From Flavobacterium oreochromis (GTDB lineage Bacteria; Bacteroidota; Bacteroidia; Flavobacteriales; Flavobacteriaceae): a DNA stretch of 64,000 nucleotides. The DNA is taken from positions 434,001 to 498,000 of the forward strand of contig NZ_CP067377.1 in the NCBI RefSeq assembly GCF_019565455.1, written 5' to 3'. A program made the translations under genes and the position numbers. The notes below the pieces were generated by a model. The model saw only the letters and a program-made list of their open reading frames with translations. It did no database searches and had not been told where the DNA came from. The stretch's first letter is position 1. Each line of letters begins with the position of its first letter. Below, in pieces: positions 1-64,000 of this stretch.

Positions 1-787
1 CAACAGCAATATATAAGTTAGTAGCAACTGGCTTACCTGTTTGTCCAACGTGCTCACTATGAGGTCTCCATCCTAAATCAGAAACAGGTTTAGAACATGC
101 TGTTGCAGCACCTAACACTGATGCTAACTCTTCTATCATTCCCCAATTTTCTGGACCTTTTAATCCACGACCACCTGAAACAACAACATCTGCATCAGCA
201 ATCGTAACTTTACCAGATCCTTTTTCTACTGATTGAGTCTGTACACCAAAATCTGCATCAGAAATAGCAGGAGCAAAATCTTCAGCAGCAGCAGAACTTG
301 CTACTTCTAGTATTCCAAAACTGTTTTTTGCAATAGCTAATACTTTTACATCAGTATCAATTTGTGTCACATTAAAAGCTTTATTTGAAAAAGCATTTCT
401 CTTAACCTGAAAAGGAGAAGTACTTACTGGTAAAGCTACTACATTTGAAGCATAACCAGCATTTAAATTTACAGCAACAAGTGGTGCTAAGTATAAAGAA
501 TCTGTAGTAGAAGATAACACTACAACTTTTGAACTTTCTTTTTCTGCCGCTTGTTTTATTACATCTGCATAGGCTTTAGCATTAAAATTATTTAGTTTAT
601 CACTAGATACTTTTAACACTTTATCTACCCCATATTTTCCTAATTCCGAAACATCACCAGCATTAATAGTTAATGCCGTAACTGTAGTTCCTGTAGATTC
701 TGCGATTTTTTTTGCATATGAAGCTAATTCAAATGCTACTTTTTTGAATTTTCCTTCGGCTGATTCTGCGTATATTAAAATTGACAT
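1..787 (-). CDS. etfA: electron transfer flavoprotein subunit alpha, partial (C-terminus outside window)
   Basis: This is the alpha subunit of the soluble heterodimeric electron transfer flavoprotein, which passes electrons from acyl-CoA and related dehydrogenases to the respiratory chain. My translation from the ATG at 787 begins MSILIYAESAEGKFKKVAFE and stays open to base 1, giving about 262 residues of the usual 320 or so. The N-terminal nucleotide-hydrolase-like domain is complete, and the FAD-binding domain begins with the motif SGGRGLKGPENWG near residue 207. The gene lies about 97 bases downstream of etfB on the same strand, the normal order for a two-gene etfBA operon. The reading frame is uninterrupted; only the window edge truncates it. 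Confidence 0.95.
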   Translation of the reverse strand, partial: MSILIYAESAEGKFKKVAFELASYAKKIAESTGTTVTALTINAGDVSELGKYGVDKVLKVSSDKLNNFNAKAYADVIKQAAEKESSKVVVLSSTTDSLYLAPLVAVNLNAGYASNVVALPVSTSPFQVKRNAFSNKAFNVTQIDTDVKVLAIAKNSFGILEVASSAAAEDFAPAISDADFGVQTQSVEKGSGKVTIADADVVVSGGRGLKGPENWGMIEELASVLGAATACSKPVSDLGWRPHSEHVGQTGKPVATNLYIAV

Positions 788-884
788 AAGATTTTATTTT
801 AAGTCATAAATTATAAAGTCTAAAGTCTTATAGGAAACTTGTTAGAAACTACCTTTTGACTTTTTACTTTCAACTTTTGATGGA

Positions 885-1631
885 TTAGATTACTTTTGCT
901 TCGTTGTGTAATAAGTTGATTAATTCGTCTATATTATCTGGACTTACTAATTTCACTTCTTGCTTAGGTGCAGGTTTTTCAAATTTAACTGCTTGTGTAG
1001 CAACTTCTGCCCCTACAGGCTCTACTACATTAAGAGGTTTTGTTCTAGCAGTCATAATTCCACGCATATTTGGAATACGTAAATCTTTTTCTTCTACTAA
1101 GCCTTTTTGCCCACCAACAATAAGAGGTAATGCTGTAGTAACAATTTCTTTCCCTCCATCAATTTCACGAGCAGCTGTTACAGTATCACCTTCTACTTTT
1201 AAGTCAATACAAGAATTAATAAAATTATACCCTAGTAAACCAGCTGTCATACCTGGAACCATCCCACCGTTATAATCTAACGATTCTTTTCCTGCAATAA
1301 TCAAATCAAACCCCCCATTTTTAATTACTTCTGCTAATTGTTTTGCAACAAATAAGCCATCTGTAGGTTTCGCATTTACACGAATTGCATCATTTGCCCC
1401 AATGGCTAATGCTTTTCTTAAAGTTGGTTCTGTATCTGCTTCTCCAACATTTACCACAGTAACTGTAGCCCCTTGTTGTTCTTGAAACATTACTGCTCTA
1501 GTTAATCCAAACTCATCATTAGGATTAATTACATATTGCACACCATTAGTGTCAAATTCTGAATCACCATTGGTAAAATTAATTTTTGAAGTAGTATCAG
1601 GTACGTGACTGATGCAAACTAATATTTTCAT
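885..1631 (-). CDS. etfB: electron transfer flavoprotein subunit beta
   Basis: This is the beta subunit of electron transfer flavoprotein and contributes the AMP-binding half of the heterodimer. It has 248 residues, the normal length. The family signature appears near the C-terminus: VEEKDLRIPNMRGIMTAR, about residues 178-196, followed by KPLNVVEP. The start MKILVCISHVPDT matches the conserved N-terminus. It is the first gene of the etfBA unit and is divergent from pdhB. A promoter -7 motif lies 35-42 bases upstream of its start, with a 24-bp perfect palindrome just beyond it. Confidence 0.96.
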   Translation of the reverse strand: MKILVCISHVPDTTSKINFTNGDSEFDTNGVQYVINPNDEFGLTRAVMFQEQQGATVTVVNVGEADTEPTLRKALAIGANDAIRVNAKPTDGLFVAKQLAEVIKNGGFDLIIAGKESLDYNGGMVPGMTAGLLGYNFINSCIDLKVEGDTVTAAREIDGGKEIVTTALPLIVGGQKGLVEEKDLRIPNMRGIMTARTKPLNVVEPVGAEVATQAVKFEKPAPKQEVKLVSPDNIDELINLLHNEAKVI

Positions 1632-1665
1632 TGTTAATCAAATTGGTTTAAAATTTATAGAATTA

Positions 1666-1673
1666 CAAATATA
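1666..1673 (-). promoter_or_regulatory. promoter -7 element for etfB-etfA
   Basis: Read on the minus strand this is TATATTTG, a perfect match to the Bacteroidota -7 consensus TAnnTTTG, about 35 bases before the etfB start. A TTG lies 15 bases further upstream, slightly closer than the typical 17-23. Confidence 0.6.
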
Positions 1674-1689
1674 ACTAAAATATACATAC

Positions 1690-1713
1690 AATTATTATGC
1701 GCGCATAATAATT
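1690..1713. promoter_or_regulatory. 24-bp perfect palindrome, candidate operator
   Basis: Each 12-base half reads AATTATTATGCG on its own strand, and the halves abut with no spacer. It lies in the etfB/pdhB divergent region, overlapping or just upstream of the expected -33 area of the etfB promoter. It has no terminator-like tail and sits between two diverging starts, so a repressor or activator site is more likely than a terminator. The binding protein is unknown. Confidence 0.45.
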
Positions 1714-1751
1714 TTTTATCACTTTTTTAATTAGTTTCTCTTTTAATTTCA

Positions 1752-1781
1752 TTGATGATGGTTTAATTTTTTATATTTTTG
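1752..1781 (+). promoter_or_regulatory. promoter for pdhB (-33 TTG, -7 TATTTTTG)
   Basis: TTG at 1752-1754 and TATTTTTG at 1774-1781 are separated by 19 bases, the expected Bacteroidota spacing. The -7 element ends about 31 bases before the pdhB start. Confidence 0.7.
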
Positions 1782-1812
1782 CGATTCATTTTGTAGAATC
1801 TAAGAAAATTTT

Positions 1813-2793
1813 ATGAGAACGATACAGTTTAGAGAAGCCATTTGTGAAGCCATGAGTGAGGAGATGCGTCGTGATGAGTCGGTGTATTTAATGGGAGAAG
1901 AAGTGGCTGAATATAATGGAGCATATAAAGCTTCAAAAGGAATGTTAGACGAGTTTGGTCCTAGACGCGTTGTAGACACTCCAATTGCCGAAATGGGTTT
2001 TTCGGGAATAGCAGTAGGTAGTGCAATGAACGGTTGTCGCCCAATTGTAGAATATATGACATTTAATTTTTGTCTTGTTGGTGCTATTGATCAGGTTATT
2101 AATAACGCTGCAAAAATGAGACAGATGAGTGCAGGACAGTTTCCTATGCCCATGGTTTTCAGGGGACCTTCAGCTTCTGCTGGTCAGTTAGCCGCTACAC
2201 ATTCACAAGCTTTTGAAAATTGGTTTGCAAATTGCCCTGGATTAAAAGTAGTTGTTCCATCAACCCCTTATGACGCAAAAGGTCTTTTAAAGTCCGCTAT
2301 ACGAGATAATGACCCTATTATTTTCATGGAGTCAGAACAAATGTACGGTGACAAAGGAGAAGTACCTGAAGGAGAATATACGATTCCTATTGGAGTAGCT
2401 GATATCAAACGAGAAGGAACTGATGTGACTATTGTTTCATTTGGTAAAATCATTAAAGAGGCTTACATAGCAGCTGATGAACTAGCAAAAGAAGGAATTT
2501 CTGTAGAAATTATTGATTTACGTACAGTTCGACCTATGGATTATGATGCTATTCTAAATTCTGTCAGAAAAACAAATAGATTGGTAGTCTTAGAAGAAGC
2601 TTGGCCTTTCGCTTCAGTAGCTTCTGAAATTACTTATATAGTTCAAGAAAGAGCATTTGACTATTTAGACGCTCCTATTCAAAGGATTACAACTGCTGAC
2701 ACACCAGCTCCTTTCTCTCCTACTTTATTAAAAGAATGGTTACCAAACGCGCAAGATGTTATTAAAGCGGTTAGGAAAGTATTATATAAATAA
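1813..2793 (+). CDS. pdhB: pyruvate dehydrogenase E1 component, beta subunit
   Basis: This is the beta subunit of the thiamine-diphosphate-dependent E1 component of a 2-oxo acid dehydrogenase complex, most likely pyruvate dehydrogenase. It has 326 residues, the standard length for the separate beta chain. The N-terminal transketolase pyrimidine-binding domain covers about residues 1-180 and includes GEEVAEYNGAYKASKGM; the transketolase C-terminal domain covers about 190-320. The alpha subunit is not adjacent, so pyruvate rather than branched-chain specificity is inferred from overall resemblance to flavobacterial PdhB. A good TTG-N19-TAnnTTTG promoter precedes it and a strong hairpin terminator follows. 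Confidence 0.92.
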   Translation: MRTIQFREAICEAMSEEMRRDESVYLMGEEVAEYNGAYKASKGMLDEFGPRRVVDTPIAEMGFSGIAVGSAMNGCRPIVEYMTFNFCLVGAIDQVINNAAKMRQMSAGQFPMPMVFRGPSASAGQLAATHSQAFENWFANCPGLKVVVPSTPYDAKGLLKSAIRDNDPIIFMESEQMYGDKGEVPEGEYTIPIGVADIKREGTDVTIVSFGKIIKEAYIAADELAKEGISVEIIDLRTVRPMDYDAILNSVRKTNRLVVLEEAWPFASVASEITYIVQERAFDYLDAPIQRITTADTPAPFSPTLLKEWLPNAQDVIKAVRKVLYK

Positions 2794-2820
2794 TAACTAT
2801 ATATACATGTTATCTATTAT

Positions 2821-2856
2821 AAAGCTCCATCTTTGAAAAACGATGGAGCTTTATTG
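2821..2856 (+). terminator. rho-independent terminator after pdhB
   Basis: An 11-bp perfect stem (AAAGCTCCATC paired with GATGGAGCTTT) with a 10-base loop is followed by a T-containing tail. It lies 28 bases after the pdhB stop and before the DUF5686 gene. Confidence 0.8.
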
Positions 2857-2881
2857 TTAGTATATATCAATTTTTAAGAAT

Positions 2882-5383
2882 ATGCAAAAAAAGATTAGTT
2901 TTTTTATAATATTGTTTTTTACATTATTTATAAACGCACAAACAAAAGTTAGTGGTACAATATACGACGATCAAAATTTACCACTTCCTTTTGCAAATAT
3001 CTATTTTAAAGGCAGCAAAACCGGTATTTCTTCTGATGTAAATGGAGTTTTTAAAATTGAATCTACAAATGACTACAAGGCAATTATTGTTAAGTATACA
3101 GGCTTTGAAGATACAGAAGTAGAATTAAATACATCTATCATAAATAATTTAAAAGTAGTGATGTCTACAACAAAGCAACTAAAAGAGGTTGTAGTAGTAG
3201 CCAAACCTAAAAAACACTTAAAAAAAGAAGAAAATCCTGCTTACAAAATCTTACAACAAATCTGGAAAAACAAAAAGAAAAATGGTTTATTAGCTTCTAA
3301 ATCATATCAATATACTAAATACACTTCAATAGCTAATGGATTGAGTAATTTAGACAGCGTTTTCTTAAAAAGAGTCTTAGGTAATCATTACGATAGTGTA
3401 ATAAAAATCGCTGAACAAAAAAAGAATCAGCCTAATTATATAATACCAACATATTTAAGAGAAACTAATGAAAAAATTTATGGTGACAACATAAGAAACA
3501 AATTCAAAGAAGTTACGGAAGGCGAACGAACTACAGGTCTAGCAGACAAAGGCTTTATGATGGAAAAAATAGGTAATTTCATTAAGCCATTTGATGTATA
3601 TGATGATGATGTAGTTATACTCAACAAAGCATTCGTGAGTCCACTATCAGTACGCGGATATAGCCAATATGAGTATGTTTTAAAAGACAGCATTCAAGAT
3701 GGAAATAAAAAAATCTATGAAATCTTTTATTTCCCTAGAAACAATCAAGACTTACTTTTTCAAGGATCTTTTAAAGTAAGCGATAAAAATTTTGCAATTA
3801 CAGAGATGTATCTTCGCAATAATCCTAAAGTAAATCTAAATTTTGTAAGAAATCTTTCAATTGAGAAAATTTACACTATACAAGACAACGACGTATACCT
3901 ACCTGAACGAGAAACTTATGAAGGTGATTTTACTTTTTTCTCAAAAGAAGACGGAGAAAAAGGAATGTATTTGAAAAAAAACATATTATACTCTGATTAT
4001 ATTTTCAATCAAGAACTAGCACCTAATTTTTATGATACAATTGAAGTACAAACATTAGCAAATCAATTTGAAAAAGGAGATGACTACTGGAAACAGCTTA
4101 CTACACGTGAAGCGGGAATAAACAACACTAGAAAAATCATTACCGACTTAGGTAATAACAAAAGAATAAGACGAGTAACCAACTTAATTACAATACTTAC
4201 TTCTGGCTACTTTACTGTCTTCAAAAACATTCAATACGGTTCTTTATATCAAACCTTTTCAAATAACAATGTTGAAGGAATCAGACTAAAAGCTGGTTTT
4301 AGAACTTTTACAAACCCTAATGATCTATTCAGGGTAAACGGGTACATGGCATACGGTACATTAGACCACGCTATAAAATTTGGACTAAGCACCCGTTATT
4401 TAATTAACACCAATCCTCGCATAACACTAGGATTAGGTTTCTTAAAAGACAATTTACAATTAAGCAGTATTGGTTTAGAAGAATCTGAACTTATTGCCAC
4501 AGGACCAAGCACTAATGTAATTATTGCTAGAGGAGAAAACTATAGTTTAACAAATGTAGAAAAAAGTGTATTTAGCACTGATTATCAACCACACAACAAC
4601 TTAAAGTTCAATTTGAGTTTCGTTCATCGAGACATGAAATCCGCGAGTAATGACCGTTTCTCAATAGCATATGACTATAATGGAGAAATTAAAAACACAT
4701 TAACTGATTTTGCCGTTAGTTGCGGCATCTTTTACACCCCTAAACGAGACGTATACGGATTTGGAGTTGATCAAACCTACACAGGAAGATTATATAGCTC
4801 TTTAGCTCTTAAATACACCCATGGTCTAAAAGGAGTTTTTAATGGTCAATATAATTATGATAAAATCCAATTACTATACGAAAAACCATTACAGTTAAGC
4901 AATTTTGGGGTATTAAGAACCACATTAGAAGGTGCTAAAGTCTTTCAAAAACTACCTCTAAATTTATTAACTCCAATCGTTGTAAATCAAGCTTATTCTA
5001 TCTCTCCTAATTCTTTTTCATTATTAGACTATTATGATTTAGTAACAGACCAATATTTTTCCATACGATTTGAACATCATTTTAATGGTTATATATTCAA
5101 CAGAATTCCTTTACTAAAAAAACTAAAACTAAGAGAAGTTTTATTCTATAAAACAATTTGGGGTAGTATTTCACAAAGCAACAAATCAATTAACCATTCA
5201 TCTATCAATTATAATGCACCAACTAATGGCTATTCAGAATACGGTTTTGGGATTGAAAATATAGGTTTAGGCAATTTCAAACCTATAAGGATAGACTTCA
5301 TTTGGCGTTCCGCTTTTAACGATATTAATGGAGGGATCCCTCCTACTTTTGGAGTGCGTTTTGGTTTCTTCCCTGAATTTTAA
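2882..5383 (+). CDS. DUF5686 outer-membrane protein with carboxypeptidase-regulatory-like domain
   Basis: This 833-residue protein starts with a signal peptide (MQKKISFFIILFFTLFINAQ). About residues 22-100 form a carboxypeptidase-regulatory-like beta-sandwich (VSGTIYDDQNLPLPFANIYF), the domain that also opens SusC-type receptors. The remainder matches the DUF5686 family of the Bacteroidota: a long aromatic-rich region with alternating beta strands, ending in GVRFGFFPEF with a terminal phenylalanine typical of outer-membrane barrels. There is no TonB plug or TonB box that I can see. The substrate is unknown. The next gene begins two bases after the stop, so they are probably co-transcribed. 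Confidence 0.85.
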   Translation: MQKKISFFIILFFTLFINAQTKVSGTIYDDQNLPLPFANIYFKGSKTGISSDVNGVFKIESTNDYKAIIVKYTGFEDTEVELNTSIINNLKVVMSTTKQLKEVVVVAKPKKHLKKEENPAYKILQQIWKNKKKNGLLASKSYQYTKYTSIANGLSNLDSVFLKRVLGNHYDSVIKIAEQKKNQPNYIIPTYLRETNEKIYGDNIRNKFKEVTEGERTTGLADKGFMMEKIGNFIKPFDVYDDDVVILNKAFVSPLSVRGYSQYEYVLKDSIQDGNKKIYEIFYFPRNNQDLLFQGSFKVSDKNFAITEMYLRNNPKVNLNFVRNLSIEKIYTIQDNDVYLPERETYEGDFTFFSKEDGEKGMYLKKNILYSDYIFNQELAPNFYDTIEVQTLANQFEKGDDYWKQLTTREAGINNTRKIITDLGNNKRIRRVTNLITILTSGYFTVFKNIQYGSLYQTFSNNNVEGIRLKAGFRTFTNPNDLFRVNGYMAYGTLDHAIKFGLSTRYLINTNPRITLGLGFLKDNLQLSSIGLEESELIATGPSTNVIIARGENYSLTNVEKSVFSTDYQPHNNLKFNLSFVHRDMKSASNDRFSIAYDYNGEIKNTLTDFAVSCGIFYTPKRDVYGFGVDQTYTGRLYSSLALKYTHGLKGVFNGQYNYDKIQLLYEKPLQLSNFGVLRTTLEGAKVFQKLPLNLLTPIVVNQAYSISPNSFSLLDYYDLVTDQYFSIRFEHHFNGYIFNRIPLLKKLKLREVLFYKTIWGSISQSNKSINHSSINYNAPTNGYSEYGFGIENIGLGNFKPIRIDFIWRSAFNDINGGIPPTFGVRFGFFPEF

Positions 5384-5385
5384 AA

Positions 5386-5994
5386 ATGTTAGCTTTTGAG
5401 TATCTAAAAGAAAAAGATATAATTTTCAGGCAAATCATAGACCTATATGGTTTGCCTGAAATGATACCCTCTAGACCCGAAGGTTTTCAAACATTAGTTC
5501 TATTAATATTAGAGCAACAAGTATCTGTAGATTCAGCCAAAGCAACTTTCTTAAGATTAAAAGAAAAATTTAAAGAAATCACCCCTGAAAACTTACTAAA
5601 TACTCCAGAAGAAGATTTTAGAAATTGTGGAGTTAGCAGACAAAAATCAACATATATTAACCACTTAGCAGAAGCAATTTCAACTAAAAAAATAGATCTA
5701 GAGACATTATCAACTAAACCAGCCGAAAGTGTTAGAAACGAACTAATCAAGTTAAAAGGAATTGGACATTGGACGATTGATATCTATCTAATGTTCAGCC
5801 TAAACAAACCAGATGTTCTGCCTATAGGTGATATAGCTATAATAAACACCCTTAAAGAATTATTAGAATTAAAAACAAAAGAAGAAATCATTCTATATAC
5901 TCAAAACTGGTCACCTTACAGGAGCTATGCTTCTTTTTTATTATGGCATTATTACCTTCAAAAACGAGGCAGAAAAATAACATATGATTACTAA
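5386..5994 (+). CDS. DNA-3-methyladenine glycosylase II (AlkA-like, HhH-GPD)
   Basis: This 202-residue protein belongs to the helix-hairpin-helix GPD superfamily of base-excision repair glycosylases. The HhH motif LKGIGHWT is at residues 123-130, and the catalytic aspartate is expected to be Asp149 in LPIGD. There is no iron-sulfur cluster cysteine set after the domain, which separates it from endonuclease III and MutY. It is shorter than E. coli AlkA because the N-terminal AlkA domain is missing, as in many short bacterial relatives. It follows the DUF5686 gene with a 2-base gap. Confidence 0.85.
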   Translation: MLAFEYLKEKDIIFRQIIDLYGLPEMIPSRPEGFQTLVLLILEQQVSVDSAKATFLRLKEKFKEITPENLLNTPEEDFRNCGVSRQKSTYINHLAEAISTKKIDLETLSTKPAESVRNELIKLKGIGHWTIDIYLMFSLNKPDVLPIGDIAIINTLKELLELKTKEEIILYTQNWSPYRSYASFLLWHYYLQKRGRKITYDY

Positions 5995-6073
5995 CCAACT
6001 CGTTTTCAACAATAATAAAGCACTATTTATTTAAAAACTGCCATTTCAAATTTCCATATTCCAAATTTTAACG

Positions 6074-6081
6074 TACCTTTG
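6074..6081 (+). promoter_or_regulatory. promoter -7 element for ppa
   Basis: TACCTTTG matches TAnnTTTG, 27 bases before the pyrophosphatase ATG. No convincing TTG is present at -33. Confidence 0.55.
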
Positions 6082-6108
6082 CACCCTCAAAATTAAATAT
6101 ATAAAATA

Positions 6109-6639
6109 ATGACTACTGATAAAATCACTACGTTTGACGTATTAGTGGAAATCCCTAGAGGAAGCCGAAATAAATATGAATATGATTTTGATCTAAAAAG
6201 AATGCGTTTTGACCGTATGTTATATTCTTCTATGATGTATCCTGCTGATTACGGTTTTATTCCTGAAACTTTAGCTTTAGATGGCGACCCTCTAGATGTT
6301 TTAGTTTTAGTTACTAAACCTACATTTCCTGGTTGTGTTGTAGAAGTTAAACCTATTGGGGTTTTTCATATGGCAGATGACAAAGGATCAGATGAAAAAA
6401 TTATTTGTGTCCCTATTTCTGACCCTATCTGGAATAAACTAAATGATTTATCAGATATAAACCCTCATTTATTAAAAGAAATTGAACACTTTTTTGAAGT
6501 TTATAAAGATTTAGAAAACAAAGAGGTAGATGTTCAAGGATGGGGAGATATAACAGAAGCTCAAAGAATTATAAAAGAATGTATTGATCGTTTTAATTCT
6601 CTAGAAAATAAACCAGAAGGATTATTTAGCATAAAATAA
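6109..6639 (+). CDS. ppa: inorganic pyrophosphatase (family I)
   Basis: This cytoplasmic enzyme hydrolyses pyrophosphate to two phosphates and so pulls biosynthetic reactions forward. It has 176 residues, normal for bacterial family I enzymes. The family signature DGDPLDV is at residues 58-64 and supplies the metal-binding aspartates. Upstream residues MYPADYGFIPET (about 43-54) are also conserved. It is a single-gene unit with its own promoter and a strong terminator. Confidence 0.96.
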   Translation: MTTDKITTFDVLVEIPRGSRNKYEYDFDLKRMRFDRMLYSSMMYPADYGFIPETLALDGDPLDVLVLVTKPTFPGCVVEVKPIGVFHMADDKGSDEKIICVPISDPIWNKLNDLSDINPHLLKEIEHFFEVYKDLENKEVDVQGWGDITEAQRIIKECIDRFNSLENKPEGLFSIK

Positions 6640-6694
6640 CACTTCTTCTTTTTTTAGAATAAAGGTTTTCAATCATACCTATATAAATATTTAT

Positions 6695-6730
6695 AAGCGA
6701 AATTTCTTAAGAAATTTCGCTTTTTTATTA
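6695..6730 (+). terminator. rho-independent terminator after ppa
   Basis: A perfect self-complementary 28-base sequence (half AAGCGAAATTTCTT) at 6695-6722 runs directly into a T tract. It ends the ppa unit. Confidence 0.8.
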
Positions 6731-6922
6731 TAACTAATATAACTTTCATTATAGTTGAAGTAATCCAACCTTTAATTACGACTCTATTAGTAACAAAATC
6801 TATCTACAAACTTATTTTACCCAAAAAATCTAACATTAAACAAAACATAGAGCTTATTAAAAACAAGTATTCTTAAACTTACCTCAATAAAATTATTTTA
6901 CATGTTTTTTTTAACAAAACAT

Positions 6923-6953
6923 TTGTTTTTATTAAAAATATGTTTTATATTTG
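6923..6953 (+). promoter_or_regulatory. promoter for the hcp gene, with a ~175-base leader
   Basis: TTG at 6923-6925 and TATATTTG at 6946-6953 are 20 bases apart. The following 180 bases before the hcp ATG contain no ORF but include a short palindrome (GGGATATCCC, near 7036). A long leader on a T6SS tube gene could carry post-transcriptional control, but I recognise no known RNA element. The rest of 6731-6920 shows nothing further. Confidence 0.6.
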
Positions 6954-7135
6954 ATTTAGTTGTATTTCCATAATTGGTTGTTATTATTCAAAAATAAATA
7001 GGCTATGACACTTCACTTTTAAAGAATTAAAAAAGGGATATCCCCTGATTCATTCCAAAATTATTTTTTTAAATACACCTCCATACACCTTATGGACATA
7101 CTATTGTTATGTAATTTTTTTTAAATTTTTATATT

Positions 7136-7522
7136 ATGTCATTTAAATCAAAACTATCAGTAGCTGGAAAAGAGTACACTGTACTAAACGTAAATTATGG
7201 TTTATTTCAAGAAACTGATGCAACAGGTAGACCCTCTACCGTTACTAGAGGTGGTAAAATTGAATTAACTATTGAAGGAACAGCAGACACTTCTTTCTTT
7301 GAGTGGATGACCAATTCTTTTGAAAGAAAAGACGGTAGCGTAAAATTCTTCAAAAGAGATAGCGATGCTGTTTTAAAAGAATTAAAATTTTCAGAAGCAT
7401 ATGTAGTAAAATTCAGAGAAAACTTTGATTCTACAGGCGTAAACCCTCTAACTGAAACCTTCACTATTTCAGCTAAAAAAATTGAATTAGGAAACGGTGC
7501 TTACGAAAACGAGTGGGTATAA
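7136..7522 (+). CDS. tssD: type VI secretion system tube protein TssD (Hcp family)
   Basis: This 128-residue protein is the Bacteroidota form of Hcp/TssD, the subunit whose hexameric rings stack into the inner tube of the type VI secretion system. The family N-terminus is recognisable: MSFKSKLSVAGKEYTVLNVN followed by ATGRPSTVTRGGKIELTIEG near residues 25-46. The C-terminus NGAYENEWV is typical. There is no signal peptide, as expected. A second, more divergent Hcp gene follows after a mobile repeat, and a vgrG fragment follows that. No sheath, baseplate or membrane-complex genes are present here, so this would be an orphan hcp-vgrG islet relying on a main cluster elsewhere. Confidence 0.88.
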   Translation: MSFKSKLSVAGKEYTVLNVNYGLFQETDATGRPSTVTRGGKIELTIEGTADTSFFEWMTNSFERKDGSVKFFKRDSDAVLKELKFSEAYVVKFRENFDSTGVNPLTETFTISAKKIELGNGAYENEWV

Positions 7523-7541
7523 TTAACTAAGTAAACAAAAA

Positions 7542-7724
7542 GAGGGTGTCCGAGAAGTAAAACAAACGCACCTTTTGTCATGCAAACCCAAGAAAAGTTC
7601 CATATCTCTATTATGCGATTTGCTTCGTTTACTTAAACGTAGCCCTTGAGTTTCCCTTGGTCAACTAAAGCAAAACAGCTAAACGATCTTAAATGGCAAA
7701 ATTGCGGACTTTTTAGACAGCCTC
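7542..7724 (-). repeat. TIR repeat element, copy 1 (MITE-like, 183 bp)
   Basis: The ends are imperfect inverted repeats: GAGGGTGTCC at one side and, on the other strand, GAGGCTGTCT. Read on the minus strand it starts GAGGCTGTCTAAAAAGTCCG and is homologous along its length to the elements at 8382-8565 and 62730-62917. It has no ORF. It separates the two hcp genes and ends in a T tract that may terminate transcription of the first. Confidence 0.75.
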
Positions 7725-7764
7725 TTTTTTTATTTTAAATAACAACATCATAAAAAATTAACCT

Positions 7765-8187
7765 ATGTCATTTTTAGCAAAATTAGAACTAGACGGCAAT
7801 ATTTACAATATCTTAAGTTGTGATTATCATTTTACACAAGAAATAGATGCCACAGGAAAACCAGAAGGTATGCCTCAAGGAGGAGAAATCAGCATTCGAA
7901 TAGAAAGCAATGGAAAATCAAACTTACTTCAATGGATGCTTGATCATAGCCAAACTAAAAATGGAACCATCATATTCTTTCGAAGAGATGCCATGAGCAA
8001 ATTACAAGAATTAAGCTTTGAAAAAGCCTATTGCGTTTCTTTTTCAGAACATTTTGATGCTAAAAGCGACGAGCCCCTACAAATTGCAATGCGACTCATG
8101 GCTAAACGCTTTACACTGAATGATGCCACTCACGAAAAAAATGGAAAGAATAAACTAATTAACCATAGAAATCAACCATTTTCATAA
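7765..8187 (+). CDS. second, divergent TssD/Hcp-family protein
   Basis: This 140-residue protein is a paralogue of the upstream Hcp: MSFLAKLELDGNIYNILSCD aligns with the first protein's N-terminus, and ATGKPEGMPQGGEISIRIES with its ATGRPSTVTRGG region. It lacks the usual C-terminal ENEWV-like end and instead finishes in a basic tail (EKNGKNKLINHRNQPFS), either a real extension or read-through into decayed sequence. Diverged Hcp copies next to vgrG often act as effector-specific adaptors, but that role is an inference. The ORF is intact. Confidence 0.75.
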   Translation: MSFLAKLELDGNIYNILSCDYHFTQEIDATGKPEGMPQGGEISIRIESNGKSNLLQWMLDHSQTKNGTIIFFRRDAMSKLQELSFEKAYCVSFSEHFDAKSDEPLQIAMRLMAKRFTLNDATHEKNGKNKLINHRNQPFS

Positions 8188-8232
8188 CGGAAACGATTAT
8201 TACAGCTAATTTGTAGAAATCCCTGATATGTG

Positions 8233-8379
8233 GACCCACCTTATTTTGACGACAACATCCATTCTAACTGCCAAGAACAAACCGCATATGTAGTAGATCA
8301 CAACAACCCTATAAGAATGGGTAGAGTACGCGTACAATTTCCTTGGCAAGAAAAAAAGAATCAAAAACTGTGGATCTGA
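8233..8379 (+). pseudogene. vgrG (T6SS spike) fragment, truncated at both ends
   Basis: An open stretch of 48 codons reads DPPYFDDNIHSNCQEQ, then AYVVDHNNPIRMGRVRVQFP and WQEKKNQKLWI before a stop. The GRVRVQFPW motif is characteristic of the VgrG gp5/OB-fold segment. There is no N-terminal gp27-like part upstream, because the frame is closed by stops, and the downstream part is missing. The TIR element begins three bases after the stop, so insertion plus deletion probably destroyed the gene. Confidence 0.7.
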
Positions 8380-8381
8380 AC

Positions 8382-8565
8382 GAGGCTGTCCAAAAAGTCC
8401 GCAATCTTGTCATTTGACTTCGTCCAGTCGCTTTGCTCTAGTCGATCAAAGGGAGACCCAAGAGTTCCGCTCGAACAGGCTAAATCACATAATACTGATT
8501 ATGAAACTCCTCCTTCCGTTGGAGAGACAAACTGTGTGTTGATTTTTTACTTTTAGGACAGCCTC
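8382..8565 (+). repeat. TIR repeat element, copy 2 (MITE-like, 184 bp)
   Basis: It begins GAGGCTGTCCAAAAAGTCCG and ends with the inverted counterpart ACTTTTAGGACAGCCTC. The interior closely matches the copy at 62730-62917, including CTTCGTCCAGTCGCTTTGCT. It has no coding capacity. It abuts the broken vgrG on its left. Confidence 0.85.
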
Positions 8566-8754
8566 TTGGAAAATAAAAAAATTGCTTCAAACGAAGAAAA
8601 TATAATCAAATATGTAAATACATTAAGTAAACGAATAAATTCATTAAAAGAGAAAAAATGTATTGATAGCTTAATCATTGAAGTTTCAGCTAATTGTTTA
8701 AAAAATGAAAGACATAATACTAATGTTAAAACATACTCTTTCCCTATACTTTAA
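8566..8754 (+). CDS. hypothetical short ORF, possibly a gene fragment
   Basis: A 62-codon frame with a possible TTG start touches the right end of the TIR element. It is lysine- and asparagine-rich, predicted helical, and matches nothing I recognise. Because the start codon directly abuts the mobile element, this is more likely the remnant of a longer T6SS effector or immunity gene whose 5' part was lost than an independent gene. Confidence 0.25.
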   Translation: MENKKIASNEENIIKYVNTLSKRINSLKEKKCIDSLIIEVSANCLKNERHNTNVKTYSFPIL

Positions 8755-8788
8755 TATTCATATAATAAAGACTTTTATATGAATTTAA

Positions 8789-8998
8789 AAAGGCCGTTTT
8801 GATACGGGTAAAAAATTCGCTAAAGAGAATTTTGTAGAAATAACCAAAGAGCTAGGCGAGCAAGAAGTATTTTTAGTATCCAATAGTGAAGGCAGAGCTT
8901 GTACAGCAGGTATGGCAGACTATCTGCACAACCAAGGCATCACAATAGGTGAACACGTATTACTATTTGACTTGACAAAGGAAATTCCTAATACATAA
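8789..8998 (+). pseudogene. 3' remnant of an unknown protein
   Basis: A protein-like frame without a start codon follows an in-frame stop at 8786. It reads GRFDTGKKFAKENFVEITKE through VSNSEGRACTAGMADYLHNQ to a TAA at 8996-8998. Amino-acid composition and codon use look like real coding sequence. I do not recognise the family. The position downstream of hcp/vgrG suggests a fragment of a T6SS-associated effector, adaptor or immunity gene. Confidence 0.4.
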
Positions 8999-9068
8999 TC
9001 TCTGGGTTGAACAAAATGGAGTTTTTGATAGAAATTTGATCTTATGAGGGTATCCATTTATAATGTTA

Positions 9069-9779
9069 ACCCGTAGTGCATTATAAAAAAGTTGCTCATA
9101 ACACTAAAAAATATTAAGTTATAATGATGACCAGTCTATTACAACAATGAGCAACTTACAAGAAAATGACGAATTAATTCTTGTGAAATTACAAAAACTG
9201 ATAATTTCTATTTTAAACCCATAAAAACCGAAACTTTCTAACATTGTGATCGTTAGTTTGATCATTTTAGGCAAACATAAACCTATAGAGCCTAAAAATC
9301 AATTATTTAGAAAAACACAAAAACTTGATATTAGTTCTAAAATAGAACGTAGTGTATATAACAGAAGAAAACGATAATTATTTGCTTACATTGAAAAAAT
9401 CAGAATTAAGATGATTGAAAAATTTAACGAATTTGAAAGTCATTTTATTATTGTTAATATCCCCTTAGAGGTCTGTAAAATATCTCGTTCTTCAAGGAAA
9501 AGAAGAAGATTATGCACTTCCCAACAAAGGGTTTTATACCTCTCAGAACTTACATTATTACAGATATAAATTACATGAGGTTTGTTCTATTAAAGGTATT
9601 TTCAGAATTGTAATCAATTCATAAATAAGAAGGAATTATGCTAAAACTTTCCTAGAATTCAAAACAAAGATTCTTTCTAAAATAACAACCTTAACAGCTT
9701 ACAATATTTGAACAGATTCGTTTTTAATAGAAACATTAACAATCTAAAAATTAATCTAATTTAATAATGCGCTACGGGT
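9069..9779 (+). mobile_element. IS982-family insertion sequence, internally deleted and degenerate
   Basis: The element is bounded by inverted ends ACCCGTAGTGCATTAT and, on the other strand, ACCCGTAGCGCATTAT. From 9150 the reading is MSNLQEND with later blocks KIERSVYNRRKR, KIRIKMIEKFNEFESHFII and NRNINNLKINLI, recognisable as a flavobacterial IS982 transposase, but it has stops and frameshifts throughout. At 711 bp it is roughly 250-300 bp shorter than a complete IS982, so the catalytic centre is largely gone. I see no clear target-site duplication. Confidence 0.75.
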
Positions 9780-9857
9780 AAGAATACTTTTTTATCCATT
9801 TAAGAACCTTATTCCTCATTCAAAATTAAATTTTATATTTGCTTCAAATATTTTTTT

Positions 9858-10587
9858 ATGTCAATTAGCACAAAACCTTATAAAAATTCTAATTCAAGCA
9901 AAAAGAACAAGTATCTAAAATGTTTGATACGATTTCACATGAATACGATCGTTTAAATCGTGTAATCTCATTTGGAATAGATGTGCAATGGCGAAAAAGA
10001 ATCGTAAAATTAGTTGGATCAATTCATCCTAAAAAGGTTCTTGACATAGCTACTGGAACTGGTGACTTGGCAATTCTAATGAAAGATACACAAGCTGAAA
10101 AAATAATTGGTTTAGATATTTCAGCTGGAATGCTAGAAGTAGGACGCGAAAAAATAGAAAAAAAGGATTATCTAAACAAATTGAACTAATACTAGGAGAT
10201 TCCGAAAATATTCCTTTTGAAGATAATAGTTTTGATGCTATAACCGTAAGTTTTGGAATTAGAAATTTTGAGAATTTAGAAAAAGGTCTTTCCGAGATCC
10301 TTAGAGTATTAAAACCAGGGGGAATCTTTGTTATTTTAGAAACCTCAGTTCCTGAAAGATTTCCTTTCAAACAAGGGTATCGTTTTTACACTCAAATGAT
10401 CATGCCTATAATTGGAACTATTTTCTCTAAAGACAAAGTAGCTTATCGTTATTTAGCAGATTCAGCATCTATTTTTCCTTATGGAAAAGCTTTAAACAAT
10501 ATTTTACAAAAAATTGGGTTTATAGATGTAAAGCACTCCCCACAAACTATGGGTGTTGCAACAATTTATTCTGCTTCAAAAAAATAA
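9858..10587 (+). CDS. menG: demethylmenaquinone methyltransferase, frame interrupted twice
   Basis: MenG/UbiE performs the last step of menaquinone synthesis, SAM-dependent C-methylation of demethylmenaquinone. Read across two frame breaks, the product is a normal protein of about 243 residues: [20 protein letters not shown], then [20 protein letters not shown], the SAM-binding [12 protein letters not shown], and the C-terminus [15 protein letters not shown]. The breaks fall in A runs at 9900-9904 and 10158-10164; one extra A in each restores the frame. Menaquinone is the main flavobacterial respiratory quinone, so real loss is unlikely and a sequence error is favoured. porT follows three bases after the stop. 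Confidence 0.85.
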
Positions 10588-10590
10588 AAA

Positions 10591-11295
10591 ATGAAAAAAT
10601 ACGTAATAATATTATTATTTACATTGCCAATTTTAGGACAATCGCCTTTCACAAAACACATGTTTGCGAAAAAGCCATTAATTAACTTAGCGAATTTTGA
10701 CAAACAACGAGTTCACTTTGGTTTCTTTCTAGGTTTTAACAATTATGATTTTAAAATCAATAAGAAAAGCAATGGACAAGATGTTATTGTAGATAGCCAA
10801 ACAGGTTTCAATGTAGGACTTATAACTAACTTAAGACTACATGAGTATATTGATTTACGCTTTGAACCCGGATTACATTATGGACAAAGAAACCTTCATT
10901 TTCCTAACATGAAAGAGGCTCGTGATGAACTGAGAGAAGCAAAATCAACTTACATTCACTTTCCCCTTCTTTTAAAATTTTCATCAAAACGCACAGGTAA
11001 TATAAAACCTTACATTGTAGGTGGTGTCTCTAGATCTATTAATCTATCTAGCAATGCTGAGTCTACTGATGACAATTCGGCCAACCGTTTTAGAATGATT
11101 AAACAAACCAATAACTACGAGCTAGGTGCTGGTATTGACATTTATCTTGAATATTTCAAATTTTCACCTTCTATACGAGGTGTTTTTGGATTTAATAATG
11201 AAATGATCCCTGACAACAATCCTAACAGTCCTTGGACAGGAAACATTGACAGTATGAGCACTCGTGGTATCTTTATAAACTTTGCTTTTCACTAA
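10591..11295 (+). CDS. porT: PorT family outer-membrane protein (type IX secretion)
   Basis: PorT (SprT in Flavobacterium johnsoniae) is an outer-membrane beta-barrel required for the type IX secretion system, which exports proteases and gliding adhesins. This protein has 234 residues, with a signal peptide MKKYVIILLFTLPILGQS, a barrel-like pattern of alternating hydrophobic strands (VHFGFFLGFNNYDFKI; YIDLRFEPGLHYGQRNLHF) and a C-terminal GIFINFAFH. Its position immediately after menG matches the arrangement I know in flavobacteria. It overlaps the convergent SpoU gene by four bases. Confidence 0.88.
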   Translation: MKKYVIILLFTLPILGQSPFTKHMFAKKPLINLANFDKQRVHFGFFLGFNNYDFKINKKSNGQDVIVDSQTGFNVGLITNLRLHEYIDLRFEPGLHYGQRNLHFPNMKEARDELREAKSTYIHFPLLLKFSSKRTGNIKPYIVGGVSRSINLSSNAESTDDNSANRFRMIKQTNNYELGAGIDIYLEYFKFSPSIRGVFGFNNEMIPDNNPNSPWTGNIDSMSTRGIFINFAFH

Positions 11296-12020
11296 AAGCC
11301 TCTTTTAAATTCGCTTAAAACTATTGCTGTAGCTGTTGCTACATTTAAACTTTCCGTTTTTTGCAAATCACCAAATTGAGGTATTGCTATTTTATAAGTA
11401 ACCCTATTCTCAATTCTCTGAGAAATACCGTTTGCCTCATTACCTAAAATAATTACACCTTTTTTAGGAAGTATCTGATGATAGATATTTTCACCATCCA
11501 TAAAAGTGCCATATATAGGAAGATCTGTAGCTTTCAAAAACAATTCTAGATCAACATAGTGTACATCTACTCTACCTATAGATCCCATAGTAGCCTGTAT
11601 AACCTTAGGATTATACAAATCAACTGTTTCCTTAGTACATACAACTTGCGAAATACCAAACCAATCACAAAGTCTAATTATCGTACCTAAATTACCTGGA
11701 TCTCTAACATCATCTAAAGCAACAATAAGCCCTTGATCTTTTAGCACTCTATCTTTAGGTATTTTAAATAATGCCACACAATTATTAGCTGTAGTTAAAG
11801 CACTGATCTTATTTAATTCAACAGGAGACACTAAAGTCTTAAATTCAGGAGACAAATCATAAAACAATTCTTCAGTCATATACAGATGCTCTAATTCAAA
11901 TTTAGAATCTAAAAGCTCCCTAATAACCTTTACTCCTTCCGCTAAAAATAAGCCATATTCTTTCCTATATTTTTTTTGATGCAAACTAGAAATAAGTTTT
12001 ATTTGGTTTTTGGTAAGCAT
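11292..12020 (-). CDS. TrmH/SpoU-family RNA 2'-O-methyltransferase
   Basis: This 242-residue SPOUT-class enzyme methylates ribose 2'-OH groups in tRNA or rRNA. The N-terminal 90 or so residues form an L30e-like RNA-binding substrate domain. The knotted SAM-binding domain contains ALDDVRDPGNLGTIIRLCDW (about residues 101-120), IILGNEANGIS and the C-terminal SLNVATATAIVLSEF. The substrate site cannot be assigned from sequence. The gene is divergent from tamL with only 29 bases between starts. Confidence 0.9.
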   Translation of the reverse strand: MLTKNQIKLISSLHQKKYRKEYGLFLAEGVKVIRELLDSKFELEHLYMTEELFYDLSPEFKTLVSPVELNKISALTTANNCVALFKIPKDRVLKDQGLIVALDDVRDPGNLGTIIRLCDWFGISQVVCTKETVDLYNPKVIQATMGSIGRVDVHYVDLELFLKATDLPIYGTFMDGENIYHQILPKKGVIILGNEANGISQRIENRVTYKIAIPQFGDLQKTESLNVATATAIVLSEFKRGF

Positions 12021-12049
12021 AAATGTATTTTTGAATTAATTTTTCTGAT

Positions 12050-14613
12050 TTGAACAAAATCCTTACAAAAATATCAATAATTATTCTATTAGCAGCACTT
12101 TATACCGCATGTAGCACGGTAAAAAAAGTTCCTACTAACAGATACTTGTTGATTAAGAACTCCTTAGATGTTGACGGTGTCAAATTTAAAACTAATGAAG
12201 ATGGAATTATTGAACAAATAAATCAACAGCCCAACACCTCCATTTTAGGCTTTAATCTCCGATTACAGTTATATAATTTAGCAAAAGAACATACAGATTC
12301 TCTATTTAAAAAAAACATATTAGATAATCCTAAAAAATACAAAAGGTTATCTAAATGGTTATCTGAAAAACAGGTACATAGACTTGGTAAATCTTTTTTA
12401 TATTCAGGACTTCACAACTTTTTAAAAAAACAGGAGAACCTCCTGTACTAGTTGATTCACTAAAAACTATCAGAAATGCAAAAATATTGAAGCATGGTAT
12501 CAAAACCAAGGATATCTACATGCAAAGTCTTCTTACAAAATCAACTACTTAGCAAATAAAAAAGCTAATATTGAATATTTTGTAAAAAAGGAAAACCTTA
12601 TATCTTAGACACTATTCATACTAATATAACAAATAGATCCATTGACTCTTTATACAAAAAAGCAGTTACAAAATCATATATAAAACAAGGTAAACAATAT
12701 AAAGAAAGTGACTTTAGTAACGAAATTAATAGATTAACTCAGTATTTTAAAAACAATGGTATATACAATTTTCAACAACAAAACATTGAATTTGAAATTG
12801 ACACAGCCACATACAAAATACCAGTAATCATAAAAATTAATGATCGTAAAATTAAAAAGGGGATTCTACAATTATAAAACCTTATGAAATTAAAAAAATA
12901 GGCAAAATAAATATTAACATTATAAACAAATCTAAAAAAGGTACTTTTGTAGTTATACCTAAAGATAGTGCAAATTATAAAAACTATAATTTGTATAGTA
13001 ATGAAAAAATAAGACATCGCCCCAAAGCTATAACAGACGCTATTTTCATACAAAAAGACAGTCTGTTTAGTGATTTTAACAGAACTCAAACATTACGATC
13101 TATCAGTAATTTACGAGTATTCAATTTTCCTAACATTAATTTTATTGAAAATCCTAAAGATAAAACTCTTACAACAGAAATTACACTGATCCCTAAAGAT
13201 CGCTTTAGTTTCAGAGCAAGTGCGGATTTTACTCATTCTAACATTCAAGATGTTGGTATTACAGGAAACACATCTGTCCTTATAAACAACATTTTTAGAG
13301 GAGCAGAAATTTTAGAAATAGGAATAAAAGGAAATTTAGGATCTTCTAAAGACTTTGCCAATCCCAAAAAATTATTTTTCAATATACAAGAATATGGTGC
13401 TGATCTAAAATTATCATTTCCCAGAATCTTTTTCCCTCTAAATACAAAAAACATTATCCCCAAATATATGTTTCCGAGTACCCTTATAAGGGCTGGTTTT
13501 TCGAAACAACTCAATATTGGTTTAGACAAAGAAAGTATTACAGGAGCTATAAATTACAACTGGTCTCCTTCACAAAAAACTAGTTTTAAACTAGATTTAG
13601 CTAATTTACAGTATATAAAAAACATTAACATTAACAACTATTTCAATGTCTATACATCAAGTTATGACCAATTAAATGCACTTGCAAAGCTATACAATAA
13701 AAAGTCTGAATTATTAGACAGTCAAAACAATTTATCAATTGAAGAAGGTGGTGCTGATCTGTTCATGAGATATGCTATGGATGGTTATTACCCAGAATTA
13801 AATAAGAATCCAGACCATTTTCTTATAATTCAAAGTATATCAGAAAGAAAAAAAAGGTTAACGGAAAACAACTTAATACTATCTAGCAACATTAGTTATA
13901 ATAAAACATCTCAAACTGATATTTCTGATAAGGATTTTTATAGCATTAAAACTAAATTTGAATCAGCTGGAAATATTATGTCTTTTATAGCAGATATAAG
14001 CAAAAGACCTAAAAGTCCTAATGGAAACCGTAATGTGCTAGGCCTCGAATATTCACAATATTTAAAAGGAGAATTAGAATACATTAAACATTGGGACTTA
14101 AGAAATGAAATATCCGTAGCTTTTAGAGCTTTTGGAGGGCTAGCTGTTCCTTACGGTAATTCAAACTCAATACCTTTTACACGAAGTTATTTTGCGGGAG
14201 GCGCTAATGACAATAGAGCTTGGCAATCATACAGTTTAGGTCCTGGAAATTCAAATACAATAAATGACTTTAATGAGGCAAATATGAAATTAGCCTTTAA
14301 CACTGAAATTCGTTTTAATATCTTGGGACAGCATAATGCTGCTTTATTTGCTGATTGTGGCAACATTTGGAATGCTAATATTGGAAAAGCATATGAAATA
14401 GATGAAAAAAAGGTTTTTAAAAACTTGCACTCTTTAGAGGGGTTAGCCTTAGGAACAGGAATAGGCTATCGTTATGATTTTAGTTTTTTTGTATTAAGAC
14501 TAGACTGGGGATTCAAAACATATTCTCCTAGTTTAGATCAAGGAAGCAGGTGGTTTACAGAATTCAATATAAATAAATCTCAATTTAATATAGGCATTAA
14601 TTATCCATTCTAA
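12050..14613 (+). CDS. tamL: TamL: lipidated BamA/TamA-family outer-membrane assembly protein, frame interrupted four times
   Basis: This is an Omp85-superfamily protein with N-terminal POTRA-like domains and a C-terminal barrel. The TTG start gives a lipoprotein signal with lipobox LYTAC, the hallmark of the Bacteroidota TamL variant that partners TamB in envelope assembly. The barrel half is intact from about 12880 and ends SQFNIGINYPF. The periplasmic half is broken in A runs at 12424-12430, 12480-12484, 12584-12589 and 12854-12858; one added A at each gives a continuous protein of about 850 residues (for example KKTGEPPVLVDSLKTIRNAK across the first break). Four breaks within 430 bases suggest a poorly resolved read region. 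Confidence 0.82.
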
Positions 14614-14622
14614 ATAAATTTG

Positions 14623-14630
14623 TAATTTTG
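14623..14630 (+). promoter_or_regulatory. promoter -7 element for fbaA
   Basis: TAATTTTG matches TAnnTTTG and lies 23 bases before the fbaA ATG, just after the tamL stop. Confidence 0.5.
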
Positions 14631-14653
14631 TCCATCTTTTAAAAAACAAACAA

Positions 14654-15721
14654 ATGACACACAACATAAAATCTGGCGTAGCAACTGGCGATCAAGTTCA
14701 AGAAATTTTTAATTATGCAAAAGAAAAAGGATTTGCATTACCAGCAGTAAACGTAGTAGGATCAAGTACTATTAACGGAACCCTTGAAACAGCTGCCAAA
14801 TTAAAGGCTCCTGTAATTATTCAATTTTCTAACGGAGGTGCCGCATATAATGCAGGAAAAGGACTTTCTAACGATGGACAACAAGCTGCTATTTTAGGAG
14901 CTGTAGCAGGAGCTAAACACATTCATACATTAGCAGAAGCTTATGGTGCAACAGTTATATTACATACAGATCACTGCGCTAAAAACTTACTTCCTTGGAT
15001 TGATGGTTTATTAGATGCTTCTGAAAAACATTTTGAAGAAACGGGTAAACCTTTATTTTCATCACATATGATAGACTTATCAGAAGAGCCTATAGAAGAA
15101 AACATAGAAATATGTAAAGAATATTTGGCTAGAATGAGTAAAATGGGCATGACACTTGAAATAGAATTAGGGATTACAGGTGGTGAAGAAGATGGTGTAG
15201 ACAACTCACATGTAGATAGCTCAAAACTTTATACACAACCAGAAGAAGTAGCATACGCATATGAAGAATTAATGAAAATATCTCCTCGCTTTACTATTGC
15301 TGCTGCTTTTGGAAACGTACATGGAGTATATAAGCCTGGAAATGTAAAATTAACTCCAAAAATCCTTAAAAACTCACAAGAATATGTTCAAAACAAATTC
15401 AATACAGAATCTAACCCTGTAGATTTTGTTTTTCATGGAGGATCAGGTTCTACATTAGAAGAAATAAGAGAAGCTATTTCCTATGGTGTGATTAAAATGA
15501 ACATTGATACAGACTTACAGTTTGCCTTTACAGAAGGAGTTAGAGATTATATGAATTCTAAAATTGACTATTTAAGAACACAAATAGGCAATCCAGAAGG
15601 AGCTGATGCACCAAATAAAAAACATTATGACCCTCGTAAATGGGTTCGCGAAGGAGAAATCACTTTCAATAAAAGATTAGAGCAGGCTTTTGCCGATTTA
15701 AATAACGTAAACACTTTATAG
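14654..15721 (+). CDS. fbaA: class II fructose-bisphosphate aldolase
   Basis: This zinc-dependent enzyme interconverts fructose 1,6-bisphosphate with glyceraldehyde 3-phosphate and dihydroxyacetone phosphate in glycolysis and gluconeogenesis. It has 355 residues, typical of the longer E. coli FbaA-type class IIA enzymes. Zinc and catalytic motifs are visible: ILHTDHCAKNLLPWIDGLLD (about residues 104-123), the glycine-rich AFGNVHGVYKPGNV, and VFHGGSGSTLEEI, which binds the substrate phosphate. It is monocistronic or co-transcribed with accD, 83 bases downstream. Confidence 0.95.
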   Translation: MTHNIKSGVATGDQVQEIFNYAKEKGFALPAVNVVGSSTINGTLETAAKLKAPVIIQFSNGGAAYNAGKGLSNDGQQAAILGAVAGAKHIHTLAEAYGATVILHTDHCAKNLLPWIDGLLDASEKHFEETGKPLFSSHMIDLSEEPIEENIEICKEYLARMSKMGMTLEIELGITGGEEDGVDNSHVDSSKLYTQPEEVAYAYEELMKISPRFTIAAAFGNVHGVYKPGNVKLTPKILKNSQEYVQNKFNTESNPVDFVFHGGSGSTLEEIREAISYGVIKMNIDTDLQFAFTEGVRDYMNSKIDYLRTQIGNPEGADAPNKKHYDPRKWVREGEITFNKRLEQAFADLNNVNTL

Positions 15722-15731
15722 TCTTAAGCTC

Positions 15732-15773
15732 AAAAGTTGAAAATCTAAATAGTCTTAGATCTATTCAACTTTT
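15732..15773 (+). terminator. possible weak terminator or attenuator between fbaA and accD
   Basis: AAAAGTTGAA at 15732-15741 can pair with TTCAACTTTT at 15764-15773, with a partial inner helix. There is no long T tract, so termination would be partial at best. Confidence 0.3.
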
Positions 15774-15804
15774 AACTTTTGACTTTTAACTTTCGACTAA
15801 AATT

Positions 15805-16659
15805 ATGGCTTGGTTTAAAAGAAAAGAAAAAGGGATCACAACTCCTACTGAAGCAAAAATGGATGTACCTAAAGGTTTATGGTACAAGTCTCCTACAGGA
15901 AAGATTGTAGATGCTGATGAGTTAGCTAGAAACTTATGGGTAAGCCCTGAAGACGATTTCCATGTACGCATAGGAAGTGCAGAATATTTTCAAATATTAT
16001 TTGACGACAATGAATTTACAGAATTAGATGCTAATATGACAGCAAAAGATCCTTTAAATTTTGTTGATTCTAAAAAATATTCAGACCGTTTAGTTGATAC
16101 AATTAAAAAAACTCAACTCAAAGATGCCGTACGTACAGGTGTAGGAAAATCCAAAGGAAAAGACTTAGTAGTTTGTTGTATGGACTTTGCCTTCATTGGG
16201 GGTTCTATGGGGGCTGTTGTTGGTGAAAAAATTGCACGAGGTATTGACTACTCCATCAAAAACAAAGTACCTTTCGTTATGATTTCAAAATCAGGAGGAG
16301 CTCGTATGATGGAAGCAGCTTATTCTCTTATGCAATTAGCCAAAACATCCGCTAAATTAGCCCAATTAGCCGAAGCTAAAATCCCTTACATTTCATTATG
16401 TACAGACCCTACAACAGGAGGAACTACTGCATCATATGCCATGTTGGGAGATATCAATATAGCTGAACCCGGAGCCTTGATTGGTTTTGCTGGTCCTCGT
16501 GTTGTACGAGACACAACAGGCAAAGATTTACCAGAAGGATTTCAAACAGCTGAATTTGTATTAGATCATGGATTCTTAGACTTTATTTCACACAGAAAGG
16601 ATCTTAAAAATAAAATTAATCTTTATATTGATTTAATCCTGAATCAGGAAGTAAGATAA
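15805..16659 (+). CDS. accD: acetyl-CoA carboxylase carboxyltransferase subunit beta, zinc-ribbon cysteines absent
   Basis: AccD pairs with AccA to move the carboxyl group from carboxybiotin to acetyl-CoA, forming malonyl-CoA for fatty acid synthesis. It has 284 residues, with the crotonase-type carboxyltransferase fold covering about 70-280, including [37 protein letters not shown] and [18 protein letters not shown]. In E. coli the N-terminus carries a four-cysteine zinc ribbon. Here the corresponding part ([20 protein letters not shown], then [13 protein letters not shown]) has no cysteine at all, with serines where Cys might be expected. A TIR element follows the stop immediately. Confidence 0.93.
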
Positions 16660-16665
16660 TACAAA

Positions 16666-16805
16666 GAAGGTGTCCTAAAAGCAAAAATCAACGTATCCTT
16701 TGTCACTAGAACGCAAAGAGAAGTCTCACAATCAAAATCATGCGATTTCTCTATCTGATCAAAATGATAATAAGCATACTACTGGCTTTCTTTTAGGACC
16801 ACCTC
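16666..16805 (+). repeat. TIR repeat element, copy 3 (short, divergent, 140 bp)
   Basis: The ends are GAAGGTGTCCTAAAAGC and, on the other strand, GAGGTGGTCCTAAAAGAAAG, the same terminal pattern as the other copies. The interior is shorter and diverged but keeps the ATCA/TGCGATTT segment. It lies 7 bases after the accD stop and may act as its transcription terminator. The rest of the gap to 16987 contains no gene I can support. Confidence 0.65.
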
Positions 16806-16987
16806 TTCTACATTCACTTCTTTATTTTAAAAAAGCCACTTATTATACTTTTCAATTAAAAACGCCTCCTCTATTTAACATACATATTTTAGATATCAAT
16901 AATTTATATTCTAAAATAAGTTGCTTGTTAATATAATCTTTAAAAAACTATTTTTATTCTACTTCCTTTTCCTATAAACAATAATAA

Positions 16988-18244
16988 CTACATCCCACTC
17001 CTAATTGCCTCCACAGGATCTAATCTTGAAGCTGAAATAGCAGGTAATATACCCGCTATTAAACCAATAAGAATAGCTAAAAATGTTCCGTAAGCAATAT
17101 TTGAAAAACTAAGAACAAAATCAAAATCCAAGATATTTGTTAAACCAAAAGCTACTAACCACACTAATACAATTCCTACCCCTCCCCCTATTAAACACAA
17201 AACAATTGATTCAAAAAGAAACTGTAATAAAATAAAATGATTTTTAGCTCCTAACGATTTCTGTATACCTATTAAATTGGTACGTTCTTTTACTGACACA
17301 AACATAATATTAGCAATACCAAAACCTCCAACCAATAACGAAAAACCAGCTATAATGGATCCTATCAAATTCATTTGAGATATTAATTCATCCAACATAT
17401 CTGTAGCTCCTTTTAAAAAATTCAGAAAAAAATTATTAAGTTGTCCATAAGTCAAACCTCTATAACCTCTCATTTTTTGAATAATTTCGGCTTTTATCTC
17501 TTCCTCTCCAACTCCTTCAATAGGCTTAATCATAATAACAGGCATAAACTTCACATTATTATCGCCATAAAGAGTACGCACTTTATTTAAATTAACATAC
17601 ACACTTCCATCAGGATTCTCTCCAAAATCAATCATACGATTCCCAACTTTTTTCAAAACCCCAAGCACTTTAAAACGTTGTCCATATAATCTAATTTGTT
17701 TCCCAACTGCTGAAACTCTATTAAAAAGTGCTTCTGCAACTTCAGCTCCAATCACTACTTCATTAGCACCTGAATTAGATTCTTGCTCATTAAAAAAACG
17801 TCCTTCTGCAAAATCTAATTTATTAATATCTATATACTCATAAGTACAAGGTACAACACCAACATTACTCATGGATTTATCTTCAAATTTAACATGCTCT
17901 CTATTTGTAAAATACTGATAACAAACAACTTGAATTTTAGACTTACTATCTTTCAGAAAACGATACTCATCATAAGTCACTTTAGGAAACTGCTCTATTT
18001 TCCAATCGGGAACATCTGTAGGAGAAAAAGAATATTTAAACAAGTATATAGCACTATTATCTAAACTACCTACATCATTTTTTATTTTTCGATCTAAAGA
18101 ATCTACTGCTGACAAAATAGTTATAATAGAAAATATCCCTATAGTAACACCTAACAAAGAAAGTAAAGTTCGTAACTTATTATTACGTAATGCACTGATA
18201 GCAAATCTAAAACTTTCTTGAAGCAATCGCAGATATATAATCAT
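16988..18244 (-). CDS. ABC transporter permease, MacB/FtsX family
   Basis: This 418-residue inner-membrane protein has the classic MacB-type layout: one N-terminal transmembrane helix (LRTLLSLLGVTIGIFSIITI, about residues 24-43), a large periplasmic MacB core domain (about 45-280), and three C-terminal helices of the FtsX domain, ending ILPAISASRLDPVEAIRSGM. Such permeases act with a cytoplasmic ATPase in lipoprotein release, peptide or drug export. No ATPase gene is adjacent, so substrate and partner are unknown. It is convergent with accD. Confidence 0.9.
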   Translation of the reverse strand: MIIYLRLLQESFRFAISALRNNKLRTLLSLLGVTIGIFSIITILSAVDSLDRKIKNDVGSLDNSAIYLFKYSFSPTDVPDWKIEQFPKVTYDEYRFLKDSKSKIQVVCYQYFTNREHVKFEDKSMSNVGVVPCTYEYIDINKLDFAEGRFFNEQESNSGANEVVIGAEVAEALFNRVSAVGKQIRLYGQRFKVLGVLKKVGNRMIDFGENPDGSVYVNLNKVRTLYGDNNVKFMPVIMIKPIEGVGEEEIKAEIIQKMRGYRGLTYGQLNNFFLNFLKGATDMLDELISQMNLIGSIIAGFSLLVGGFGIANIMFVSVKERTNLIGIQKSLGAKNHFILLQFLFESIVLCLIGGGVGIVLVWLVAFGLTNILDFDFVLSFSNIAYGTFLAILIGLIAGILPAISASRLDPVEAIRSGM

Positions 18245-18303
18245 GACTTTTTTCTTATTGGTACTAAGATCTTAGCTTTTGTTACAATTCTAAAAATCTT
18301 ATT

Positions 18304-18333
18304 TTGAATAGCCCTTAAAAAAAACTATTTTTG
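18304..18333 (+). promoter_or_regulatory. promoter for purH (-33 TTG, -7 TATTTTTG)
   Basis: TTG at 18304-18306 and TATTTTTG at 18326-18333 are separated by 19 bases. The ATG of purH is 23 bases further on. This is one of the best-formed promoters in the window. Confidence 0.75.
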
Positions 18334-18355
18334 CACCTTTAATAACAACAACACA

Positions 18356-19888
18356 ATGAATACTACTAAAACAATTCAATCGGCATTGATCTCAGTGTTC
18401 GACAAGACTGGTCTTGAACCTATTGTAAAAAAACTTCACGAACAAAATGTAGTGATTTACTCAACAGGGGGGACTGAAGAATTCATCTTAAACTTAGGAA
18501 TACCTGTTGTACCTGTAGAAGAAGTTACTGATTATCCTTCAATTTTAGGTGGACGTGTTAAAACCCTACACCCAAAGGTTTTTGGAGGTATCTTAAACCG
18601 TCAAGATAACCCAAATGACGTAGCTCAAATGCAAGAATACGAAATCCCACAGATTGACTTAGTGATAGTAGACTTATATCCTTTTGAAAAAACGGTTGCT
18701 TCAGGAGCTAGTGAGGCTGATATTATTGAAAAAATTGACATAGGAGGAATCTCATTAATAAGAGCGGGAGCTAAAAATTTTAAAGATACTGTAATTATTC
18801 CATCAGTTAACGAATATAGTTTATTATTAGAACTCATCACTAATCAAAACGGAACTACCACTTTAGAACAACGCAAAATTTTTGCGACTAAAGCTTTCAA
18901 TATTTCCTCACATTATGACTCAGCCATCTTCAATTATTTTAACAATAATCATGAAGAAACAGTTTTAAAGATCAGCGAAACAAAAGGAGAAGCATTACGT
19001 TATGGAGAAAACCCTCATCAAAAAGGTTTTTTCTTTGGAGATCTGAATAAAATGTTTGATAAATTAAACGGAAAAGAGCTCTCTTACAACAATTTATTAG
19101 ATGTAGATGCTGCTGTAAATTTAATATCTGAATTCAAAAATGACGCACCTACATTTGCTATCTTAAAACATAATAACGCATGTGGAGTAGCCACTCGTCC
19201 TACAATGAAAGAAGCTTATTTAGATGCTCTTTCAGGAGACCCTATTTCCGCTTTTGGAGGAGTATTAATTGCTAACAATAGAATTGATTTAGCAACCGCA
19301 AAAGAAATCAACAACCTTTTTTGCGAAGTAATCATAGCTCCAACTTATGACAACGAAGCAATAGAAATTCTTAAAGAAAAGAAAAACAGAATCATCCTAA
19401 TTCAAAAAGAAGTAGAACTACCAAACACTACCATTAGAACCTGTCTAAATGGAATTTTAGTTCAAGACAAAGACTTAGTAACTGATTCTCATGACATTTT
19501 AAAAACAGTAACAAAATCTACCCCAACTGAACAAGAAATAGAGGATTTATTATTTGCTTCGAAAATTTGCAAACACACTAAATCAAATACTATTGTTTTA
19601 GCTAAAAACCAACAACTATATGCTTCTGGAACAGGACAAACTTCACGTGTAGATGCCTTACGCCAAGCAATAGAAAAAGCAAAATCTTTCAACTTCAATT
19701 TAGAAGGCGCAGTAATGGCTAGCGATGCTTTTTTCCCGTTTCCTGATTGCGTAGAAATAGCAAATAATGCAGGTATTAATTCCGTTATTCAACCTGGCGG
19801 ATCAATAAAGGACGAACTAAGCATTAACTACTGCAACGAAAAAAGTATGTCTATGGTATTTACTAGCATAAGGCATTTTAAACATTAA
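18356..19888 (+). CDS. purH: bifunctional AICAR formyltransferase / IMP cyclohydrolase
   Basis: PurH catalyses the last two steps of de novo purine synthesis: formylation of AICAR with 10-formyl-THF, then cyclisation to IMP. It has 510 residues, the normal length. The N-terminal MGS-like cyclohydrolase domain (about 1-150) includes YSTGGTEEFI and GGRVKTLHPKVFGGIL; the transformylase domain includes LRYGENPHQKGFFF and the catalytic-region motif LKHNNACGVA. The C-terminus SMVFTSIRHFKH is canonical. It stands alone with its own promoter and terminator. Confidence 0.96.
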   Translation: MNTTKTIQSALISVFDKTGLEPIVKKLHEQNVVIYSTGGTEEFILNLGIPVVPVEEVTDYPSILGGRVKTLHPKVFGGILNRQDNPNDVAQMQEYEIPQIDLVIVDLYPFEKTVASGASEADIIEKIDIGGISLIRAGAKNFKDTVIIPSVNEYSLLLELITNQNGTTTLEQRKIFATKAFNISSHYDSAIFNYFNNNHEETVLKISETKGEALRYGENPHQKGFFFGDLNKMFDKLNGKELSYNNLLDVDAAVNLISEFKNDAPTFAILKHNNACGVATRPTMKEAYLDALSGDPISAFGGVLIANNRIDLATAKEINNLFCEVIIAPTYDNEAIEILKEKKNRIILIQKEVELPNTTIRTCLNGILVQDKDLVTDSHDILKTVTKSTPTEQEIEDLLFASKICKHTKSNTIVLAKNQQLYASGTGQTSRVDALRQAIEKAKSFNFNLEGAVMASDAFFPFPDCVEIANNAGINSVIQPGGSIKDELSINYCNEKSMSMVFTSIRHFKH

Positions 19889-19912
19889 AATAAACATTAA
19901 AAACATACTTTT

Positions 19913-19950
19913 AACACCTTGTTGATTAAAATCAGCAAGGTGTTTTCTTT
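19913..19950 (+). terminator. rho-independent terminator after purH
   Basis: A 15-bp stem (AACACCTTGTTGATT with AATCAGCAAGGTGTT, one G-U pair) with a two-base loop is followed by TTTTCTTTT. Confidence 0.8.
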
Positions 19951-20021
19951 TAAATAGTAACTTTAACTTTTTACTAACAATATATGTAACTATAAATGCA
20001 AATTATTTCCCACATATAAAC

Positions 20022-20029
20022 TAATTTTG
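20022..20029 (+). promoter_or_regulatory. candidate promoter -7 element upstream of the peroxiredoxin gene
   Basis: TAATTTTG fits TAnnTTTG, but it is about 240 bases before the ATG and lacks a clear TTG partner. The rest of 19951-20268 has no ORF or structure that I can support. Confidence 0.35.
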
Positions 20030-20268
20030 CAACACCCTAAATACTCCTTATACTTTTCTTAGTCTAAGAAATCATACCATTTGATTCCTTAGCACATACT
20101 TACATATTAGTAATGAAAGCAAAACAACTAATATGACAAACCACAAACACCAAAAAAAGCAAAGTTTATACTTCATAAAAGTATATACTTCAAGTATTCC
20201 TAATTTATCCACTCAAACAATAAAACAAAATAACATTAATACTTTTAAATTTTAAAACTAGATTAACT

Positions 20269-20918
20269 ATGATATTAATTGACAAAGAATTCCCAAGTAT
20301 TACCGTAAAAACAATTCAAAAAAATAAAGGTATATCAGAAGTGAACTTATTTGAACTAGCAAAAAAGAAAATAAAAAAATATTACTATTTTTCTACCCAA
20401 AAGATTTCACATATGTATGCCCTACTGAATTATTTGCTTTTCAGGAACTATGTAAAGAACTTGAAGAAAGAAATGTATTATTATTTGGTGCATCATGTGA
20501 TACAACAGAAACACACGATGCTTGGTTACAAACAGATGCTACCGAAGGAGGAATCAAAGGAATCACTTATCCATTAATCTCCGATTCTAACAGAAATCTT
20601 TCAAGTATATTAGGAATATTAGACGGCAAAAAAAGCACAGAAAACAATTACGAAGTTACTTTAAATGACAACATTAGCTATAGAGCTACCTATTTAATAA
20701 ACGAAAATGGAATTGTATTTCACCAAAGTTTAAATAACATGTCACTAGGTAGAAACGTATTAGAATTCATGCGATTAATAGATGGTTATACGAGCATACA
20801 AGAAACAGGTGAAGTTTGTCCTGCAAACTGGGAAAAAGGGAAAGAAACTTTCAAAAATGACAGAATTAGTACAGCTAAATACTTATCACGATTACTAAGC
20901 AAACAATTCTCTAACTAA
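20269..20918 (+). CDS. 2-Cys peroxiredoxin (AhpC/Prx1 type), frame interrupted once
   Basis: This thiol peroxidase reduces hydrogen peroxide and alkyl hydroperoxides. Corrected for one missing A in the run at 20373-20379, the protein is about 217 residues: MILIDKEFPSITVKTIQKNK, then ILLFFYPKDFTYVCPTELFA with the peroxidatic Cys in VCPTE, GASCDTTETHDAWLQTD, and the resolving Cys in EVCPANW. The C-terminus is LLSKQFSN. Both active cysteines and all conserved flanking residues survive on either side of the break, so a sequence error is more likely than decay. A perfect palindromic terminator follows. Confidence 0.85.
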
Positions 20919-20922
20919 AAAT

Positions 20923-20962
20923 AAAAAATGCGTTAAAAAATTTTTTAACGCATTTTTTATTT
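20923..20962 (+). terminator. rho-independent terminator, 36-base perfect palindrome
   Basis: AAAAAATGCGTTAAAAAA at 20923-20940 is followed immediately by its exact complement at 20941-20958. It separates the peroxiredoxin from the mreB operon and could work in both directions. Confidence 0.8.
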
Positions 20963-20985
20963 TCATATTAACCAAAATATTTTCA

Positions 20986-20993
20986 TACTTTTG
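20986..20993 (+). promoter_or_regulatory. promoter -7 element for the mreB operon
   Basis: TACTTTTG matches TAnnTTTG, 46 bases before the mreB ATG and directly after the upstream terminator. No clear TTG is seen at -33. Confidence 0.55.
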
Positions 20994-21039
20994 CAACTTA
21001 GTATATTCTATAAAAACTGAGTAACCCTTAAAAGGAAAT

Positions 21040-22068
21040 ATGGGATTTTTTGATTTTATGACTGAGGACATCGCAATTGACCTTGGTACCGCAAACACGC
21101 TAATTATACACAACGATAAAGTTGTTATCGATAGTCCTTCCATAGTAGCACGTGACCGCATATCTGGCAAAATTATTGCTGTAGGCAAAGAAGCTAATAT
21201 GATGCAAGGGAAAACCCACGAAAATATAAAAACAATCCGTCCTTTAAAAGATGGTGTTATTGCAGACTTTGATGCTTCCGAGCAAATGATTAAAATGCTC
21301 ATTAGAAGCATTCCTGCATTACAAAAAAAATTATTCACTCCTGCTCTACGTATGGTAATTTGTATCCCATCAGGAATAACAGAAGTAGAAATGCGCGCAG
21401 TAAAAGAATCTGCAGAACGTGTAAATGGTAAAGAAGTATACTTAATACACGAGCCAATGGCTGCTGCTATAGGTATTGGCTTAGATATCATGCAACCAAA
21501 AGGAAACATGATTGTAGATATAGGAGGAGGGACAACTGAAATTGCTGTAATTGCATTAGGAGGTATTGTTTGCGATAAATCAGTAAAAATTGCGGGTGAC
21601 GTATTTACTAATGACATCATCTATTACATGCGTACACAACACAACCTTTTCGTAGGAGAAACTACTGCTGAAAAGATAAAAATTGAAATAGGAGCAGCTA
21701 TAGAAAACTTAGACTCACCACCTGATGACATGTCTGTCCAAGGTCGTGATTTATTAACAGGTAAACCTAAACAAGTAGAGGTTTCATATCGTGAAATAGC
21801 TAAGGCTCTTGATAAATCTATTCAACGTATTGAAGATGCTATTATGGAAACTTTATCACAAACTCCTCCAGAGTTAGCAGCAGATATATACAACACAGGT
21901 ATTTATTTAGCAGGAGGTGGCTCTATGTTAAGAGGATTAGATAAACGTATTTCACAAAAAACAGATTTACCCGTTTTTATTGCAGAAGATCCTTTAAGAG
22001 CTGTAGTTAGAGGAACAGGTATGACTCTTAAAAACTTAAATAGATTTCGTAGCATTTTAATAAAATAA
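21040..22068 (+). CDS. mreB: rod shape-determining protein MreB
   Basis: MreB is the bacterial actin whose membrane-bound filaments guide the elongasome. It has 342 residues, standard length. Actin-fold nucleotide-binding motifs are clear: DLGTANTLI (about residues 12-20), IVDIGGGTTEIAVIALGG (about 157-174) and LAGGGSMLRGLDKRI near the C-terminus. The N-terminal MGFFDFMTEDIAIDLG matches the family. It leads a five-gene cluster with mreC, mreD, the elongation transpeptidase and rodA, all on the same strand. Confidence 0.97.
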   Translation: MGFFDFMTEDIAIDLGTANTLIIHNDKVVIDSPSIVARDRISGKIIAVGKEANMMQGKTHENIKTIRPLKDGVIADFDASEQMIKMLIRSIPALQKKLFTPALRMVICIPSGITEVEMRAVKESAERVNGKEVYLIHEPMAAAIGIGLDIMQPKGNMIVDIGGGTTEIAVIALGGIVCDKSVKIAGDVFTNDIIYYMRTQHNLFVGETTAEKIKIEIGAAIENLDSPPDDMSVQGRDLLTGKPKQVEVSYREIAKALDKSIQRIEDAIMETLSQTPPELAADIYNTGIYLAGGGSMLRGLDKRISQKTDLPVFIAEDPLRAVVRGTGMTLKNLNRFRSILIK

Positions 22069-22131
22069 GATCTGATATCTTATTTTATTAAAAGCTTAAC
22101 ATAGTATAACAACCTTTACTATTATTTTACG

Positions 22132-22962
22132 ATGCAGCAAATTCTAAATTTCATCATAAAAAACAGCAACCGATTGCTGTTTTTGCTGCTTTTGGTAATT
22201 TCGTTAACGCTTACCATTCAATCGCATTCCTATCACAGAAGTCAAATGGTAAATTCTGCCAATGCAGTTACGGGAAATGTCTATGAAAAAGTAAATGAAG
22301 TAGAAACTTATTTCAGTTTACAAGATCAAAATGATAAATTAGCAAAGGAGAATGCCTATCTAAGAACATTACTCTTCAATAAAAAAGATAGTACCTTAAC
22401 CCTACCAAAAGATTCTGTTAAAGGATATGACAAACTTGATGTTATACAATCTAAAGTTGTCAATAATTCCTACAATAAAACTGAAAATTATCTAACCATT
22501 AATTCTGGATCCATAAAAGGAGTAAAACCAGACATGGGAGTTATTAGTAGCGAAGGTATAGTAGGGGTCATTGAAAAAACATCTCCTAATTACGCTACTG
22601 TAATTAGTGTATTAAATTTAAAATCTAAAATAAATGCTAAAGTTAAAAGAACAAATCATTTTGGTTCTTTAATCTGGAAAGCAAAAAATGCAGGTTATGC
22701 GCAACTAATTGAAATACCTCGATTAGCTAGTGTAAAAAAAGGAGATACTATCGTAACAGGTGGTCGCTCAACTATTTTTCCCGAAAACATACCAGTAGGT
22801 ATTATTGACCGTATCTATATGGATACAGAAACCAATTATTACACCCTAGATGTTCGCTTATTTACAGATATGACCAATCTAAACCATGTGTACATAATTA
22901 AAAACAAAGATGCCATTGAAATTAATAAACTGGAAGCTGAAACAGTAAAAAAAGATGAATAG
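22132..22962 (+). CDS. mreC: rod shape-determining protein MreC
   Basis: MreC is a bitopic inner-membrane protein that activates the PBP2-RodA synthase. It has 276 residues: a short cytoplasmic start, one transmembrane helix (RLLFLLLLVISLTLTIQ, about 14-30), a coiled coil (about 48-80, EVETYFSLQDQNDKLAKENA), then the double beta-barrel domain with NSGSIKGVKPDMGVISSEGI and GDTIVTGGRSTIFPENIPVG. Its last eight bases overlap the start of mreD, suggesting translational coupling. Confidence 0.94.
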   Translation: MQQILNFIIKNSNRLLFLLLLVISLTLTIQSHSYHRSQMVNSANAVTGNVYEKVNEVETYFSLQDQNDKLAKENAYLRTLLFNKKDSTLTLPKDSVKGYDKLDVIQSKVVNNSYNKTENYLTINSGSIKGVKPDMGVISSEGIVGVIEKTSPNYATVISVLNLKSKINAKVKRTNHFGSLIWKAKNAGYAQLIEIPRLASVKKGDTIVTGGRSTIFPENIPVGIIDRIYMDTETNYYTLDVRLFTDMTNLNHVYIIKNKDAIEINKLEAETVKKDE

Positions 22963-23461
22963 TACACTAATATCAAATATAGTTCGTTTTATACTGCTCG
23001 TTGCGGTTCAGGTAGTTGTTTTCAACAAAATAAATTTATTTGGTTTTATCAACCCTTTTCCTTACATCCTATTTATACTATTATACCCTGTTAACACGAA
23101 TCAAGCAGGACTACTAGTAAGCAGCTTTTTATTAGGTCTTTCTGTAGATTATTTTGAAAATTCAGGAGGTGTTCATGCTACCGCTTGCTTAGTATTAGCT
23201 TATTTAAGACCTAGTTTTTTTAAATTTGCATTCGGATTAAGTTATGAATACCAAACAATACGAATAAATGACCGTTTATCTCCAGAACGATTCACCTTCA
23301 TTCTAATTTCTATTATAACGCATCACATAGTTTTATTTACACTCGAATTTTTTAAATTTATCTTTATGCTTGATGCTCTTATACGTACATTGTGTGCTTC
23401 TCTATTTACATTAATAGTAAGCATCATATTCATTTATTTATTTAAGCCTAGTAAACATTAA
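22955..23461 (+). CDS. mreD: rod shape-determining protein MreD
   Basis: This small polytopic inner-membrane protein of the elongasome has 168 residues with five or six predicted membrane segments (for example IVRFILLVAVQVVVF at the N-terminus and TLIVSIIFIYLF at the C-terminus). Family sequence conservation is low, but the charged/hydrophobic pattern around FGFINPFPYILFILLYPVNT and the position between mreC and the PBP2 gene make the call safe. It overlaps mreC by eight bases and is followed after three bases by the PBP2 gene. Confidence 0.9.
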   Translation: MNSTLISNIVRFILLVAVQVVVFNKINLFGFINPFPYILFILLYPVNTNQAGLLVSSFLLGLSVDYFENSGGVHATACLVLAYLRPSFFKFAFGLSYEYQTIRINDRLSPERFTFILISIITHHIVLFTLEFFKFIFMLDALIRTLCASLFTLIVSIIFIYLFKPSKH

Positions 23462-23464
23462 AAA

Positions 23465-25414
23465 ATGAGAAAGCTTCTTTTACCAGGTATGGTCATAACT
23501 GCTGCTATACTGATTATAGCAAGGCTTTTTTATTTACAAGTAATAGATGATGAACTGAAACTAAAATCAGAAAATATATCTATTAAAATTAAATATGATT
23601 ATCCAGAAAGAGGATATATATACGATCGTAATGGCAATTTACTCGTAGCTAACCAACCTTCTTATGATATCATGGTTGTTCCTAGAGAAGTAAAAAAACT
23701 AGATACTATTGAATTTTGTAAACTGTTAAACATTACAAAACAAGACTTTCTTAAACGATTAGAAAAAGCCGTTATATACTCCCCTCTTCTACCTTCTGTT
23801 TTCATGGGACAGTTGAACAAAATGGAATATGCTGCCTTTCAAGAAAAAGAACGAAAGTTTGATGGTTTTTATATTCAGAAACGTTCTTTAAGAGACTATC
23901 AATTTCACCACGGAGCTAATATTTTTGGTTTTATAACACAGGCTAACGAATCTAAAATAGCCAAAAATCCTTATTATAAAAGTGGTGATTTATTAGGCAA
24001 ACAAGGAGTAGAAGAAATGTATGAAGAAATTCTTCGAGGTCAAAAAGGGGTAAAACACATTCAACGCGATCGATTCAACCGTGAAATAGGACTTTATAAA
24101 GAAGGCAAATACGATACCATAGCAATTCAAGGTAAAGATATCACCTTAACTATTGATTCAAAGCTTCAAGAATATGGAGAACTTTTAATGAAAAACAAAA
24201 GAGGTGGAATCATTGCAATCGAACCTAAAACAGGTGAAATTTTATGTTTGGTTACAGCTCCTACCTATGACCCTGCTATTTTAGTCGGTCGTCAGCGTTC
24301 AAGGAATTACACAAAATTATACAATGATTCATTAGCAAAACCCCTATATGACAGAAGTTTATTAGCGGAATATCCTCCTGGATCCCCTTTTAAAATCTTA
24401 ACTGCTTTAGTTGGGCTACAATCAGGCGCAATAAACACAGAAACAGCTGTTGGATGCCACCATGGATTCAGCTATGGTCGTAGATTTATGCGTTGTCATT
24501 GTGGAGGTGGCGTTAGAAAATTGCATATGGGAATTGCAAAATCATGTAATGCGTACTTTGGAACTGCTTATTTAAGAACCCTTGGAGCGTTTCCTAATGC
24601 TTCTAAAGGAGTGGATTATTGGAGTGATCATCTAAAAAGTTTTGGATTAGGACAATTCATGGGATATGATCTACCTACAGGAAGAAAAGGAAATATCCCC
24701 AACTCTAAAACATACGAACGCTACTACCCTAATGGAAGTTTAAAATCAACCATGATTGTTTCTAATTCCATTGGACAAGGTGAAATACTTATGACCCCTA
24801 TTCAACTAGCTAATATGATGGCAACGATTGCTAATAGAGGTTATTACTACACACCTCATATTATTAAAAAAATTAAAGGACAACAAATTGATGCTAAATT
24901 TAGGACTAAACATACAACAACTATAAACAAAAAACATTTCCCTCCTGTAATTGAAGGATTAGCCGAAGTATTTAAAACTGGTACTGCTTATTTTCTAGGT
25001 ATAGAAGGAATTGAAATCTGTGGAAAAACAGGTACTGCAGAAAATTTTACTCGAATAAATGGAAAGAAAGTTCAATTAGAAGATCACTCTATATTCGTTG
25101 CTTTTGCTCCTAAAAACAATCCTAAAATTGCCATTGCTGTTTTTGTTGAAAATGGAGGTTATGGAGCTACTATTGCTGGACCAATCACTTCTCTAATGAT
25201 TGAAAAATATTTAAAAGGAAAAATCACCAACAAATTTAGAGAAGAAAACATTATTAATAGGAGCCTTCAACATCAATACAATAAATTCACTAGAAAATAT
25301 ATTGATTCTATGTACAGAATTAGGTTACGAAAAGATTCCTTAAATAGAATCAAAGCAAAACAGAAACTTGATTCATTAGAAAAAACTACTAACCCAGCTA
25401 CAAAAACAAATTAA
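23465..25414 (+). CDS. mrdA: penicillin-binding protein 2 (elongation transpeptidase)
   Basis: This monofunctional class B PBP cross-links peptidoglycan during cell elongation. It has 649 residues: an N-terminal membrane anchor (LLLPGMVITAAILIIARLFY), a dimerisation domain, then the transpeptidase domain. The active-site motifs are all present: SxxK in PPGSPFKILTALVG, SxN in KSCNAYFGTAY and KTGT in CGKTGTAENF. A long charged C-terminal tail (about 590-649) lies beyond the catalytic domain. The stop overlaps the rodA start (TAATG), consistent with a coupled PBP2-RodA pair. Confidence 0.95.
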   Translation: MRKLLLPGMVITAAILIIARLFYLQVIDDELKLKSENISIKIKYDYPERGYIYDRNGNLLVANQPSYDIMVVPREVKKLDTIEFCKLLNITKQDFLKRLEKAVIYSPLLPSVFMGQLNKMEYAAFQEKERKFDGFYIQKRSLRDYQFHHGANIFGFITQANESKIAKNPYYKSGDLLGKQGVEEMYEEILRGQKGVKHIQRDRFNREIGLYKEGKYDTIAIQGKDITLTIDSKLQEYGELLMKNKRGGIIAIEPKTGEILCLVTAPTYDPAILVGRQRSRNYTKLYNDSLAKPLYDRSLLAEYPPGSPFKILTALVGLQSGAINTETAVGCHHGFSYGRRFMRCHCGGGVRKLHMGIAKSCNAYFGTAYLRTLGAFPNASKGVDYWSDHLKSFGLGQFMGYDLPTGRKGNIPNSKTYERYYPNGSLKSTMIVSNSIGQGEILMTPIQLANMMATIANRGYYYTPHIIKKIKGQQIDAKFRTKHTTTINKKHFPPVIEGLAEVFKTGTAYFLGIEGIEICGKTGTAENFTRINGKKVQLEDHSIFVAFAPKNNPKIAIAVFVENGGYGATIAGPITSLMIEKYLKGKITNKFREENIINRSLQHQYNKFTRKYIDSMYRIRLRKDSLNRIKAKQKLDSLEKTTNPATKTN

Positions 25415-26670
25415 TGAAAAATCAAAGTGTTGGAAAAAATATTGACTGGATTACAGTATTAATTTATATCCTCTTAGTACTAATTGGATGGGCTAACATC
25501 TATTCAGCTGATGTAACTCCTGATTCTAATTATATTTTTGATATCACTCAAAACTATGGCAAACAATTAATATTCATTGCATTTACTGTTTTTGTAATTA
25601 TAGTAGTCCTATCCATTGAAGCTAAGTTTTACGAACGTTTTTCAAGTGTACTCTACGGAATTTCATTATTAGCCCTAATAGGATTATTTGTAGCAGGTAA
25701 AACTATTGCTGGACAAAGATGTTGGTATGCTATAGGTTCATTTACACTACAGCCCTCTGAGTTTGCTAAATCAGCCACTGCTTTAGCATTAGCTAAATTT
25801 TTAAGTGATAGTCAAATTAATTTAAAAAATTTCAACCATCAATTATTAGGATTAGCCATTCTTTTTATTCCTGTAGGTCTTATTATGCTACAACCAGACG
25901 CAGGTAGTGCGCTTATATTTATTACAATGATTTTTGTACTTAATAGAGAAGGCTTACCTTCTTGGTATTTATGGAGTGGCGTAGGCGCAGTTATACTTTT
26001 TATTATGTCACTATTACTAAAACCACAATACGTAGTCTTAATTTCATTAATAGGAGTAATTCTTCATTTTTACAAATCAAAACCAGTAAAAAGAAATATA
26101 GTCGCTAGCTCAATTGTTTTTTTACTAATGGCAGGCTTTAGCATATCTGTAAACTATGTTTTTGAAAATGTATTCCAACAACATCATCGAGACCGTTTTA
26201 ACATCCTTTTAGGAAAAGAAGTTGATTTAACAGGAATAGGCTACAATACAAACCAATCTGAAATAGCTATTGGTTCTGGAGGTTTATTAGGAAAAGGCTG
26301 GTTAGAAGGTACTCAAACAAAAGGTAACTTTGTCCCTGAACAGCACACTGATTATATTTTCACGACTGTTGGGGAAGAATGGGGCTTCGTTGGATCAACC
26401 GTAGTGGTACTCTTATTTGCTGGATTATTACTCCGCATTTTATACTTAGCAGAAAACCAACGTACAAAATTTAGTCGTATTTATGGGTATGGAGTTGCAT
26501 CCGTATTATTCACTCACTTTTTTGTAAATATAGCTATGGTTATTGGTATCTTCCCTACTATCGGAGTTCCTCTACCTTTCCTATCATATGGAGGTTCTAG
26601 TTTATGGGCTTTTACTATCTTACTCTTTATTTTCTTGAAAATGGACGCTAACAAAGTAAATGAGTGGTAA
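25414..26670 (+). CDS. rodA: peptidoglycan glycosyltransferase RodA (SEDS family)
   Basis: RodA polymerises lipid II into glycan strands together with PBP2. It has 418 residues with about ten membrane segments. SEDS signatures include AGQRCWYAIGSFTLQPSEFA (about residues 98-117), the catalytic-loop region around LEGTQTKGNFVPEQHTDYIF and the family signature GVPLPFLSYGGSS near the C-terminus. It is the last gene of the mreB operon and converges on a nuclease gene with only 4 bases between the stops. Confidence 0.95.
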   Translation: MKNQSVGKNIDWITVLIYILLVLIGWANIYSADVTPDSNYIFDITQNYGKQLIFIAFTVFVIIVVLSIEAKFYERFSSVLYGISLLALIGLFVAGKTIAGQRCWYAIGSFTLQPSEFAKSATALALAKFLSDSQINLKNFNHQLLGLAILFIPVGLIMLQPDAGSALIFITMIFVLNREGLPSWYLWSGVGAVILFIMSLLLKPQYVVLISLIGVILHFYKSKPVKRNIVASSIVFLLMAGFSISVNYVFENVFQQHHRDRFNILLGKEVDLTGIGYNTNQSEIAIGSGGLLGKGWLEGTQTKGNFVPEQHTDYIFTTVGEEWGFVGSTVVVLLFAGLLLRILYLAENQRTKFSRIYGYGVASVLFTHFFVNIAMVIGIFPTIGVPLPFLSYGGSSLWAFTILLFIFLKMDANKVNEW

Positions 26671-26689
26671 TTATTTAAAAACACCACTC
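26662..26689. terminator. possible bidirectional terminator between rodA and the nuclease gene
   Basis: GAGTGGT at 26662-26668 pairs with ACCACTC at 26683-26689 around an A/T-rich loop. The hairpin overlaps both stop codons of this convergent pair. The stem is only seven pairs. Confidence 0.4.
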
Positions 26690-27456
26690 TTTATAAGTTT
26701 TACTTTTTTCTATAGTCTCTTCCAATTCATTTGAAAGCTTTGGAAAAAAATCAATTCCTGTTAGGTCTTCTATTTCATTAATTGAAACAACGAATTCATA
26801 AAGTGGTCGACCTGAATCTTGATGGGGAATTAAAAAAGCAATACTTTTGTATTGAGGGCCTTTTTATTTAATATTATTTTATAAAAATAATCAGGTACTG
26901 TAACATTTTCTCTTCCTATATGTTTTAGTTTACCAGATAAAACCCCTCCTGTGATAACATATAATCCATCATATTTTTTTGCCCAATAACGCGTTTTTTG
27001 TTCCAAACGATTCCATATTCCTGCATTAAAATTATTTTTTTGAGGTGTAATATTAGAAGTATAAAATGTTTCTTCAAAAGCATTCTTTGAAAACCTTCTA
27101 TCTCCTGCAGGGCATAAATGTCCACGATCATATCCTGAACGAATATAATTTTTCCAATTAGCAGATCCACTTTTTACCATTGGATCATTTACAAAATAAG
27201 GTCTTTTATGATTTATATGTACCACATCTTCACGTTTTAATTGATATGCTACCCATTCAGCTTGTTCATCCTTTTCACTATATGAAAGAGTATAATATTT
27301 ATGATGTATAACTTGACCTGTTTTCGATGTTGGCAATAAAAAGCTCGAATTATCTTCTTTATTTAGTAAATTATGTACTTCTAATTTCTCTTCCTTTTTA
27401 CAACTTAAAATTAGAAATTCAAATAATAAAAAAGTAATTAAAAATCGTGTCTTCAT
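26675..27456 (-). CDS. DNA/RNA non-specific endonuclease, lipoprotein, frame interrupted once
   Basis: This is a beta-beta-alpha-metal nuclease of the NucA/Serratia type. The N-terminus MKTRFLITFLLFEFLILSC is a lipoprotein signal, so the enzyme is probably tethered outside the cytoplasm. The catalytic motif DRGH is in SGYDRGHLCPAGDRR (about residues 108-122), with the metal-binding asparagine region in ITPQKNNFNAGIWNRLEQ. Translation breaks in the T run at 26861-26865; one added base continues to GPQYKSIAFLIPHQDSGRPL and a natural stop at 26675, for about 260 residues. Likely roles are nutrient scavenging of nucleic acids or degradation of foreign DNA. Confidence 0.85.
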
Positions 27457-27530
27457 ATTTTTTAAAATAATATTTGTAAATTTAATAACCCTAAATAAAT
27501 AAAATAGGACCTAATTCTAAAAAAATCATT

Positions 27531-28092
27531 ATGAACTTAAAATTTATTTATTCAGGAGTATTTATTCTTACATGTTTAGGAATTCAAGCACAAGAAAACA
27601 TACTATCTGAAACTGAAAAACAATTAATTCTAAAAAAAGAGGATTCTATTTCTAAGGTAAAAGCAAGTGAACTACATGCTCAAAAAATAGCCGAAAAAGA
27701 AGCTAAAAAAATAGCAAAAGAAAAGAAAAAGCTCTAAAGGCTGAAAAAGCTGAAAAAGAAGCAGAAGCTGATCGAATTAAAGAAGAACAACGCAAAATAG
27801 AGCAATTAGAAAAAGATAAAAAAAGATGGAAAAACAGCTTGAAAAAGCTGAAAAAGAACGAAAAAAAATAGAAGAGGCTAAAAAAGATTTGGCAAAAGCA
27901 CGAAATAAGCAAGAAAACCTCTACCAAGATATTGAAAAAGAACAAAAAAAATTTGATAAACTTAACCAAAAAGGAAAATTATCCCCAGTAGACATTGAAA
28001 AATGGACTAAAAAAATAGAAAAAATGCGTGAAAAAGCAGCTAACCAAGATAAGAAAGTCAAGAAAGCTGAACATGAATTGGAAAAACTATAA
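27531..28092 (+). CDS. secreted coiled-coil protein of unknown function, frame interrupted twice
   Basis: A signal peptide (MNLKFIYSGVFILTCLGIQA) is followed by roughly 165 residues almost entirely of Lys, Glu, Ala and Arg in heptad-like order, so the mature protein should be a long periplasmic coiled coil. The frame is broken in A runs at 27726-27730 and 27818-27824; adding one A to each yields a single protein of about 187 residues ending KKVKKAEHELEKL. No catalytic motif is visible. It converges with, and overlaps by six bases, the GHMP kinase gene. Confidence 0.7.
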
Positions 28093-28998
28093 AATCATAT
28101 CCTGATAAGATAATACTACTGAATACCCTTTATCTAAAAAATAAGATGAAGGGTTTTCTTTTGAAATTACTAAAACAAAATCACCTCCCCAAGCCCCCAA
28201 ACTTTTAACTATCCCTCCAAAATCTGAAAAAAGAATTTCCTGAACAGTTTGTGTCTCCAAAATCTTACTCATTTCCTTTTCATGTAATTCTAATAATTGA
28301 GAAAATTCCTCTACTCTATTAGTTTTTAGCACTTCTTGTGTTAATTTATTAACAGTTGACATTACTTCCTGTATATTCCCTGATTTTTTATAATAATTTG
28401 CTATTGCAGTACGACTATTTTGCTTTTGATTTAAATAAACAAAATAGAGTTGATTAGTAAAATTAGGATAAAAATCTACTGGAATAACATCAGGTTCTCC
28501 CTTTATCAATTGATAGAGAATGGGGGTATTATATTGAGCACAAGCTACGTCATAACCACTCCCTCCAAAACTTTTTATTAATAAGGTGTAAGCATCTATA
28601 CTTAACCACTGTGCTATATTATTAATAAGAGTAGAAGAAGTCCCTAATCCCCAAAATTTAGGAAAAGTTAGCTTTGTAGACACTTTATACCCAAAGTTAG
28701 ATTGTAACAATTTTTCATTTAAAAGATAAGCATGATGAAGTATCTCTATTAATGTAGTCTGAATTTTATTGTCAATATATTTTTTTTTATTGAAAACATC
28801 ATCAAAACTAAAAACACTTTCAAACCAGATACTTCCATCACTATCATAACTAACCCATTCAAATGTGTTAGGTAAACCTTCTTCCACAACCAAATTTTGA
28901 CCAAATTTAGTAGGTAAAGCTAAAGCCTGTGCACCATCTAAAACTACATATTCACCTGTAATCAAGAGTTTACCATTACTATAAAAAGTTTGTTTCAT
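28087..28998 (-). CDS. GYDIA-type GHMP kinase (mevalonate pathway kinase)
   Basis: This 303-residue GHMP-superfamily kinase has the N-terminal KLLITGEYVVLDGAQALALP, the ATP-binding segment WGLGTSSTLINNIAQWL (about residues 116-132) and the diagnostic FGGSGYDVACAQ that names the GYDIA group of Bacteroidota. It probably phosphorylates mevalonate or phosphomevalonate; which one cannot be settled from sequence. The same-strand HMG-CoA reductase two genes upstream supports a place in the mevalonate route to isoprenoids. A short secreted protein gene separates them. Confidence 0.85.
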   Translation of the reverse strand: MKQTFYSNGKLLITGEYVVLDGAQALALPTKFGQNLVVEEGLPNTFEWVSYDSDGSIWFESVFSFDDVFNKKKYIDNKIQTTLIEILHHAYLLNEKLLQSNFGYKVSTKLTFPKFWGLGTSSTLINNIAQWLSIDAYTLLIKSFGGSGYDVACAQYNTPILYQLIKGEPDVIPVDFYPNFTNQLYFVYLNQKQNSRTAIANYYKKSGNIQEVMSTVNKLTQEVLKTNRVEEFSQLLELHEKEMSKILETQTVQEILFSDFGGIVKSLGAWGGDFVLVISKENPSSYFLDKGYSVVLSYQDMIL

Positions 28999-29014
28999 GC
29001 TATTTGATTTTGCT

Positions 29015-29559
29015 TCACTCTATTAGTTTATAAAACTCTAATTTTTTAATAAATTCATTAAATGGATAATTCTCATTTTTAAAATCATAAATTCCCATAG
29101 GATAAAATGTGAAAACTTCATTTATCTCCTTTATTTTCAGAGTGATATAAGAATTCAAGTCATAACATCTGATAAAACTAGTTTCAGAATTAAAAATATT
29201 TGAAATCCTATCCTTTCCATATTTATGAATCAAAATCTGAACTTTTAAATAATCAGCTGTTGAACAATCTGCTCCAAGACTACAACCTTTAAAATGAATA
29301 ATTTCACGTAGAGCTTTATCATATTCTTTCCTTGCGTCATATATGCGAGCTCTCAAGATTTTTATTTCACCCTCAGAAGTTTCCCATGCATTTCCACAAA
29401 AACCAAAATCAGAATTTTCAGCTTGATTTAGATAATATAAAGATTGATTGTATTTTCCTTTTTATATCTATTATGTGCCTTTTTCAAATAGTAAAATCCA
29501 TCTTGTGAAAAAGCAACAGAGGTAAAAAAAAGCAAAACTAGTATCGAAAAGTATTTCAT
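29015..29559 (-). CDS. secreted TPR-like protein of unknown function, frame interrupted once
   Basis: The start ATG overlaps the stop of HMG-CoA reductase. The N-terminus MKYFSILVLLFFTSVAFSQ is a signal peptide, followed by a helical repeat-like region (GFYYLKKAHNRYKKGKYNQS; ILRARIYDARKEYDKALREI) resembling tetratricopeptide units. One frame break in the T run at 29459-29463 splits it; correction gives about 181 residues. I cannot assign a function. Tight spacing on both sides suggests co-transcription with the mevalonate genes. Confidence 0.65.
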
Positions 29560-30876
29560 TATTTTCTAATTTCTGCTAAATAGTCCACCACAGCACTATG
29601 CGTAACGGTATTTTTTTCGAAGTGTTTCACTACTTGTTTGCGCTCTTCATCGTTTGCATTAAACTGATTTAAAATATTCATTAAGTGCATTTTCATATGC
29701 CCTTGTTGAATACCAGTAGTGGTTAAACTGCGTAAAGCGGCAAAATTTTGTGCCAAACCTGCTACGGCAACTACTTGCATTAACTCTTGAGCTGATGGTT
29801 TTTCGAGCATTTCAAGTGCAACTTTTACTAACGGATGTAAACTAGTTAATCCTCCTACAGTACCTAACGCTAAAGGGATTTCCATCCAAAACGTGAAAAT
29901 GCCATTTTCAATTTTAGCATGCGATAGGCTGGAATATTGTCCGTTTTTCGAAGCATAGGCATGAACACCTGCTTCTACCGCTCTAAAATCGTTTCCTGTT
30001 GCTATTACCACGGCATCAATTCCGTTCATAATACCCTTGTTATGAGTTACAGCGCGATAGGGTTCAATTTCGGCTATGCGAACGGCTTGCACAAATTTTT
30101 CAGCAAATTCATGAGGGTTTTCTATGTGTTTTTCAGCTAATTCTTCTATTTTACAAGAAACCTCTGCGCGTACCAAACAATTAGGAACATAATTAGACAA
30201 AATACTCATCACTACTGTGATGTTTTTTTCTTCTTCTGTAAATAATTCAAAAGCTAAGACTTCTTCTTTTAAAGTTTTTGCAAATTGCTCTAAACACGAA
30301 TTGATAAAATTAGCCCCCATTGAATCTTTGGTTTCAAAAGTGGCATGCAACTGATAATAGTTTTCTAAATCAGCAGTTTTATCACGAAGCGTTATATCTA
30401 AAATTCCGCCACCACGTTTTTGCATGTTTTTAGTAATGCTTTCGGTTTCAGTGAAGAATTTTGGTTTAACGGTGTTGAAAAAAGTTGTTAGTTTTTGCTT
30501 ATCCCCTTTATAAATAAAGTGAACCTGACCAATTTTTTTCAGTATTAACGATGGTTGTTTTAAAACCACCACGCGTTCCCCAAAATTTAGCCGATTTACT
30601 TGCAGCAGCCACTACACTACTTTCTTCCACTGCAAAAGGAATAGTATAGTTTTTTCCATTAATTGTAAAATTAGGTGCAACACCTAAAGGCAAGTAAAAG
30701 TTGGTTATCGTGTTTTCAATAAACTCATCATGTAATTTTTGCAAACTAGCATCATCATTCCAATATTGTTTGATGATGTTTTTGGCTTCTTGTGTATTTG
30801 AAAAATGGGTTTCAACAATCCAATTGATTTTTTCTTCTTTCGATAATTTTGAAAACCCGCTAACTGCTTTAGTCAT
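29559..30876 (-). CDS. hmgA: hydroxymethylglutaryl-CoA reductase, class II type, frame interrupted once
   Basis: This enzyme makes mevalonate from HMG-CoA, the committed step of the mevalonate isoprenoid pathway used by flavobacteria. Corrected for one missing T in the run at 30533-30539, the protein has about 439 residues, normal for bacterial class II enzymes. The catalytic glutamate lies in IPFAVEESSVVAAAS (about residue 80), the lysine-containing HNKGIMNGIDAVVIATGND is near the middle, and the C-terminal region carries the catalytic histidine area (FEKNTVTHSAVVDYL). The start is 21 bases after the toxin gene, and I see no TAnnTTTG in that gap. Confidence 0.9.
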
Positions 30877-30897
30877 TATTCTGTGGCTTTGTAATTT

Positions 30898-31179
30898 TTA
30901 TAAAGATTCCATATACTTGATAAATTCAAAAACAGATACATTGTTGGATTCCGTATCAATTGAATAAACTATAGTGTAACCTTTAAATATATAGTCTCTG
31001 ATATTTTCGTTGTCAAAGTAAATTGATTTCTTATAACTGTAAGGGTTTTTTAAATCCTTTTTGATAGATTTTATTAAATCTATTTTAAATTTTCTTGCTG
31101 CTTGTGGTTTGTCCTTAGCAATATAGGCAACTTGTTCGTTTAATAATTCATAGAATTCAAAACTAATCTCTATTTTCAT
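30898..31179 (-). CDS. RelE/ParE-family toxin
   Basis: This small protein of about 93 residues starts at MKIEISFEFYELLNEQVAYI and ends YTIVYSIDTESNNVSVFEFI, the usual RelE/ParE strand pattern. I chose the ATG at 31179 because the longer frame would run far back into the antitoxin. It overlaps the antitoxin gene by 17 bases, typical of type II pairs. Targets of this superfamily are either mRNA on the ribosome or gyrase; the sequence alone does not decide. Confidence 0.75.
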   Translation of the reverse strand: MKIEISFEFYELLNEQVAYIAKDKPQAARKFKIDLIKSIKKDLKNPYSYKKSIYFDNENIRDYIFKGYTIVYSIDTESNNVSVFEFIKYMESL

Positions 31180-31402
31180 ATTTAGAAATTGTTTCTTCAA
31201 GCATGGAATCAAGTTCGTCTAAAGTGTAGGTTTTAGTTTTTCCACTTTTCAACTTTTCATAGGATTCCTGCACGCGTTTCTTTGTTTTTAAGAATTGTTC
31301 GTCCTCTTCAATAATATTGATTTCAGTTTTTGAGAAACTATTCAAGAATTCCATCAATTTTTCTTTGATTCTTGAGTTAAATTCTATTTTTATGGTTTCC
31401 AT
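31163..31402 (-). CDS. antitoxin of the RelE/ParE pair
   Basis: A 79-residue acidic, helical protein (METIKIEFNSRIKEKLMEFL through LDELDSMLEETISKYENRD). The ATG at 31402 is preferred because the promoter -7 element sits 20-27 bases upstream, which would leave the longer 114-codon frame untranscribed at its start. The C-terminal part should wrap the toxin. The N-terminal DNA-binding fold is not clearly one of the classic types. Confidence 0.7.
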   Translation of the reverse strand: METIKIEFNSRIKEKLMEFLNSFSKTEINIIEEDEQFLKTKKRVQESYEKLKSGKTKTYTLDELDSMLEETISKYENRD

Positions 31403-31421
31403 AACAAGTTGCTTTAATGTA

Positions 31422-31429
31422 CAAAAGTA
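31422..31429 (-). promoter_or_regulatory. promoter -7 element of the toxin-antitoxin unit
   Basis: On the minus strand this reads TACTTTTG, matching TAnnTTTG, about 20 bases before the antitoxin ATG. It is the only good promoter I see upstream of the toxin, antitoxin and hmgA. Confidence 0.55.
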
Positions 31430-31557
31430 ATAAAAACTAAAAATATGGGAGTCAGAACTCCCCTTGAAATGCGTCATTAAATTGCTTTTAACAAAAAAAT
31501 ACATCATTGTTTAGTTTTTTTCACTAAAATTGGGCAATTTTTTACATCAACTAAAAA

Positions 31558-33728
31558 ATGAAAAATAAAATTACGTCCGTTTTAGTACTGTTTTTAGTAT
31601 CATTTTCAACGATAGCTCAAAAACAAATATCTTTAGAAGAAATATGGTCTGGGGCTTTTAGGACCCAGAGTATGACTGCTTTAGAAGCAATGAAAAACAG
31701 TAATCAATACACTGTTTTAGATTTTGATAGAACTTCTAAATCTTCACAAATCAATTTATATGACTTTGCAACCTTAAACAAGGTAAGTACTCTAATTGAT
31801 AGTAAAGACTTTACTCAATTAGATGGAATTGATTCTTATATTTTTAATAAAGACGAAAAAAAATATTAATTGCTAATAATAGCGATCAAATTTTCCGTCA
31901 TTCTTTTGTAGCTGATTATTTTATTTATGACACTACATCAAAATCATTAACAAAATTAGCTGACTATAAAGTACAAGAACCTACTTTTTCTCCTGACGGA
32001 TCTAAAGTAGCGTACGCTTACCAGAATAACTTATATGTGTATGACATTGCTTCAAAAAAGCATACTCAAATTACTACTGATGGTAAAAAAAATAGCATTA
32101 TTAATGGGGTAACGGATTGGGTATATGAAGAAGAATTTGCTTTTGTAAGAGCTTATGATTGGAATTTAGGTTCTGACAAAATAGGTTTTATTCGTTTTGA
32201 TGAAACGGATGTACCTCAATTTTCTATGGATTTATACAATGAAGGTTTATACCCTTCACAATCTGTTTTTAAATACCCAAAAGCAGGTGAAAAGAATGCC
32301 TTTGTATCTTTACACATCTATGATCTAAAAACAGGAATAACTACAAAAATTAATTTAGATAATTATACTGATTTTTACATTGCTCGCATCAAGTGGACTC
32401 ATGAAACGAATATATTAAGTGCACAAGTTTTAAATCGCCATCAAAACAATTTAGACTTATTATTCATTGATGGAAATTCAGGAGCAACTAAAGTCGTTCT
32501 TAATGAGCAGAACAAAGCATATGTGGATGTTACGGATAATTTAACTTTTCTAAAAGACAATAGTTTTATTTGGACTTCTGAAAAAGATGGTTTTAATCAT
32601 ATTTATCATTATGACAAAATAGGCACATTAAAAAAACAAATAACAAAAGGGCCTTGGGAAGTAACTAATTACTATGGTTTTGATGAAAAAAATGGAATAA
32701 TTTACTATCAATCAGTTGAAAATGGTTCTATTAACCGTGACGTGTATAGCATAAAGATTGACGGAAGTAATAAAAAACGTTTAACTACTCAAATAGGAAC
32801 AAATACAGCAACTTTCAGTCCTAACTTCGAATACTTTATTAATTCCTTTTCAAGCGCTAAAAATGCTCCGAAATACACTTTAAATGATTCTAAAACAGGT
32901 AAAGAAATTAAAATCATTACTTCTAACGAAAAATTAGAAGAAAAACTAACCTCTTATAATTTACCATTAAAAGATTTTTCTGAATTAATTACAGAAAAGG
33001 GATATAAATTAAATACTTGGATGATTAAACCAAAAGATTTTGATCCTAACAAAAAATATCCTGTATTTATGTTTCAATATTCAGGTCCTGGCTCACAACA
33101 GGTAGCGAATCAATGGAACAACACAAATGATTATTGGTTCATGATGCTAGCGCAACAAGGTTACATTGTAATTTGTGTAGACGGACGTGGTACAGGTTTT
33201 AAAGGATCAGAATTCAAAAAATGCACTTACAAAGAATTAGGAAAATATGAAGTAATAGATCAAATAGATGCAGCTAAAGTAATAGGCAACTATCCATATG
33301 TAGATAAAACAAGAATTGGTATATTTGGCTGGTCATTTGGTGGCTTTATGGCATCAAATTGTATTTTTCAAGGAGCTGATGTATTTAAAACTGCTATAGC
33401 AGTTGCTCCAGTAACATCTTGGAGGTACTATGACAGTATTTATACTGAACGCTATATGCAAACACCACAAGAAAACGCTACTGGATATGATGCTAATTCG
33501 CCTATTACACATGTGAGTAAATTGAAAGGTAACTTTTTATTAATTCACGGCACAGCAGATGATAATGTACATGTGCAAAATACGATGAAAATGATAGAAG
33601 CTTTAGTACAAGCCAACAAACAATTTGACTGGGCTATTTACCCTGATAAAAACCACGGCATTTATGGGGGAAAAACACGTTTACAATTATATACTAAAAT
33701 GACGAATTTTATTAAAGAAAAATTATAG
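31558..33728 (+). CDS. S9 family peptidase, dipeptidyl peptidase IV, frame interrupted once
   Basis: DPP-IV removes X-Pro or X-Ala dipeptides from peptide N-termini in the periplasm. A signal peptide (MKNKITSVLVLFLVSFSTIA) precedes an N-terminal beta-propeller domain with the EE substrate-anchoring motif (WVYEEEFAF), then the alpha/beta-hydrolase domain with nucleophile GWSFGGF, aspartate in HGTADDNVH and histidine in DKNHGIYGG. The frame breaks in an eight-A run at 31856-31863; one added A yields about 723 residues. Three peptide transporters follow on the same strand, which fits a peptide-utilisation function. Confidence 0.92.
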
Positions 33729-33808
33729 ATTAAATAATTTGCTTATCAGATTTTTTAAACTTAGCAAGCATAAAACAATAACCAAAACCAAAATTAAATA
33801 AATTTAAA

Positions 33809-35365
33809 ATGAGCGAAACAGTAAAACAAGGACATCCTAAAGGACTGTACTTCTTGTTCTTTACAGAAATGTGGGAACGATTCAGTTACTACGGAATGAG
33901 AGCAATTTTCATTCTATTTATGACAAAAATTTTATTAATGAAAGATGCAGAAGCATCTGAAATTTATGGAAGTTATACAGGTCTTGTATATTTAACTCCT
34001 CTTTTAGGAGGATATCTTTGTGATAAATTCTTAGGAAACAGAAGAAGTATCATGATTGGTGGTTTATTGATGGCTATTGGTCAGTTTTTCATGTTTTTGA
34101 GTGCTACTACAGGAGCTGACGGTGGAGTAGCTTTAATGTGGTTAGGGCTTACTGCTATTATTATTGGTAATGGTTTTTTCAAACCAAATATTTCAACAAT
34201 GGTAGGTCAGCTTTATCCAGCAAATGACCGTCGTATTGATAGTGCATTTACTATATTTTATATGGGGATTAACTTGGGAGCTTTCTTTTCGCCTTTAGTT
34301 TGTGGTTCTATGGATTTCAAATGGGGATTCTTAGCAGCGTGCATTGGTATGGTAATGAGTTTAATTTTCTTTGCTTTATTCCAGAAAAAATTCTTAGTTT
34401 CAGAAGAAGGTAAAGAAATAGGTCTTCCTGTTAAACAATTAGACTTAAAAAACATCTTATACATCATAGGTTCTATTGGAATCGTATTCTTCATGCTTAA
34501 CTTCAAACAATTATTTAGCACTGATACTGATGTTATCGGATATTTCATTTACGGCTCGATGGTTGTTATGCCTTTAATCATCTTAACAGACAAAAGCTTA
34601 AGCAATATTGAAAGAAATAGAATCTTAGTAATTTTCATTTTAGCTTTCTTCGTAATCTTTTTCTGGGGTGCTTTTGAACAAGCAGGAGCTTCTTTAACAT
34701 TATTCGCAGATAGACAAACTAATCGTAACTTATTCGGTTGGGAAATGCCTGCTTCATACTTCCAATCGGTAAACCCATTAGCGGTAATTTTATTAGCTCC
34801 CGTTATGTCAATCGTTTGGGGATTCTTGTACAAACGTAATGCAGAACCTTCTTCACCTAAAAAAATGGCTATTGGTTTAGCACTTGTTGCTTTAGGATAT
34901 GGCGTAATTGCTATTGCAGTTAAGGGACTTGGAATGGATGAAAAAGTATCGATGTGGTGGTTAATTGGATTATACATTATTCACTCTATTGGGGAATTAT
35001 GTTTATCTCCTATTGGTTTATCAATGGTTTCTAAATTAGCGCCATTACGTTTATCTTCTTTATTAATGGGAACTTGGTTTTTAGCTAATGCAGCCGCTAA
35101 CAAATTTGCAGGTACTTTATCAGCCTTAATTCCACCAGCTAAAGACGCATCAGGTAAATTCTTACCTTTAGAAGACGGGACTATCCCAACCGCTGATCCT
35201 TCATTCTTAGGATTCCAAATTACTAACTTGTATGAATTCTTTATGTTGTTCATCGTTATGACAGGTGTAGCAGCAGGGATTTTATTTATATTAAGTTCTT
35301 GGTTACAAAAAATGATGCACGAAGATCATAAAGAAGGAATTGACTTATCAGTAGAAAATAGATAA
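33809..35365 (+). CDS. POT-family proton-coupled peptide transporter (1 of 3)
   Basis: This 518-residue inner-membrane MFS protein imports di- and tripeptides with protons. The POT signature on helix 1, EMWERFSYYGMRAI (about residues 18-31), carries the ExxER motif used in proton coupling. The second family signature FYMGINLGAFFSPLVCG lies near residue 150, and the C-terminal LCLSPIGLSMVSKLAP is also conserved. It has more than 12 hydrophobic segments. It is followed by its own terminator, so it is a separate unit from the next transporter. Confidence 0.92.
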   Translation: MSETVKQGHPKGLYFLFFTEMWERFSYYGMRAIFILFMTKILLMKDAEASEIYGSYTGLVYLTPLLGGYLCDKFLGNRRSIMIGGLLMAIGQFFMFLSATTGADGGVALMWLGLTAIIIGNGFFKPNISTMVGQLYPANDRRIDSAFTIFYMGINLGAFFSPLVCGSMDFKWGFLAACIGMVMSLIFFALFQKKFLVSEEGKEIGLPVKQLDLKNILYIIGSIGIVFFMLNFKQLFSTDTDVIGYFIYGSMVVMPLIILTDKSLSNIERNRILVIFILAFFVIFFWGAFEQAGASLTLFADRQTNRNLFGWEMPASYFQSVNPLAVILLAPVMSIVWGFLYKRNAEPSSPKKMAIGLALVALGYGVIAIAVKGLGMDEKVSMWWLIGLYIIHSIGELCLSPIGLSMVSKLAPLRLSSLLMGTWFLANAAANKFAGTLSALIPPAKDASGKFLPLEDGTIPTADPSFLGFQITNLYEFFMLFIVMTGVAAGILFILSSWLQKMMHEDHKEGIDLSVENR

Positions 35366-35389
35366 TTCTTAAAATATTTTATATCTTTC

Positions 35390-35425
35390 AAGCCTGTAAC
35401 TAAATTGTTACAGGCTTTTTTTAAT
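35390..35425 (+). terminator. rho-independent terminator after the first POT transporter
   Basis: AAGCCTGTAAC at 35390-35400 pairs perfectly with GTTACAGGCTT at 35407-35417, followed by a T tract. Confidence 0.85.
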
Positions 35426-35527
35426 ATTATTCACATGAAATCGCCATAAATAGGAAGTTTGCGTATGCAAACACCTATGAATAAAAGCGATACTATATGT
35501 GACTTATAAAAAATAAATTTCACACAT

Positions 35528-37180
35528 ATGAAAAACAAACACCCAAAAGGATTACTTTTTTTATTTTTTACTGAAATGTGGGAGCGTTTTGGTTATTATC
35601 TTATCATTGGAATCTTTGTCTTGTATATGATTGACCCTACTACAACGGGCGGTTTAGCATTTAGTGACAAGCAAGCAGATGATATTTTTGGTAGTTTTAT
35701 TGCCTTAACTTATCTTACTCCTTTCTTAGGAGGTTATATGGCCGATCGTTATTTGGGCTATTTTAAATCAGTATATTTAGGAGGTACCTTAATGGGATTA
35801 GGTTATATAGGGTTGGGTTTTCATAATCTTACCACTTTTTATATTTCCATGGCTTTAATTGTTATAGGTAATGGTTTCTTCAAACCTAGTATTTCTACAC
35901 TAGTTGGGAATCTTTATTTTGATGAAAAATACAAAGCTAATAAAGATGCTGGATATAATATTTTCTATATGGGGATTAACATCGGCGCCTTTTTATGTAA
36001 CATTATTGCGGCATTCATGCGTAATCAGTATGGATGGAGTGCTGCCTTCATCACTGCAGGTATAGGTATGTTTGTTGGTTTATTCATTTTTACTTTAGGT
36101 AGAAAGCATTTGGAGCATGCCAATGTGACTAAACCCGTTCAGGAAGGTGATATTTCTTTAGTTAGTATTTTAGGAAAAGTGTTTTTACCTGCTATTATCT
36201 GTGGAGCTATTGGTTGGATGATTCCTGGCAATATTTTTAAATCAGATTCAACTGATGCATTCATTTTTGCTTGTATTCCAGTAATTATTTTCTATGTTGG
36301 TTTATATGTAAAAGCTACTACTGAAGACAAACGCCCTTTAGGAGCTTTATTAGCTATTTTTGCTGTAGGAATGTTGTTTTGGGCTGTGTTTAAACAAAAT
36401 GGTACTGCTTTAACACGCTGGGCAAATTATTACACAGACAGACAAGTTACGGGTACTACAGAAAATACTTTATCATCTATTTATTTAGTAGATCAAAAAG
36501 ATTATACTACGAAAGAAGTACAACAATATGACAACCAGTTTCAAGCTGAAAAGGATAAAAATGGCGAAGCTATTAAAGTTCAAGGGAAAGATGTATATTT
36601 TAAAAATGAAGCACCAGCTAAACTAGCTGAACTTGAAAAAAATCCAGAGCAAAAAATTTCATTAATCAATACTGAATTGTTTCAATCGATTAATCCAGGA
36701 TGGATTATATTGTTGACTCCAGTAGTTGTTGGTTTCTTTCTTATGCTACGTCGTAAAGGAAAAGAACCTAGTACACCTTCTAAAATTGTTTTAGGTTTAT
36801 TCATTTCTGCTTTGTCATGTTTAGTCATGGTAGCTGCTGTATATGCAGGTAGCAATGGTGCTGTAAAAGTCTCTCCATTGTGGTTAGTGGGAACTTATGG
36901 GGTTATTACAATTGGAGAACTTTGTTTATCTCCTATGGGATTATCGATAGTTTCTAAATTAGCACCGCCAAGACTTACAGCTTTAATGATGGGAGGTTTT
37001 TTCTTGTCTATATCAATAGGAAATAAACTTTCAGGGGTGTTAGCAAGTATGTGGTATGACTATGAAAATAAAGCAAATTTCTTTATTGTGAATATGATAC
37101 TTTTATTATTTGCAACTGGATTAGGATTATCTATCCTAAAAAGACTTAATGCTGTGATGAAAGAAAAAGGAATTAATTAA
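35528..37180 (+). CDS. POT-family peptide transporter (2 of 3), with a large central insert
   Basis: This 550-residue paralogue of the upstream transporter keeps EMWERFGYYLIIGI on helix 1 and FYMGINIGAFLCNII in the second signature. Between about residues 310 and 385 it has a hydrophilic insert (VDQKDYTTKEVQQYDNQFQA and following) absent from the 492- and 518-residue paralogues. Extra-membrane insertions of this kind are known in Bacteroidota POT proteins; the role here is unknown. Its stop overlaps the nuclease ATG as TAATG. Confidence 0.9.
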   Translation: MKNKHPKGLLFLFFTEMWERFGYYLIIGIFVLYMIDPTTTGGLAFSDKQADDIFGSFIALTYLTPFLGGYMADRYLGYFKSVYLGGTLMGLGYIGLGFHNLTTFYISMALIVIGNGFFKPSISTLVGNLYFDEKYKANKDAGYNIFYMGINIGAFLCNIIAAFMRNQYGWSAAFITAGIGMFVGLFIFTLGRKHLEHANVTKPVQEGDISLVSILGKVFLPAIICGAIGWMIPGNIFKSDSTDAFIFACIPVIIFYVGLYVKATTEDKRPLGALLAIFAVGMLFWAVFKQNGTALTRWANYYTDRQVTGTTENTLSSIYLVDQKDYTTKEVQQYDNQFQAEKDKNGEAIKVQGKDVYFKNEAPAKLAELEKNPEQKISLINTELFQSINPGWIILLTPVVVGFFLMLRRKGKEPSTPSKIVLGLFISALSCLVMVAAVYAGSNGAVKVSPLWLVGTYGVITIGELCLSPMGLSIVSKLAPPRLTALMMGGFFLSISIGNKLSGVLASMWYDYENKANFFIVNMILLLFATGLGLSILKRLNAVMKEKGIN

Positions 37181-38157
37181 TGAGTTTGTCCAACGAAATA
37201 TTCTTCCAATCTATCCGAGATGTTATTGCACAATCTCGAGAGCGAGTATTTCGTGCTGTTAATACAGTTTTATTAGAAACATATTCGCATATTGGAAGAA
37301 TAATCGTTGAAGAAGAGCAAAATGGGAATGCTCGTGCACTATATGGAACTGCTTTGTTAAAGAATGTTTCGCAACAATTAACACTTGAATTTGGAAAAGG
37401 GTTTGATTATACCAATCTTACCAACATGCGTAAGTTCTATTTGGCTTTCCAAAAACTTGACGCATTGCGTCAAGAATTGAGTTGGACACATTATAGACTA
37501 CTTTCTAAGATTGAAAATGAGGAGAAAAGAATATTCTACTTAAAAGAATCAGTTGCGAATGGTTGGAATTCTCGACAATTAGAACGTCAAATAAAAACAT
37601 TAACTTTTGAGAGAACACTTGCTGTTCCTAAAGAAACTGAACAAGATACTATACATTCGGTTTTAAAGGATCCTTATATTTTTGAATTTTTAGGATTGTC
37701 TTCAGATACGAAAAATTCGGAATTTCAAATAGAAACTGCAATTATAGATCATATTCAAAAATTCTTATTAGAGTTTGGAAAAGGATTTGCATTTGTAGCG
37801 CGTCAACAACATATTATTACAGATACTTCCGATTTTTATATCGATTTAGTATTTTACAATTATCTTTTAAAATGTTTTGTAATAATTGATTTAAAAACCG
37901 ACAAGCTTTCCCATCAGGATATTGGACAAATGGATATGTATGTCAGGATGTATGACGATTTGAAAAGAGGTGAAGGCGATAATCCCACTATAGGAATTTT
38001 ATTGTGTGCCGAAAAAGATGAAACAATAGTTAAATATTCGGTACTAAATGATAAAAATAATCTATTTGCAAGCCAATATATGTTGTATATGCCAAAAGAG
38101 GAAGATTTAAAAGATATTATTAATCAGGATCGTATTCGATTTGAATTAAATAAATAA
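37180..38157 (+). CDS. YhcG-type DUF1016 / PDDEXK nuclease domain protein
   Basis: This 325-residue protein has the DUF1016 N-terminal domain (about 10-150: helical, with AVNTVLLETYSHIGRIIVEE and ELSWTHYRLLSKIENEEKR) and a C-terminal PDDEXK nuclease-like domain. The catalytic core is in TSDFYIDLVFYNYLLKCFVI followed by IDLKTDK, giving the D-x(n)-DxK pattern. Family members act in DNA restriction, recombination or mobile-element contexts; precise activity is not established. It shares a TAATG overlap with the upstream transporter and ends two bases before the next, so it is embedded in a peptide transporter operon. Confidence 0.88.
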   Translation: MSLSNEIFFQSIRDVIAQSRERVFRAVNTVLLETYSHIGRIIVEEEQNGNARALYGTALLKNVSQQLTLEFGKGFDYTNLTNMRKFYLAFQKLDALRQELSWTHYRLLSKIENEEKRIFYLKESVANGWNSRQLERQIKTLTFERTLAVPKETEQDTIHSVLKDPYIFEFLGLSSDTKNSEFQIETAIIDHIQKFLLEFGKGFAFVARQQHIITDTSDFYIDLVFYNYLLKCFVIIDLKTDKLSHQDIGQMDMYVRMYDDLKRGEGDNPTIGILLCAEKDETIVKYSVLNDKNNLFASQYMLYMPKEEDLKDIINQDRIRFELNK

Positions 38158-38159
38158 CT

Positions 38160-39638
38160 ATGTCAACAACAATAGAAGAAATTCAAAATTTTAAAGGCAA
38201 ATATCCTAAACAATTGTGGTATTTGTTTACAGTAGAAATGTGGGAGCGTTTTTGCTTTTATGGTATGCGTGGAGTGCTTACCTTTTTTATGGTCGATCAA
38301 TTATTACTCAAAGATGATGCGGCCAATTTGCAGTACGGAGCAATACAGGCTTTTGTTTATGCTTTCACTTTTATTGGCGGAATTTTTGCTGACAAAGTTC
38401 TAGGTTTTAAGAAATCACTTTTCTTTGGAGGTATTGTAATGATTTTAGGAAATCTGCTTATTGCCTTTTCTCCACAACAAATGTTCTACTATGGTATTTC
38501 TTTTTCTATTATAGGCACAGGATTTTTTAAACCTAATATTTCGTCTATGGTAGGCGAACTTTATGATGAAAAGGATCCACGAAGAGATGCTGGATATGGT
38601 ATGTTCTATGCAGGTATCAATATTGGAGGTCTTTTAGGGGGTGCACTTTGTATTTATTTGGGTAAATATCATTCATGGACACTGTGCTTTTTAGCGGCTG
38701 CTATTGTTATGATTGCAGGGTTAGTTACCTTCTTGTTTACTAAAAAACATTTAGGGCCTATAGGCGATTCGCCACTTTTAGCGCTTCCAGAAAGCAAAAG
38801 AAGGGTAAGAGAAATAGTAGTGTATTTAGGCTCATTAGTAAGTATCCCTTTTATTTACAGTATGGTAATCAATACGAATTACACGGATTATTTCATGTAC
38901 ACAATTGGAATCGTAGCTATCGGGTATTTCATCTACGAATTAATAAATCTTAGTGATTCAAGTGCAAAAAAGAAACTTATTGCAGCGTTTTCATTTATTT
39001 TTTTCTACTTCCTTTTTAATGCTATATATGAACAAAGCGGAGGTTCTTTATCCTTATTTGCTAAAGACAATTTAAATAATAATCTACTTGGTTTTACGAT
39101 AGACCCTAATGTAGTAAACAACAGCTCTAACACTTTTTTTGTTATAGTTTTAAGTCCTCTTATAGGGTTGTTATGGTTAGGATTGGCAAAAAGAAAACTA
39201 GAACCTAACACGCTTATAAAATTTGGAATTGGGTTTTTATTCCTTTCTGCTTCTTTTTATCTTTTTTATTCAACAAAGTTTTTTGCTAATACTAATGGAA
39301 TTACCTCTTTAAACATTTTCACCTTTGCTTATTTCATTACTACTATAGGCGAGCTCTGTTTAGGTCCGATAGGGATGTCTATCATTACAAAATTATCACC
39401 TAAAAGGCTATTTGGCATGATGATGGGATTATGGTTTTTAGCTAGTGCATTTGGTCAATTAGCAGCTGGGAAATTAGGTGCCGAAATTTCTCAATCTAAT
39501 ACGGGAACTACATTAGTATCAAAATTACAATCTTATACAGATGGATATTATACATTAGCCCTATATGCTTTAGTAGCAGGTGTAATTTTAATTCTTATTT
39601 CACCATTAATTAGAAAACTAATGCAAGATGTAAAATAA
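38160..39638 (+). CDS. POT-family peptide transporter (3 of 3)
   Basis: This 492-residue peptide/proton symporter has EMWERFCFYGMRGV on helix 1, FYAGINIGGLLGGALC in the second signature and GELCLGPIGMSIITKLSP near the C-terminus. It is diverged from the two upstream copies, so their substrate preferences probably differ. It begins two bases after the nuclease gene and is likely read on the same transcript. Confidence 0.92.
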   Translation: MSTTIEEIQNFKGKYPKQLWYLFTVEMWERFCFYGMRGVLTFFMVDQLLLKDDAANLQYGAIQAFVYAFTFIGGIFADKVLGFKKSLFFGGIVMILGNLLIAFSPQQMFYYGISFSIIGTGFFKPNISSMVGELYDEKDPRRDAGYGMFYAGINIGGLLGGALCIYLGKYHSWTLCFLAAAIVMIAGLVTFLFTKKHLGPIGDSPLLALPESKRRVREIVVYLGSLVSIPFIYSMVINTNYTDYFMYTIGIVAIGYFIYELINLSDSSAKKKLIAAFSFIFFYFLFNAIYEQSGGSLSLFAKDNLNNNLLGFTIDPNVVNNSSNTFFVIVLSPLIGLLWLGLAKRKLEPNTLIKFGIGFLFLSASFYLFYSTKFFANTNGITSLNIFTFAYFITTIGELCLGPIGMSIITKLSPKRLFGMMMGLWFLASAFGQLAAGKLGAEISQSNTGTTLVSKLQSYTDGYYTLALYALVAGVILILISPLIRKLMQDVK

Positions 39639-39689
39639 TTTTATAAATTCGGCATTATTTTTGAGGTTAGGAAACTAAAAAAAATAAAC

Positions 39690-40148
39690 ATGAACAAAAC
39701 TTTACTCATATTATTATTTACCATTAGCAGTTTTAGTTTGTATGCCCAAGATATCAATTGGTTATCTCTTGATGATGCTTTAGCAAAACAAAAAAGAGCT
39801 CCTAAACCTATTTTCTTAAATGTTTATACAGATTGGCATGCTCCATCTAAAATGATGGACAAAGGTACTTTTCAAGATGCTGACGTGGTAGAATACATTA
39901 ACCGAAATTATTATGCTGTTAAATTTAATGCAGAAGGAAATTCAAGAGTAAATTATATGGGAAATTCTTTTGACAACCCTAATTATGATCCTGAACGAAA
40001 AGGAAGAAATAGCACTCATGAATTAACTAAATACTTAAAAGTCCCAAGCTATCCTACTCTCTACATATTAGATATTCGAGGCAATATAAAAGAAGTAATT
40101 GAAGGAGCTAAGGATCCTACTGAATTATTACGAATCTTAAAAAACTAA
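39690..40148 (+). CDS. thioredoxin-fold protein lacking the active-site cysteines
   Basis: This 152-residue secreted protein has a signal peptide MNKTLLILLFTISSFSLYAQ. The mature part has a thioredoxin fold: PIFLNVYTDWHAPSKMMDKG replaces the usual TDWCxxCKMM, so both redox cysteines are gone (His and Ser instead), while the cis-proline region VPSYPTLYILD is kept. It therefore cannot do dithiol chemistry and may act as a chaperone or binding domain. An intact thioredoxin-like gene starts four bases downstream. Confidence 0.8.
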   Translation: MNKTLLILLFTISSFSLYAQDINWLSLDDALAKQKRAPKPIFLNVYTDWHAPSKMMDKGTFQDADVVEYINRNYYAVKFNAEGNSRVNYMGNSFDNPNYDPERKGRNSTHELTKYLKVPSYPTLYILDIRGNIKEVIEGAKDPTELLRILKN

Positions 40149-40152
40149 TGAT

Positions 40153-40659
40153 ATGAAAATTACTAAAATATTTTTTGCTACACTTTTATCATTCTTCATT
40201 ATGAGTTTTATTTTAAAACCTGCAGAAGATTCTAATCTAGAGTGGCATACTGATGTCAAAAAAGCTGTAGCATTAGCAAAAAAACAAGATAAGCCTTTAT
40301 TTTTCTTCTTTACAGGTAGTGATTGGTGTGGATGGTGTATTCGCTTACAAAAAGAAGTTTTTAAAACTCCAGAATTTGAAAAATGGGCAAAAGAAAATGT
40401 AATTTTAGTAGAATTAGATTTTCCTAGAAGAACAGAACAAACCACTGAGTTAAAAACTCAAAATACACAATTACAACAATTATTTCAAGTTCAAGGCTAT
40501 CCAACTGTATGGTTTGTACAAGCCCAAGAAAAAGAAGGAAAAATAAACTTTCAACAACTAGGAAGTTCTGGCTATGTGGCAGGAGGTCCAAAAGTATGGT
40601 TAGATGGTGCTAATAAGATTATTAGTAATTATATATCTAATAAAAAATTAAAAAAATAA
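40153..40659 (+). CDS. thioredoxin-family protein with intact CxxC
   Basis: A 168-residue protein with an N-terminal signal or anchor (MKITKIFFATLLSFFIMSFI), then a thioredoxin domain with active site FTGSDWCGWCIRLQKEVF (about residues 55-72) and a cis-proline in VQGYPTVWFV. It probably acts in the periplasm as a disulfide reductase or protein-repair partner. It forms a pair with the cysteine-less paralogue just upstream. Confidence 0.85.
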   Translation: MKITKIFFATLLSFFIMSFILKPAEDSNLEWHTDVKKAVALAKKQDKPLFFFFTGSDWCGWCIRLQKEVFKTPEFEKWAKENVILVELDFPRRTEQTTELKTQNTQLQQLFQVQGYPTVWFVQAQEKEGKINFQQLGSSGYVAGGPKVWLDGANKIISNYISNKKLKK

Positions 40660-40674
40660 TTCTTACTCAATTAA

Positions 40675-42705
40675 TTATACAAGATCCCTTTTCAAACGTG
40701 TTATGGAAAGGGATTTTCCTTTTATACAGGTTTCTTCAAAACGTTTTATATAACTCTTAAAATTAGAACCGTCAATAATAACTTTTTTGGGAGTATATTG
40801 CATTAATATTCGTTCTAAATTTATTTTAGGAGAATTTGAAAGAATCAAAAAATCTACATTTTTCTTATTTAACATAAAACTATCTGAATCAATAAGTAAT
40901 ACTTTTTTACCCGAAATCAAAAAAACGTCTTGCTCTTTTTTTCTTTTCTATAGTTGAATTAAATGATTGAACTTCATAATCCTTCAATAAACGCTCTATA
41001 TAATTACCTTTATTCATTAGAGTATTAAAATACACAAAGGTGGTTCTTCCTTTAGCAAAGCCAATTAATCTCTGACCAGGTAAATGAAAAACGATAAGTT
41101 TTTCCTGATTTGAAGCCTCTATTTTTTTAAATAATAAAGTAAACTGAAATAATAACAAGAAACTAAAAAAAGTAATTAGCACTTTAAATCTAGGTCTTTG
41201 TATCCAAACAAAAAATATTATAATAATAGCATAACTAAAAAGCATTAAATCAATCGAAAAAGGAATTGTTTCCCATATAAAATTTTGAAAAGAAGCAATC
41301 CTCTCTATAATAGAATTCATAATTTGAATTGTTTCTACTAAAATTTTAACTAATCCATAAAACGTATAATCTAAAGAAGCTAATAAAACAACTAATACCC
41401 CTAAAGGCATTATTATATACTCTAAAAGAGGTATGGTTAAAAGATTTGCAACAAAAAACAAGCCTGGAATTTGATGAAAATAATACAAACTTAATGGTAG
41501 TGTTCCTACTTGAGCAACTAATGAAACTATAAATAAGTTCCAAAAGAAGATAAGAATTTTATTCTTAGGATTCCAAAGTTTAATTAAAACAGGCTGTAAA
41601 CTTATAATAAAACCAACAGCTAAATAACTAAGTTGAAATCCAATATCAAATAAAAAGAATGGCTGTACGATTAAAATTAACAATATAGAAGCGGCAAGTG
41701 TATTATACACATTAACTTGTTTGTTAAAACTTGAACCAATTGCCAACATACTAAACATAACTGTTGATCGCACAACTGATGCGGCCAAACCTGCTACAAA
41801 AGCAAATCCCCACAATCCTAATAAGACAAAAAACAATTTTAATAACTTATATCTTTTATCTTTCAAAAAAGAAGAAAAATAAAATCTAATAAAAGATAAA
41901 GAATTCCTACATGTAATCCTGATATTGAAAGCATATGCACAACACCTGCATATTGATATGCTTTTATTAAATCAGGATCTAGTTCTTGTTGTTGACCAAT
42001 AATTAATGCTGTTAAAACAGCTAATTCTTTTTCAGGAAAACCATCATTTCTCAATTTATTGACAATTCGATCTCTAAATTGTGCTGTATAATATTTAAGA
42101 GATTTTACGGTTACTTTTATCTTTTTAAAATCTTGTTGCGCAATATATAATTGCCCATATATATTTTTTGTTTTCAGATAAGCAGCATAATCAAATTGTC
42201 CTGGATTAATAATTGATTGAATTGGGCGTATCTCTCCTTTTATTAACAACACGGAGCCGACTGTTAACCCTCTCTTTTCATGCTTATTCTTCCTTATATT
42301 TAGAATCACTTTACCTGAACTCTTTTTCTGATTTATAGACTGAATAGAAATCACATATCGATCTCTACTCACAGTGTTTTTTAAACGTTCATAAACTTCT
42401 GCTTTTATATAAACTTTTTTATTATAACTATTAAAATGAGTAAAATGAGTTAATCTAAATGTGTCTTCGTGAAGCATAGAAATAAAAATCCCACTAATTG
42501 CAAAAACTAAAGAAATAAGAATTGATGCTTCTAGTTGTCCTTTTTGATTTTTAGAAAAAACAACGGAAAGAATTAAACTACTTAAGATCAAAATGATCCA
42601 AGCAAAAGTTATAGCAATAAAATTAAACCTAAAAAAATGAAACAATATAATTCCCATAATCAACCAAAAAACTGATTTTATTAATGGAAATTGATAAAGT
42701 TTCAT
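40675..42705 (-). CDS. comEC: ComEC/Rec2-family DNA uptake channel protein, frame interrupted
   Basis: ComEC forms the inner-membrane channel for single-stranded DNA uptake in natural transformation. Joined across the breaks, the protein has about 675 residues: N-terminal membrane helices and an OB-like DUF4131 segment, the competence domain with MLSISGLHVGILYLLLDFIF, a polytopic region, and a short C-terminal segment (VLLIDSDSFMLNKKNVDFLI) reminiscent of the end of the metallo-beta-lactamase-like part, which is reduced here. Breaks lie at 41865-41870 and 40936-40942. Without correction the channel would be split into three pieces. Confidence 0.82.
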
Positions 42706-42799
42706 TTCAAATAATAGTTAAATTAATTTTCTTTATCAGAAGAGATAATATAGGTTAACATATACCTCATATCAAAGGTTATAATCCTATGTTTTAGAA

Positions 42800-43906
42800 C
42801 TATTTTGCACAATTAACTGGGCTGTCTTTTTTACTTGCACCACTACCTCCTAGAATAGTTTCTAAACGATCATAAGATGCTAGCATTTCGTCTCTACCAC
42901 TACCTTCTAAAATTTTTTCTAATTCCTGTTTAATTCTCTCTCTATTACATTCATTTTGTATTAATTCTGCTACTACAGGAGCATCCATAATGAGATTTAC
43001 TAAAGATATATATTTTAGAGTAATAATACGCTTAGCTATTTGATATGAAATAGCACTCCCTTTATACAAGACAACTTCTGGTATTTTAAACAATGCTGTT
43101 TCCAAAGTAGCTGTTCCTGAAGTTACTAAAGCGGCATGTGAAATACTAAGTAAATCGTAGGTTCTATTAGAAATAAACTGAATAGATTGTTGATCTATAA
43201 ATTGCTCATAAAAGGCAAAATCTTGACTCGGAGCTCCTGCTATTACAAATTGATAGTGTGGAAAATATTTAACGACGCTTAACATTTCAGAAAGCATTTT
43301 CGTAATTTCTTGTTTTCGACTTCCTGGTAAAAGTGCAATAATTGGTTTTGATGACAGATTAAATTCTTTTCTAAATGAAGCTTCGTTTGTTGGGACTTTA
43401 TTTTTAATGGCATCTAATAATGGATGTCCTACAAAATGAACTTTGTAATGATGTTTATTCTCATAAAAATCCTTTTCAAAAGGCAGGATTACATACATAT
43501 GATCTACATCTCGTTTTATGGCATGAATTCTATTTTCTTTCCAGGCCCATATTTGAGGCGAAATATAATAATGAGTGGGCACCCCCAATCCTTTTGCCCA
43601 TTTAGCGATTCTCATATTAAATCCTGGATAATCAATAAAAATAATAGCATCTGGCTTAAAATCAGAAATATCTGTTTTACACAATTTAAGATTTTTAAAT
43701 ATTGTGTTCAGATTCATTACAACTTCTACAAATCCCATAAAAGCGAGATCTCTATAATGTTTTACCAAAACACCTCCTACTGCTTGCATTAAATCTCCTC
43801 CCCAAAAACGAATTTCAGCATTAGGATCTTCAGAATAAAGTGCTTTCATTAAATTAGCTCCATGTAGATCACCAGAAGCCTCACCCGCTATAATATAATA
43901 TTTCAT
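42800..43906 (-). CDS. lpxB: lipid-A-disaccharide synthase
   Basis: LpxB condenses UDP-diacylglucosamine with lipid X to form the lipid A disaccharide at the inner face of the inner membrane. It has 368 residues, standard for glycosyltransferase family 19. Motifs include YIIAGEASGDLHGANLMKAL (about 3-22), FIDYPGFNMRIAKWAKG, YISPQIWAWKENR and ALLPGSRKQEI. It is downstream of surE and a small membrane protein on the same strand with no gaps, so the three are probably one operon. Confidence 0.95.
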   Translation of the reverse strand: MKYYIIAGEASGDLHGANLMKALYSEDPNAEIRFWGGDLMQAVGGVLVKHYRDLAFMGFVEVVMNLNTIFKNLKLCKTDISDFKPDAIIFIDYPGFNMRIAKWAKGLGVPTHYYISPQIWAWKENRIHAIKRDVDHMYVILPFEKDFYENKHHYKVHFVGHPLLDAIKNKVPTNEASFRKEFNLSSKPIIALLPGSRKQEITKMLSEMLSVVKYFPHYQFVIAGAPSQDFAFYEQFIDQQSIQFISNRTYDLLSISHAALVTSGTATLETALFKIPEVVLYKGSAISYQIAKRIITLKYISLVNLIMDAPVVAELIQNECNRERIKQELEKILEGSGRDEMLASYDRLETILGGSGASKKDSPVNCAK

Positions 43907-44179
43907 CTATATAAAAAGTGTAATAACAGCCAGAATAATTGTAGCTAAAACTACACCTCTTGCCATCAATTCTTTATTTATTTTTAATAATCCAAAAAAA
44001 ACTACCATATTAAGCATTGCTCCTAGAGTAATTATTTTACCTAAAAAACCTAGTGTCTTCATTTGAGTAATTCCATCACTAAAACTATAACTAGTAAAAA
44101 GTTTAAAAAATAAAAAAACACCTATAAAAGTTGCTAAAAAACCCAGCAAAGTACCTTTTAAAAGCTCTATCTTATTCAT
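43907..44179 (-). CDS. small inner-membrane protein of unknown function
   Basis: A 90-residue protein with three predicted membrane segments (LLGFLATFIGVFLFFKLF, LGFLGKIITLGAMLNMVVFF and VVLATIILAVITLFI). No catalytic residues are evident. It overlaps surE by eight bases and abuts lpxB, which suggests a link to envelope lipid metabolism through operon membership only. Confidence 0.7.
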   Translation of the reverse strand: MNKIELLKGTLLGFLATFIGVFLFFKLFTSYSFSDGITQMKTLGFLGKIITLGAMLNMVVFFGLLKINKELMARGVVLATIILAVITLFI

Positions 44180-44945
44180 CCCACTTCCAATTATTAAGTT
44201 CTTGAATTGCGTGATAAGCTGTTAAATCAAACTGAATAGGAACAATAGAAACGTATCCATTAGCTAAAGCCCATTCATCTGTATCTTGACCTACATCTTC
44301 ACATACAAATTCACCTGCTAACCAATAATAATCTTTTCCAAAAGGAGATTGTCTTTTATCAAATTTTTCAGCCCATTTTGCTTTTGCTTGACGTCCTATT
44401 TTAATACCTTTTATATCAGAAGCTGCTAATTTCGGAAAATTAACATTTAGAACGACTCCTTTAGGTAATCCTTTTTCTAAAACTTGTTGAATAATTCTTA
44501 CCACATAAGGTTTAACAGCGCTAAAATCAGCATCCCAAGAAAAATCACACAAAGAAAAGCCAATAGAAGGAATACCCTCAATTCCAGCCTCTATAACTGC
44601 ACTCATGGTACCTGAATAAATAACATTAATAGCAGAATTAGATCCATGATTAATTCCTGACACACATAAATCAATTGAATCTTTAATTATTTCATGCTTT
44701 GCCATTTTAACACAGTCTGAAGGGGTTCCTGAAGTTGTATATTCTAATACCTCTGCCCCATCAGCAGATATTTTATTAAGGTACAAAGTACTATTTACAG
44801 TAATAGCGTGTCCCATTCCGCTTTGAGGACTATCAGGAGCAACTACAACTACATTTCCAATTTCTTTAACTATCTCTATCAATTTTCGAATACCAGGAGC
44901 TGTAATCCCGTCATCATTAGTTACTAATATAAGTGGTTTTTTCAT
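44172..44945 (-). CDS. surE: 5'/3'-nucleotidase SurE
   Basis: This survival protein E family metal-dependent phosphatase dephosphorylates nucleoside monophosphates. It has 257 residues; the metal-binding N-terminus ILVTNDDGITAPGIRKL (about residues 6-22) and VSGINHGSNSAINVIYSGT (about 95-113) are diagnostic. It is first in the surE-orf-lpxB unit and divergent from the C-terminal processing protease. Confidence 0.95.
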   Translation of the reverse strand: MKKPLILVTNDDGITAPGIRKLIEIVKEIGNVVVVAPDSPQSGMGHAITVNSTLYLNKISADGAEVLEYTTSGTPSDCVKMAKHEIIKDSIDLCVSGINHGSNSAINVIYSGTMSAVIEAGIEGIPSIGFSLCDFSWDADFSAVKPYVVRIIQQVLEKGLPKGVVLNVNFPKLAASDIKGIKIGRQAKAKWAEKFDKRQSPFGKDYYWLAGEFVCEDVGQDTDEWALANGYVSIVPIQFDLTAYHAIQELNNWKWDE

Positions 44946-44999
44946 TTAATTAAATCATAAAAAAGTCTTGCTAAAATAAGGAATTTAAATTGTTCTAAC

Positions 45000-45007
45000 T
45001 AATTTTG
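45000..45007 (+). promoter_or_regulatory. promoter -7 element for the C-terminal processing protease
   Basis: TAATTTTG matches TAnnTTTG, 70 bases before the start codon. No well-placed TTG at -33 was found. Confidence 0.45.
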
Positions 45008-45076
45008 TAGCTTTAACAAAAAATTATAGCATCAACTTTACATTAGCATAATTTTTTATGTATTTTAGTATTAGAT

Positions 45077-47246
45077 ATGGATACAATCTGGACATTTATG
45101 AAAAAGAATTACAAATTACTACTGCTCATCGTAGCAGTATCAGCTGTATTATGGAGTTTTAAACCCAAATTTAAAACTGAGGACCCAGAAAAGGATCGAA
45201 TTCTACTAGACGCAATTGTAAGCGTATTAGAAGTTTATCATTACAATCCTGCTACTATCAATGACAATTTTTCTAAGAATGTATTTGAAAATTTCATTGA
45301 TGCCTTAGATCCTTCTAAACGTTTTTTCATTGAATCAGATATTCGCGAATTTAAAAATTTCGAATATGAAATTGATGATATGATACAGGCTCGAAACTTG
45401 AGTTTTTTTAATCTTGTATACGAACGTCTACAAAAAGAATGAATGAAGCTAAAGTAATTTACAGAGCATTAAATGATAAACCTTTTAATTTTAATTTAGA
45501 TGAATCTATAAATATTGATTCAGACAAAATTGAATTTTCAAAAAACTATAACGAATTAAAAAACAGATGGCGATTGCAAATCAAGCTTTCAACTCTAGCA
45601 TCTATAGTAGATAAAGAGAAGCTAGAAGATGAAAAAAAAGCAAAAGATCCCAACTATGTAGTTAAACCATTTGATCAGCTAGAAAAAGAATCAAGGGAAG
45701 CTGCTATAAAAAATCTTGATGATTATTTTGATTTTGTTAGTGATTTAGATCGTGAAGATTGGTTTGAAGTTTATTTAAATTCAATTGTAACACAGTTTGA
45801 CCCACATACTTTTTACTTTGCTCCTGAAGAAAAAGAAAAATTCGACATCAGTATGAGTGGTAAGCTAGAAGGAATTGGTGCTCGCTTACAAAAGAAAAAT
45901 GACAATACAGAAATATCAGAATTAATATCTGGAGGACCTGCTTGGAAAAACAAAGAATTAGAACCAGGAGATATTGTACTGAAAGTTGCACAAGGTAATG
46001 GAGAACCTGTTGATGTAGTTGGAATGCGACTTGATGATGTTGTCAAAAAAATAAAAGGTCCCAAAGGCACAGAAGTGCGTTTAACTGTAAAAAAGACTGA
46101 CGGTACTATAAAAGTAATACGTTTAGTTCGTGATATTGTTGAAATAGAAGAAACTTATGCTAAGTCAAGCATCATTGAAAAAAATGGAAGAAAATTTGGT
46201 TTAATCCATTTACCAAAATTCTATATAGATTTTGAAAATGATGATAATCGTGATGCTGCTAAAGATGTTGAAGCAGAAGTATTAAAACTAAAAAAAGCAG
46301 GTGTAGAAGGAATTGTAATGGATTTACGTGATAATGGAGGCGGATCACTCAAAACAGTAGTTGACATAACAGGATTATTTATTGATCAAGGTCCTGTTGT
46401 ACAGGTTAAATCATCTGGACATAAAAAAGATGTTTTATCTGACCATAATAACAAAGTACAATGGAATGGCCCATTAGTTGTACTACAAAATAATTTTTCA
46501 GCCTCAGCTTCTGAAATATTTGCAGCGGCTATACAAGATTATAAAAGAGGTATCATCCTAGGTAGTAAACAATCTTTTGGAAAAGGAACTGTTCAAAATG
46601 TTTTTGATTTAAATCAATTAAAAACAAAGTTTAATTTCAATTTCAACATGGGAGCTCTAAAAACTACTACTCAAAAATTCTATAGAGTAAATGGTGGTTC
46701 TACTCAATTAGAAGGCGTTACAAGTGATGTTGTTTTCCCTGATCGTTATACCTATATTAAAATAGGTGAAAGAGATGAAAAGAAAGCATTACAATGGGAT
46801 AAAATTGACCCTGCTAATTATCAAGAAACAAATAGCATAAGTAATTTTGCTAGCGTAGTAGCTAATAGTCAAAAAAGAGTTATAGAAAATCCACAATTCA
46901 AGTTAATAGACCAAAATGCTAAATGGATTAACGACCGAAAAGATGAAAGCACAGTTAGCTTAAAAATGGACAAATTCATTACTGAACAAAAAAATATAGA
47001 AGAAGCAACTAAAAAATTCAAAGAAATAACAAAATATAAAAACAGCTTAAACATAAACCATTTAGCTGATGAAAATGAGTTAATTAAAAAGATCCTAATT
47101 TTGCTCAAAAACGCAAAGATTGGTTTGATGCTATTTCAAAAGATGCTTATATAGATGAAGCTGTTAACGTATTAAGTGAAATCAAAAGCCCTACATTTAA
47201 CAAAGGAACTACAGCAAAAAAACCAAAGCTAGTTGTAAAATCATAA
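45077..47246 (+). CDS. carboxy-terminal processing peptidase (Tsp/Prc, S41), frame interrupted twice
   Basis: This periplasmic serine protease recognises hydrophobic C-terminal tails and degrades or trims envelope proteins. It has an N-terminal anchor (YKLLLLIVAVSAVLWSF), a PDZ domain around EGIGARLQKKNDNTEISELI and the S41 catalytic domain with LRDNGGGSLKTVVDITGLFI, nucleophile serine in NNFSASASEIFAAAI and lysine in SFGKGTVQNVF. Breaks in A runs at 45432-45436 and 47086-47090 split it; adding one A to each gives about 724 residues ending KKPKLVVKS. The start at 45077 is the longest; MKKNYKLLLL at 45098 is a good alternative. Confidence 0.88.
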
Positions 47247-47314
47247 AGCAATATTTAACAAACGAAGAGAGCCCTTCCTGAGAAGGGAATCGAAAGGAGT
47301 TTTTTAAAATTATT

Positions 47315-47350
47315 AAAGGAGTAGAGAATTAATTTTTCTACTCCTTTTTA
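47315..47350 (+). terminator. rho-independent terminator after the protease gene
   Basis: AAAGGAGTAGA at 47315-47325 pairs with TCTACTCCTTT at 47337-47347, followed by T-rich sequence. Confidence 0.75.
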
Positions 47351-48117
47351 TTTTTTCAATCCTATTCAAAATATAAATACCCATTTAAAAACAAAAAAAC
47401 AGTCTTTTTACAGCATATTTACAAAAACAACAATCTATGTATTTATATTTTTTTAGCATGACTATTAAGCCATTCTCTCATATTTCATCTTTTTTCAATA
47501 CAACATGTAAAAACAATTATTTACATAATCCTTCTACTATTTTAAAAATTAAAAACTACCCCTAAATTCATCCAGACTAATCAAACAAAATATTCATTCT
47601 TAGACGATACTACGCAAATAGATTAGAAGTCATTCAAAACAGCTTTAATCATTATTACATAATACGATGTCTATTCTTAGACATTATTATTTTTATGAAC
47701 AATCTAAAGCACACATAAAGAAAGACTATTCATAAATTATTACCAAGAATATTAAATAGAGTTTATTAAAACTAACTAGAAGACAAAAGGGGGACTATAT
47801 TTTACTCCAATTATCACTTTTAGTTCTTTACTGAAGGATTATAAGAATTTCCCATATCTTACTATAAAAAGAAGATTAAAACCACAAATAACACCCCATT
47901 TATATTATTAAACACAAGATTTTTAGAAGAAGAAAATATAAAAACCTTTCTTCCAATAATAAAATTCACCTTTCTAAGTCGTTGATTTTTATGTGAATTT
48001 AATTTTCCCAACAGACCTTAAAAAATACAAAAATAAATTTGTTAAAAAAAATACATATGAATAAAAAATAAACACATTAAGTTATAAATTAATAAAAATG
48101 CACATTTTTTTAATTTA
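47351..48117. other. long A/T-rich stretch without recognisable genes
   Basis: I read both strands and find no ORF with protein-like composition, no RNA gene and no repeat ends here. The sequence is very A/T-rich with many stops in all frames. Confidence 0.5.
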
Positions 48118-48151
48118 TTGTTTTATAAAACAAATTAATACCATATATTTG
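48118..48151 (+). promoter_or_regulatory. promoter for the isolated lipoprotein gene, with a ~200-base leader
   Basis: TTG at 48118-48120 and TATATTTG at 48144-48151 are 23 bases apart, at the long end of the accepted range. The leader to 48355 includes a palindrome TTCTGCAGAA near 48209 but no riboswitch that I can support. Confidence 0.5.
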
Positions 48152-48355
48152 TATCAGTTACAAGGAAGTTATTTAAAACTTAAACGGGTGCAACTAAGAG
48201 ATTCTGCAGAACCATGATAACCTCCAAAAACTATACCTTTTTTAGTTTTTATTAAAAAAATAAAGTAACAAGTTATTTCTTTTTTTCAAGAGACACCCCT
48301 CATAAGAAATGGCTTTCTTTAAAAACTAATTATTATTAATTTAAATTTAAAACAA

Positions 48356-48837
48356 ATGAAAAAAATTTTTTAAGCTTATTAGTAGCTTCTTCATTATTCT
48401 CATGTTCAAAAGATGAAGTAAACGAAACAAAATCAGTTGAATCAGTAAAAATAAATTCACAAAGAGTAAGTGAAGACGTATTTGGTAAGGTTTATTATAA
48501 TAAAGAAGGAAATCTAAAATTAAGAATAATGAACCGTTTTGGGGACACTTCAAAAATAAGCATAACATCTGCCGCTGATAGTAAAGAATATTTTCTTTTT
48601 GATGATGCAGAAGTAATGCATATTCCGGTTGGTGGAAAATCTGATGTCTATTTTTTATCTAAAGCTCGCAAATTCGTTTTTAGTAACCCTGAAGAAAATC
48701 AACTTTTAAACGAATTAAAAAAAATATTAATATTCGGAACTGGTAATCATGGTACATCTGTAAGATTAGACATAGCAAAAGATTTATCTTCTATTGTATT
48801 GAGTGCTGATACTTCAATAACATTCACAAAATTATAA
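48356..48837 (+). CDS. lipoprotein of unknown function, frame interrupted at the start
   Basis: Read with one added base in the A/T run at 48359-48371, the gene starts MKKNFLSLLVASSLFSCSKD, a lipoprotein signal with the cysteine in LFSC, and continues for about 160 residues to SIVLSADTSITFTKL. The mature part looks like a small beta-rich domain (VFGKVYYNKEGNLKLRIMNR). I do not recognise the family. It is isolated in about 2.4 kb of otherwise non-coding sequence with its own promoter and terminator. Confidence 0.65.
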
Positions 48838-48916
48838 TTAAATTATTTTCAATAATTAATATAGCTTATTTGATTTTAAGATAAAAGTAGAGAATAAGTT
48901 ATACCCAGTTTAGATA

Positions 48917-48965
48917 CCTCTAAGAAGTTTTTTTATAAAAAATAAAAGTTCTTAGAGGTTTTTTA
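48917..48965 (+). terminator. rho-independent terminator after the lipoprotein gene
   Basis: CCTCTAAGAA at 48917-48926 pairs with TTCTTAGAGG at 48949-48958, followed by TTTTTT. Confidence 0.75.
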
Positions 48966-49116
48966 TATATACTCCAGATTGCGAATTAAGTAAATATTAT
49001 ACTTTTCATTAACTTTATAAGCATGAACCTTTTATTAAATAGCTTATACGATATTGTTTCCTTACTTATAAAACAACTTATCCTATAGCACTTTTTATTT
49101 ACTTTAAACGCATAAA

Positions 49117-49272
49117 TTATCTCAAATGACGATCTACCAGATAATACTTTTCAATCATTGTAGTAGTTCTTCCATTTACCATAATTACTGATCTTTCATT
49201 TATAATAATCCAACTGTCTAATATGAATTCGTATCTTCCAATCAAAAAATCAACTTTTACAGCTAGCTCACT
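49117..49272 (-). pseudogene. possible remnant of an unknown gene (3' end)
   Basis: On the minus strand an open segment reads SELAVKVDFLIGRYEFILDS and continues WIIINERSVIMVNGRTTTMI then EKYYLVDRHLR before a stop at 49117. The composition is protein-like, but the frame closes upstream and no start is evident. The rest of 48966-49590 shows nothing further. Confidence 0.3.
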
Positions 49273-49591
49273 TTACCATCCGTATTCCATGATCTAATAA
49301 TTTGAGTCCATATAAGATTTTAGAGAATAGCATTAAATTGCAATAAAAAACAAATAGATTTTTACACATTTTGCTTTTTACGAAAGATTATATTCATTTT
49401 GTATTATTATCCCAAAACAACTATTTTAAATACTGTTTCAAATCTTTTAAATTATCATTTAGAAATAACTGTAGGAGTTTTTATAAAAAAAACACTGAAT
49501 ATTTGGCTTTAAAACAGAATCATTTATAGCCCATAAAAAAGGTGTTATAGCTATTATTCTTTTTAGAATCTTTCTCTTAATTTCAAAAAAT

Positions 49592-49651
49592 AAATATTAT
49601 ACAAAAGAGGCTGTTCTAAAAATTTAGAACAGCCTCTTTTGTATAATATTT
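49592..49651. repeat. 29-bp perfect inverted repeat made of two fused TIR ends
   Basis: A 29-base arm at 49592-49620 and its exact complement at 49623-49651 are separated by two bases. The core AGAGGCTGTTCTAAA is the end sequence of the TIR element family, but the internal part is missing. It lies 10 bases after the PpiD-type gene stop (minus strand) and can serve as a strong terminator in both directions. Confidence 0.75.
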
Positions 49652-49660
49652 TAGAGCTAA

Positions 49661-51751
49661 TTAATTAAACTGTGCTCTATTATCTTCAATTTTAGCATCA
49701 CGTTTTAATAAGAAAAGTAACCTAGCTGCTGAAGAACTTTTTGATTGTACTCCTAAACGTGCTATGATCTCTTTAAAATCTTTTGATGGAGCTGCTTTTT
49801 TAGAACCTATCACTTTTATTTTAAATACTCCAGAATTACCAGCAATTGTTGGCGACACTACTCCTTGCTTTAATGAAAAAGCTTCACCTACTACTTTTGG
49901 TTCTGGACCTATTGATTCAATGAAAGATCCTGCTGCAGATACATCTTTTGCTTCTTTAACTGGCGAACCTGTTGCTTTAGCCACAGCTTCTAAAGTAGCT
50001 CCTTTCATTTTGTCTTCAATCATTTTCACTTTTTTCTCGTTTCTTAATTTATATCCAAAAGCATTTTTAGCTTCTTCAATAGACATTAACCCTGAATCAT
50101 TGATAGATTTTAATTTCACGATAACATGAGCATTTGGAGTCTGAAAACGTTTAACATCATTTTTATCAGCTGAAAATGCCCAACGTACAATTTCTCTCTG
50201 TGCTCCTACACCAGGAATATTTTCATCTAAAGCAAACACTCTTGCTGCTGGAGCAACGGTTAATTTTTCTGCCTTTACTGCATTATCAAACCCTTTTTCA
50301 TTGGCTAAAATTTCAAATTTAGATGCCTTAGTAAACGCAGCATCGCTTGTAGCTTCTGAAGGAAGTATTTTTTGAGCAATAGTAGCCAAGCGTATTCCAT
50401 CTTGCTTATCTGTTACTTGAATTACATGGTAACCAAATTCCGTTTCAACTAAACCTATTTTTCCAACTGGATTTCCATACACAAAATTTTCGAAATTTTT
50501 AGTCATTTGTCCTTTTGAGAAATAACCTAAATCGCCCCCTTGTTGCTTAGAATTATCATCAGAATTAGTCATTGCTAACATAGCAAAAGAACTTGGATTT
50601 GCTTGTGCTTGTGCTAACAAAGCAGTTGCTTTTGCTTTTGCTTCTTCTTTAGTTCTATTAGCTTGTGGTCCTGCTGAACCTTTAAATGATAATAATATAT
50701 GGCTAGCTTTAGCATTAATTCCTGCTTTTTTTCCCATAGCTTTAGAAATACAATAGTACTGACCAAAAATATAAGGTCCATAAGTTGCACCAGGAGCTGT
50801 ATTAAATAAAGCTTCTGCATGATCTACTGGTAAATCTTTTTTAGCAATATAAGTAGAATCATATTTAATATCAGAATTAGTATTTACAAATTCAATCACA
50901 TTAGATGTATTACGGAATCCTGCTACAGTATCATTTTTACCTGTTTTCGCGTTATATACTACTGAAGCATTCATTAAAGCATTTACTTTGTCTTTAACAG
51001 CTTTTTCATCAGCAGCTGATGGCTTGTCTTCAATTACAACGTACTCTAACTCACGAGAAGGTTCTGCTTCGTACTTCTTCTCGTTTTTCTTCATATAAGA
51101 AATAATTTCGTCGTCCGTTAACTCAACTTTTTTATCTTCTACTGTTGAATAAGGAACTGAGACTAGGTTAAAAGTAACTTTATTATTTTCTAACTCATAA
51201 TTAAATTTACCTTCCGCTTGTGTAGTATAATAAGCCCCTTTAATCATCGAATTATACATTTGTTCTTTTGCAAATTGAGCTACTGATTTTTCATAATTCA
51301 ACCATTGGTTCCATGATTCAGGCTGTTTTTTCATAGAGTTTAAAAACTCATTGAATTTTGTTTTATCAAATTTACCAGCTGCATTTAAGAACTGAGGATT
51401 TTGTGAAAACTGTGGATCTTCTTTAATTACATTAATTAATTGATCATCTCCAATTCTTAATCCTGTTTTTTCAAATTGATCTTCTAATAAAACTCTTCTA
51501 ATTTCCTGTTCCCAAATACTATTACCTGCCTGTGTAAATGAAACTCCTTGCTGATTTTTTTGTAAAGCATCTACTTTATTTCTAAAATCCTCAAAAGTAA
51601 TATCTACACCGTTTATAGTACCTGCATTTCTTGAATTGAACATAGAAGATCCATTTTCAATTAGGGCACCTACTACGAATGCAAGTAATGACAAACCTAC
51701 AATACCGGCTACCAATAGAGAACGCTGTCTAATTTTTGATAAAACTGCCAT
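49661..51751 (-). CDS. PpiD/SurA-type peptidyl-prolyl isomerase
   Basis: This 696-residue periplasmic folding factor is anchored by one N-terminal helix (SLLVAGIVGLSLLAFVVGAL, about residues 11-30). A SurA-like chaperone domain covers about 40-220, and a parvulin-type rotamase domain lies in the middle (AKASHILLSFKGSAGPQANR through SDDNSKQQGGDLGYFSKGQM and FGYHVIQVTDKQDG). The layout is that of PpiD, the inner-membrane chaperone near the Sec translocon that helps outer-membrane proteins fold. It is the last gene of a minus-strand run that includes lptC and an outer-membrane protein. Confidence 0.9.
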   Translation of the reverse strand: MAVLSKIRQRSLLVAGIVGLSLLAFVVGALIENGSSMFNSRNAGTINGVDITFEDFRNKVDALQKNQQGVSFTQAGNSIWEQEIRRVLLEDQFEKTGLRIGDDQLINVIKEDPQFSQNPQFLNAAGKFDKTKFNEFLNSMKKQPESWNQWLNYEKSVAQFAKEQMYNSMIKGAYYTTQAEGKFNYELENNKVTFNLVSVPYSTVEDKKVELTDDEIISYMKKNEKKYEAEPSRELEYVVIEDKPSAADEKAVKDKVNALMNASVVYNAKTGKNDTVAGFRNTSNVIEFVNTNSDIKYDSTYIAKKDLPVDHAEALFNTAPGATYGPYIFGQYYCISKAMGKKAGINAKASHILLSFKGSAGPQANRTKEEAKAKATALLAQAQANPSSFAMLAMTNSDDNSKQQGGDLGYFSKGQMTKNFENFVYGNPVGKIGLVETEFGYHVIQVTDKQDGIRLATIAQKILPSEATSDAAFTKASKFEILANEKGFDNAVKAEKLTVAPAARVFALDENIPGVGAQREIVRWAFSADKNDVKRFQTPNAHVIVKLKSINDSGLMSIEEAKNAFGYKLRNEKKVKMIEDKMKGATLEAVAKATGSPVKEAKDVSAAGSFIESIGPEPKVVGEAFSLKQGVVSPTIAGNSGVFKIKVIGSKKAAPSKDFKEIIARLGVQSKSSSAARLLFLLKRDAKIEDNRAQFN

Positions 51752-51850
51752 TTTACATCTTAATTTTTTAATTCAGTTGGCGAAAATACAACTATCTATG
51801 AAATAATAAAATAAGTTCGCTTTTATTTTGGTTCAAACTTTGTTTTTTTT

Positions 51851-52042
51851 CTAATTATTATCTTTCTCTTCAAATTTCTTAGCGAAATTTCTTCTAAAGA
51901 AAAACATACCAATAGCTCCTAATCCTAAAAACAGGCTTAAATAGGGCATATCATTTCCTAAATTTATTTTTGTAAATGCGTCATAAAATAAGAAAGCAGC
52001 AGCTATCAAATAAGCATATTGAGTGTATTTCATGTATTTCAT
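51851..52042 (-). CDS. small membrane protein of unknown function
   Basis: A 63-residue protein with two hydrophobic helices (AYLIAAAFLFYDAF and LSLFLGLGAIGMFFF) and a charged C-terminal tail (RRNFAKKFEEKDNN). It lies between lptC and the PpiD-type gene on the same strand. No function can be inferred. Confidence 0.6.
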   Translation of the reverse strand: MKYMKYTQYAYLIAAAFLFYDAFTKINLGNDMPYLSLFLGLGAIGMFFFRRNFAKKFEEKDNN

Positions 52043-52138
52043 AAGTTCAGTATTTATTTTATAATTTTTAAAATCATAGTTTTAGATCAGCATTATCAAA
52101 CAAAATATGTTTAAATCTGATCTTGATTATTTTTTTTA

Positions 52139-52693
52139 TTATAAGTTATAGGTTCCTTGTATATTCTGGGTATCTAGAAAACTAAAATCTTTACTAAAAT
52201 CAATTCCTACGCCACTAATAACACTTCCATTATTAGTAAATCTAAATGGCTTTTGTGTAAAAAACCATTCCTTTTTTTGATCATAATACAACTGTTCTGT
52301 TTCTAAACGTTTCCCATCATGGGTTGTTATAACTACATTTTGATCCAGTTCTATTAAATTGGTTTTACTATAGATTATTGCATATTTAGATGTCACTAAG
52401 CTCTTGTTTCCCTTTTCATCATAAACAGCTAAATTTAATCCATCAGGAAACTCATTAAACGGAAACTCTGCTGTCGTATAATCTAGCATTTTGGGTGAAA
52501 TTAAAACAGCTTTTATCTTACCAGAATCTGTATATTTTAGATTAAAATTTTCAATTTCTCCTACAGGATTAATTGATGTAATATTAATTTTACGAACTTC
52601 ATTTATACTATTCTCACAAGCCACAAAAAAAAGTGAAGCTATTAAAAACAGCAACACTTTAAAGATATTTTTTTTTTGAATAAGACTAATCAT
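52139..52693 (-). CDS. lptC: LPS export periplasmic protein LptC
   Basis: LptC receives lipopolysaccharide from LptB2FG and passes it to LptA across the periplasm. This 184-residue protein has an N-terminal signal with a lipobox-like cysteine (LLFLIASLFFVACENS), unlike the membrane-anchored E. coli form, then a beta-jellyroll pattern (SGKIKAVLISPKMLDYTTAE; VVITTHDGKRLETEQLYYDQ). It overlaps the outer-membrane protein gene by eight bases, so the two are translationally coupled. Confidence 0.85.
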   Translation of the reverse strand: MISLIQKKNIFKVLLFLIASLFFVACENSINEVRKINITSINPVGEIENFNLKYTDSGKIKAVLISPKMLDYTTAEFPFNEFPDGLNLAVYDEKGNKSLVTSKYAIIYSKTNLIELDQNVVITTHDGKRLETEQLYYDQKKEWFFTQKPFRFTNNGSVISGVGIDFSKDFSFLDTQNIQGTYNL

Positions 52694-53911
52694 ATCTACG
52701 TTTTACAAACCATCTATCATTAAACGATAATCCTATAGAAAAATTCATATAATTTTCTTTAACTAAATCAGATGCAGTAGTTCCTTTTTGTCCATATTCG
52801 AACCCAATATTAACATTCGAAAAAGTACCTCCTAATGGCAAACCTACTCCTAGAGTTATTGCTTTATCTTTTATAGATTCTCCTTTAGCAACAATACCTA
52901 CGTTTTCATAACGAAGACCACCGCGGTATACCACTCGGTTTAAATAACCTGAAAAAGCATTGTATTTAGGAATATAATATCCTCCTATAGCAATCTTTGC
53001 TTTTTCTTCTCCTACTAAAGACTTATTATCATCTAACTCTATATCGCCTTTTGTTGCAAATGAAGACTCAAAAGCAATAGTCCATTTTTTATCTATCCCG
53101 AAAGTAGACCCAAATGTAAATTGGTGTCTATTATTTCGAAACGAATTTTTTTGATCAACTCCAAAACTAATTTCAGATGCAGTAACAGTAGAAATTAATC
53201 CTTTCGTTTTTAACTCTTCAACTCGTAAGCCTAATGGCAAATCAACTGTTCCAGATGTAACGAAATCATATTGAGAAATTTTTGTTTTATAAAAACCTCC
53301 TAATTTTATATTCCCTCCTCTTACTTCATATTTTGAGCGTTCAAATGTTGCATTAACATCTGTATCATAAGCATAAATTATATTTTTCTGAATAATCCCA
53401 AAATCATAATCAAACTCTGCTCCTAGGCTAAATTTAGGTGTAATTTTATACCCTAATGCCACATAAGCCCTATTCATACCTCCAAACCCTTCTAGATTAC
53501 GAGTATTTAAATCTACTTTAGAATTAATTTTATAACCAACATAAGAGTTGGCATACAATCCTACTCCTACCCCTAACTTATTAGTTAAAGGAAAGGCGGC
53601 TGTAAGATAATCAAAAGTAACACGTTGTGCTTTTTCTTCTACAGAAGTATTTCTAAATGTTACTTTAGAAAAAGCGCCTCCCATAGCTAACGAAGTCAAC
53701 TTCATAACGGATAAACCTGCTGGGTTTTGAAAATTAATATGAATACTATCCATAACTACCCCCATTCCTGCCATTGAGCGATTTTCAACCGAATTAGCAA
53801 ACTTAGTCTCACCAAGACCATAAGATGAATAAAATGAGGCCGAACCTGTTTGAGCAGCATTCTGTAAAGTAAAAAGGAAGAAAAAGCTCCTAAAATTATT
53901 TTTCTATACAT
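52686..53911 (-). CDS. outer-membrane beta-barrel protein (FadL/PorV-like pattern), frame interrupted near the start
   Basis: Corrected for one missing T near 53871-53885, the protein starts MYRKIILGAFFFLFTLQNAA, a signal peptide, and continues ASFYSSYGLGETKFANSVEN before SMAGMGVVMDSIHINFQNPA. The NPAGLS motif followed by alternating barrel strands resembles FadL/PorV-like outer-membrane proteins of the Bacteroidota. The length is about 408 residues. It overlaps the 3' end of coaX and precedes lptC, an order seen in flavobacterial envelope clusters. The transported substrate is unknown. Confidence 0.75.
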
Positions 53912-54634
53912 TGTATTTGGTATTGGTATATACGATTCAAACTTTCTAATAAAAAATTTGCATTGGCAAATATGGTATTTTTTAATCGTTTAGCCAAAAA
54001 ATTAGCATCTCCTCCCGTTAAAATTATGATAATTTTTTCTTTCTCTTTTATTAATTCATTTATATACCCATCAATTTCAAAGCTCAAACCATTAACAACA
54101 CCTGAGTGCATTGAGGCAATTGTTGAATTACCTATTAGGTTTTCTGGGTCTGTTAGTTCTAACAAAGGCAACTTAGCGGTATAATTGTGCATAGAGGCAT
54201 AACGAAGTCTAAACCCTGGAGAAATAGCTCCTCCATAATAAACATTTTGTGCATCTACAAAATCGTATGTAATACAAGTTCCTACATCAATAATTAATCT
54301 ATTTTGAGATGGGAATTGCAAAACAGCACCTGCGGCTAAAACCATACGATCAACCCCTAATGTATTAGGTGTTGCATATTCATTAATGAAAGGAAAATTA
54401 CTTTTTTGAGAAATCTGAACCACTTTAAAGCGTTTTTGAAGCCATTCAATTTCTTTTTTTCTAATTTCCCAACTGAAGAAAGGACCAAATCCTTGCATAA
54501 GGGGTATTTTTGAAAATTTTTTCGATTTCAAATAAAATTTTTTCAAGTGAAAATGAAAAAAGATCTAAAAGTGTATCCTTCTCAAAAACAGCCACTTTAA
54601 CTCTTGTATTTCCTATATCTACTGCTAAAATCAT
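53896..54634 (-). CDS. coaX: type III pantothenate kinase, frame interrupted twice
   Basis: CoaX phosphorylates pantothenate, the first step of coenzyme A synthesis. Read across two frame breaks (T runs at 54507-54511 and 54454-54460), the protein has about 245 residues: MILAVDIGNTRVKVAVFEKD, then YPLCKDLVLSSVGKLEKKEI, NTLGVDRMVLAAGAV and IDVGTCITYDFVDAQ, which hold the ASKHA nucleotide and substrate sites. No other pantothenate kinase is visible in the window, and the enzyme is normally essential, so errors are more likely than decay. Confidence 0.88.
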
Positions 54635-54688
54635 GACTTTTTTAAATTATGGACAAAGATATAAATAGATTTTTTTCAAAAAAATGTT

Positions 54689-54718
54689 TTGCACAAATGA
54701 AAAAAGCTCTTATATTTG
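54689..54718 (+). promoter_or_regulatory. promoter for the tRNA-Phe pair
   Basis: TTG at 54689-54691 and TATATTTG at 54711-54718 are separated by 19 bases, with the first tRNA starting 36 bases after the -7 element. Confidence 0.7.
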
Positions 54719-54754
54719 CATCCGCATTCGATAAGCAACAACGCTTTAAGAAAT

Positions 54755-54827
<73 letters not shown>

Positions 54828-54863
54828 CAAATCAGAAGATGATTAACGTTCAAAAAAATTACT

Positions 54864-54936
<73 letters not shown>

Positions 54937-54940
54937 CATT

Positions 54941-54970
54941 AAAACCACTATTTCATAGTGGTTTTTTTAT
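54941..54970 (+). terminator. rho-independent terminator after the tRNA pair
   Basis: AAAACCACTAT at 54941-54951 pairs with ATAGTGGTTTT around a three-base loop, followed by a T tract. Confidence 0.85.
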
Positions 54971-55014
54971 TTTAAAAAAATCACACATTCCCTACTCTTC
55001 CTGTTTACTTTCTA

Positions 55015-55112
55015 GGATCAAGTCATATTTCTGTGGATTAGTTAAAATTACGCATATAAATTTGGGATCAAGTCATATTTCTGTGGATTAGTTAAAATTA
55101 CGCATATAAATT
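55015..55112. repeat. tandem direct repeat, two 50-bp units from an IS end
   Basis: GGATCAAGTCATATTTCTGT starts at 55015 and again at 55065, and the units are identical for about 48 bases. The unit contains the last codons of an ISAon1-type transposase gene (minus strand) plus the presumed terminal sequence of that IS, so one IS end has been duplicated. Confidence 0.8.
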
Positions 55113-55250
55113 AGTTAGTCTAAAAAGGAAGAATTCTATACTTCTCACTCCTCTAAATTTACTTCTAAAAGCTTTTATTTTTGCATTGAAAGATTCTGCT
55201 GAAGCGTTAGTACTTCTAAAACTAATTTTAAAAGTAACATTTATTTTAAC
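55065..55250 (-). mobile_element. ISAon1-family insertion sequence, 3' remnant
   Basis: Minus-strand translation of 55098-55220 gives NASAESFNAKIKAFRSKFRG then VRSIEFFLFRLTNLYA and a stop, the recognisable C-terminus of flavobacterial ISAon1-type transposases (IS4-like DDE). Everything N-terminal is lost or unrecognisable. The fragment begins about 130 bases after the tRNA-Phe pair, a common spot for insertions. Confidence 0.75.
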
Positions 55251-55710
55251 AAACATTTTTTAACGTTTAATCGCTTATTTATTACCATACCTACAGCTTA
55301 TTTCAGTCACTAATTTTAGTTGTTTTTAGAAAGACTCTATTAATAATTCCAGTACAACTTCTACTTTTATTGTTCCTAGCACTATCACATTGCTAGCTTT
55401 AGCTATTTATTTTAACTCAGTAGCCCTCCTTTAAACAAAGAAAATAATTCGCGCAACAACAAAGACTTATCTATATTTTCAAAAAGAGGAATCATCCTTT
55501 CTATATTTTAACTAACTCCTTTTTATAATTTTACTTAAAAGAATCCTCATATTGACATTTTAAATTTCTAATATTTATATCACAAAATACAGCAATAGCA
55601 TTATAGTCATTAAATTCAGAGCCTGTCTATTGATTTTTTTAAAAGCCTCAAACGCCTAAATCACCCATGCCTTTCCACAAAGAAAGCCTAATTACTAAAA
55701 ACCTCTTATT
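55251..55710. other. non-coding stretch, probably degenerate mobile-element sequence
   Basis: No ORF, RNA or repeat boundary that I can support. The position between an IS tail and the start of the 2.1-kb duplication suggests decayed IS sequence, but no motif proves it. Confidence 0.35.
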
Positions 55711-55952
55711 GAATATCATCAGACTTAAAAAACTACTTCTGAATTTAATTTATGATTACGATATTTTTTATGATTAGAATGAATATAAATCTCTTTAAAT
55801 CAAAAAAATCCTTCATCCTTAAGTTTAAAAAACAAAAAACAACTTAAAAAGACAAACAAAAGAACCTCCTATTTAAGTTAATTTTAGAAAACAAAAATAG
55901 TTTTTTTGTTTTCTTTAACTTTTTCAACCCAAACTTAGACTAATATTTCCCT

Positions 55953-55960
55953 TACATTTG
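55953..55960 (+). promoter_or_regulatory. promoter -7 element for propeller lipoprotein gene 1
   Basis: TACATTTG fits TAnnTTTG. It is only 10 bases before the first ATG and 28 before the ATG of MKKLIYL, so either the mRNA is nearly leaderless or the later ATG is used. It is conserved exactly in the second unit. Confidence 0.5.
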
Positions 55961-55970
55961 AATAATAATA

Positions 55971-57011
55971 ATGAATACGAATATGAATATGAAAAAACTT
56001 ATTTATTTATCAGCTTTGTCAATCCTTTTTTCTTGTAATAAAGAAGAAGTAGTAGTTAACACTCCCCAACAGCCAGAATCCCCTAAAAATATATTTGCAG
56101 TAGGCGAGGAACTTAACGGACAAATAAGTGTTGCTAAATTATGGAAAAATGGCGTACCCACTTCATTAACCGATGGAACTAAAAAAGCCGATGCTACCTC
56201 AATATATGTAGCTGGTTCAGATGTATATGTAGCCGGGAATGAATCGAACGGAAATGTATATATTCCTAAAGTTTGGAAAAATGGCAAATCTACTTCTTTA
56301 ACAGATGGAACTAAACCTGCCTATGCTTCTTCAATATATGTAGCTGGTTCAAATGTATATGTAGCTGGATATGAATTTAATGATAACGATATTAGAGTTG
56401 CTAAAATTTGGAAAAATGGCGTACCTACTTCTTTAACCGATGGAACTGAAAATTCATCAGCAAGCTCAGTATGCGTAGTCCAATCAAACGTTTATGTTGC
56501 TGGTTATGAGCGTAACGATAAAAATATGGGAATTGCTAAAATTTGGAAAAACGGTATAGCTACTTCTTTGACTGACGGAACTAAAGACGCGTATGCTAAC
56601 TCAGTATATGTAGTCGGTTCAGATGTATACGTAGCTGGAATAGAGTCTAACGTTGCTAAAATTTGGAAAAACGGCATAGCTACTTCTTTAACTGGCGAAA
56701 CTAAAAACACGTATATTAAATCAATATATGTAGCCGGCTCAGATGTATATGCGTCTGGATATGAACGCGTTAATGGATTAGCAACTATTGCTAAAGTTTG
56801 GAAAAATGGCATACCTACTTCTTTGACTGACGGAACTAAAGAAGTATATACCAACTCAATATACGTAGTTGGTTCAGATGTATATGTAGCTGGAGAGGAA
56901 ATTAACGATGCTCGTGTAAGAATTCCTAAAATCTGGAAAAATGGCGTACCTACTTCTTTAACTGATGGAACTAAAAACGCTACGATTATGTCCATTTTTG
57001 TAGGTAATTAA
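55971..57011 (+). CDS. lipoprotein with seven near-identical repeats, putative beta-propeller (copy 1)
   Basis: This 346-residue protein has a lipoprotein signal: MNTNMNMKKLIYLSALSILF followed by SCNKEE, with the lipidated cysteine at about residue 22. From about residue 40 it consists of repeats of roughly 43-46 residues with core WKNGVPTSLTDGTK, then SIYVAGSDVYVAG and a variable acidic loop ending AKI. There are seven WKNG units; the first blade's missing strands appear to be completed by the last (SIFVGN), a velcro-like closure typical of seven-bladed beta-propellers. The fourth repeat is about six residues shorter. No T9SS C-terminal domain is seen. The start may instead be the ATG at 55989. 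The ligand is unknown. Confidence 0.8.
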   Translation: MNTNMNMKKLIYLSALSILFSCNKEEVVVNTPQQPESPKNIFAVGEELNGQISVAKLWKNGVPTSLTDGTKKADATSIYVAGSDVYVAGNESNGNVYIPKVWKNGKSTSLTDGTKPAYASSIYVAGSNVYVAGYEFNDNDIRVAKIWKNGVPTSLTDGTENSSASSVCVVQSNVYVAGYERNDKNMGIAKIWKNGIATSLTDGTKDAYANSVYVVGSDVYVAGIESNVAKIWKNGIATSLTGETKNTYIKSIYVAGSDVYASGYERVNGLATIAKVWKNGIPTSLTDGTKEVYTNSIYVVGSDVYVAGEEINDARVRIPKIWKNGVPTSLTDGTKNATIMSIFVGN

Positions 57012-57100
57012 CATTTATTAACCATCTGAGAAAATATCAAAAAGAAAGGAATTAGATTTCCGAAAATTTTAGACAATTTTAAATTTTATTTTAACATAAC

Positions 57101-57138
57101 AACGAGTTAGATACAGCTATATCTAACTCGTTTTTTTA
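57101..57138 (+). terminator. rho-independent terminator after propeller gene 1
   Basis: AACGAGTTAGATA at 57101-57113 pairs with TATCTAACTCGTT at 57120-57132, followed by T residues. Confidence 0.85.
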
Positions 57139-58099
57139 TTAAAATTATTCTAGGTTGGAATAGCAATTCAACATGAATTTAAAATAAAATTGCTCCAAAA
57201 TACAAGATAAATTTCGTTAGAAAAAAGTGATTGAAAAAATTTCAAACTAACAATCCTTTATTTCCAAACAATACCTCATAAAGTTCATTAATAAAACCTA
57301 ACATTTTCAATAGCTTTACTAAAAAGTATTCCACCAGCATAATTATTAATTACAACATGAAGCTTGGAACCTAAGAATTAACCAAGAGGTTTTCAACTCT
57401 TGGTAGTATTTAAATATTTTTATGCTATTCAATTCTTCTTTTACCAGATATTCTAAATGGAGAGCAGAATCATAAAATAAAGATCAGCACAACCCACTAA
57501 ACCTTTCTTTTACAAGTCATCAAATTTAAAAACTCTTTTATCAAAAATTTACTTACGCATTCAAAATAAAATGTTTTAAAATTTCTATATCCAGAAATAT
57601 AAAAAAGAGCTTGATTTGCAATTATTTCTGAAAGAGATAAACTCGATTTTCTAATGTTTTTTTCCATTAGAAATCATTTGATTTTCTCAGTTAGGAACAA
57701 AATCTTTACAAAATCATCAATAGAATAAAAAATAGTTGTAATTTTAGTTAGCGAAAGCAAAAGCGCTCTATTCATTTAACAATCAACCATTTAAATATAC
57801 TCCTTTTGCTTTTTTATACAACTATTTTATCATATTTATATAGAACTCACGTTATTAAACATCATCAGACTTAAAAAACTACTTCTGAGTTTAATTTATG
57901 ATTACGATATTTTTTATGATTAGAATGAATATAAATCTCTTTAAATCAAAAAAATCCTTCATCCTTAAGTTTAAAAAATAGAAAACAACTTAAAAAGACA
58001 AACAAAAGAACCTCCTATTTAAGTTAATTTTAGAAAACAAAAATAGTTTTTTTTGTTTTCTTTAACTTTTTCAACCCAAACTTAGACTAATATTTCCCT

Positions 58100-58107
58100 T
58101 ACATTTG
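58100..58107 (+). promoter_or_regulatory. promoter -7 element for propeller lipoprotein gene 2
   Basis: TACATTTG, identical in sequence and in distance to the gene as in unit 1. Confidence 0.5.
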
Positions 58108-58117
58108 AATAATAATA

Positions 58118-59170
58118 ATGAATACGAATATGAATATGAAAAAACTTATTTATTTATCAGCTTTGTCAATCCTTTTTTCTTGTAATAAAGAAGAAGTAGT
58201 TAACACCCCTCAACAGCCAGAATCTCCTAAAAATGTATTTGTAGTAGGTACTGAACTTAGCGGACAAATAAGTGTTGCTAAATTATGGAAAAATGGTGTA
58301 CCCACTTCGTTAACTGATGGAACTAAAGACGGATTTGCTAGTTCAATATATGTAGCTGGTTCAGATGTTTATGTAGCTGGCATGGAATTTAATGATAATG
58401 GCATACCAGTTGCTAAAATTTGGAAAAATGGCAAACCTACTTCTTTAACTAGCGGAACTAAACATGCCTATGCTACCTCAATATATGTAGCTGGTTCAGA
58501 CGTATACGCTGCTGGTGCGGAATCTAATGATAATGGTATACCAGTTGCTAAAATTTGGAAAAATGGTGTACCTACTTCTTTAACCGATGGAACTAAACAA
58601 GCCTATGCTACCTCAATATATGTAGCTGGTTCAGATGTATATGTAGCTGGGAATGAATCTAACGGACAAATAAGTGTTGCTAAAATTTGGAAAAATGGCA
58701 TAGCTACTTCTTTGACTGACGGAACTAAAGATGCGCATGCTAACTCAATATGTGTAACCGGTTCAGACGTATATGTTGTTGGTGAGGAATCTAATGATAA
58801 TAATACGACAATTGCTAAAATTTGGAAAAACAACAAACCTACTTCTTTGACTGATGGAACTAAAAGAAGCTATACCAAATCTATATACATAGCTGGTTCA
58901 GATATATATGTTACTGGCTATGAACATAATGACAAAAATATAGCAATTGCTAAAATTTGGAAAAATGGAACAGCTACCTCTTTGAGCAATGAAACTAAAA
59001 ACAGCAATGCTGAATCAATATATGTAGCTGGTTCAGATATATACGTTGCTGGAAATGAATCATCTGATAACGGGATTTCGACTCCTAAAATCTGGAAAAA
59101 TGGCGTGCCTACTTCTTTAACTGATGGAACTAAAAACACTACGATTACGTCCATTTTTGTAGGTAATTAA
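58118..59170 (+). CDS. lipoprotein with seven near-identical repeats, putative beta-propeller (copy 2)
   Basis: This 350-residue paralogue of the upstream protein has the same signal peptide and lipobox, and again seven WKN-containing repeats (WKNGVPTSLTDGTK; one unit has WKNNKPTSLTDGTK). All repeats here are near full length, unlike the shortened fourth repeat of copy 1. Differences from copy 1 concentrate in the short loops after VAG (for example MEFNDNGIPV, NESNGQISV, EHNDKNIAI), the positions expected to be surface-exposed on a propeller face. The putative role is binding of an extracellular ligand or partner; no enzymatic motif is present. MKKLIYL at 58136 is the alternative start. Confidence 0.8.
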   Translation: MNTNMNMKKLIYLSALSILFSCNKEEVVNTPQQPESPKNVFVVGTELSGQISVAKLWKNGVPTSLTDGTKDGFASSIYVAGSDVYVAGMEFNDNGIPVAKIWKNGKPTSLTSGTKHAYATSIYVAGSDVYAAGAESNDNGIPVAKIWKNGVPTSLTDGTKQAYATSIYVAGSDVYVAGNESNGQISVAKIWKNGIATSLTDGTKDAHANSICVTGSDVYVVGEESNDNNTTIAKIWKNNKPTSLTDGTKRSYTKSIYIAGSDIYVTGYEHNDKNIAIAKIWKNGTATSLSNETKNSNAESIYVAGSDIYVAGNESSDNGISTPKIWKNGVPTSLTDGTKNTTITSIFVGN

Positions 59171-59259
59171 CATTTATTAACCATCTAAGAAAATATCAAA
59201 AAGAAAGGAATTAGATTTCCGAAAATTTTAGACAATTTTAAATTTTATTTTAACATAAC

Positions 59260-59297
59260 AACGAGTTAGATACAGCTATATCTAACTCGTTTTTTTA
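59260..59297 (+). terminator. rho-independent terminator after propeller gene 2
   Basis: Same hairpin as in unit 1: arms at 59260-59272 and 59279-59291, followed by a T tract. Confidence 0.85.
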
Positions 59298-60004
59298 TTA
59301 AAATCATTCTAGGTTGGTATAGCAATTCAACATGAATTTAAAATAAAATTGCCCCAAAATACAAGATAAATTTCGTTAGAAAAAAGTGATTGAAAAAATT
59401 TCAAACTAACATCCCTTTATTTCCAAACAATACCTCATAAAGTTCATTAATAAAACCTAACATTTTCAATAGCTTTACTAAAAAGTATTCCACCAGCATA
59501 ATTATTAATTACAACATGAAGCTTGGAACCTAAGAATTAACCAAGAGGTTTTCAGCTCTTGGTAGTATTTAAATATTTTTATGCTATTCAATTCTTCTTC
59601 TTTACCAGATATTCTAAGTGGAGAGCAGAATCATAAAATAAAGATCAGCACAACCCACTAAACCTTTCTTTTACAAGTCATCAAATTTAAAAACTCTTTT
59701 ATCAAAAATTTACTTACGCATTCAAAATAAAATGTTTTAAAATTTCTATATCCAGAAATATAAAAAAGAGCTTGATTTGTAATTATTTATCAAAGGATAA
59801 AATTTGATTTTCTAATATGCTTTTCCTTTATTAAAATTATTTAATTTCTCCGTTAGAAATAAAAAGTAATTCTAATTCTTTAGTGAAAGTAAAAGTTTGG
59901 TATTTGTTTTAAAAATCAACTATTTATATACTGTTTTTATTATTTTATAAAACTTCCGTCAATAATGAGATAGAGTTTATCTTATTCTTTATATAAAAAG
60001 GGGA

Positions 60005-62717
60005 TTAATCCCCTTGTTCCTTGTATTGTTCGCTTTCTAATTCATTTACTTTTGACCCTAACCGTACTTTTGGTTTATCTTTTGTTCCTTCTATTTTTAG
60101 AGGAATTCCAATTATTCCCATTGGAGGTAATCCAAGACGCATTTTTAAAGCAAGTTTACCATCTAAACTAGTAGTTCCTTCTATACGCGGGCGGAAACCT
60201 GCTATTTTAAATTTAAAACGATCAATTTCCATTAAATTATTCTGAATACATGTTTTTATTTCAAAATCATTTACTTCTCCTGAATCAATACCACTATGTC
60301 CTGTTGAATTACTGACTGCTTTAAGCAATTTAAACCCATTTAATTTAACTTTTTTTACCCCTACGACACCTCCTCCTTGTAGAGAAGGAAAGACAGGAAA
60401 CATATCATCATTTAAAAATCCTTTCAACTGATATTGCAACGAAATAATCCCTTCTGCATTAGCAGCAGCACTTGCCATTTCCCTAAACAACTTAACTTCC
60501 TTATACGCTTTTTTACATCAAACTCTTCTACTGACAAATCCATTCCAAATTGAGCTCTTTTAGCATTCTTTGCTTTATAATTACCTGCAAATGACACAGG
60601 ACTATCAATCACTAAACAAGATCCATTTGCTATTGTGATTTCACCATTTTTCAACTTGGTTTTTCCTTGCAAACATTTAATATTTAAATCATCAAATAAA
60701 ATTCTATCTACTGCTGCTTGAAAATCTAAATCTAAATTTTTAGGAAGCATAACAACCCCTTTTACCTCTTTATTTGAAGACGTATTATTAGAATTATTAG
60801 CTATAGGCATCATCCATTCATTAACATTTAAATAAGGAGTTTGTAATTGAAACTGTCCTTTCAAGATTCCTTTATCATGTGTTAAAAAGTTTACAACATT
60901 TTGCACATATCCATTAAATTTAAGAATACTATGACCGTATTTAGCATTAAAATTTTTAAATTGTAATTGATCATTATTAAAAGCAAAAACTCCTTTGACA
61001 ATATAAAATGGCAATGGTAAATATTCAGAAGTAGTTCGAACGTTTCTTAAATAAAACTGCCCTTTATTAATTAATTTATTATAACGTCCTGCTTGAGCAT
61101 CACTCTGTTTCCCTTTTAGATAAATAGCCCCTTGAGCAAACCCTTCTAGGGTGTATCCTTTCACACCAAATACTTTATAAATTTTTCCAAAGTCTATTCC
61201 ACCATTAGCACTAACTTGATAGTTTGCATTAGTCATATCACTAATATTGGCTTTAACAGTTAAAGGTTGGCCTTCAAAAAAGAACCGTAGAGGCTTTAGA
61301 ATAACTTGTGTTGTTTGTAAGTTATTTTTAACATTTAGATCTACTACGGCATTTATTTTTTGAATAGGATTAGGATAAAACGGTGTTTTTAAATAGCCAT
61401 CTTTTAATTTACAAAAAGCTTTTGTTAAAGGCAATTTATTCTGTTTAGCATCTAACATACCTTTTACATCTAAGCGTGTTTTAAGATCTCCTTTTAATTC
61501 ATAACCAGGAAGAAAACCAACCGCTTGGTTTAAATAATTTAAGTCTAAATCAGTATCTAAATTAGCATTTATGATAGGCTTAGAAAGCCCTACTGTTTCA
61601 AGTTTTCCTTTCAAATATCCCTTTCCTATTCCAAAACGGATAACTGGAATTTTTACTGATAATAGTTCCGGATTTAATTGAGGTAATTCAACATGTAAAT
61701 CTGTATTAAATTTCTCCAAAGGGAAAGGTGCTCCATCGTATTGAATGAATCCATCTTTAAGATTCAAATCAAGCTTCATATTAGGCTTTTTATTTTCATC
61801 CGTAATAAAATCTCCTTTTAAAGAAAGAACCGCATCTGTAGTCCCTTTCAGGGTTGTTTTTTCCATCCAAGTGATTAACTTTGGAGGTAAAGCTGTAAAA
61901 ATATCTTCTAAATTACTATTTTGGGTTTTAACCAAAAAATTCATTCTATAACCATTAGGTAAGAAATCAAAATTCCCTGTAAAATCTACAGGTAATTTAT
62001 TAATCATTAAATTATCTTGTTGAAAAACAAATGCTAAAGACTGGGTATTAACTTGTGTAATTAAATCTGCATTTACTTTTTTATTTTTAAGGTATTGTTC
62101 TCCTTTAAATTCAAAATCAAATGCTTCAATACTTGCTTTGGTTTTAATTTCAAAAATTTGATTTTTCAAACTTCCATTTCCAAAATAATCAAAACCTAAC
62201 GCATCAACAGCTACTTGTGCAGAGGCATCATGATATTTTATATGAGCGTTTTTAATAGCTATTAATTTTAGCTCTATAGAGGTATCTTCTTTTTATTTGT
62301 CTGATCATCTGTTTTACTTTCGTAAACATTATAATTAGCATGCCCTTGTTTATCAACTAAAACATTGATTTCTGCATTATCTAAAAATAATTTATTGATG
62401 TGTATTTTCCCTTTTATAAGTTCCTGAACATCAATACCAAATGCGATTTCATCTGATTTTATCAGATTAATTTGTTCAAATGGAGCAGCTCCTGTTAATT
62501 GAAAATCATTAAAGGACAGTGTTAACGCGGGAAAATGCTCAATAATGGAAAGATTAGCATCCGAAAAATTAATATTTCCTTTTATGTGTTCATTAGCATA
62601 CTCTTTTACTTTTTGAGTAATAAAATTGGGGAATAAGAATGGCAAACTAATTATTACTAAAACAATAAATAATAGTCCTCCAAGCAACCATTTAAACTTT
62701 TTAATATACTGTAGCAT
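60005..62717 (-). CDS. AsmA-family envelope protein, frame interrupted twice
   Basis: AsmA-like proteins are large periplasmic beta-taco proteins anchored in the inner membrane and implicated in phospholipid transport and outer-membrane integrity. Joined across breaks at 62290-62294 and 60509-60514, the product is about 904 residues. The membrane helix is at the N-terminus (WLLGGLLFIVLVIISLPFLF); the rest is repetitive beta structure with typical segments such as SDANLSIIEHFPALTLSFND and the C-terminal LKMRLGLPPMGIIGIPLKIE. I use the ATG at 62717, because a longer start would lie inside the upstream TIR element. Confidence 0.82.
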
Positions 62718-62729
62718 ACATTTATTCAA

Positions 62730-62917
62730 GAGGCTGTCCAAAAAGTCCGTAATCTTGTCATTTGACTTCGTCCAGTCGCTTTGCTCTAGTCAACCAAAGG
62801 GGGACCCGAGAACTCCGATCGAACAGGCGAAACAAATCGCATAGTACTGATTATGAAACTCCTCCTTGCGTAGGAGTAACAAACTATGTGTTGATTTTTT
62901 ACTTTTAGGACAGCCTC
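62730..62917 (+). repeat. TIR repeat element, copy 4 (MITE-like, 188 bp)
   Basis: It begins GAGGCTGTCCAAAAAGTCCG and ends ACTTTTAGGACAGCCTC, highly similar to the copy at 8382-8565. It exactly fills the space between the AsmA-type gene start (12 bases away) and the end of the pseudouridine synthase gene (3 bases away), so it may change transcription between them. Confidence 0.85.
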
Positions 62918-62920
62918 AAC

Positions 62921-63786
62921 CTATATATTCTTTAAATTAATTATTTCTTGATTTGTCAAAAATCTCCAGTTTCCACGTGGTAAGTTCTTTTTTGTTAATC
63001 CGGCAAACGCAACACGATCTACTTTTAAAACATTATATTCTAATGATTCGAATATTGAACGAACTATTTTTACGTTAGCTGTTTTTATTTGTAATCCTAT
63101 TTCTGATTTAGGTGCGTTTTCTATATAAGATACATCGTCTACTATTATTTTATAGTCATTAACATATAATCCTTTTTGTACCTTTTCTAAATCTTCGTAT
63201 TTTAAATTGCGATCTAAAGTAATTTGATAAATTTTAGGAGAGCGCTGATTAGGCAGTGTAAACTTACGAACCATATCAGTATCGTTAGTAAACAATAACA
63301 AACCTGTAGTAGTTTTATCCATACGTCCAACAGGTTCTAATTTAGCTTTAGTAATACCACGCACTAAATCAAGAACATTGTTTGCATTTAGATCTTCTTC
63401 TTTTGATGTAGTAAATCCTTTAGGTTTATTTAATAAGATATATTCTTTTTTTCAGGAGATATAACACTTCCATCAAAGTTTACAACATCGCCTGCTTTTA
63501 CCTTATATCCCATTTCGGTAACTACTTCGCCATTAACTTTTACATTTCCAGACTGGATATAAATATCTGCATCGCGTCTTGAGCAAACTCCAGAATTAGA
63601 AATATACTTATTTAAGCGGATCTCTTCCTCCTCTAGCGAGGTTACTTTTTTGGGTTTTCTTTCAAATTTAGGTTTGCCTTTTGTAAAATTTGATTTTTTA
63701 AAATTTGGTTTAGCATCCCCTCCTTCTCGTTTACCAAAAGTAGGTTTAGTGTTTGATCTCTTATTATTTCCTCTTCCTTTTATCAT
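62921..63786 (-). CDS. 23S rRNA pseudouridine synthase, RluB type, frame interrupted once
   Basis: This enzyme isomerises a specific uridine in 23S rRNA. It starts with a basic, low-complexity tail (MIKGRGNNKRSNTKPTFGKR), then an S4 RNA-binding domain (IRLNKYISNSGVCSRRDADI) and the RluB/RsuA catalytic domain with the active-site aspartate in VGRMDKTTTGLLLFTND. One missing base in the T run at 63446-63452 breaks the frame; correction gives about 288 residues. The ATG at 63786 is used because the promoter -7 element lies just upstream and would exclude the earlier ATG at 63807. Confidence 0.88.
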
Positions 63787-63804
63787 CGCGACTATATTTT
63801 TTGG

Positions 63805-63812
63805 CAAAGATA
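63805..63812 (-). promoter_or_regulatory. promoter -7 element for the pseudouridine synthase gene
   Basis: TATCTTTG on the minus strand fits TAnnTTTG, about 19 bases before the ATG at 63786. Confidence 0.55.
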
Positions 63813-63852
63813 GTCAGTAAATTAGAATTTTAAATTCTATATATAGAAATAT

Positions 63853-64000
63853 TTAACTGTTAAATAAATTTTTACTATGAATTAGAACTAGTGGATCAAT
63901 CAAAATAATACTAAAAACACCCGCTACAATTAAAATTTTCATAACTGCATGTAAATGGACATAATCAGTGTGTTGAGAAGATTTCCACAATTGTAATATA
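63853..64000 (-). CDS. C-terminal end of a membrane protein, possibly a UbiA-family prenyltransferase (partial)
   Basis: The frame is open from the window edge to a stop at 63853: ILQLWKSSQHTDYVHLHAVM then KILIVAGVFSIILIDPLVLI and HSKNLFNS. One membrane helix near the end and a charged segment before it match the last helix of UbiA-like prenyltransferases that sit next to rluB-type genes in flavobacteria. With only 49 codons visible, the family call is tentative. Confidence 0.4.
   Translation of the reverse strand, partial: ILQLWKSSQHTDYVHLHAVMKILIVAGVFSIILIDPLVLIHSKNLFNS

Follow-up and report, generated by a model that had tools for sequence, protein, structure and literature searches.

Two adjacent lipoprotein genes, here called A and B, lie in the same orientation within a tandem duplication in the window, that is, the whole 64,000-nucleotide stretch of Flavobacterium oreochromis DNA that was analysed. 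The locus contains the following features:

54755-54828 and 54864-54937, + strand: two identical tRNA-Phe genes (76-nt perfect repeat)
55082-55720 (blocks 55082-55217 and 55251-55720), - strand: decayed ISL3-type insertion sequence relic, 5' of unit 1
55712-57857, + strand: unit 1 of the tandem duplication, from sequence comparison
55953-55960, + strand: TACATTTG, promoter-like element of gene A, read by eye
55971-57011, + strand: gene A, lipoprotein ORF of 346 aa
56091-57008, + strand: blade array of A (blades 1-7, 56091-56990; closing strand SIFVGN, 56991-57008)
57101-57132, + strand: terminator hairpin of gene A
57200-57857, - strand: decayed, chimeric DDE transposon relic, 3' of A
57858 to ~59990, right end diffuse, + strand: unit 2 of the tandem duplication
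58100-58107, + strand: TACATTTG, promoter-like element of gene B, same letters as at gene A, read by eye
58118-59170, + strand: gene B, lipoprotein ORF of 350 aa
58235-59167, + strand: blade array of B (blades 1-7, 58235-59149; closing strand, 59150-59167)
59260-59291, + strand: terminator hairpin of gene B, exact copy of that of gene A
59361-59952, - strand: second transposon relic, old copy, 3' of B (distal part 69% identical to element copy L071)

The copies in the two units are spaced 2146-2161 bp apart, and the preliminary description of a tandemly duplicated lipoprotein gene with its own promoters and terminators holds for both ORFs and for the elements on either side of them. The promoter-like element fits the flavobacterial -7 box, for which PMC9723704 gives the consensus TAnnTTTG. 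Terminator-like sites number 6 on both strands, compared to 1.3 expected. A search for RNA elements in the flanks of A and B returned only tRNAs and matches under the gathering score, and PADLOC, which would point to a defence role, returned no match for A or B. The tRNA-Phe pair (54755-54937) marks the left border of the region, itself probably inserted.

Both proteins begin with a signal sequence and a lipobox with Cys22, followed by seven repeats of 40-45 residues. The first blade has only 36 residues and three strands, and is completed by the C-terminal SIFVGN strand, in agreement with the velcro-like split blade described before. The median pairwise identity of blades 2-7 is 65% in A and 68% in B at the protein level, and the blades share a mean of 72.5% identity in DNA, so that the earlier wording of nearly identical blades of 43-46 residues, arising by very recent amplification, overstated both their likeness and their recency, and gave the wrong length. 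Exchange between blades received no support: PHI gave p 0.11-0.35 with 12 or 14 blades and 0.12-0.65 at silent sites, and in a run test the best of 66 pairs (p 0.007) was lost after correction. Since neither test gave significance, seeming mosaics, blade B4 for example, are not claimed.

These blade identities resemble those of the highly repetitive beta-propellers, for which a median blade identity >60% serves as criterion (Pereira and Lupas 2022, PMC9218822), and in 92% of 3000 random family pairs the blades are likewise closer within a protein than by position. In contrast to that group, A and B are slightly closer by position than within (A versus B 0.71; within A 0.65, within B 0.68), close orthologs likewise are not closer within a protein, the DNA identity of the A and B blades is just 72.5%, and the blade number is nearly fixed at seven, a variable number being typical of the group though not strictly defining.

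The AlphaFold model of B is a closed seven-bladed ring of 28 strands (mean pLDDT 93.1, pTM 0.86), in which the first and last strands share one blade; structure prediction thus agrees with the propeller proposed from the sequence. A, which is 73% identical to B, is predicted to adopt the same fold by homology. No PDB sequence relatives of B were found at E<=1, and the family profile matched best a designed propeller (E 0.015), then Kelch-like protein 22 (0.06). The best Foldseek E-values for the B model were obtained with Kelch propellers (KEAP1, KLHL) and designed SAKe proteins, but at TM-scores of just 0.44-0.49 by query length, and many Kelch targets are six-bladed. Kelch_6 matches occur in 2 of 38 family members (E<=0.001), and the Pfam Kelch models stay below cut-off in A and B. 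WD40 rings are also present among the structural matches listed, although no WD40 Pfam model is among the matches of the 38 family members, which sets the family apart from WD40/WRAP proteins.

Among the top structural matches listed are several propellers with catalytic activity, which would accord with a CylK- or lactonase-like enzyme. However, identities do not exceed 16% (16% for the CylK C-terminal propeller), the best family-profile match in the PDB is a designed protein, and CylK (PMC8916777) is a two-domain enzyme with its active site at the interface with a second domain, which A and B do not have; an enzymatic role of this kind is very improbable. The surface lipoprotein BtuG of Bacteroides (PMC6143338), which binds corrinoid, also differs: no PDB sequence match was obtained from the A/B side, and while the BtuG gene adjoins btuB, the ten ORFs near A and B (45439-63807) show no TonB-receptor domain, but three of them have no Pfam match and some genes are in pieces.

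Replacements between A and B are unevenly placed on the modelled ring, with 63 of 92 on one side, comprising B-C and D-A (columns 14-23 and 37-45, a set picked after column variability had been seen). This clustering fits binding: the B-C and D-A side would be the diversified, probably ligand- or partner-binding face, with the A-B and C-D hairpins and the strand cores conserved. Positive selection is not established, because omega on the variable side is 0.68 with a bootstrap range of 0.44-1.02.

The lipobox cysteine opens the sequence C-N-K-E-E-V in A and B, which matches the surface-export signal of Bacteroidota lipoproteins, C-X-K-(D/E)2-X (PMC5080379). The lipoprotein assignment made earlier is upheld by these N-termini, and from them A and B are most likely displayed on the outer face of the outer membrane; we infer surface binding as their function. 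Among 120 homologs, 92 have a lipobox-like site; of these, only 9 have C-x-K-(D/E)-(D/E), so that this motif is not a hallmark of the propeller family, and at least two acidic residues at +2 to +6 occur in 37.

Of 8000 candidates that were scored, at least 5096 are homologs of B. The closest among the matches listed are at most 56% identical to B (best 120 of 5096) and at most 57% to A (111 listed), and no A/B locus of a second strain is among them. No Pfam or NCBIfam model matches A or B above cut-off, in support of the earlier view that no named family is recognised; no Pfam model matches more than 4 of 38 family members, and most of the 120 homologs listed are unnamed or annotated as 'hypothetical protein'. 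Since these 120 proteins are the best matches of B, ranks within the set are biased. The profile count gives seven blades for 110 of the 120 homologs and for 64 of 71 ORFs from the loci, contrary to the variation in copy number between genomes that had been envisaged; cruder regular-expression counts (seven in 85/120 or 46/120) were replaced by this count. Genes present twice in the blade counts and in the within/between comparison are L022/L111, L037/L116, L040/L115 and L046/L110. The propeller family of A and B is thus large and without a name, comes mostly from Bacteroidota and rarely departs from seven blades. A phage origin found no support: viral contigs gave 14 pattern matches, but no relative is encoded by any of them, in one scan with a single protein, which reaches close relatives only.

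The 3' flanks of A and B are decayed insertion sequences, with DDE transposon relics that we take to be IS982-like; the ORF of the element copy L071 matches PF13612. The relic behind A is chimeric: an old copy gives way to a younger one near 57619. Its old part (57200-57618) is 99.0% identical to unit 2 and 69% to L071, and its younger part (57619-57857) is 86% identical to L071 and 71% to unit 2. Over their last 240 bp on the right, the two units are 28.8% different (59/205, 54 gap columns), so that the near-identical flank stops at 57618. The terminus of this relic is the left edge of unit 2. Given the chimera, recombination between element copies probably made the duplication: the relic behind the gene would have recombined with a younger copy of its own element ahead of the gene. 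Plain sister exchange predicts an element copy in front of A, but none was seen. The ISL3-type relic found there (its relative L074 encodes PF01610, DDE_Tnp_ISL3) has an alignment that runs just 8 bases past the border of unit 1, with a further colinear block at 55835-55923.

The non-coding flanks of A and B differ by 1.3-1.6%, whereas the arrays differ by 21.7%, with an array dS of 0.46, and the arrays therefore have a history apart from that of the flanks. Two divergent alleles may have been joined, one array may have been replaced, or the flanks may have been homogenised by gene conversion. The last of these, an old duplication of long-diverged genes whose flanks are kept alike while the arrays are spared, is a tentative option: it accounts for the contrast in divergence, and A/B blades 2-7 correspond weakly by position (p 0.018, all sites). 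However, conversion would be required on both sides while the array escapes, and the positional signal loses significance when third positions (p 0.12) or blades 2-6 (p 0.11) are used.

Joining of alleles can be entertained tentatively. DNA of a second strain, in which the element preceded the propeller gene, would have recombined with the resident locus at the relic that follows its gene; A and B would be alleles of a locus with a strain-variable array and flanks ~1.5% apart. A single event would then cover the chimeric relic, the missing front element and the differing arrays; unit 2 begins at the element terminus, and the front of unit 1 has no copy and an ISL3-type relic reaching the border. 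Against this, the database matches listed include no second strain, the 8 bases by which the ISL3 alignment crosses the border lend the 'empty site' little weight, and a front copy may have been lost later. The alleles would also call for hypervariable arrays, and orthologs in other species are not hypervariable. Ortholog pairs are under purifying selection (omega 0.18-0.36), and propeller dS was set against neighbour dS in six pairs of loci from other species. In L018/L032, L026/L052 and L038/L039, the neighbours used for comparison have a higher dS than the propeller. The propeller exceeds its neighbours in L008/L010 (dS 0.48 and 0.51 for two propeller genes; neighbours 0.12-0.39, one short gene 1.28; two rows pairing paralogs dropped), and in L025/L027 its dS reaches 2.26, near saturation, at 48% identity, with neighbours at 75-97%; for L041/L043 the comparison covers the propeller alone. 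General hypervariability of the arrays as a family rule was rejected, as the six pairs show no general excess of array divergence.

Replacement of the array, namely a recent duplication followed by a swap of one whole array with a divergent homolog through conserved gene ends, would explain why the first 74 nt and the last 21 coding nt are identical in A and B and divergence begins within the gene. This route is unlikely, however, since the genome itself holds no donor array (the two matches are A and B themselves) and none of the homologs listed is more than 57% identical. Whichever route we infer for the arrays, we favour with moderate confidence an overall explanation in which A and B are paralogous surface propellers with a diversified face, duplicated through recombination between element copies, with arrays of separate history.

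The gene neighbourhoods of relatives bear on function. The neighbourhood set comprised 33 of 34 loci, L034 being left out, and the locus sets overlap because G447 is the same sequence as L022 (100%). Among 56 loci (propeller positions entered by hand and merged, the window's genome G000 being among the genomes), 10 have a TPR-CHAT protease gene no more than 10 kb away, compared to 0.32 expected; the corresponding Poisson figure of 2e-12 treats related genomes as independent. Genes for a sigma factor and for an anti-sigma-like TPR protein accompany it at all 10. A marine flavobacterium with this cassette is the Maribacter of L008. The catalytic His and Cys are present in 14 of 14 CHAT proteins of relatives, whose N-terminus is signal-like and whose C-terminus is usually a membrane helix. 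This arrangement recalls the type III-E CRISPR CASP circuit of Csx29 (TPR-CHAT), Csx30 and CASP-sigma, where the protease is RNA-activated in the CRISPR complex (PMC10028731), in that the propeller has genes for TPR-CHAT, inhibitor-like and sigma factor proteins as neighbours; the export features of the CHAT proteins are a difference.

The family might accordingly be the surface sensor or the main output of a sigma/anti-sigma/CHAT circuit, with A and B as leftovers. This is doubtful, as the cassette is absent at 46 of 56 loci, 40 of 50 CHAT genes lie away from any propeller, and the window's genome has no CHAT protease match at E<=0.001 (completeness 95.67), while its matches to the anti-sigma profile are no more than weak (best E 2.2e-4). 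More speculatively, and rather improbably, the family would mark an envelope signalling module of Flavobacteriaceae, in which seven-bladed surface propellers with one variable face act together with an exported TPR-CHAT protease that cleaves a one-pass TPR anti-sigma factor and frees the sigma factor; A and B would be an orphan branch in which the propeller was multiplied and diversified, with arrays swapped in cassette fashion inside flanks that stay conserved. Among the open-licence PMC papers listed, none deals with the propeller family or its CHAT/sigma link.

The A/B pair presents a sharp contrast of divergent arrays inside nearly identical flanks, with a recombination switch readable in a dead transposon, in a propeller family of at least 5096 proteins, of which A and B are recognised by no Pfam or NCBIfam model above cut-off. 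The recurring CHAT/anti-sigma-like/sigma neighbourhood offers a testable entry to propeller function and, if the proposal is true, the propeller/CHAT module would be an undescribed, envelope counterpart of the CRISPR CASP circuit.

The two adjacent lipoprotein genes, A and B, lie on the + strand in the two halves of a tandem duplication, as the preliminary description had correctly recognised:

Gene A: 55971-57011, + strand, seven-repeat lipoprotein
Gene B: 58118-59170, + strand, seven-repeat lipoprotein
Unit 1 (bearing A): 55712-57857, tandem duplication
Unit 2 (bearing B): 57858 to ~59990, tandem duplication

Both reading frames are intact, the proteins are 73% identical, and each unit has its copy of the terminators and of a -7 box-like element matching the consensus in an excerpt of PMC9723704. 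In both proteins a signal sequence ending in LFSC is followed by N-K-E-E and seven repeats of the pattern SIYVAGSDVYVAGxExN...AKIWKNGxxTSLTDGTK; repeat 1 lacks its first strand, which is provided by the C-terminal SIFVGN. The lipoprotein signals and the computed model of B, predicted to fold as a propeller, bear out the original reading in these respects.

At E≤1e-3, 5096 of 8000 scored candidates matched B. Among the best 120 listed, an iterated blade profile found exactly seven blades in 110, six in 6 and eight in 4; in the fetched loci, it found exactly seven in 64 of the 71 ORFs with at least three blades. Within-protein blade identity had a median of 0.50 across 171 proteins with seven aligned blades and reached at least 0.60 in 22; B ranked fifth (0.68) and A tenth (0.65), values that do not sustain the near-identical blades first described. 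In 3000 random protein pairs, blade identity was higher within proteins (0.497) than between them, whether positional (0.446) or not (0.445), which is the mark of independent amplification according to part of Pereira and Lupas (PMC9218822). In close orthologs, blades correspond position by position. Here the blade number is kept nearly fixed at seven. The gene is patchy, present in 16/150 genomes of the genus and 34/397 drawn from the family (the window's genome counted in both).

Tandem propeller genes also occur elsewhere, as three adjacent copies in each of L008 and L010, two in L107 and two ~2 kb apart in L002 (loci of relatives). The propeller genes of Maribacter (L018 7998-9041) and Saonia flava (L032 7989-9032) are 91% identical with dS 0.15, the flanking genes having dS 0.6-1.35; judging from these sequences, the gene was possibly exchanged recently between genera. 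The Aureibaculum flavum copy (L011 7980-8972) is broken or mis-sequenced, forming two ORFs (136 and 138 aa) of three blades each.

Differences between the two units
5' flank: 4/257
First 74 coding nt: 0/74
Array (seven-blade repeat region): 195/897
3' flank: 8/607
Distal relic: 59/205

The arrays of A and B have a history separate from that of their flanks, since dS between equivalent blades is high (0.46; dN 0.21) and amino-acid selection by itself does not raise dS. For blades 2-7, equivalent blades are 77.3% alike versus 74.7% for non-equivalent ones, with 13/720 permutations as good; p is 0.12 at third positions and 0.11 for blades 2-6. Replacements affect 63/125 codons on the B-C/D-A connection side, whose columns were picked after variability had been seen, versus 29/174 elsewhere (28/77 versus 2/26 when restricted to DSSP loops). 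Omega on this side is 0.68, versus 0.23 elsewhere, and its range (0.44-1.02) spans 1, giving no support for positive selection there.

The sequence C-N-K-E-E-V in both proteins fits C-X-K-(D/E)2-X, the optimal export signal established in Capnocytophaga (part of PMC5080379), and A and B are likely exported to the cell surface. We grade this only as likely because the F. johnsoniae motif in the same source, SDDFE, differs and because the signal is not general in the family: a lipobox-like site occurs in 92 of the 120 listed homologs, and of these 92, at least two acidic residues lie between +2 and +6 in 37, and C-x-K-(D/E)-(D/E) occurs in 9.

Behind both A and B, the 3' flank is a minus-strand relic of a DDE transposon (PF13612). 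The genome has two related copies at other places, which share 94% identity, and a third at ~80%. Behind A the relic is chimeric. Its part 57200-57618 matches unit 2 at 415/419 positions and is 69% identical to copy L071, while 57619-57857 shares 86% identity with L071 and 71% with unit 2. The distal end of unit 2's own relic is 69% identical to L071; with copy L072 as reference instead, the last two relic comparisons give 81% and 71%. This switch indicates that a younger transposon copy was joined to an old relic at ~57619, and the terminus of the younger copy forms the left edge of unit 2. The tandem duplication probably arose when a copy ahead of the gene recombined with the relic behind it. 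No copy of the DDE transposon was seen in front of unit 1, which suggests that two different chromosomes were involved or that the copy was later lost. Alignment places another relic there:

ISL3-type relic before unit 1: 55251-55720, reaching 8 bases past the unit border
Further colinear block of the ISL3-type relic: 55835-55923

Alternatively, DNA of a second strain may have recombined at the relic behind a resident propeller gene, joining two alleles as A and B. The empty-site evidence, the border before unit 1 lacking a transposon copy, is short, and we regard this origin as possible but doubtful. That shortness and the rarity of the export motif slightly lower our confidence in both accounts; exported propeller lipoproteins with a variable binding face, duplicated through a transposon relic, are on the whole the explanation we consider probable.

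The distance from tRNA-Phe to the AsmA-like gene is 66 bp in a relative (G009, locus L121) versus 5067 bp in the window, so the propeller region looks inserted between them; a scan of the short flanks of the other nine loci found no tRNA. The stretch 54755-55112 holds two identical tRNA-Phe genes, which start 109 bp apart, and a perfect 48-bp direct repeat (55015, 55065) just 3' of the pair. The neighbouring genes resemble housekeeping genes (SurA-like, LptC, pantothenate kinase, AsmA, pseudouridine synthase). Several nearby genes are fragmented, their pieces lying in different frames (60005-62741, 62921-63807, 45077-47154 and 40907-42705), namely AsmA, pseudouridine synthase and tail-specific protease by Pfam and a ComEC-like gene by eye. 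In 11 relatives with a strong AsmA-piece match, the frame is open over 907-965 aa in 10 and 760 aa, at a contig end, in one. These breaks reflect either assembly indels or pseudogenes; no such break occurs in the propeller genes.

A and B are probably exported as lipoproteins with the variable face turned outward for binding to a ligand or partner; having a second gene would leave one copy free to diverge. BtuG, in an excerpt of PMC6143338, illustrates that a seven-bladed surface lipoprotein can serve as a high-affinity receptor, but the likeness is an analogy only, and BtuG membership of A and B is unsupported.

Two-component or AraC-type regulators (the latter assigned by eye except in L006) lie near some propeller loci of relatives. 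Small secreted or membrane proteins recur beside propellers in L107, L108, L111, L112 and L116, including DUF4412- or OmpA-like proteins, a DUF4870-like 114-aa protein (match below cut-off) and a ~200-aa paralogous lipoprotein family. In the window's own genome there is no CHAT match, and the anti-sigma profile gives weak matches only (best E 2.2e-4).

With cassette genes grouped by clustering, 5 of the 33 genome loci inspected, from 34 fetched, combine a sigma factor, a TPR protein predicted to have a single membrane helix, and a TPR-CHAT protein: L008, L010, L011, L014 and L022, with Pfam confirming CHAT in L008, L014 and L022. Across the genus and family samples, 27 of 47 propeller-bearing genomes contain 50 CHAT matches, and 32 of 56 propeller loci sit in genomes carrying a CHAT gene. 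Such a gene lies within 10 kb of 10 of these 56 loci versus 0.32 expected, and BLAST to reference proteins found sigma, anti-sigma-like and CHAT genes at all ten. His (HFATH) and Cys (LSACQTG) are kept in 14/14 CHAT proteins; by hydropathy only, a C-terminal helix is predicted in 13/14, and one helix in the cassette's TPR protein in 14/14. Gene order and topology point to this TPR protein as a putative anti-sigma factor. The cassette resembles the CASP circuit, in which, according to part of PMC10028731, a TPR-CHAT protease lifts inhibition of a sigma factor, but would sit at the envelope. This CHAT/sigma neighbourhood of some relatives is the part most worth pursuing.
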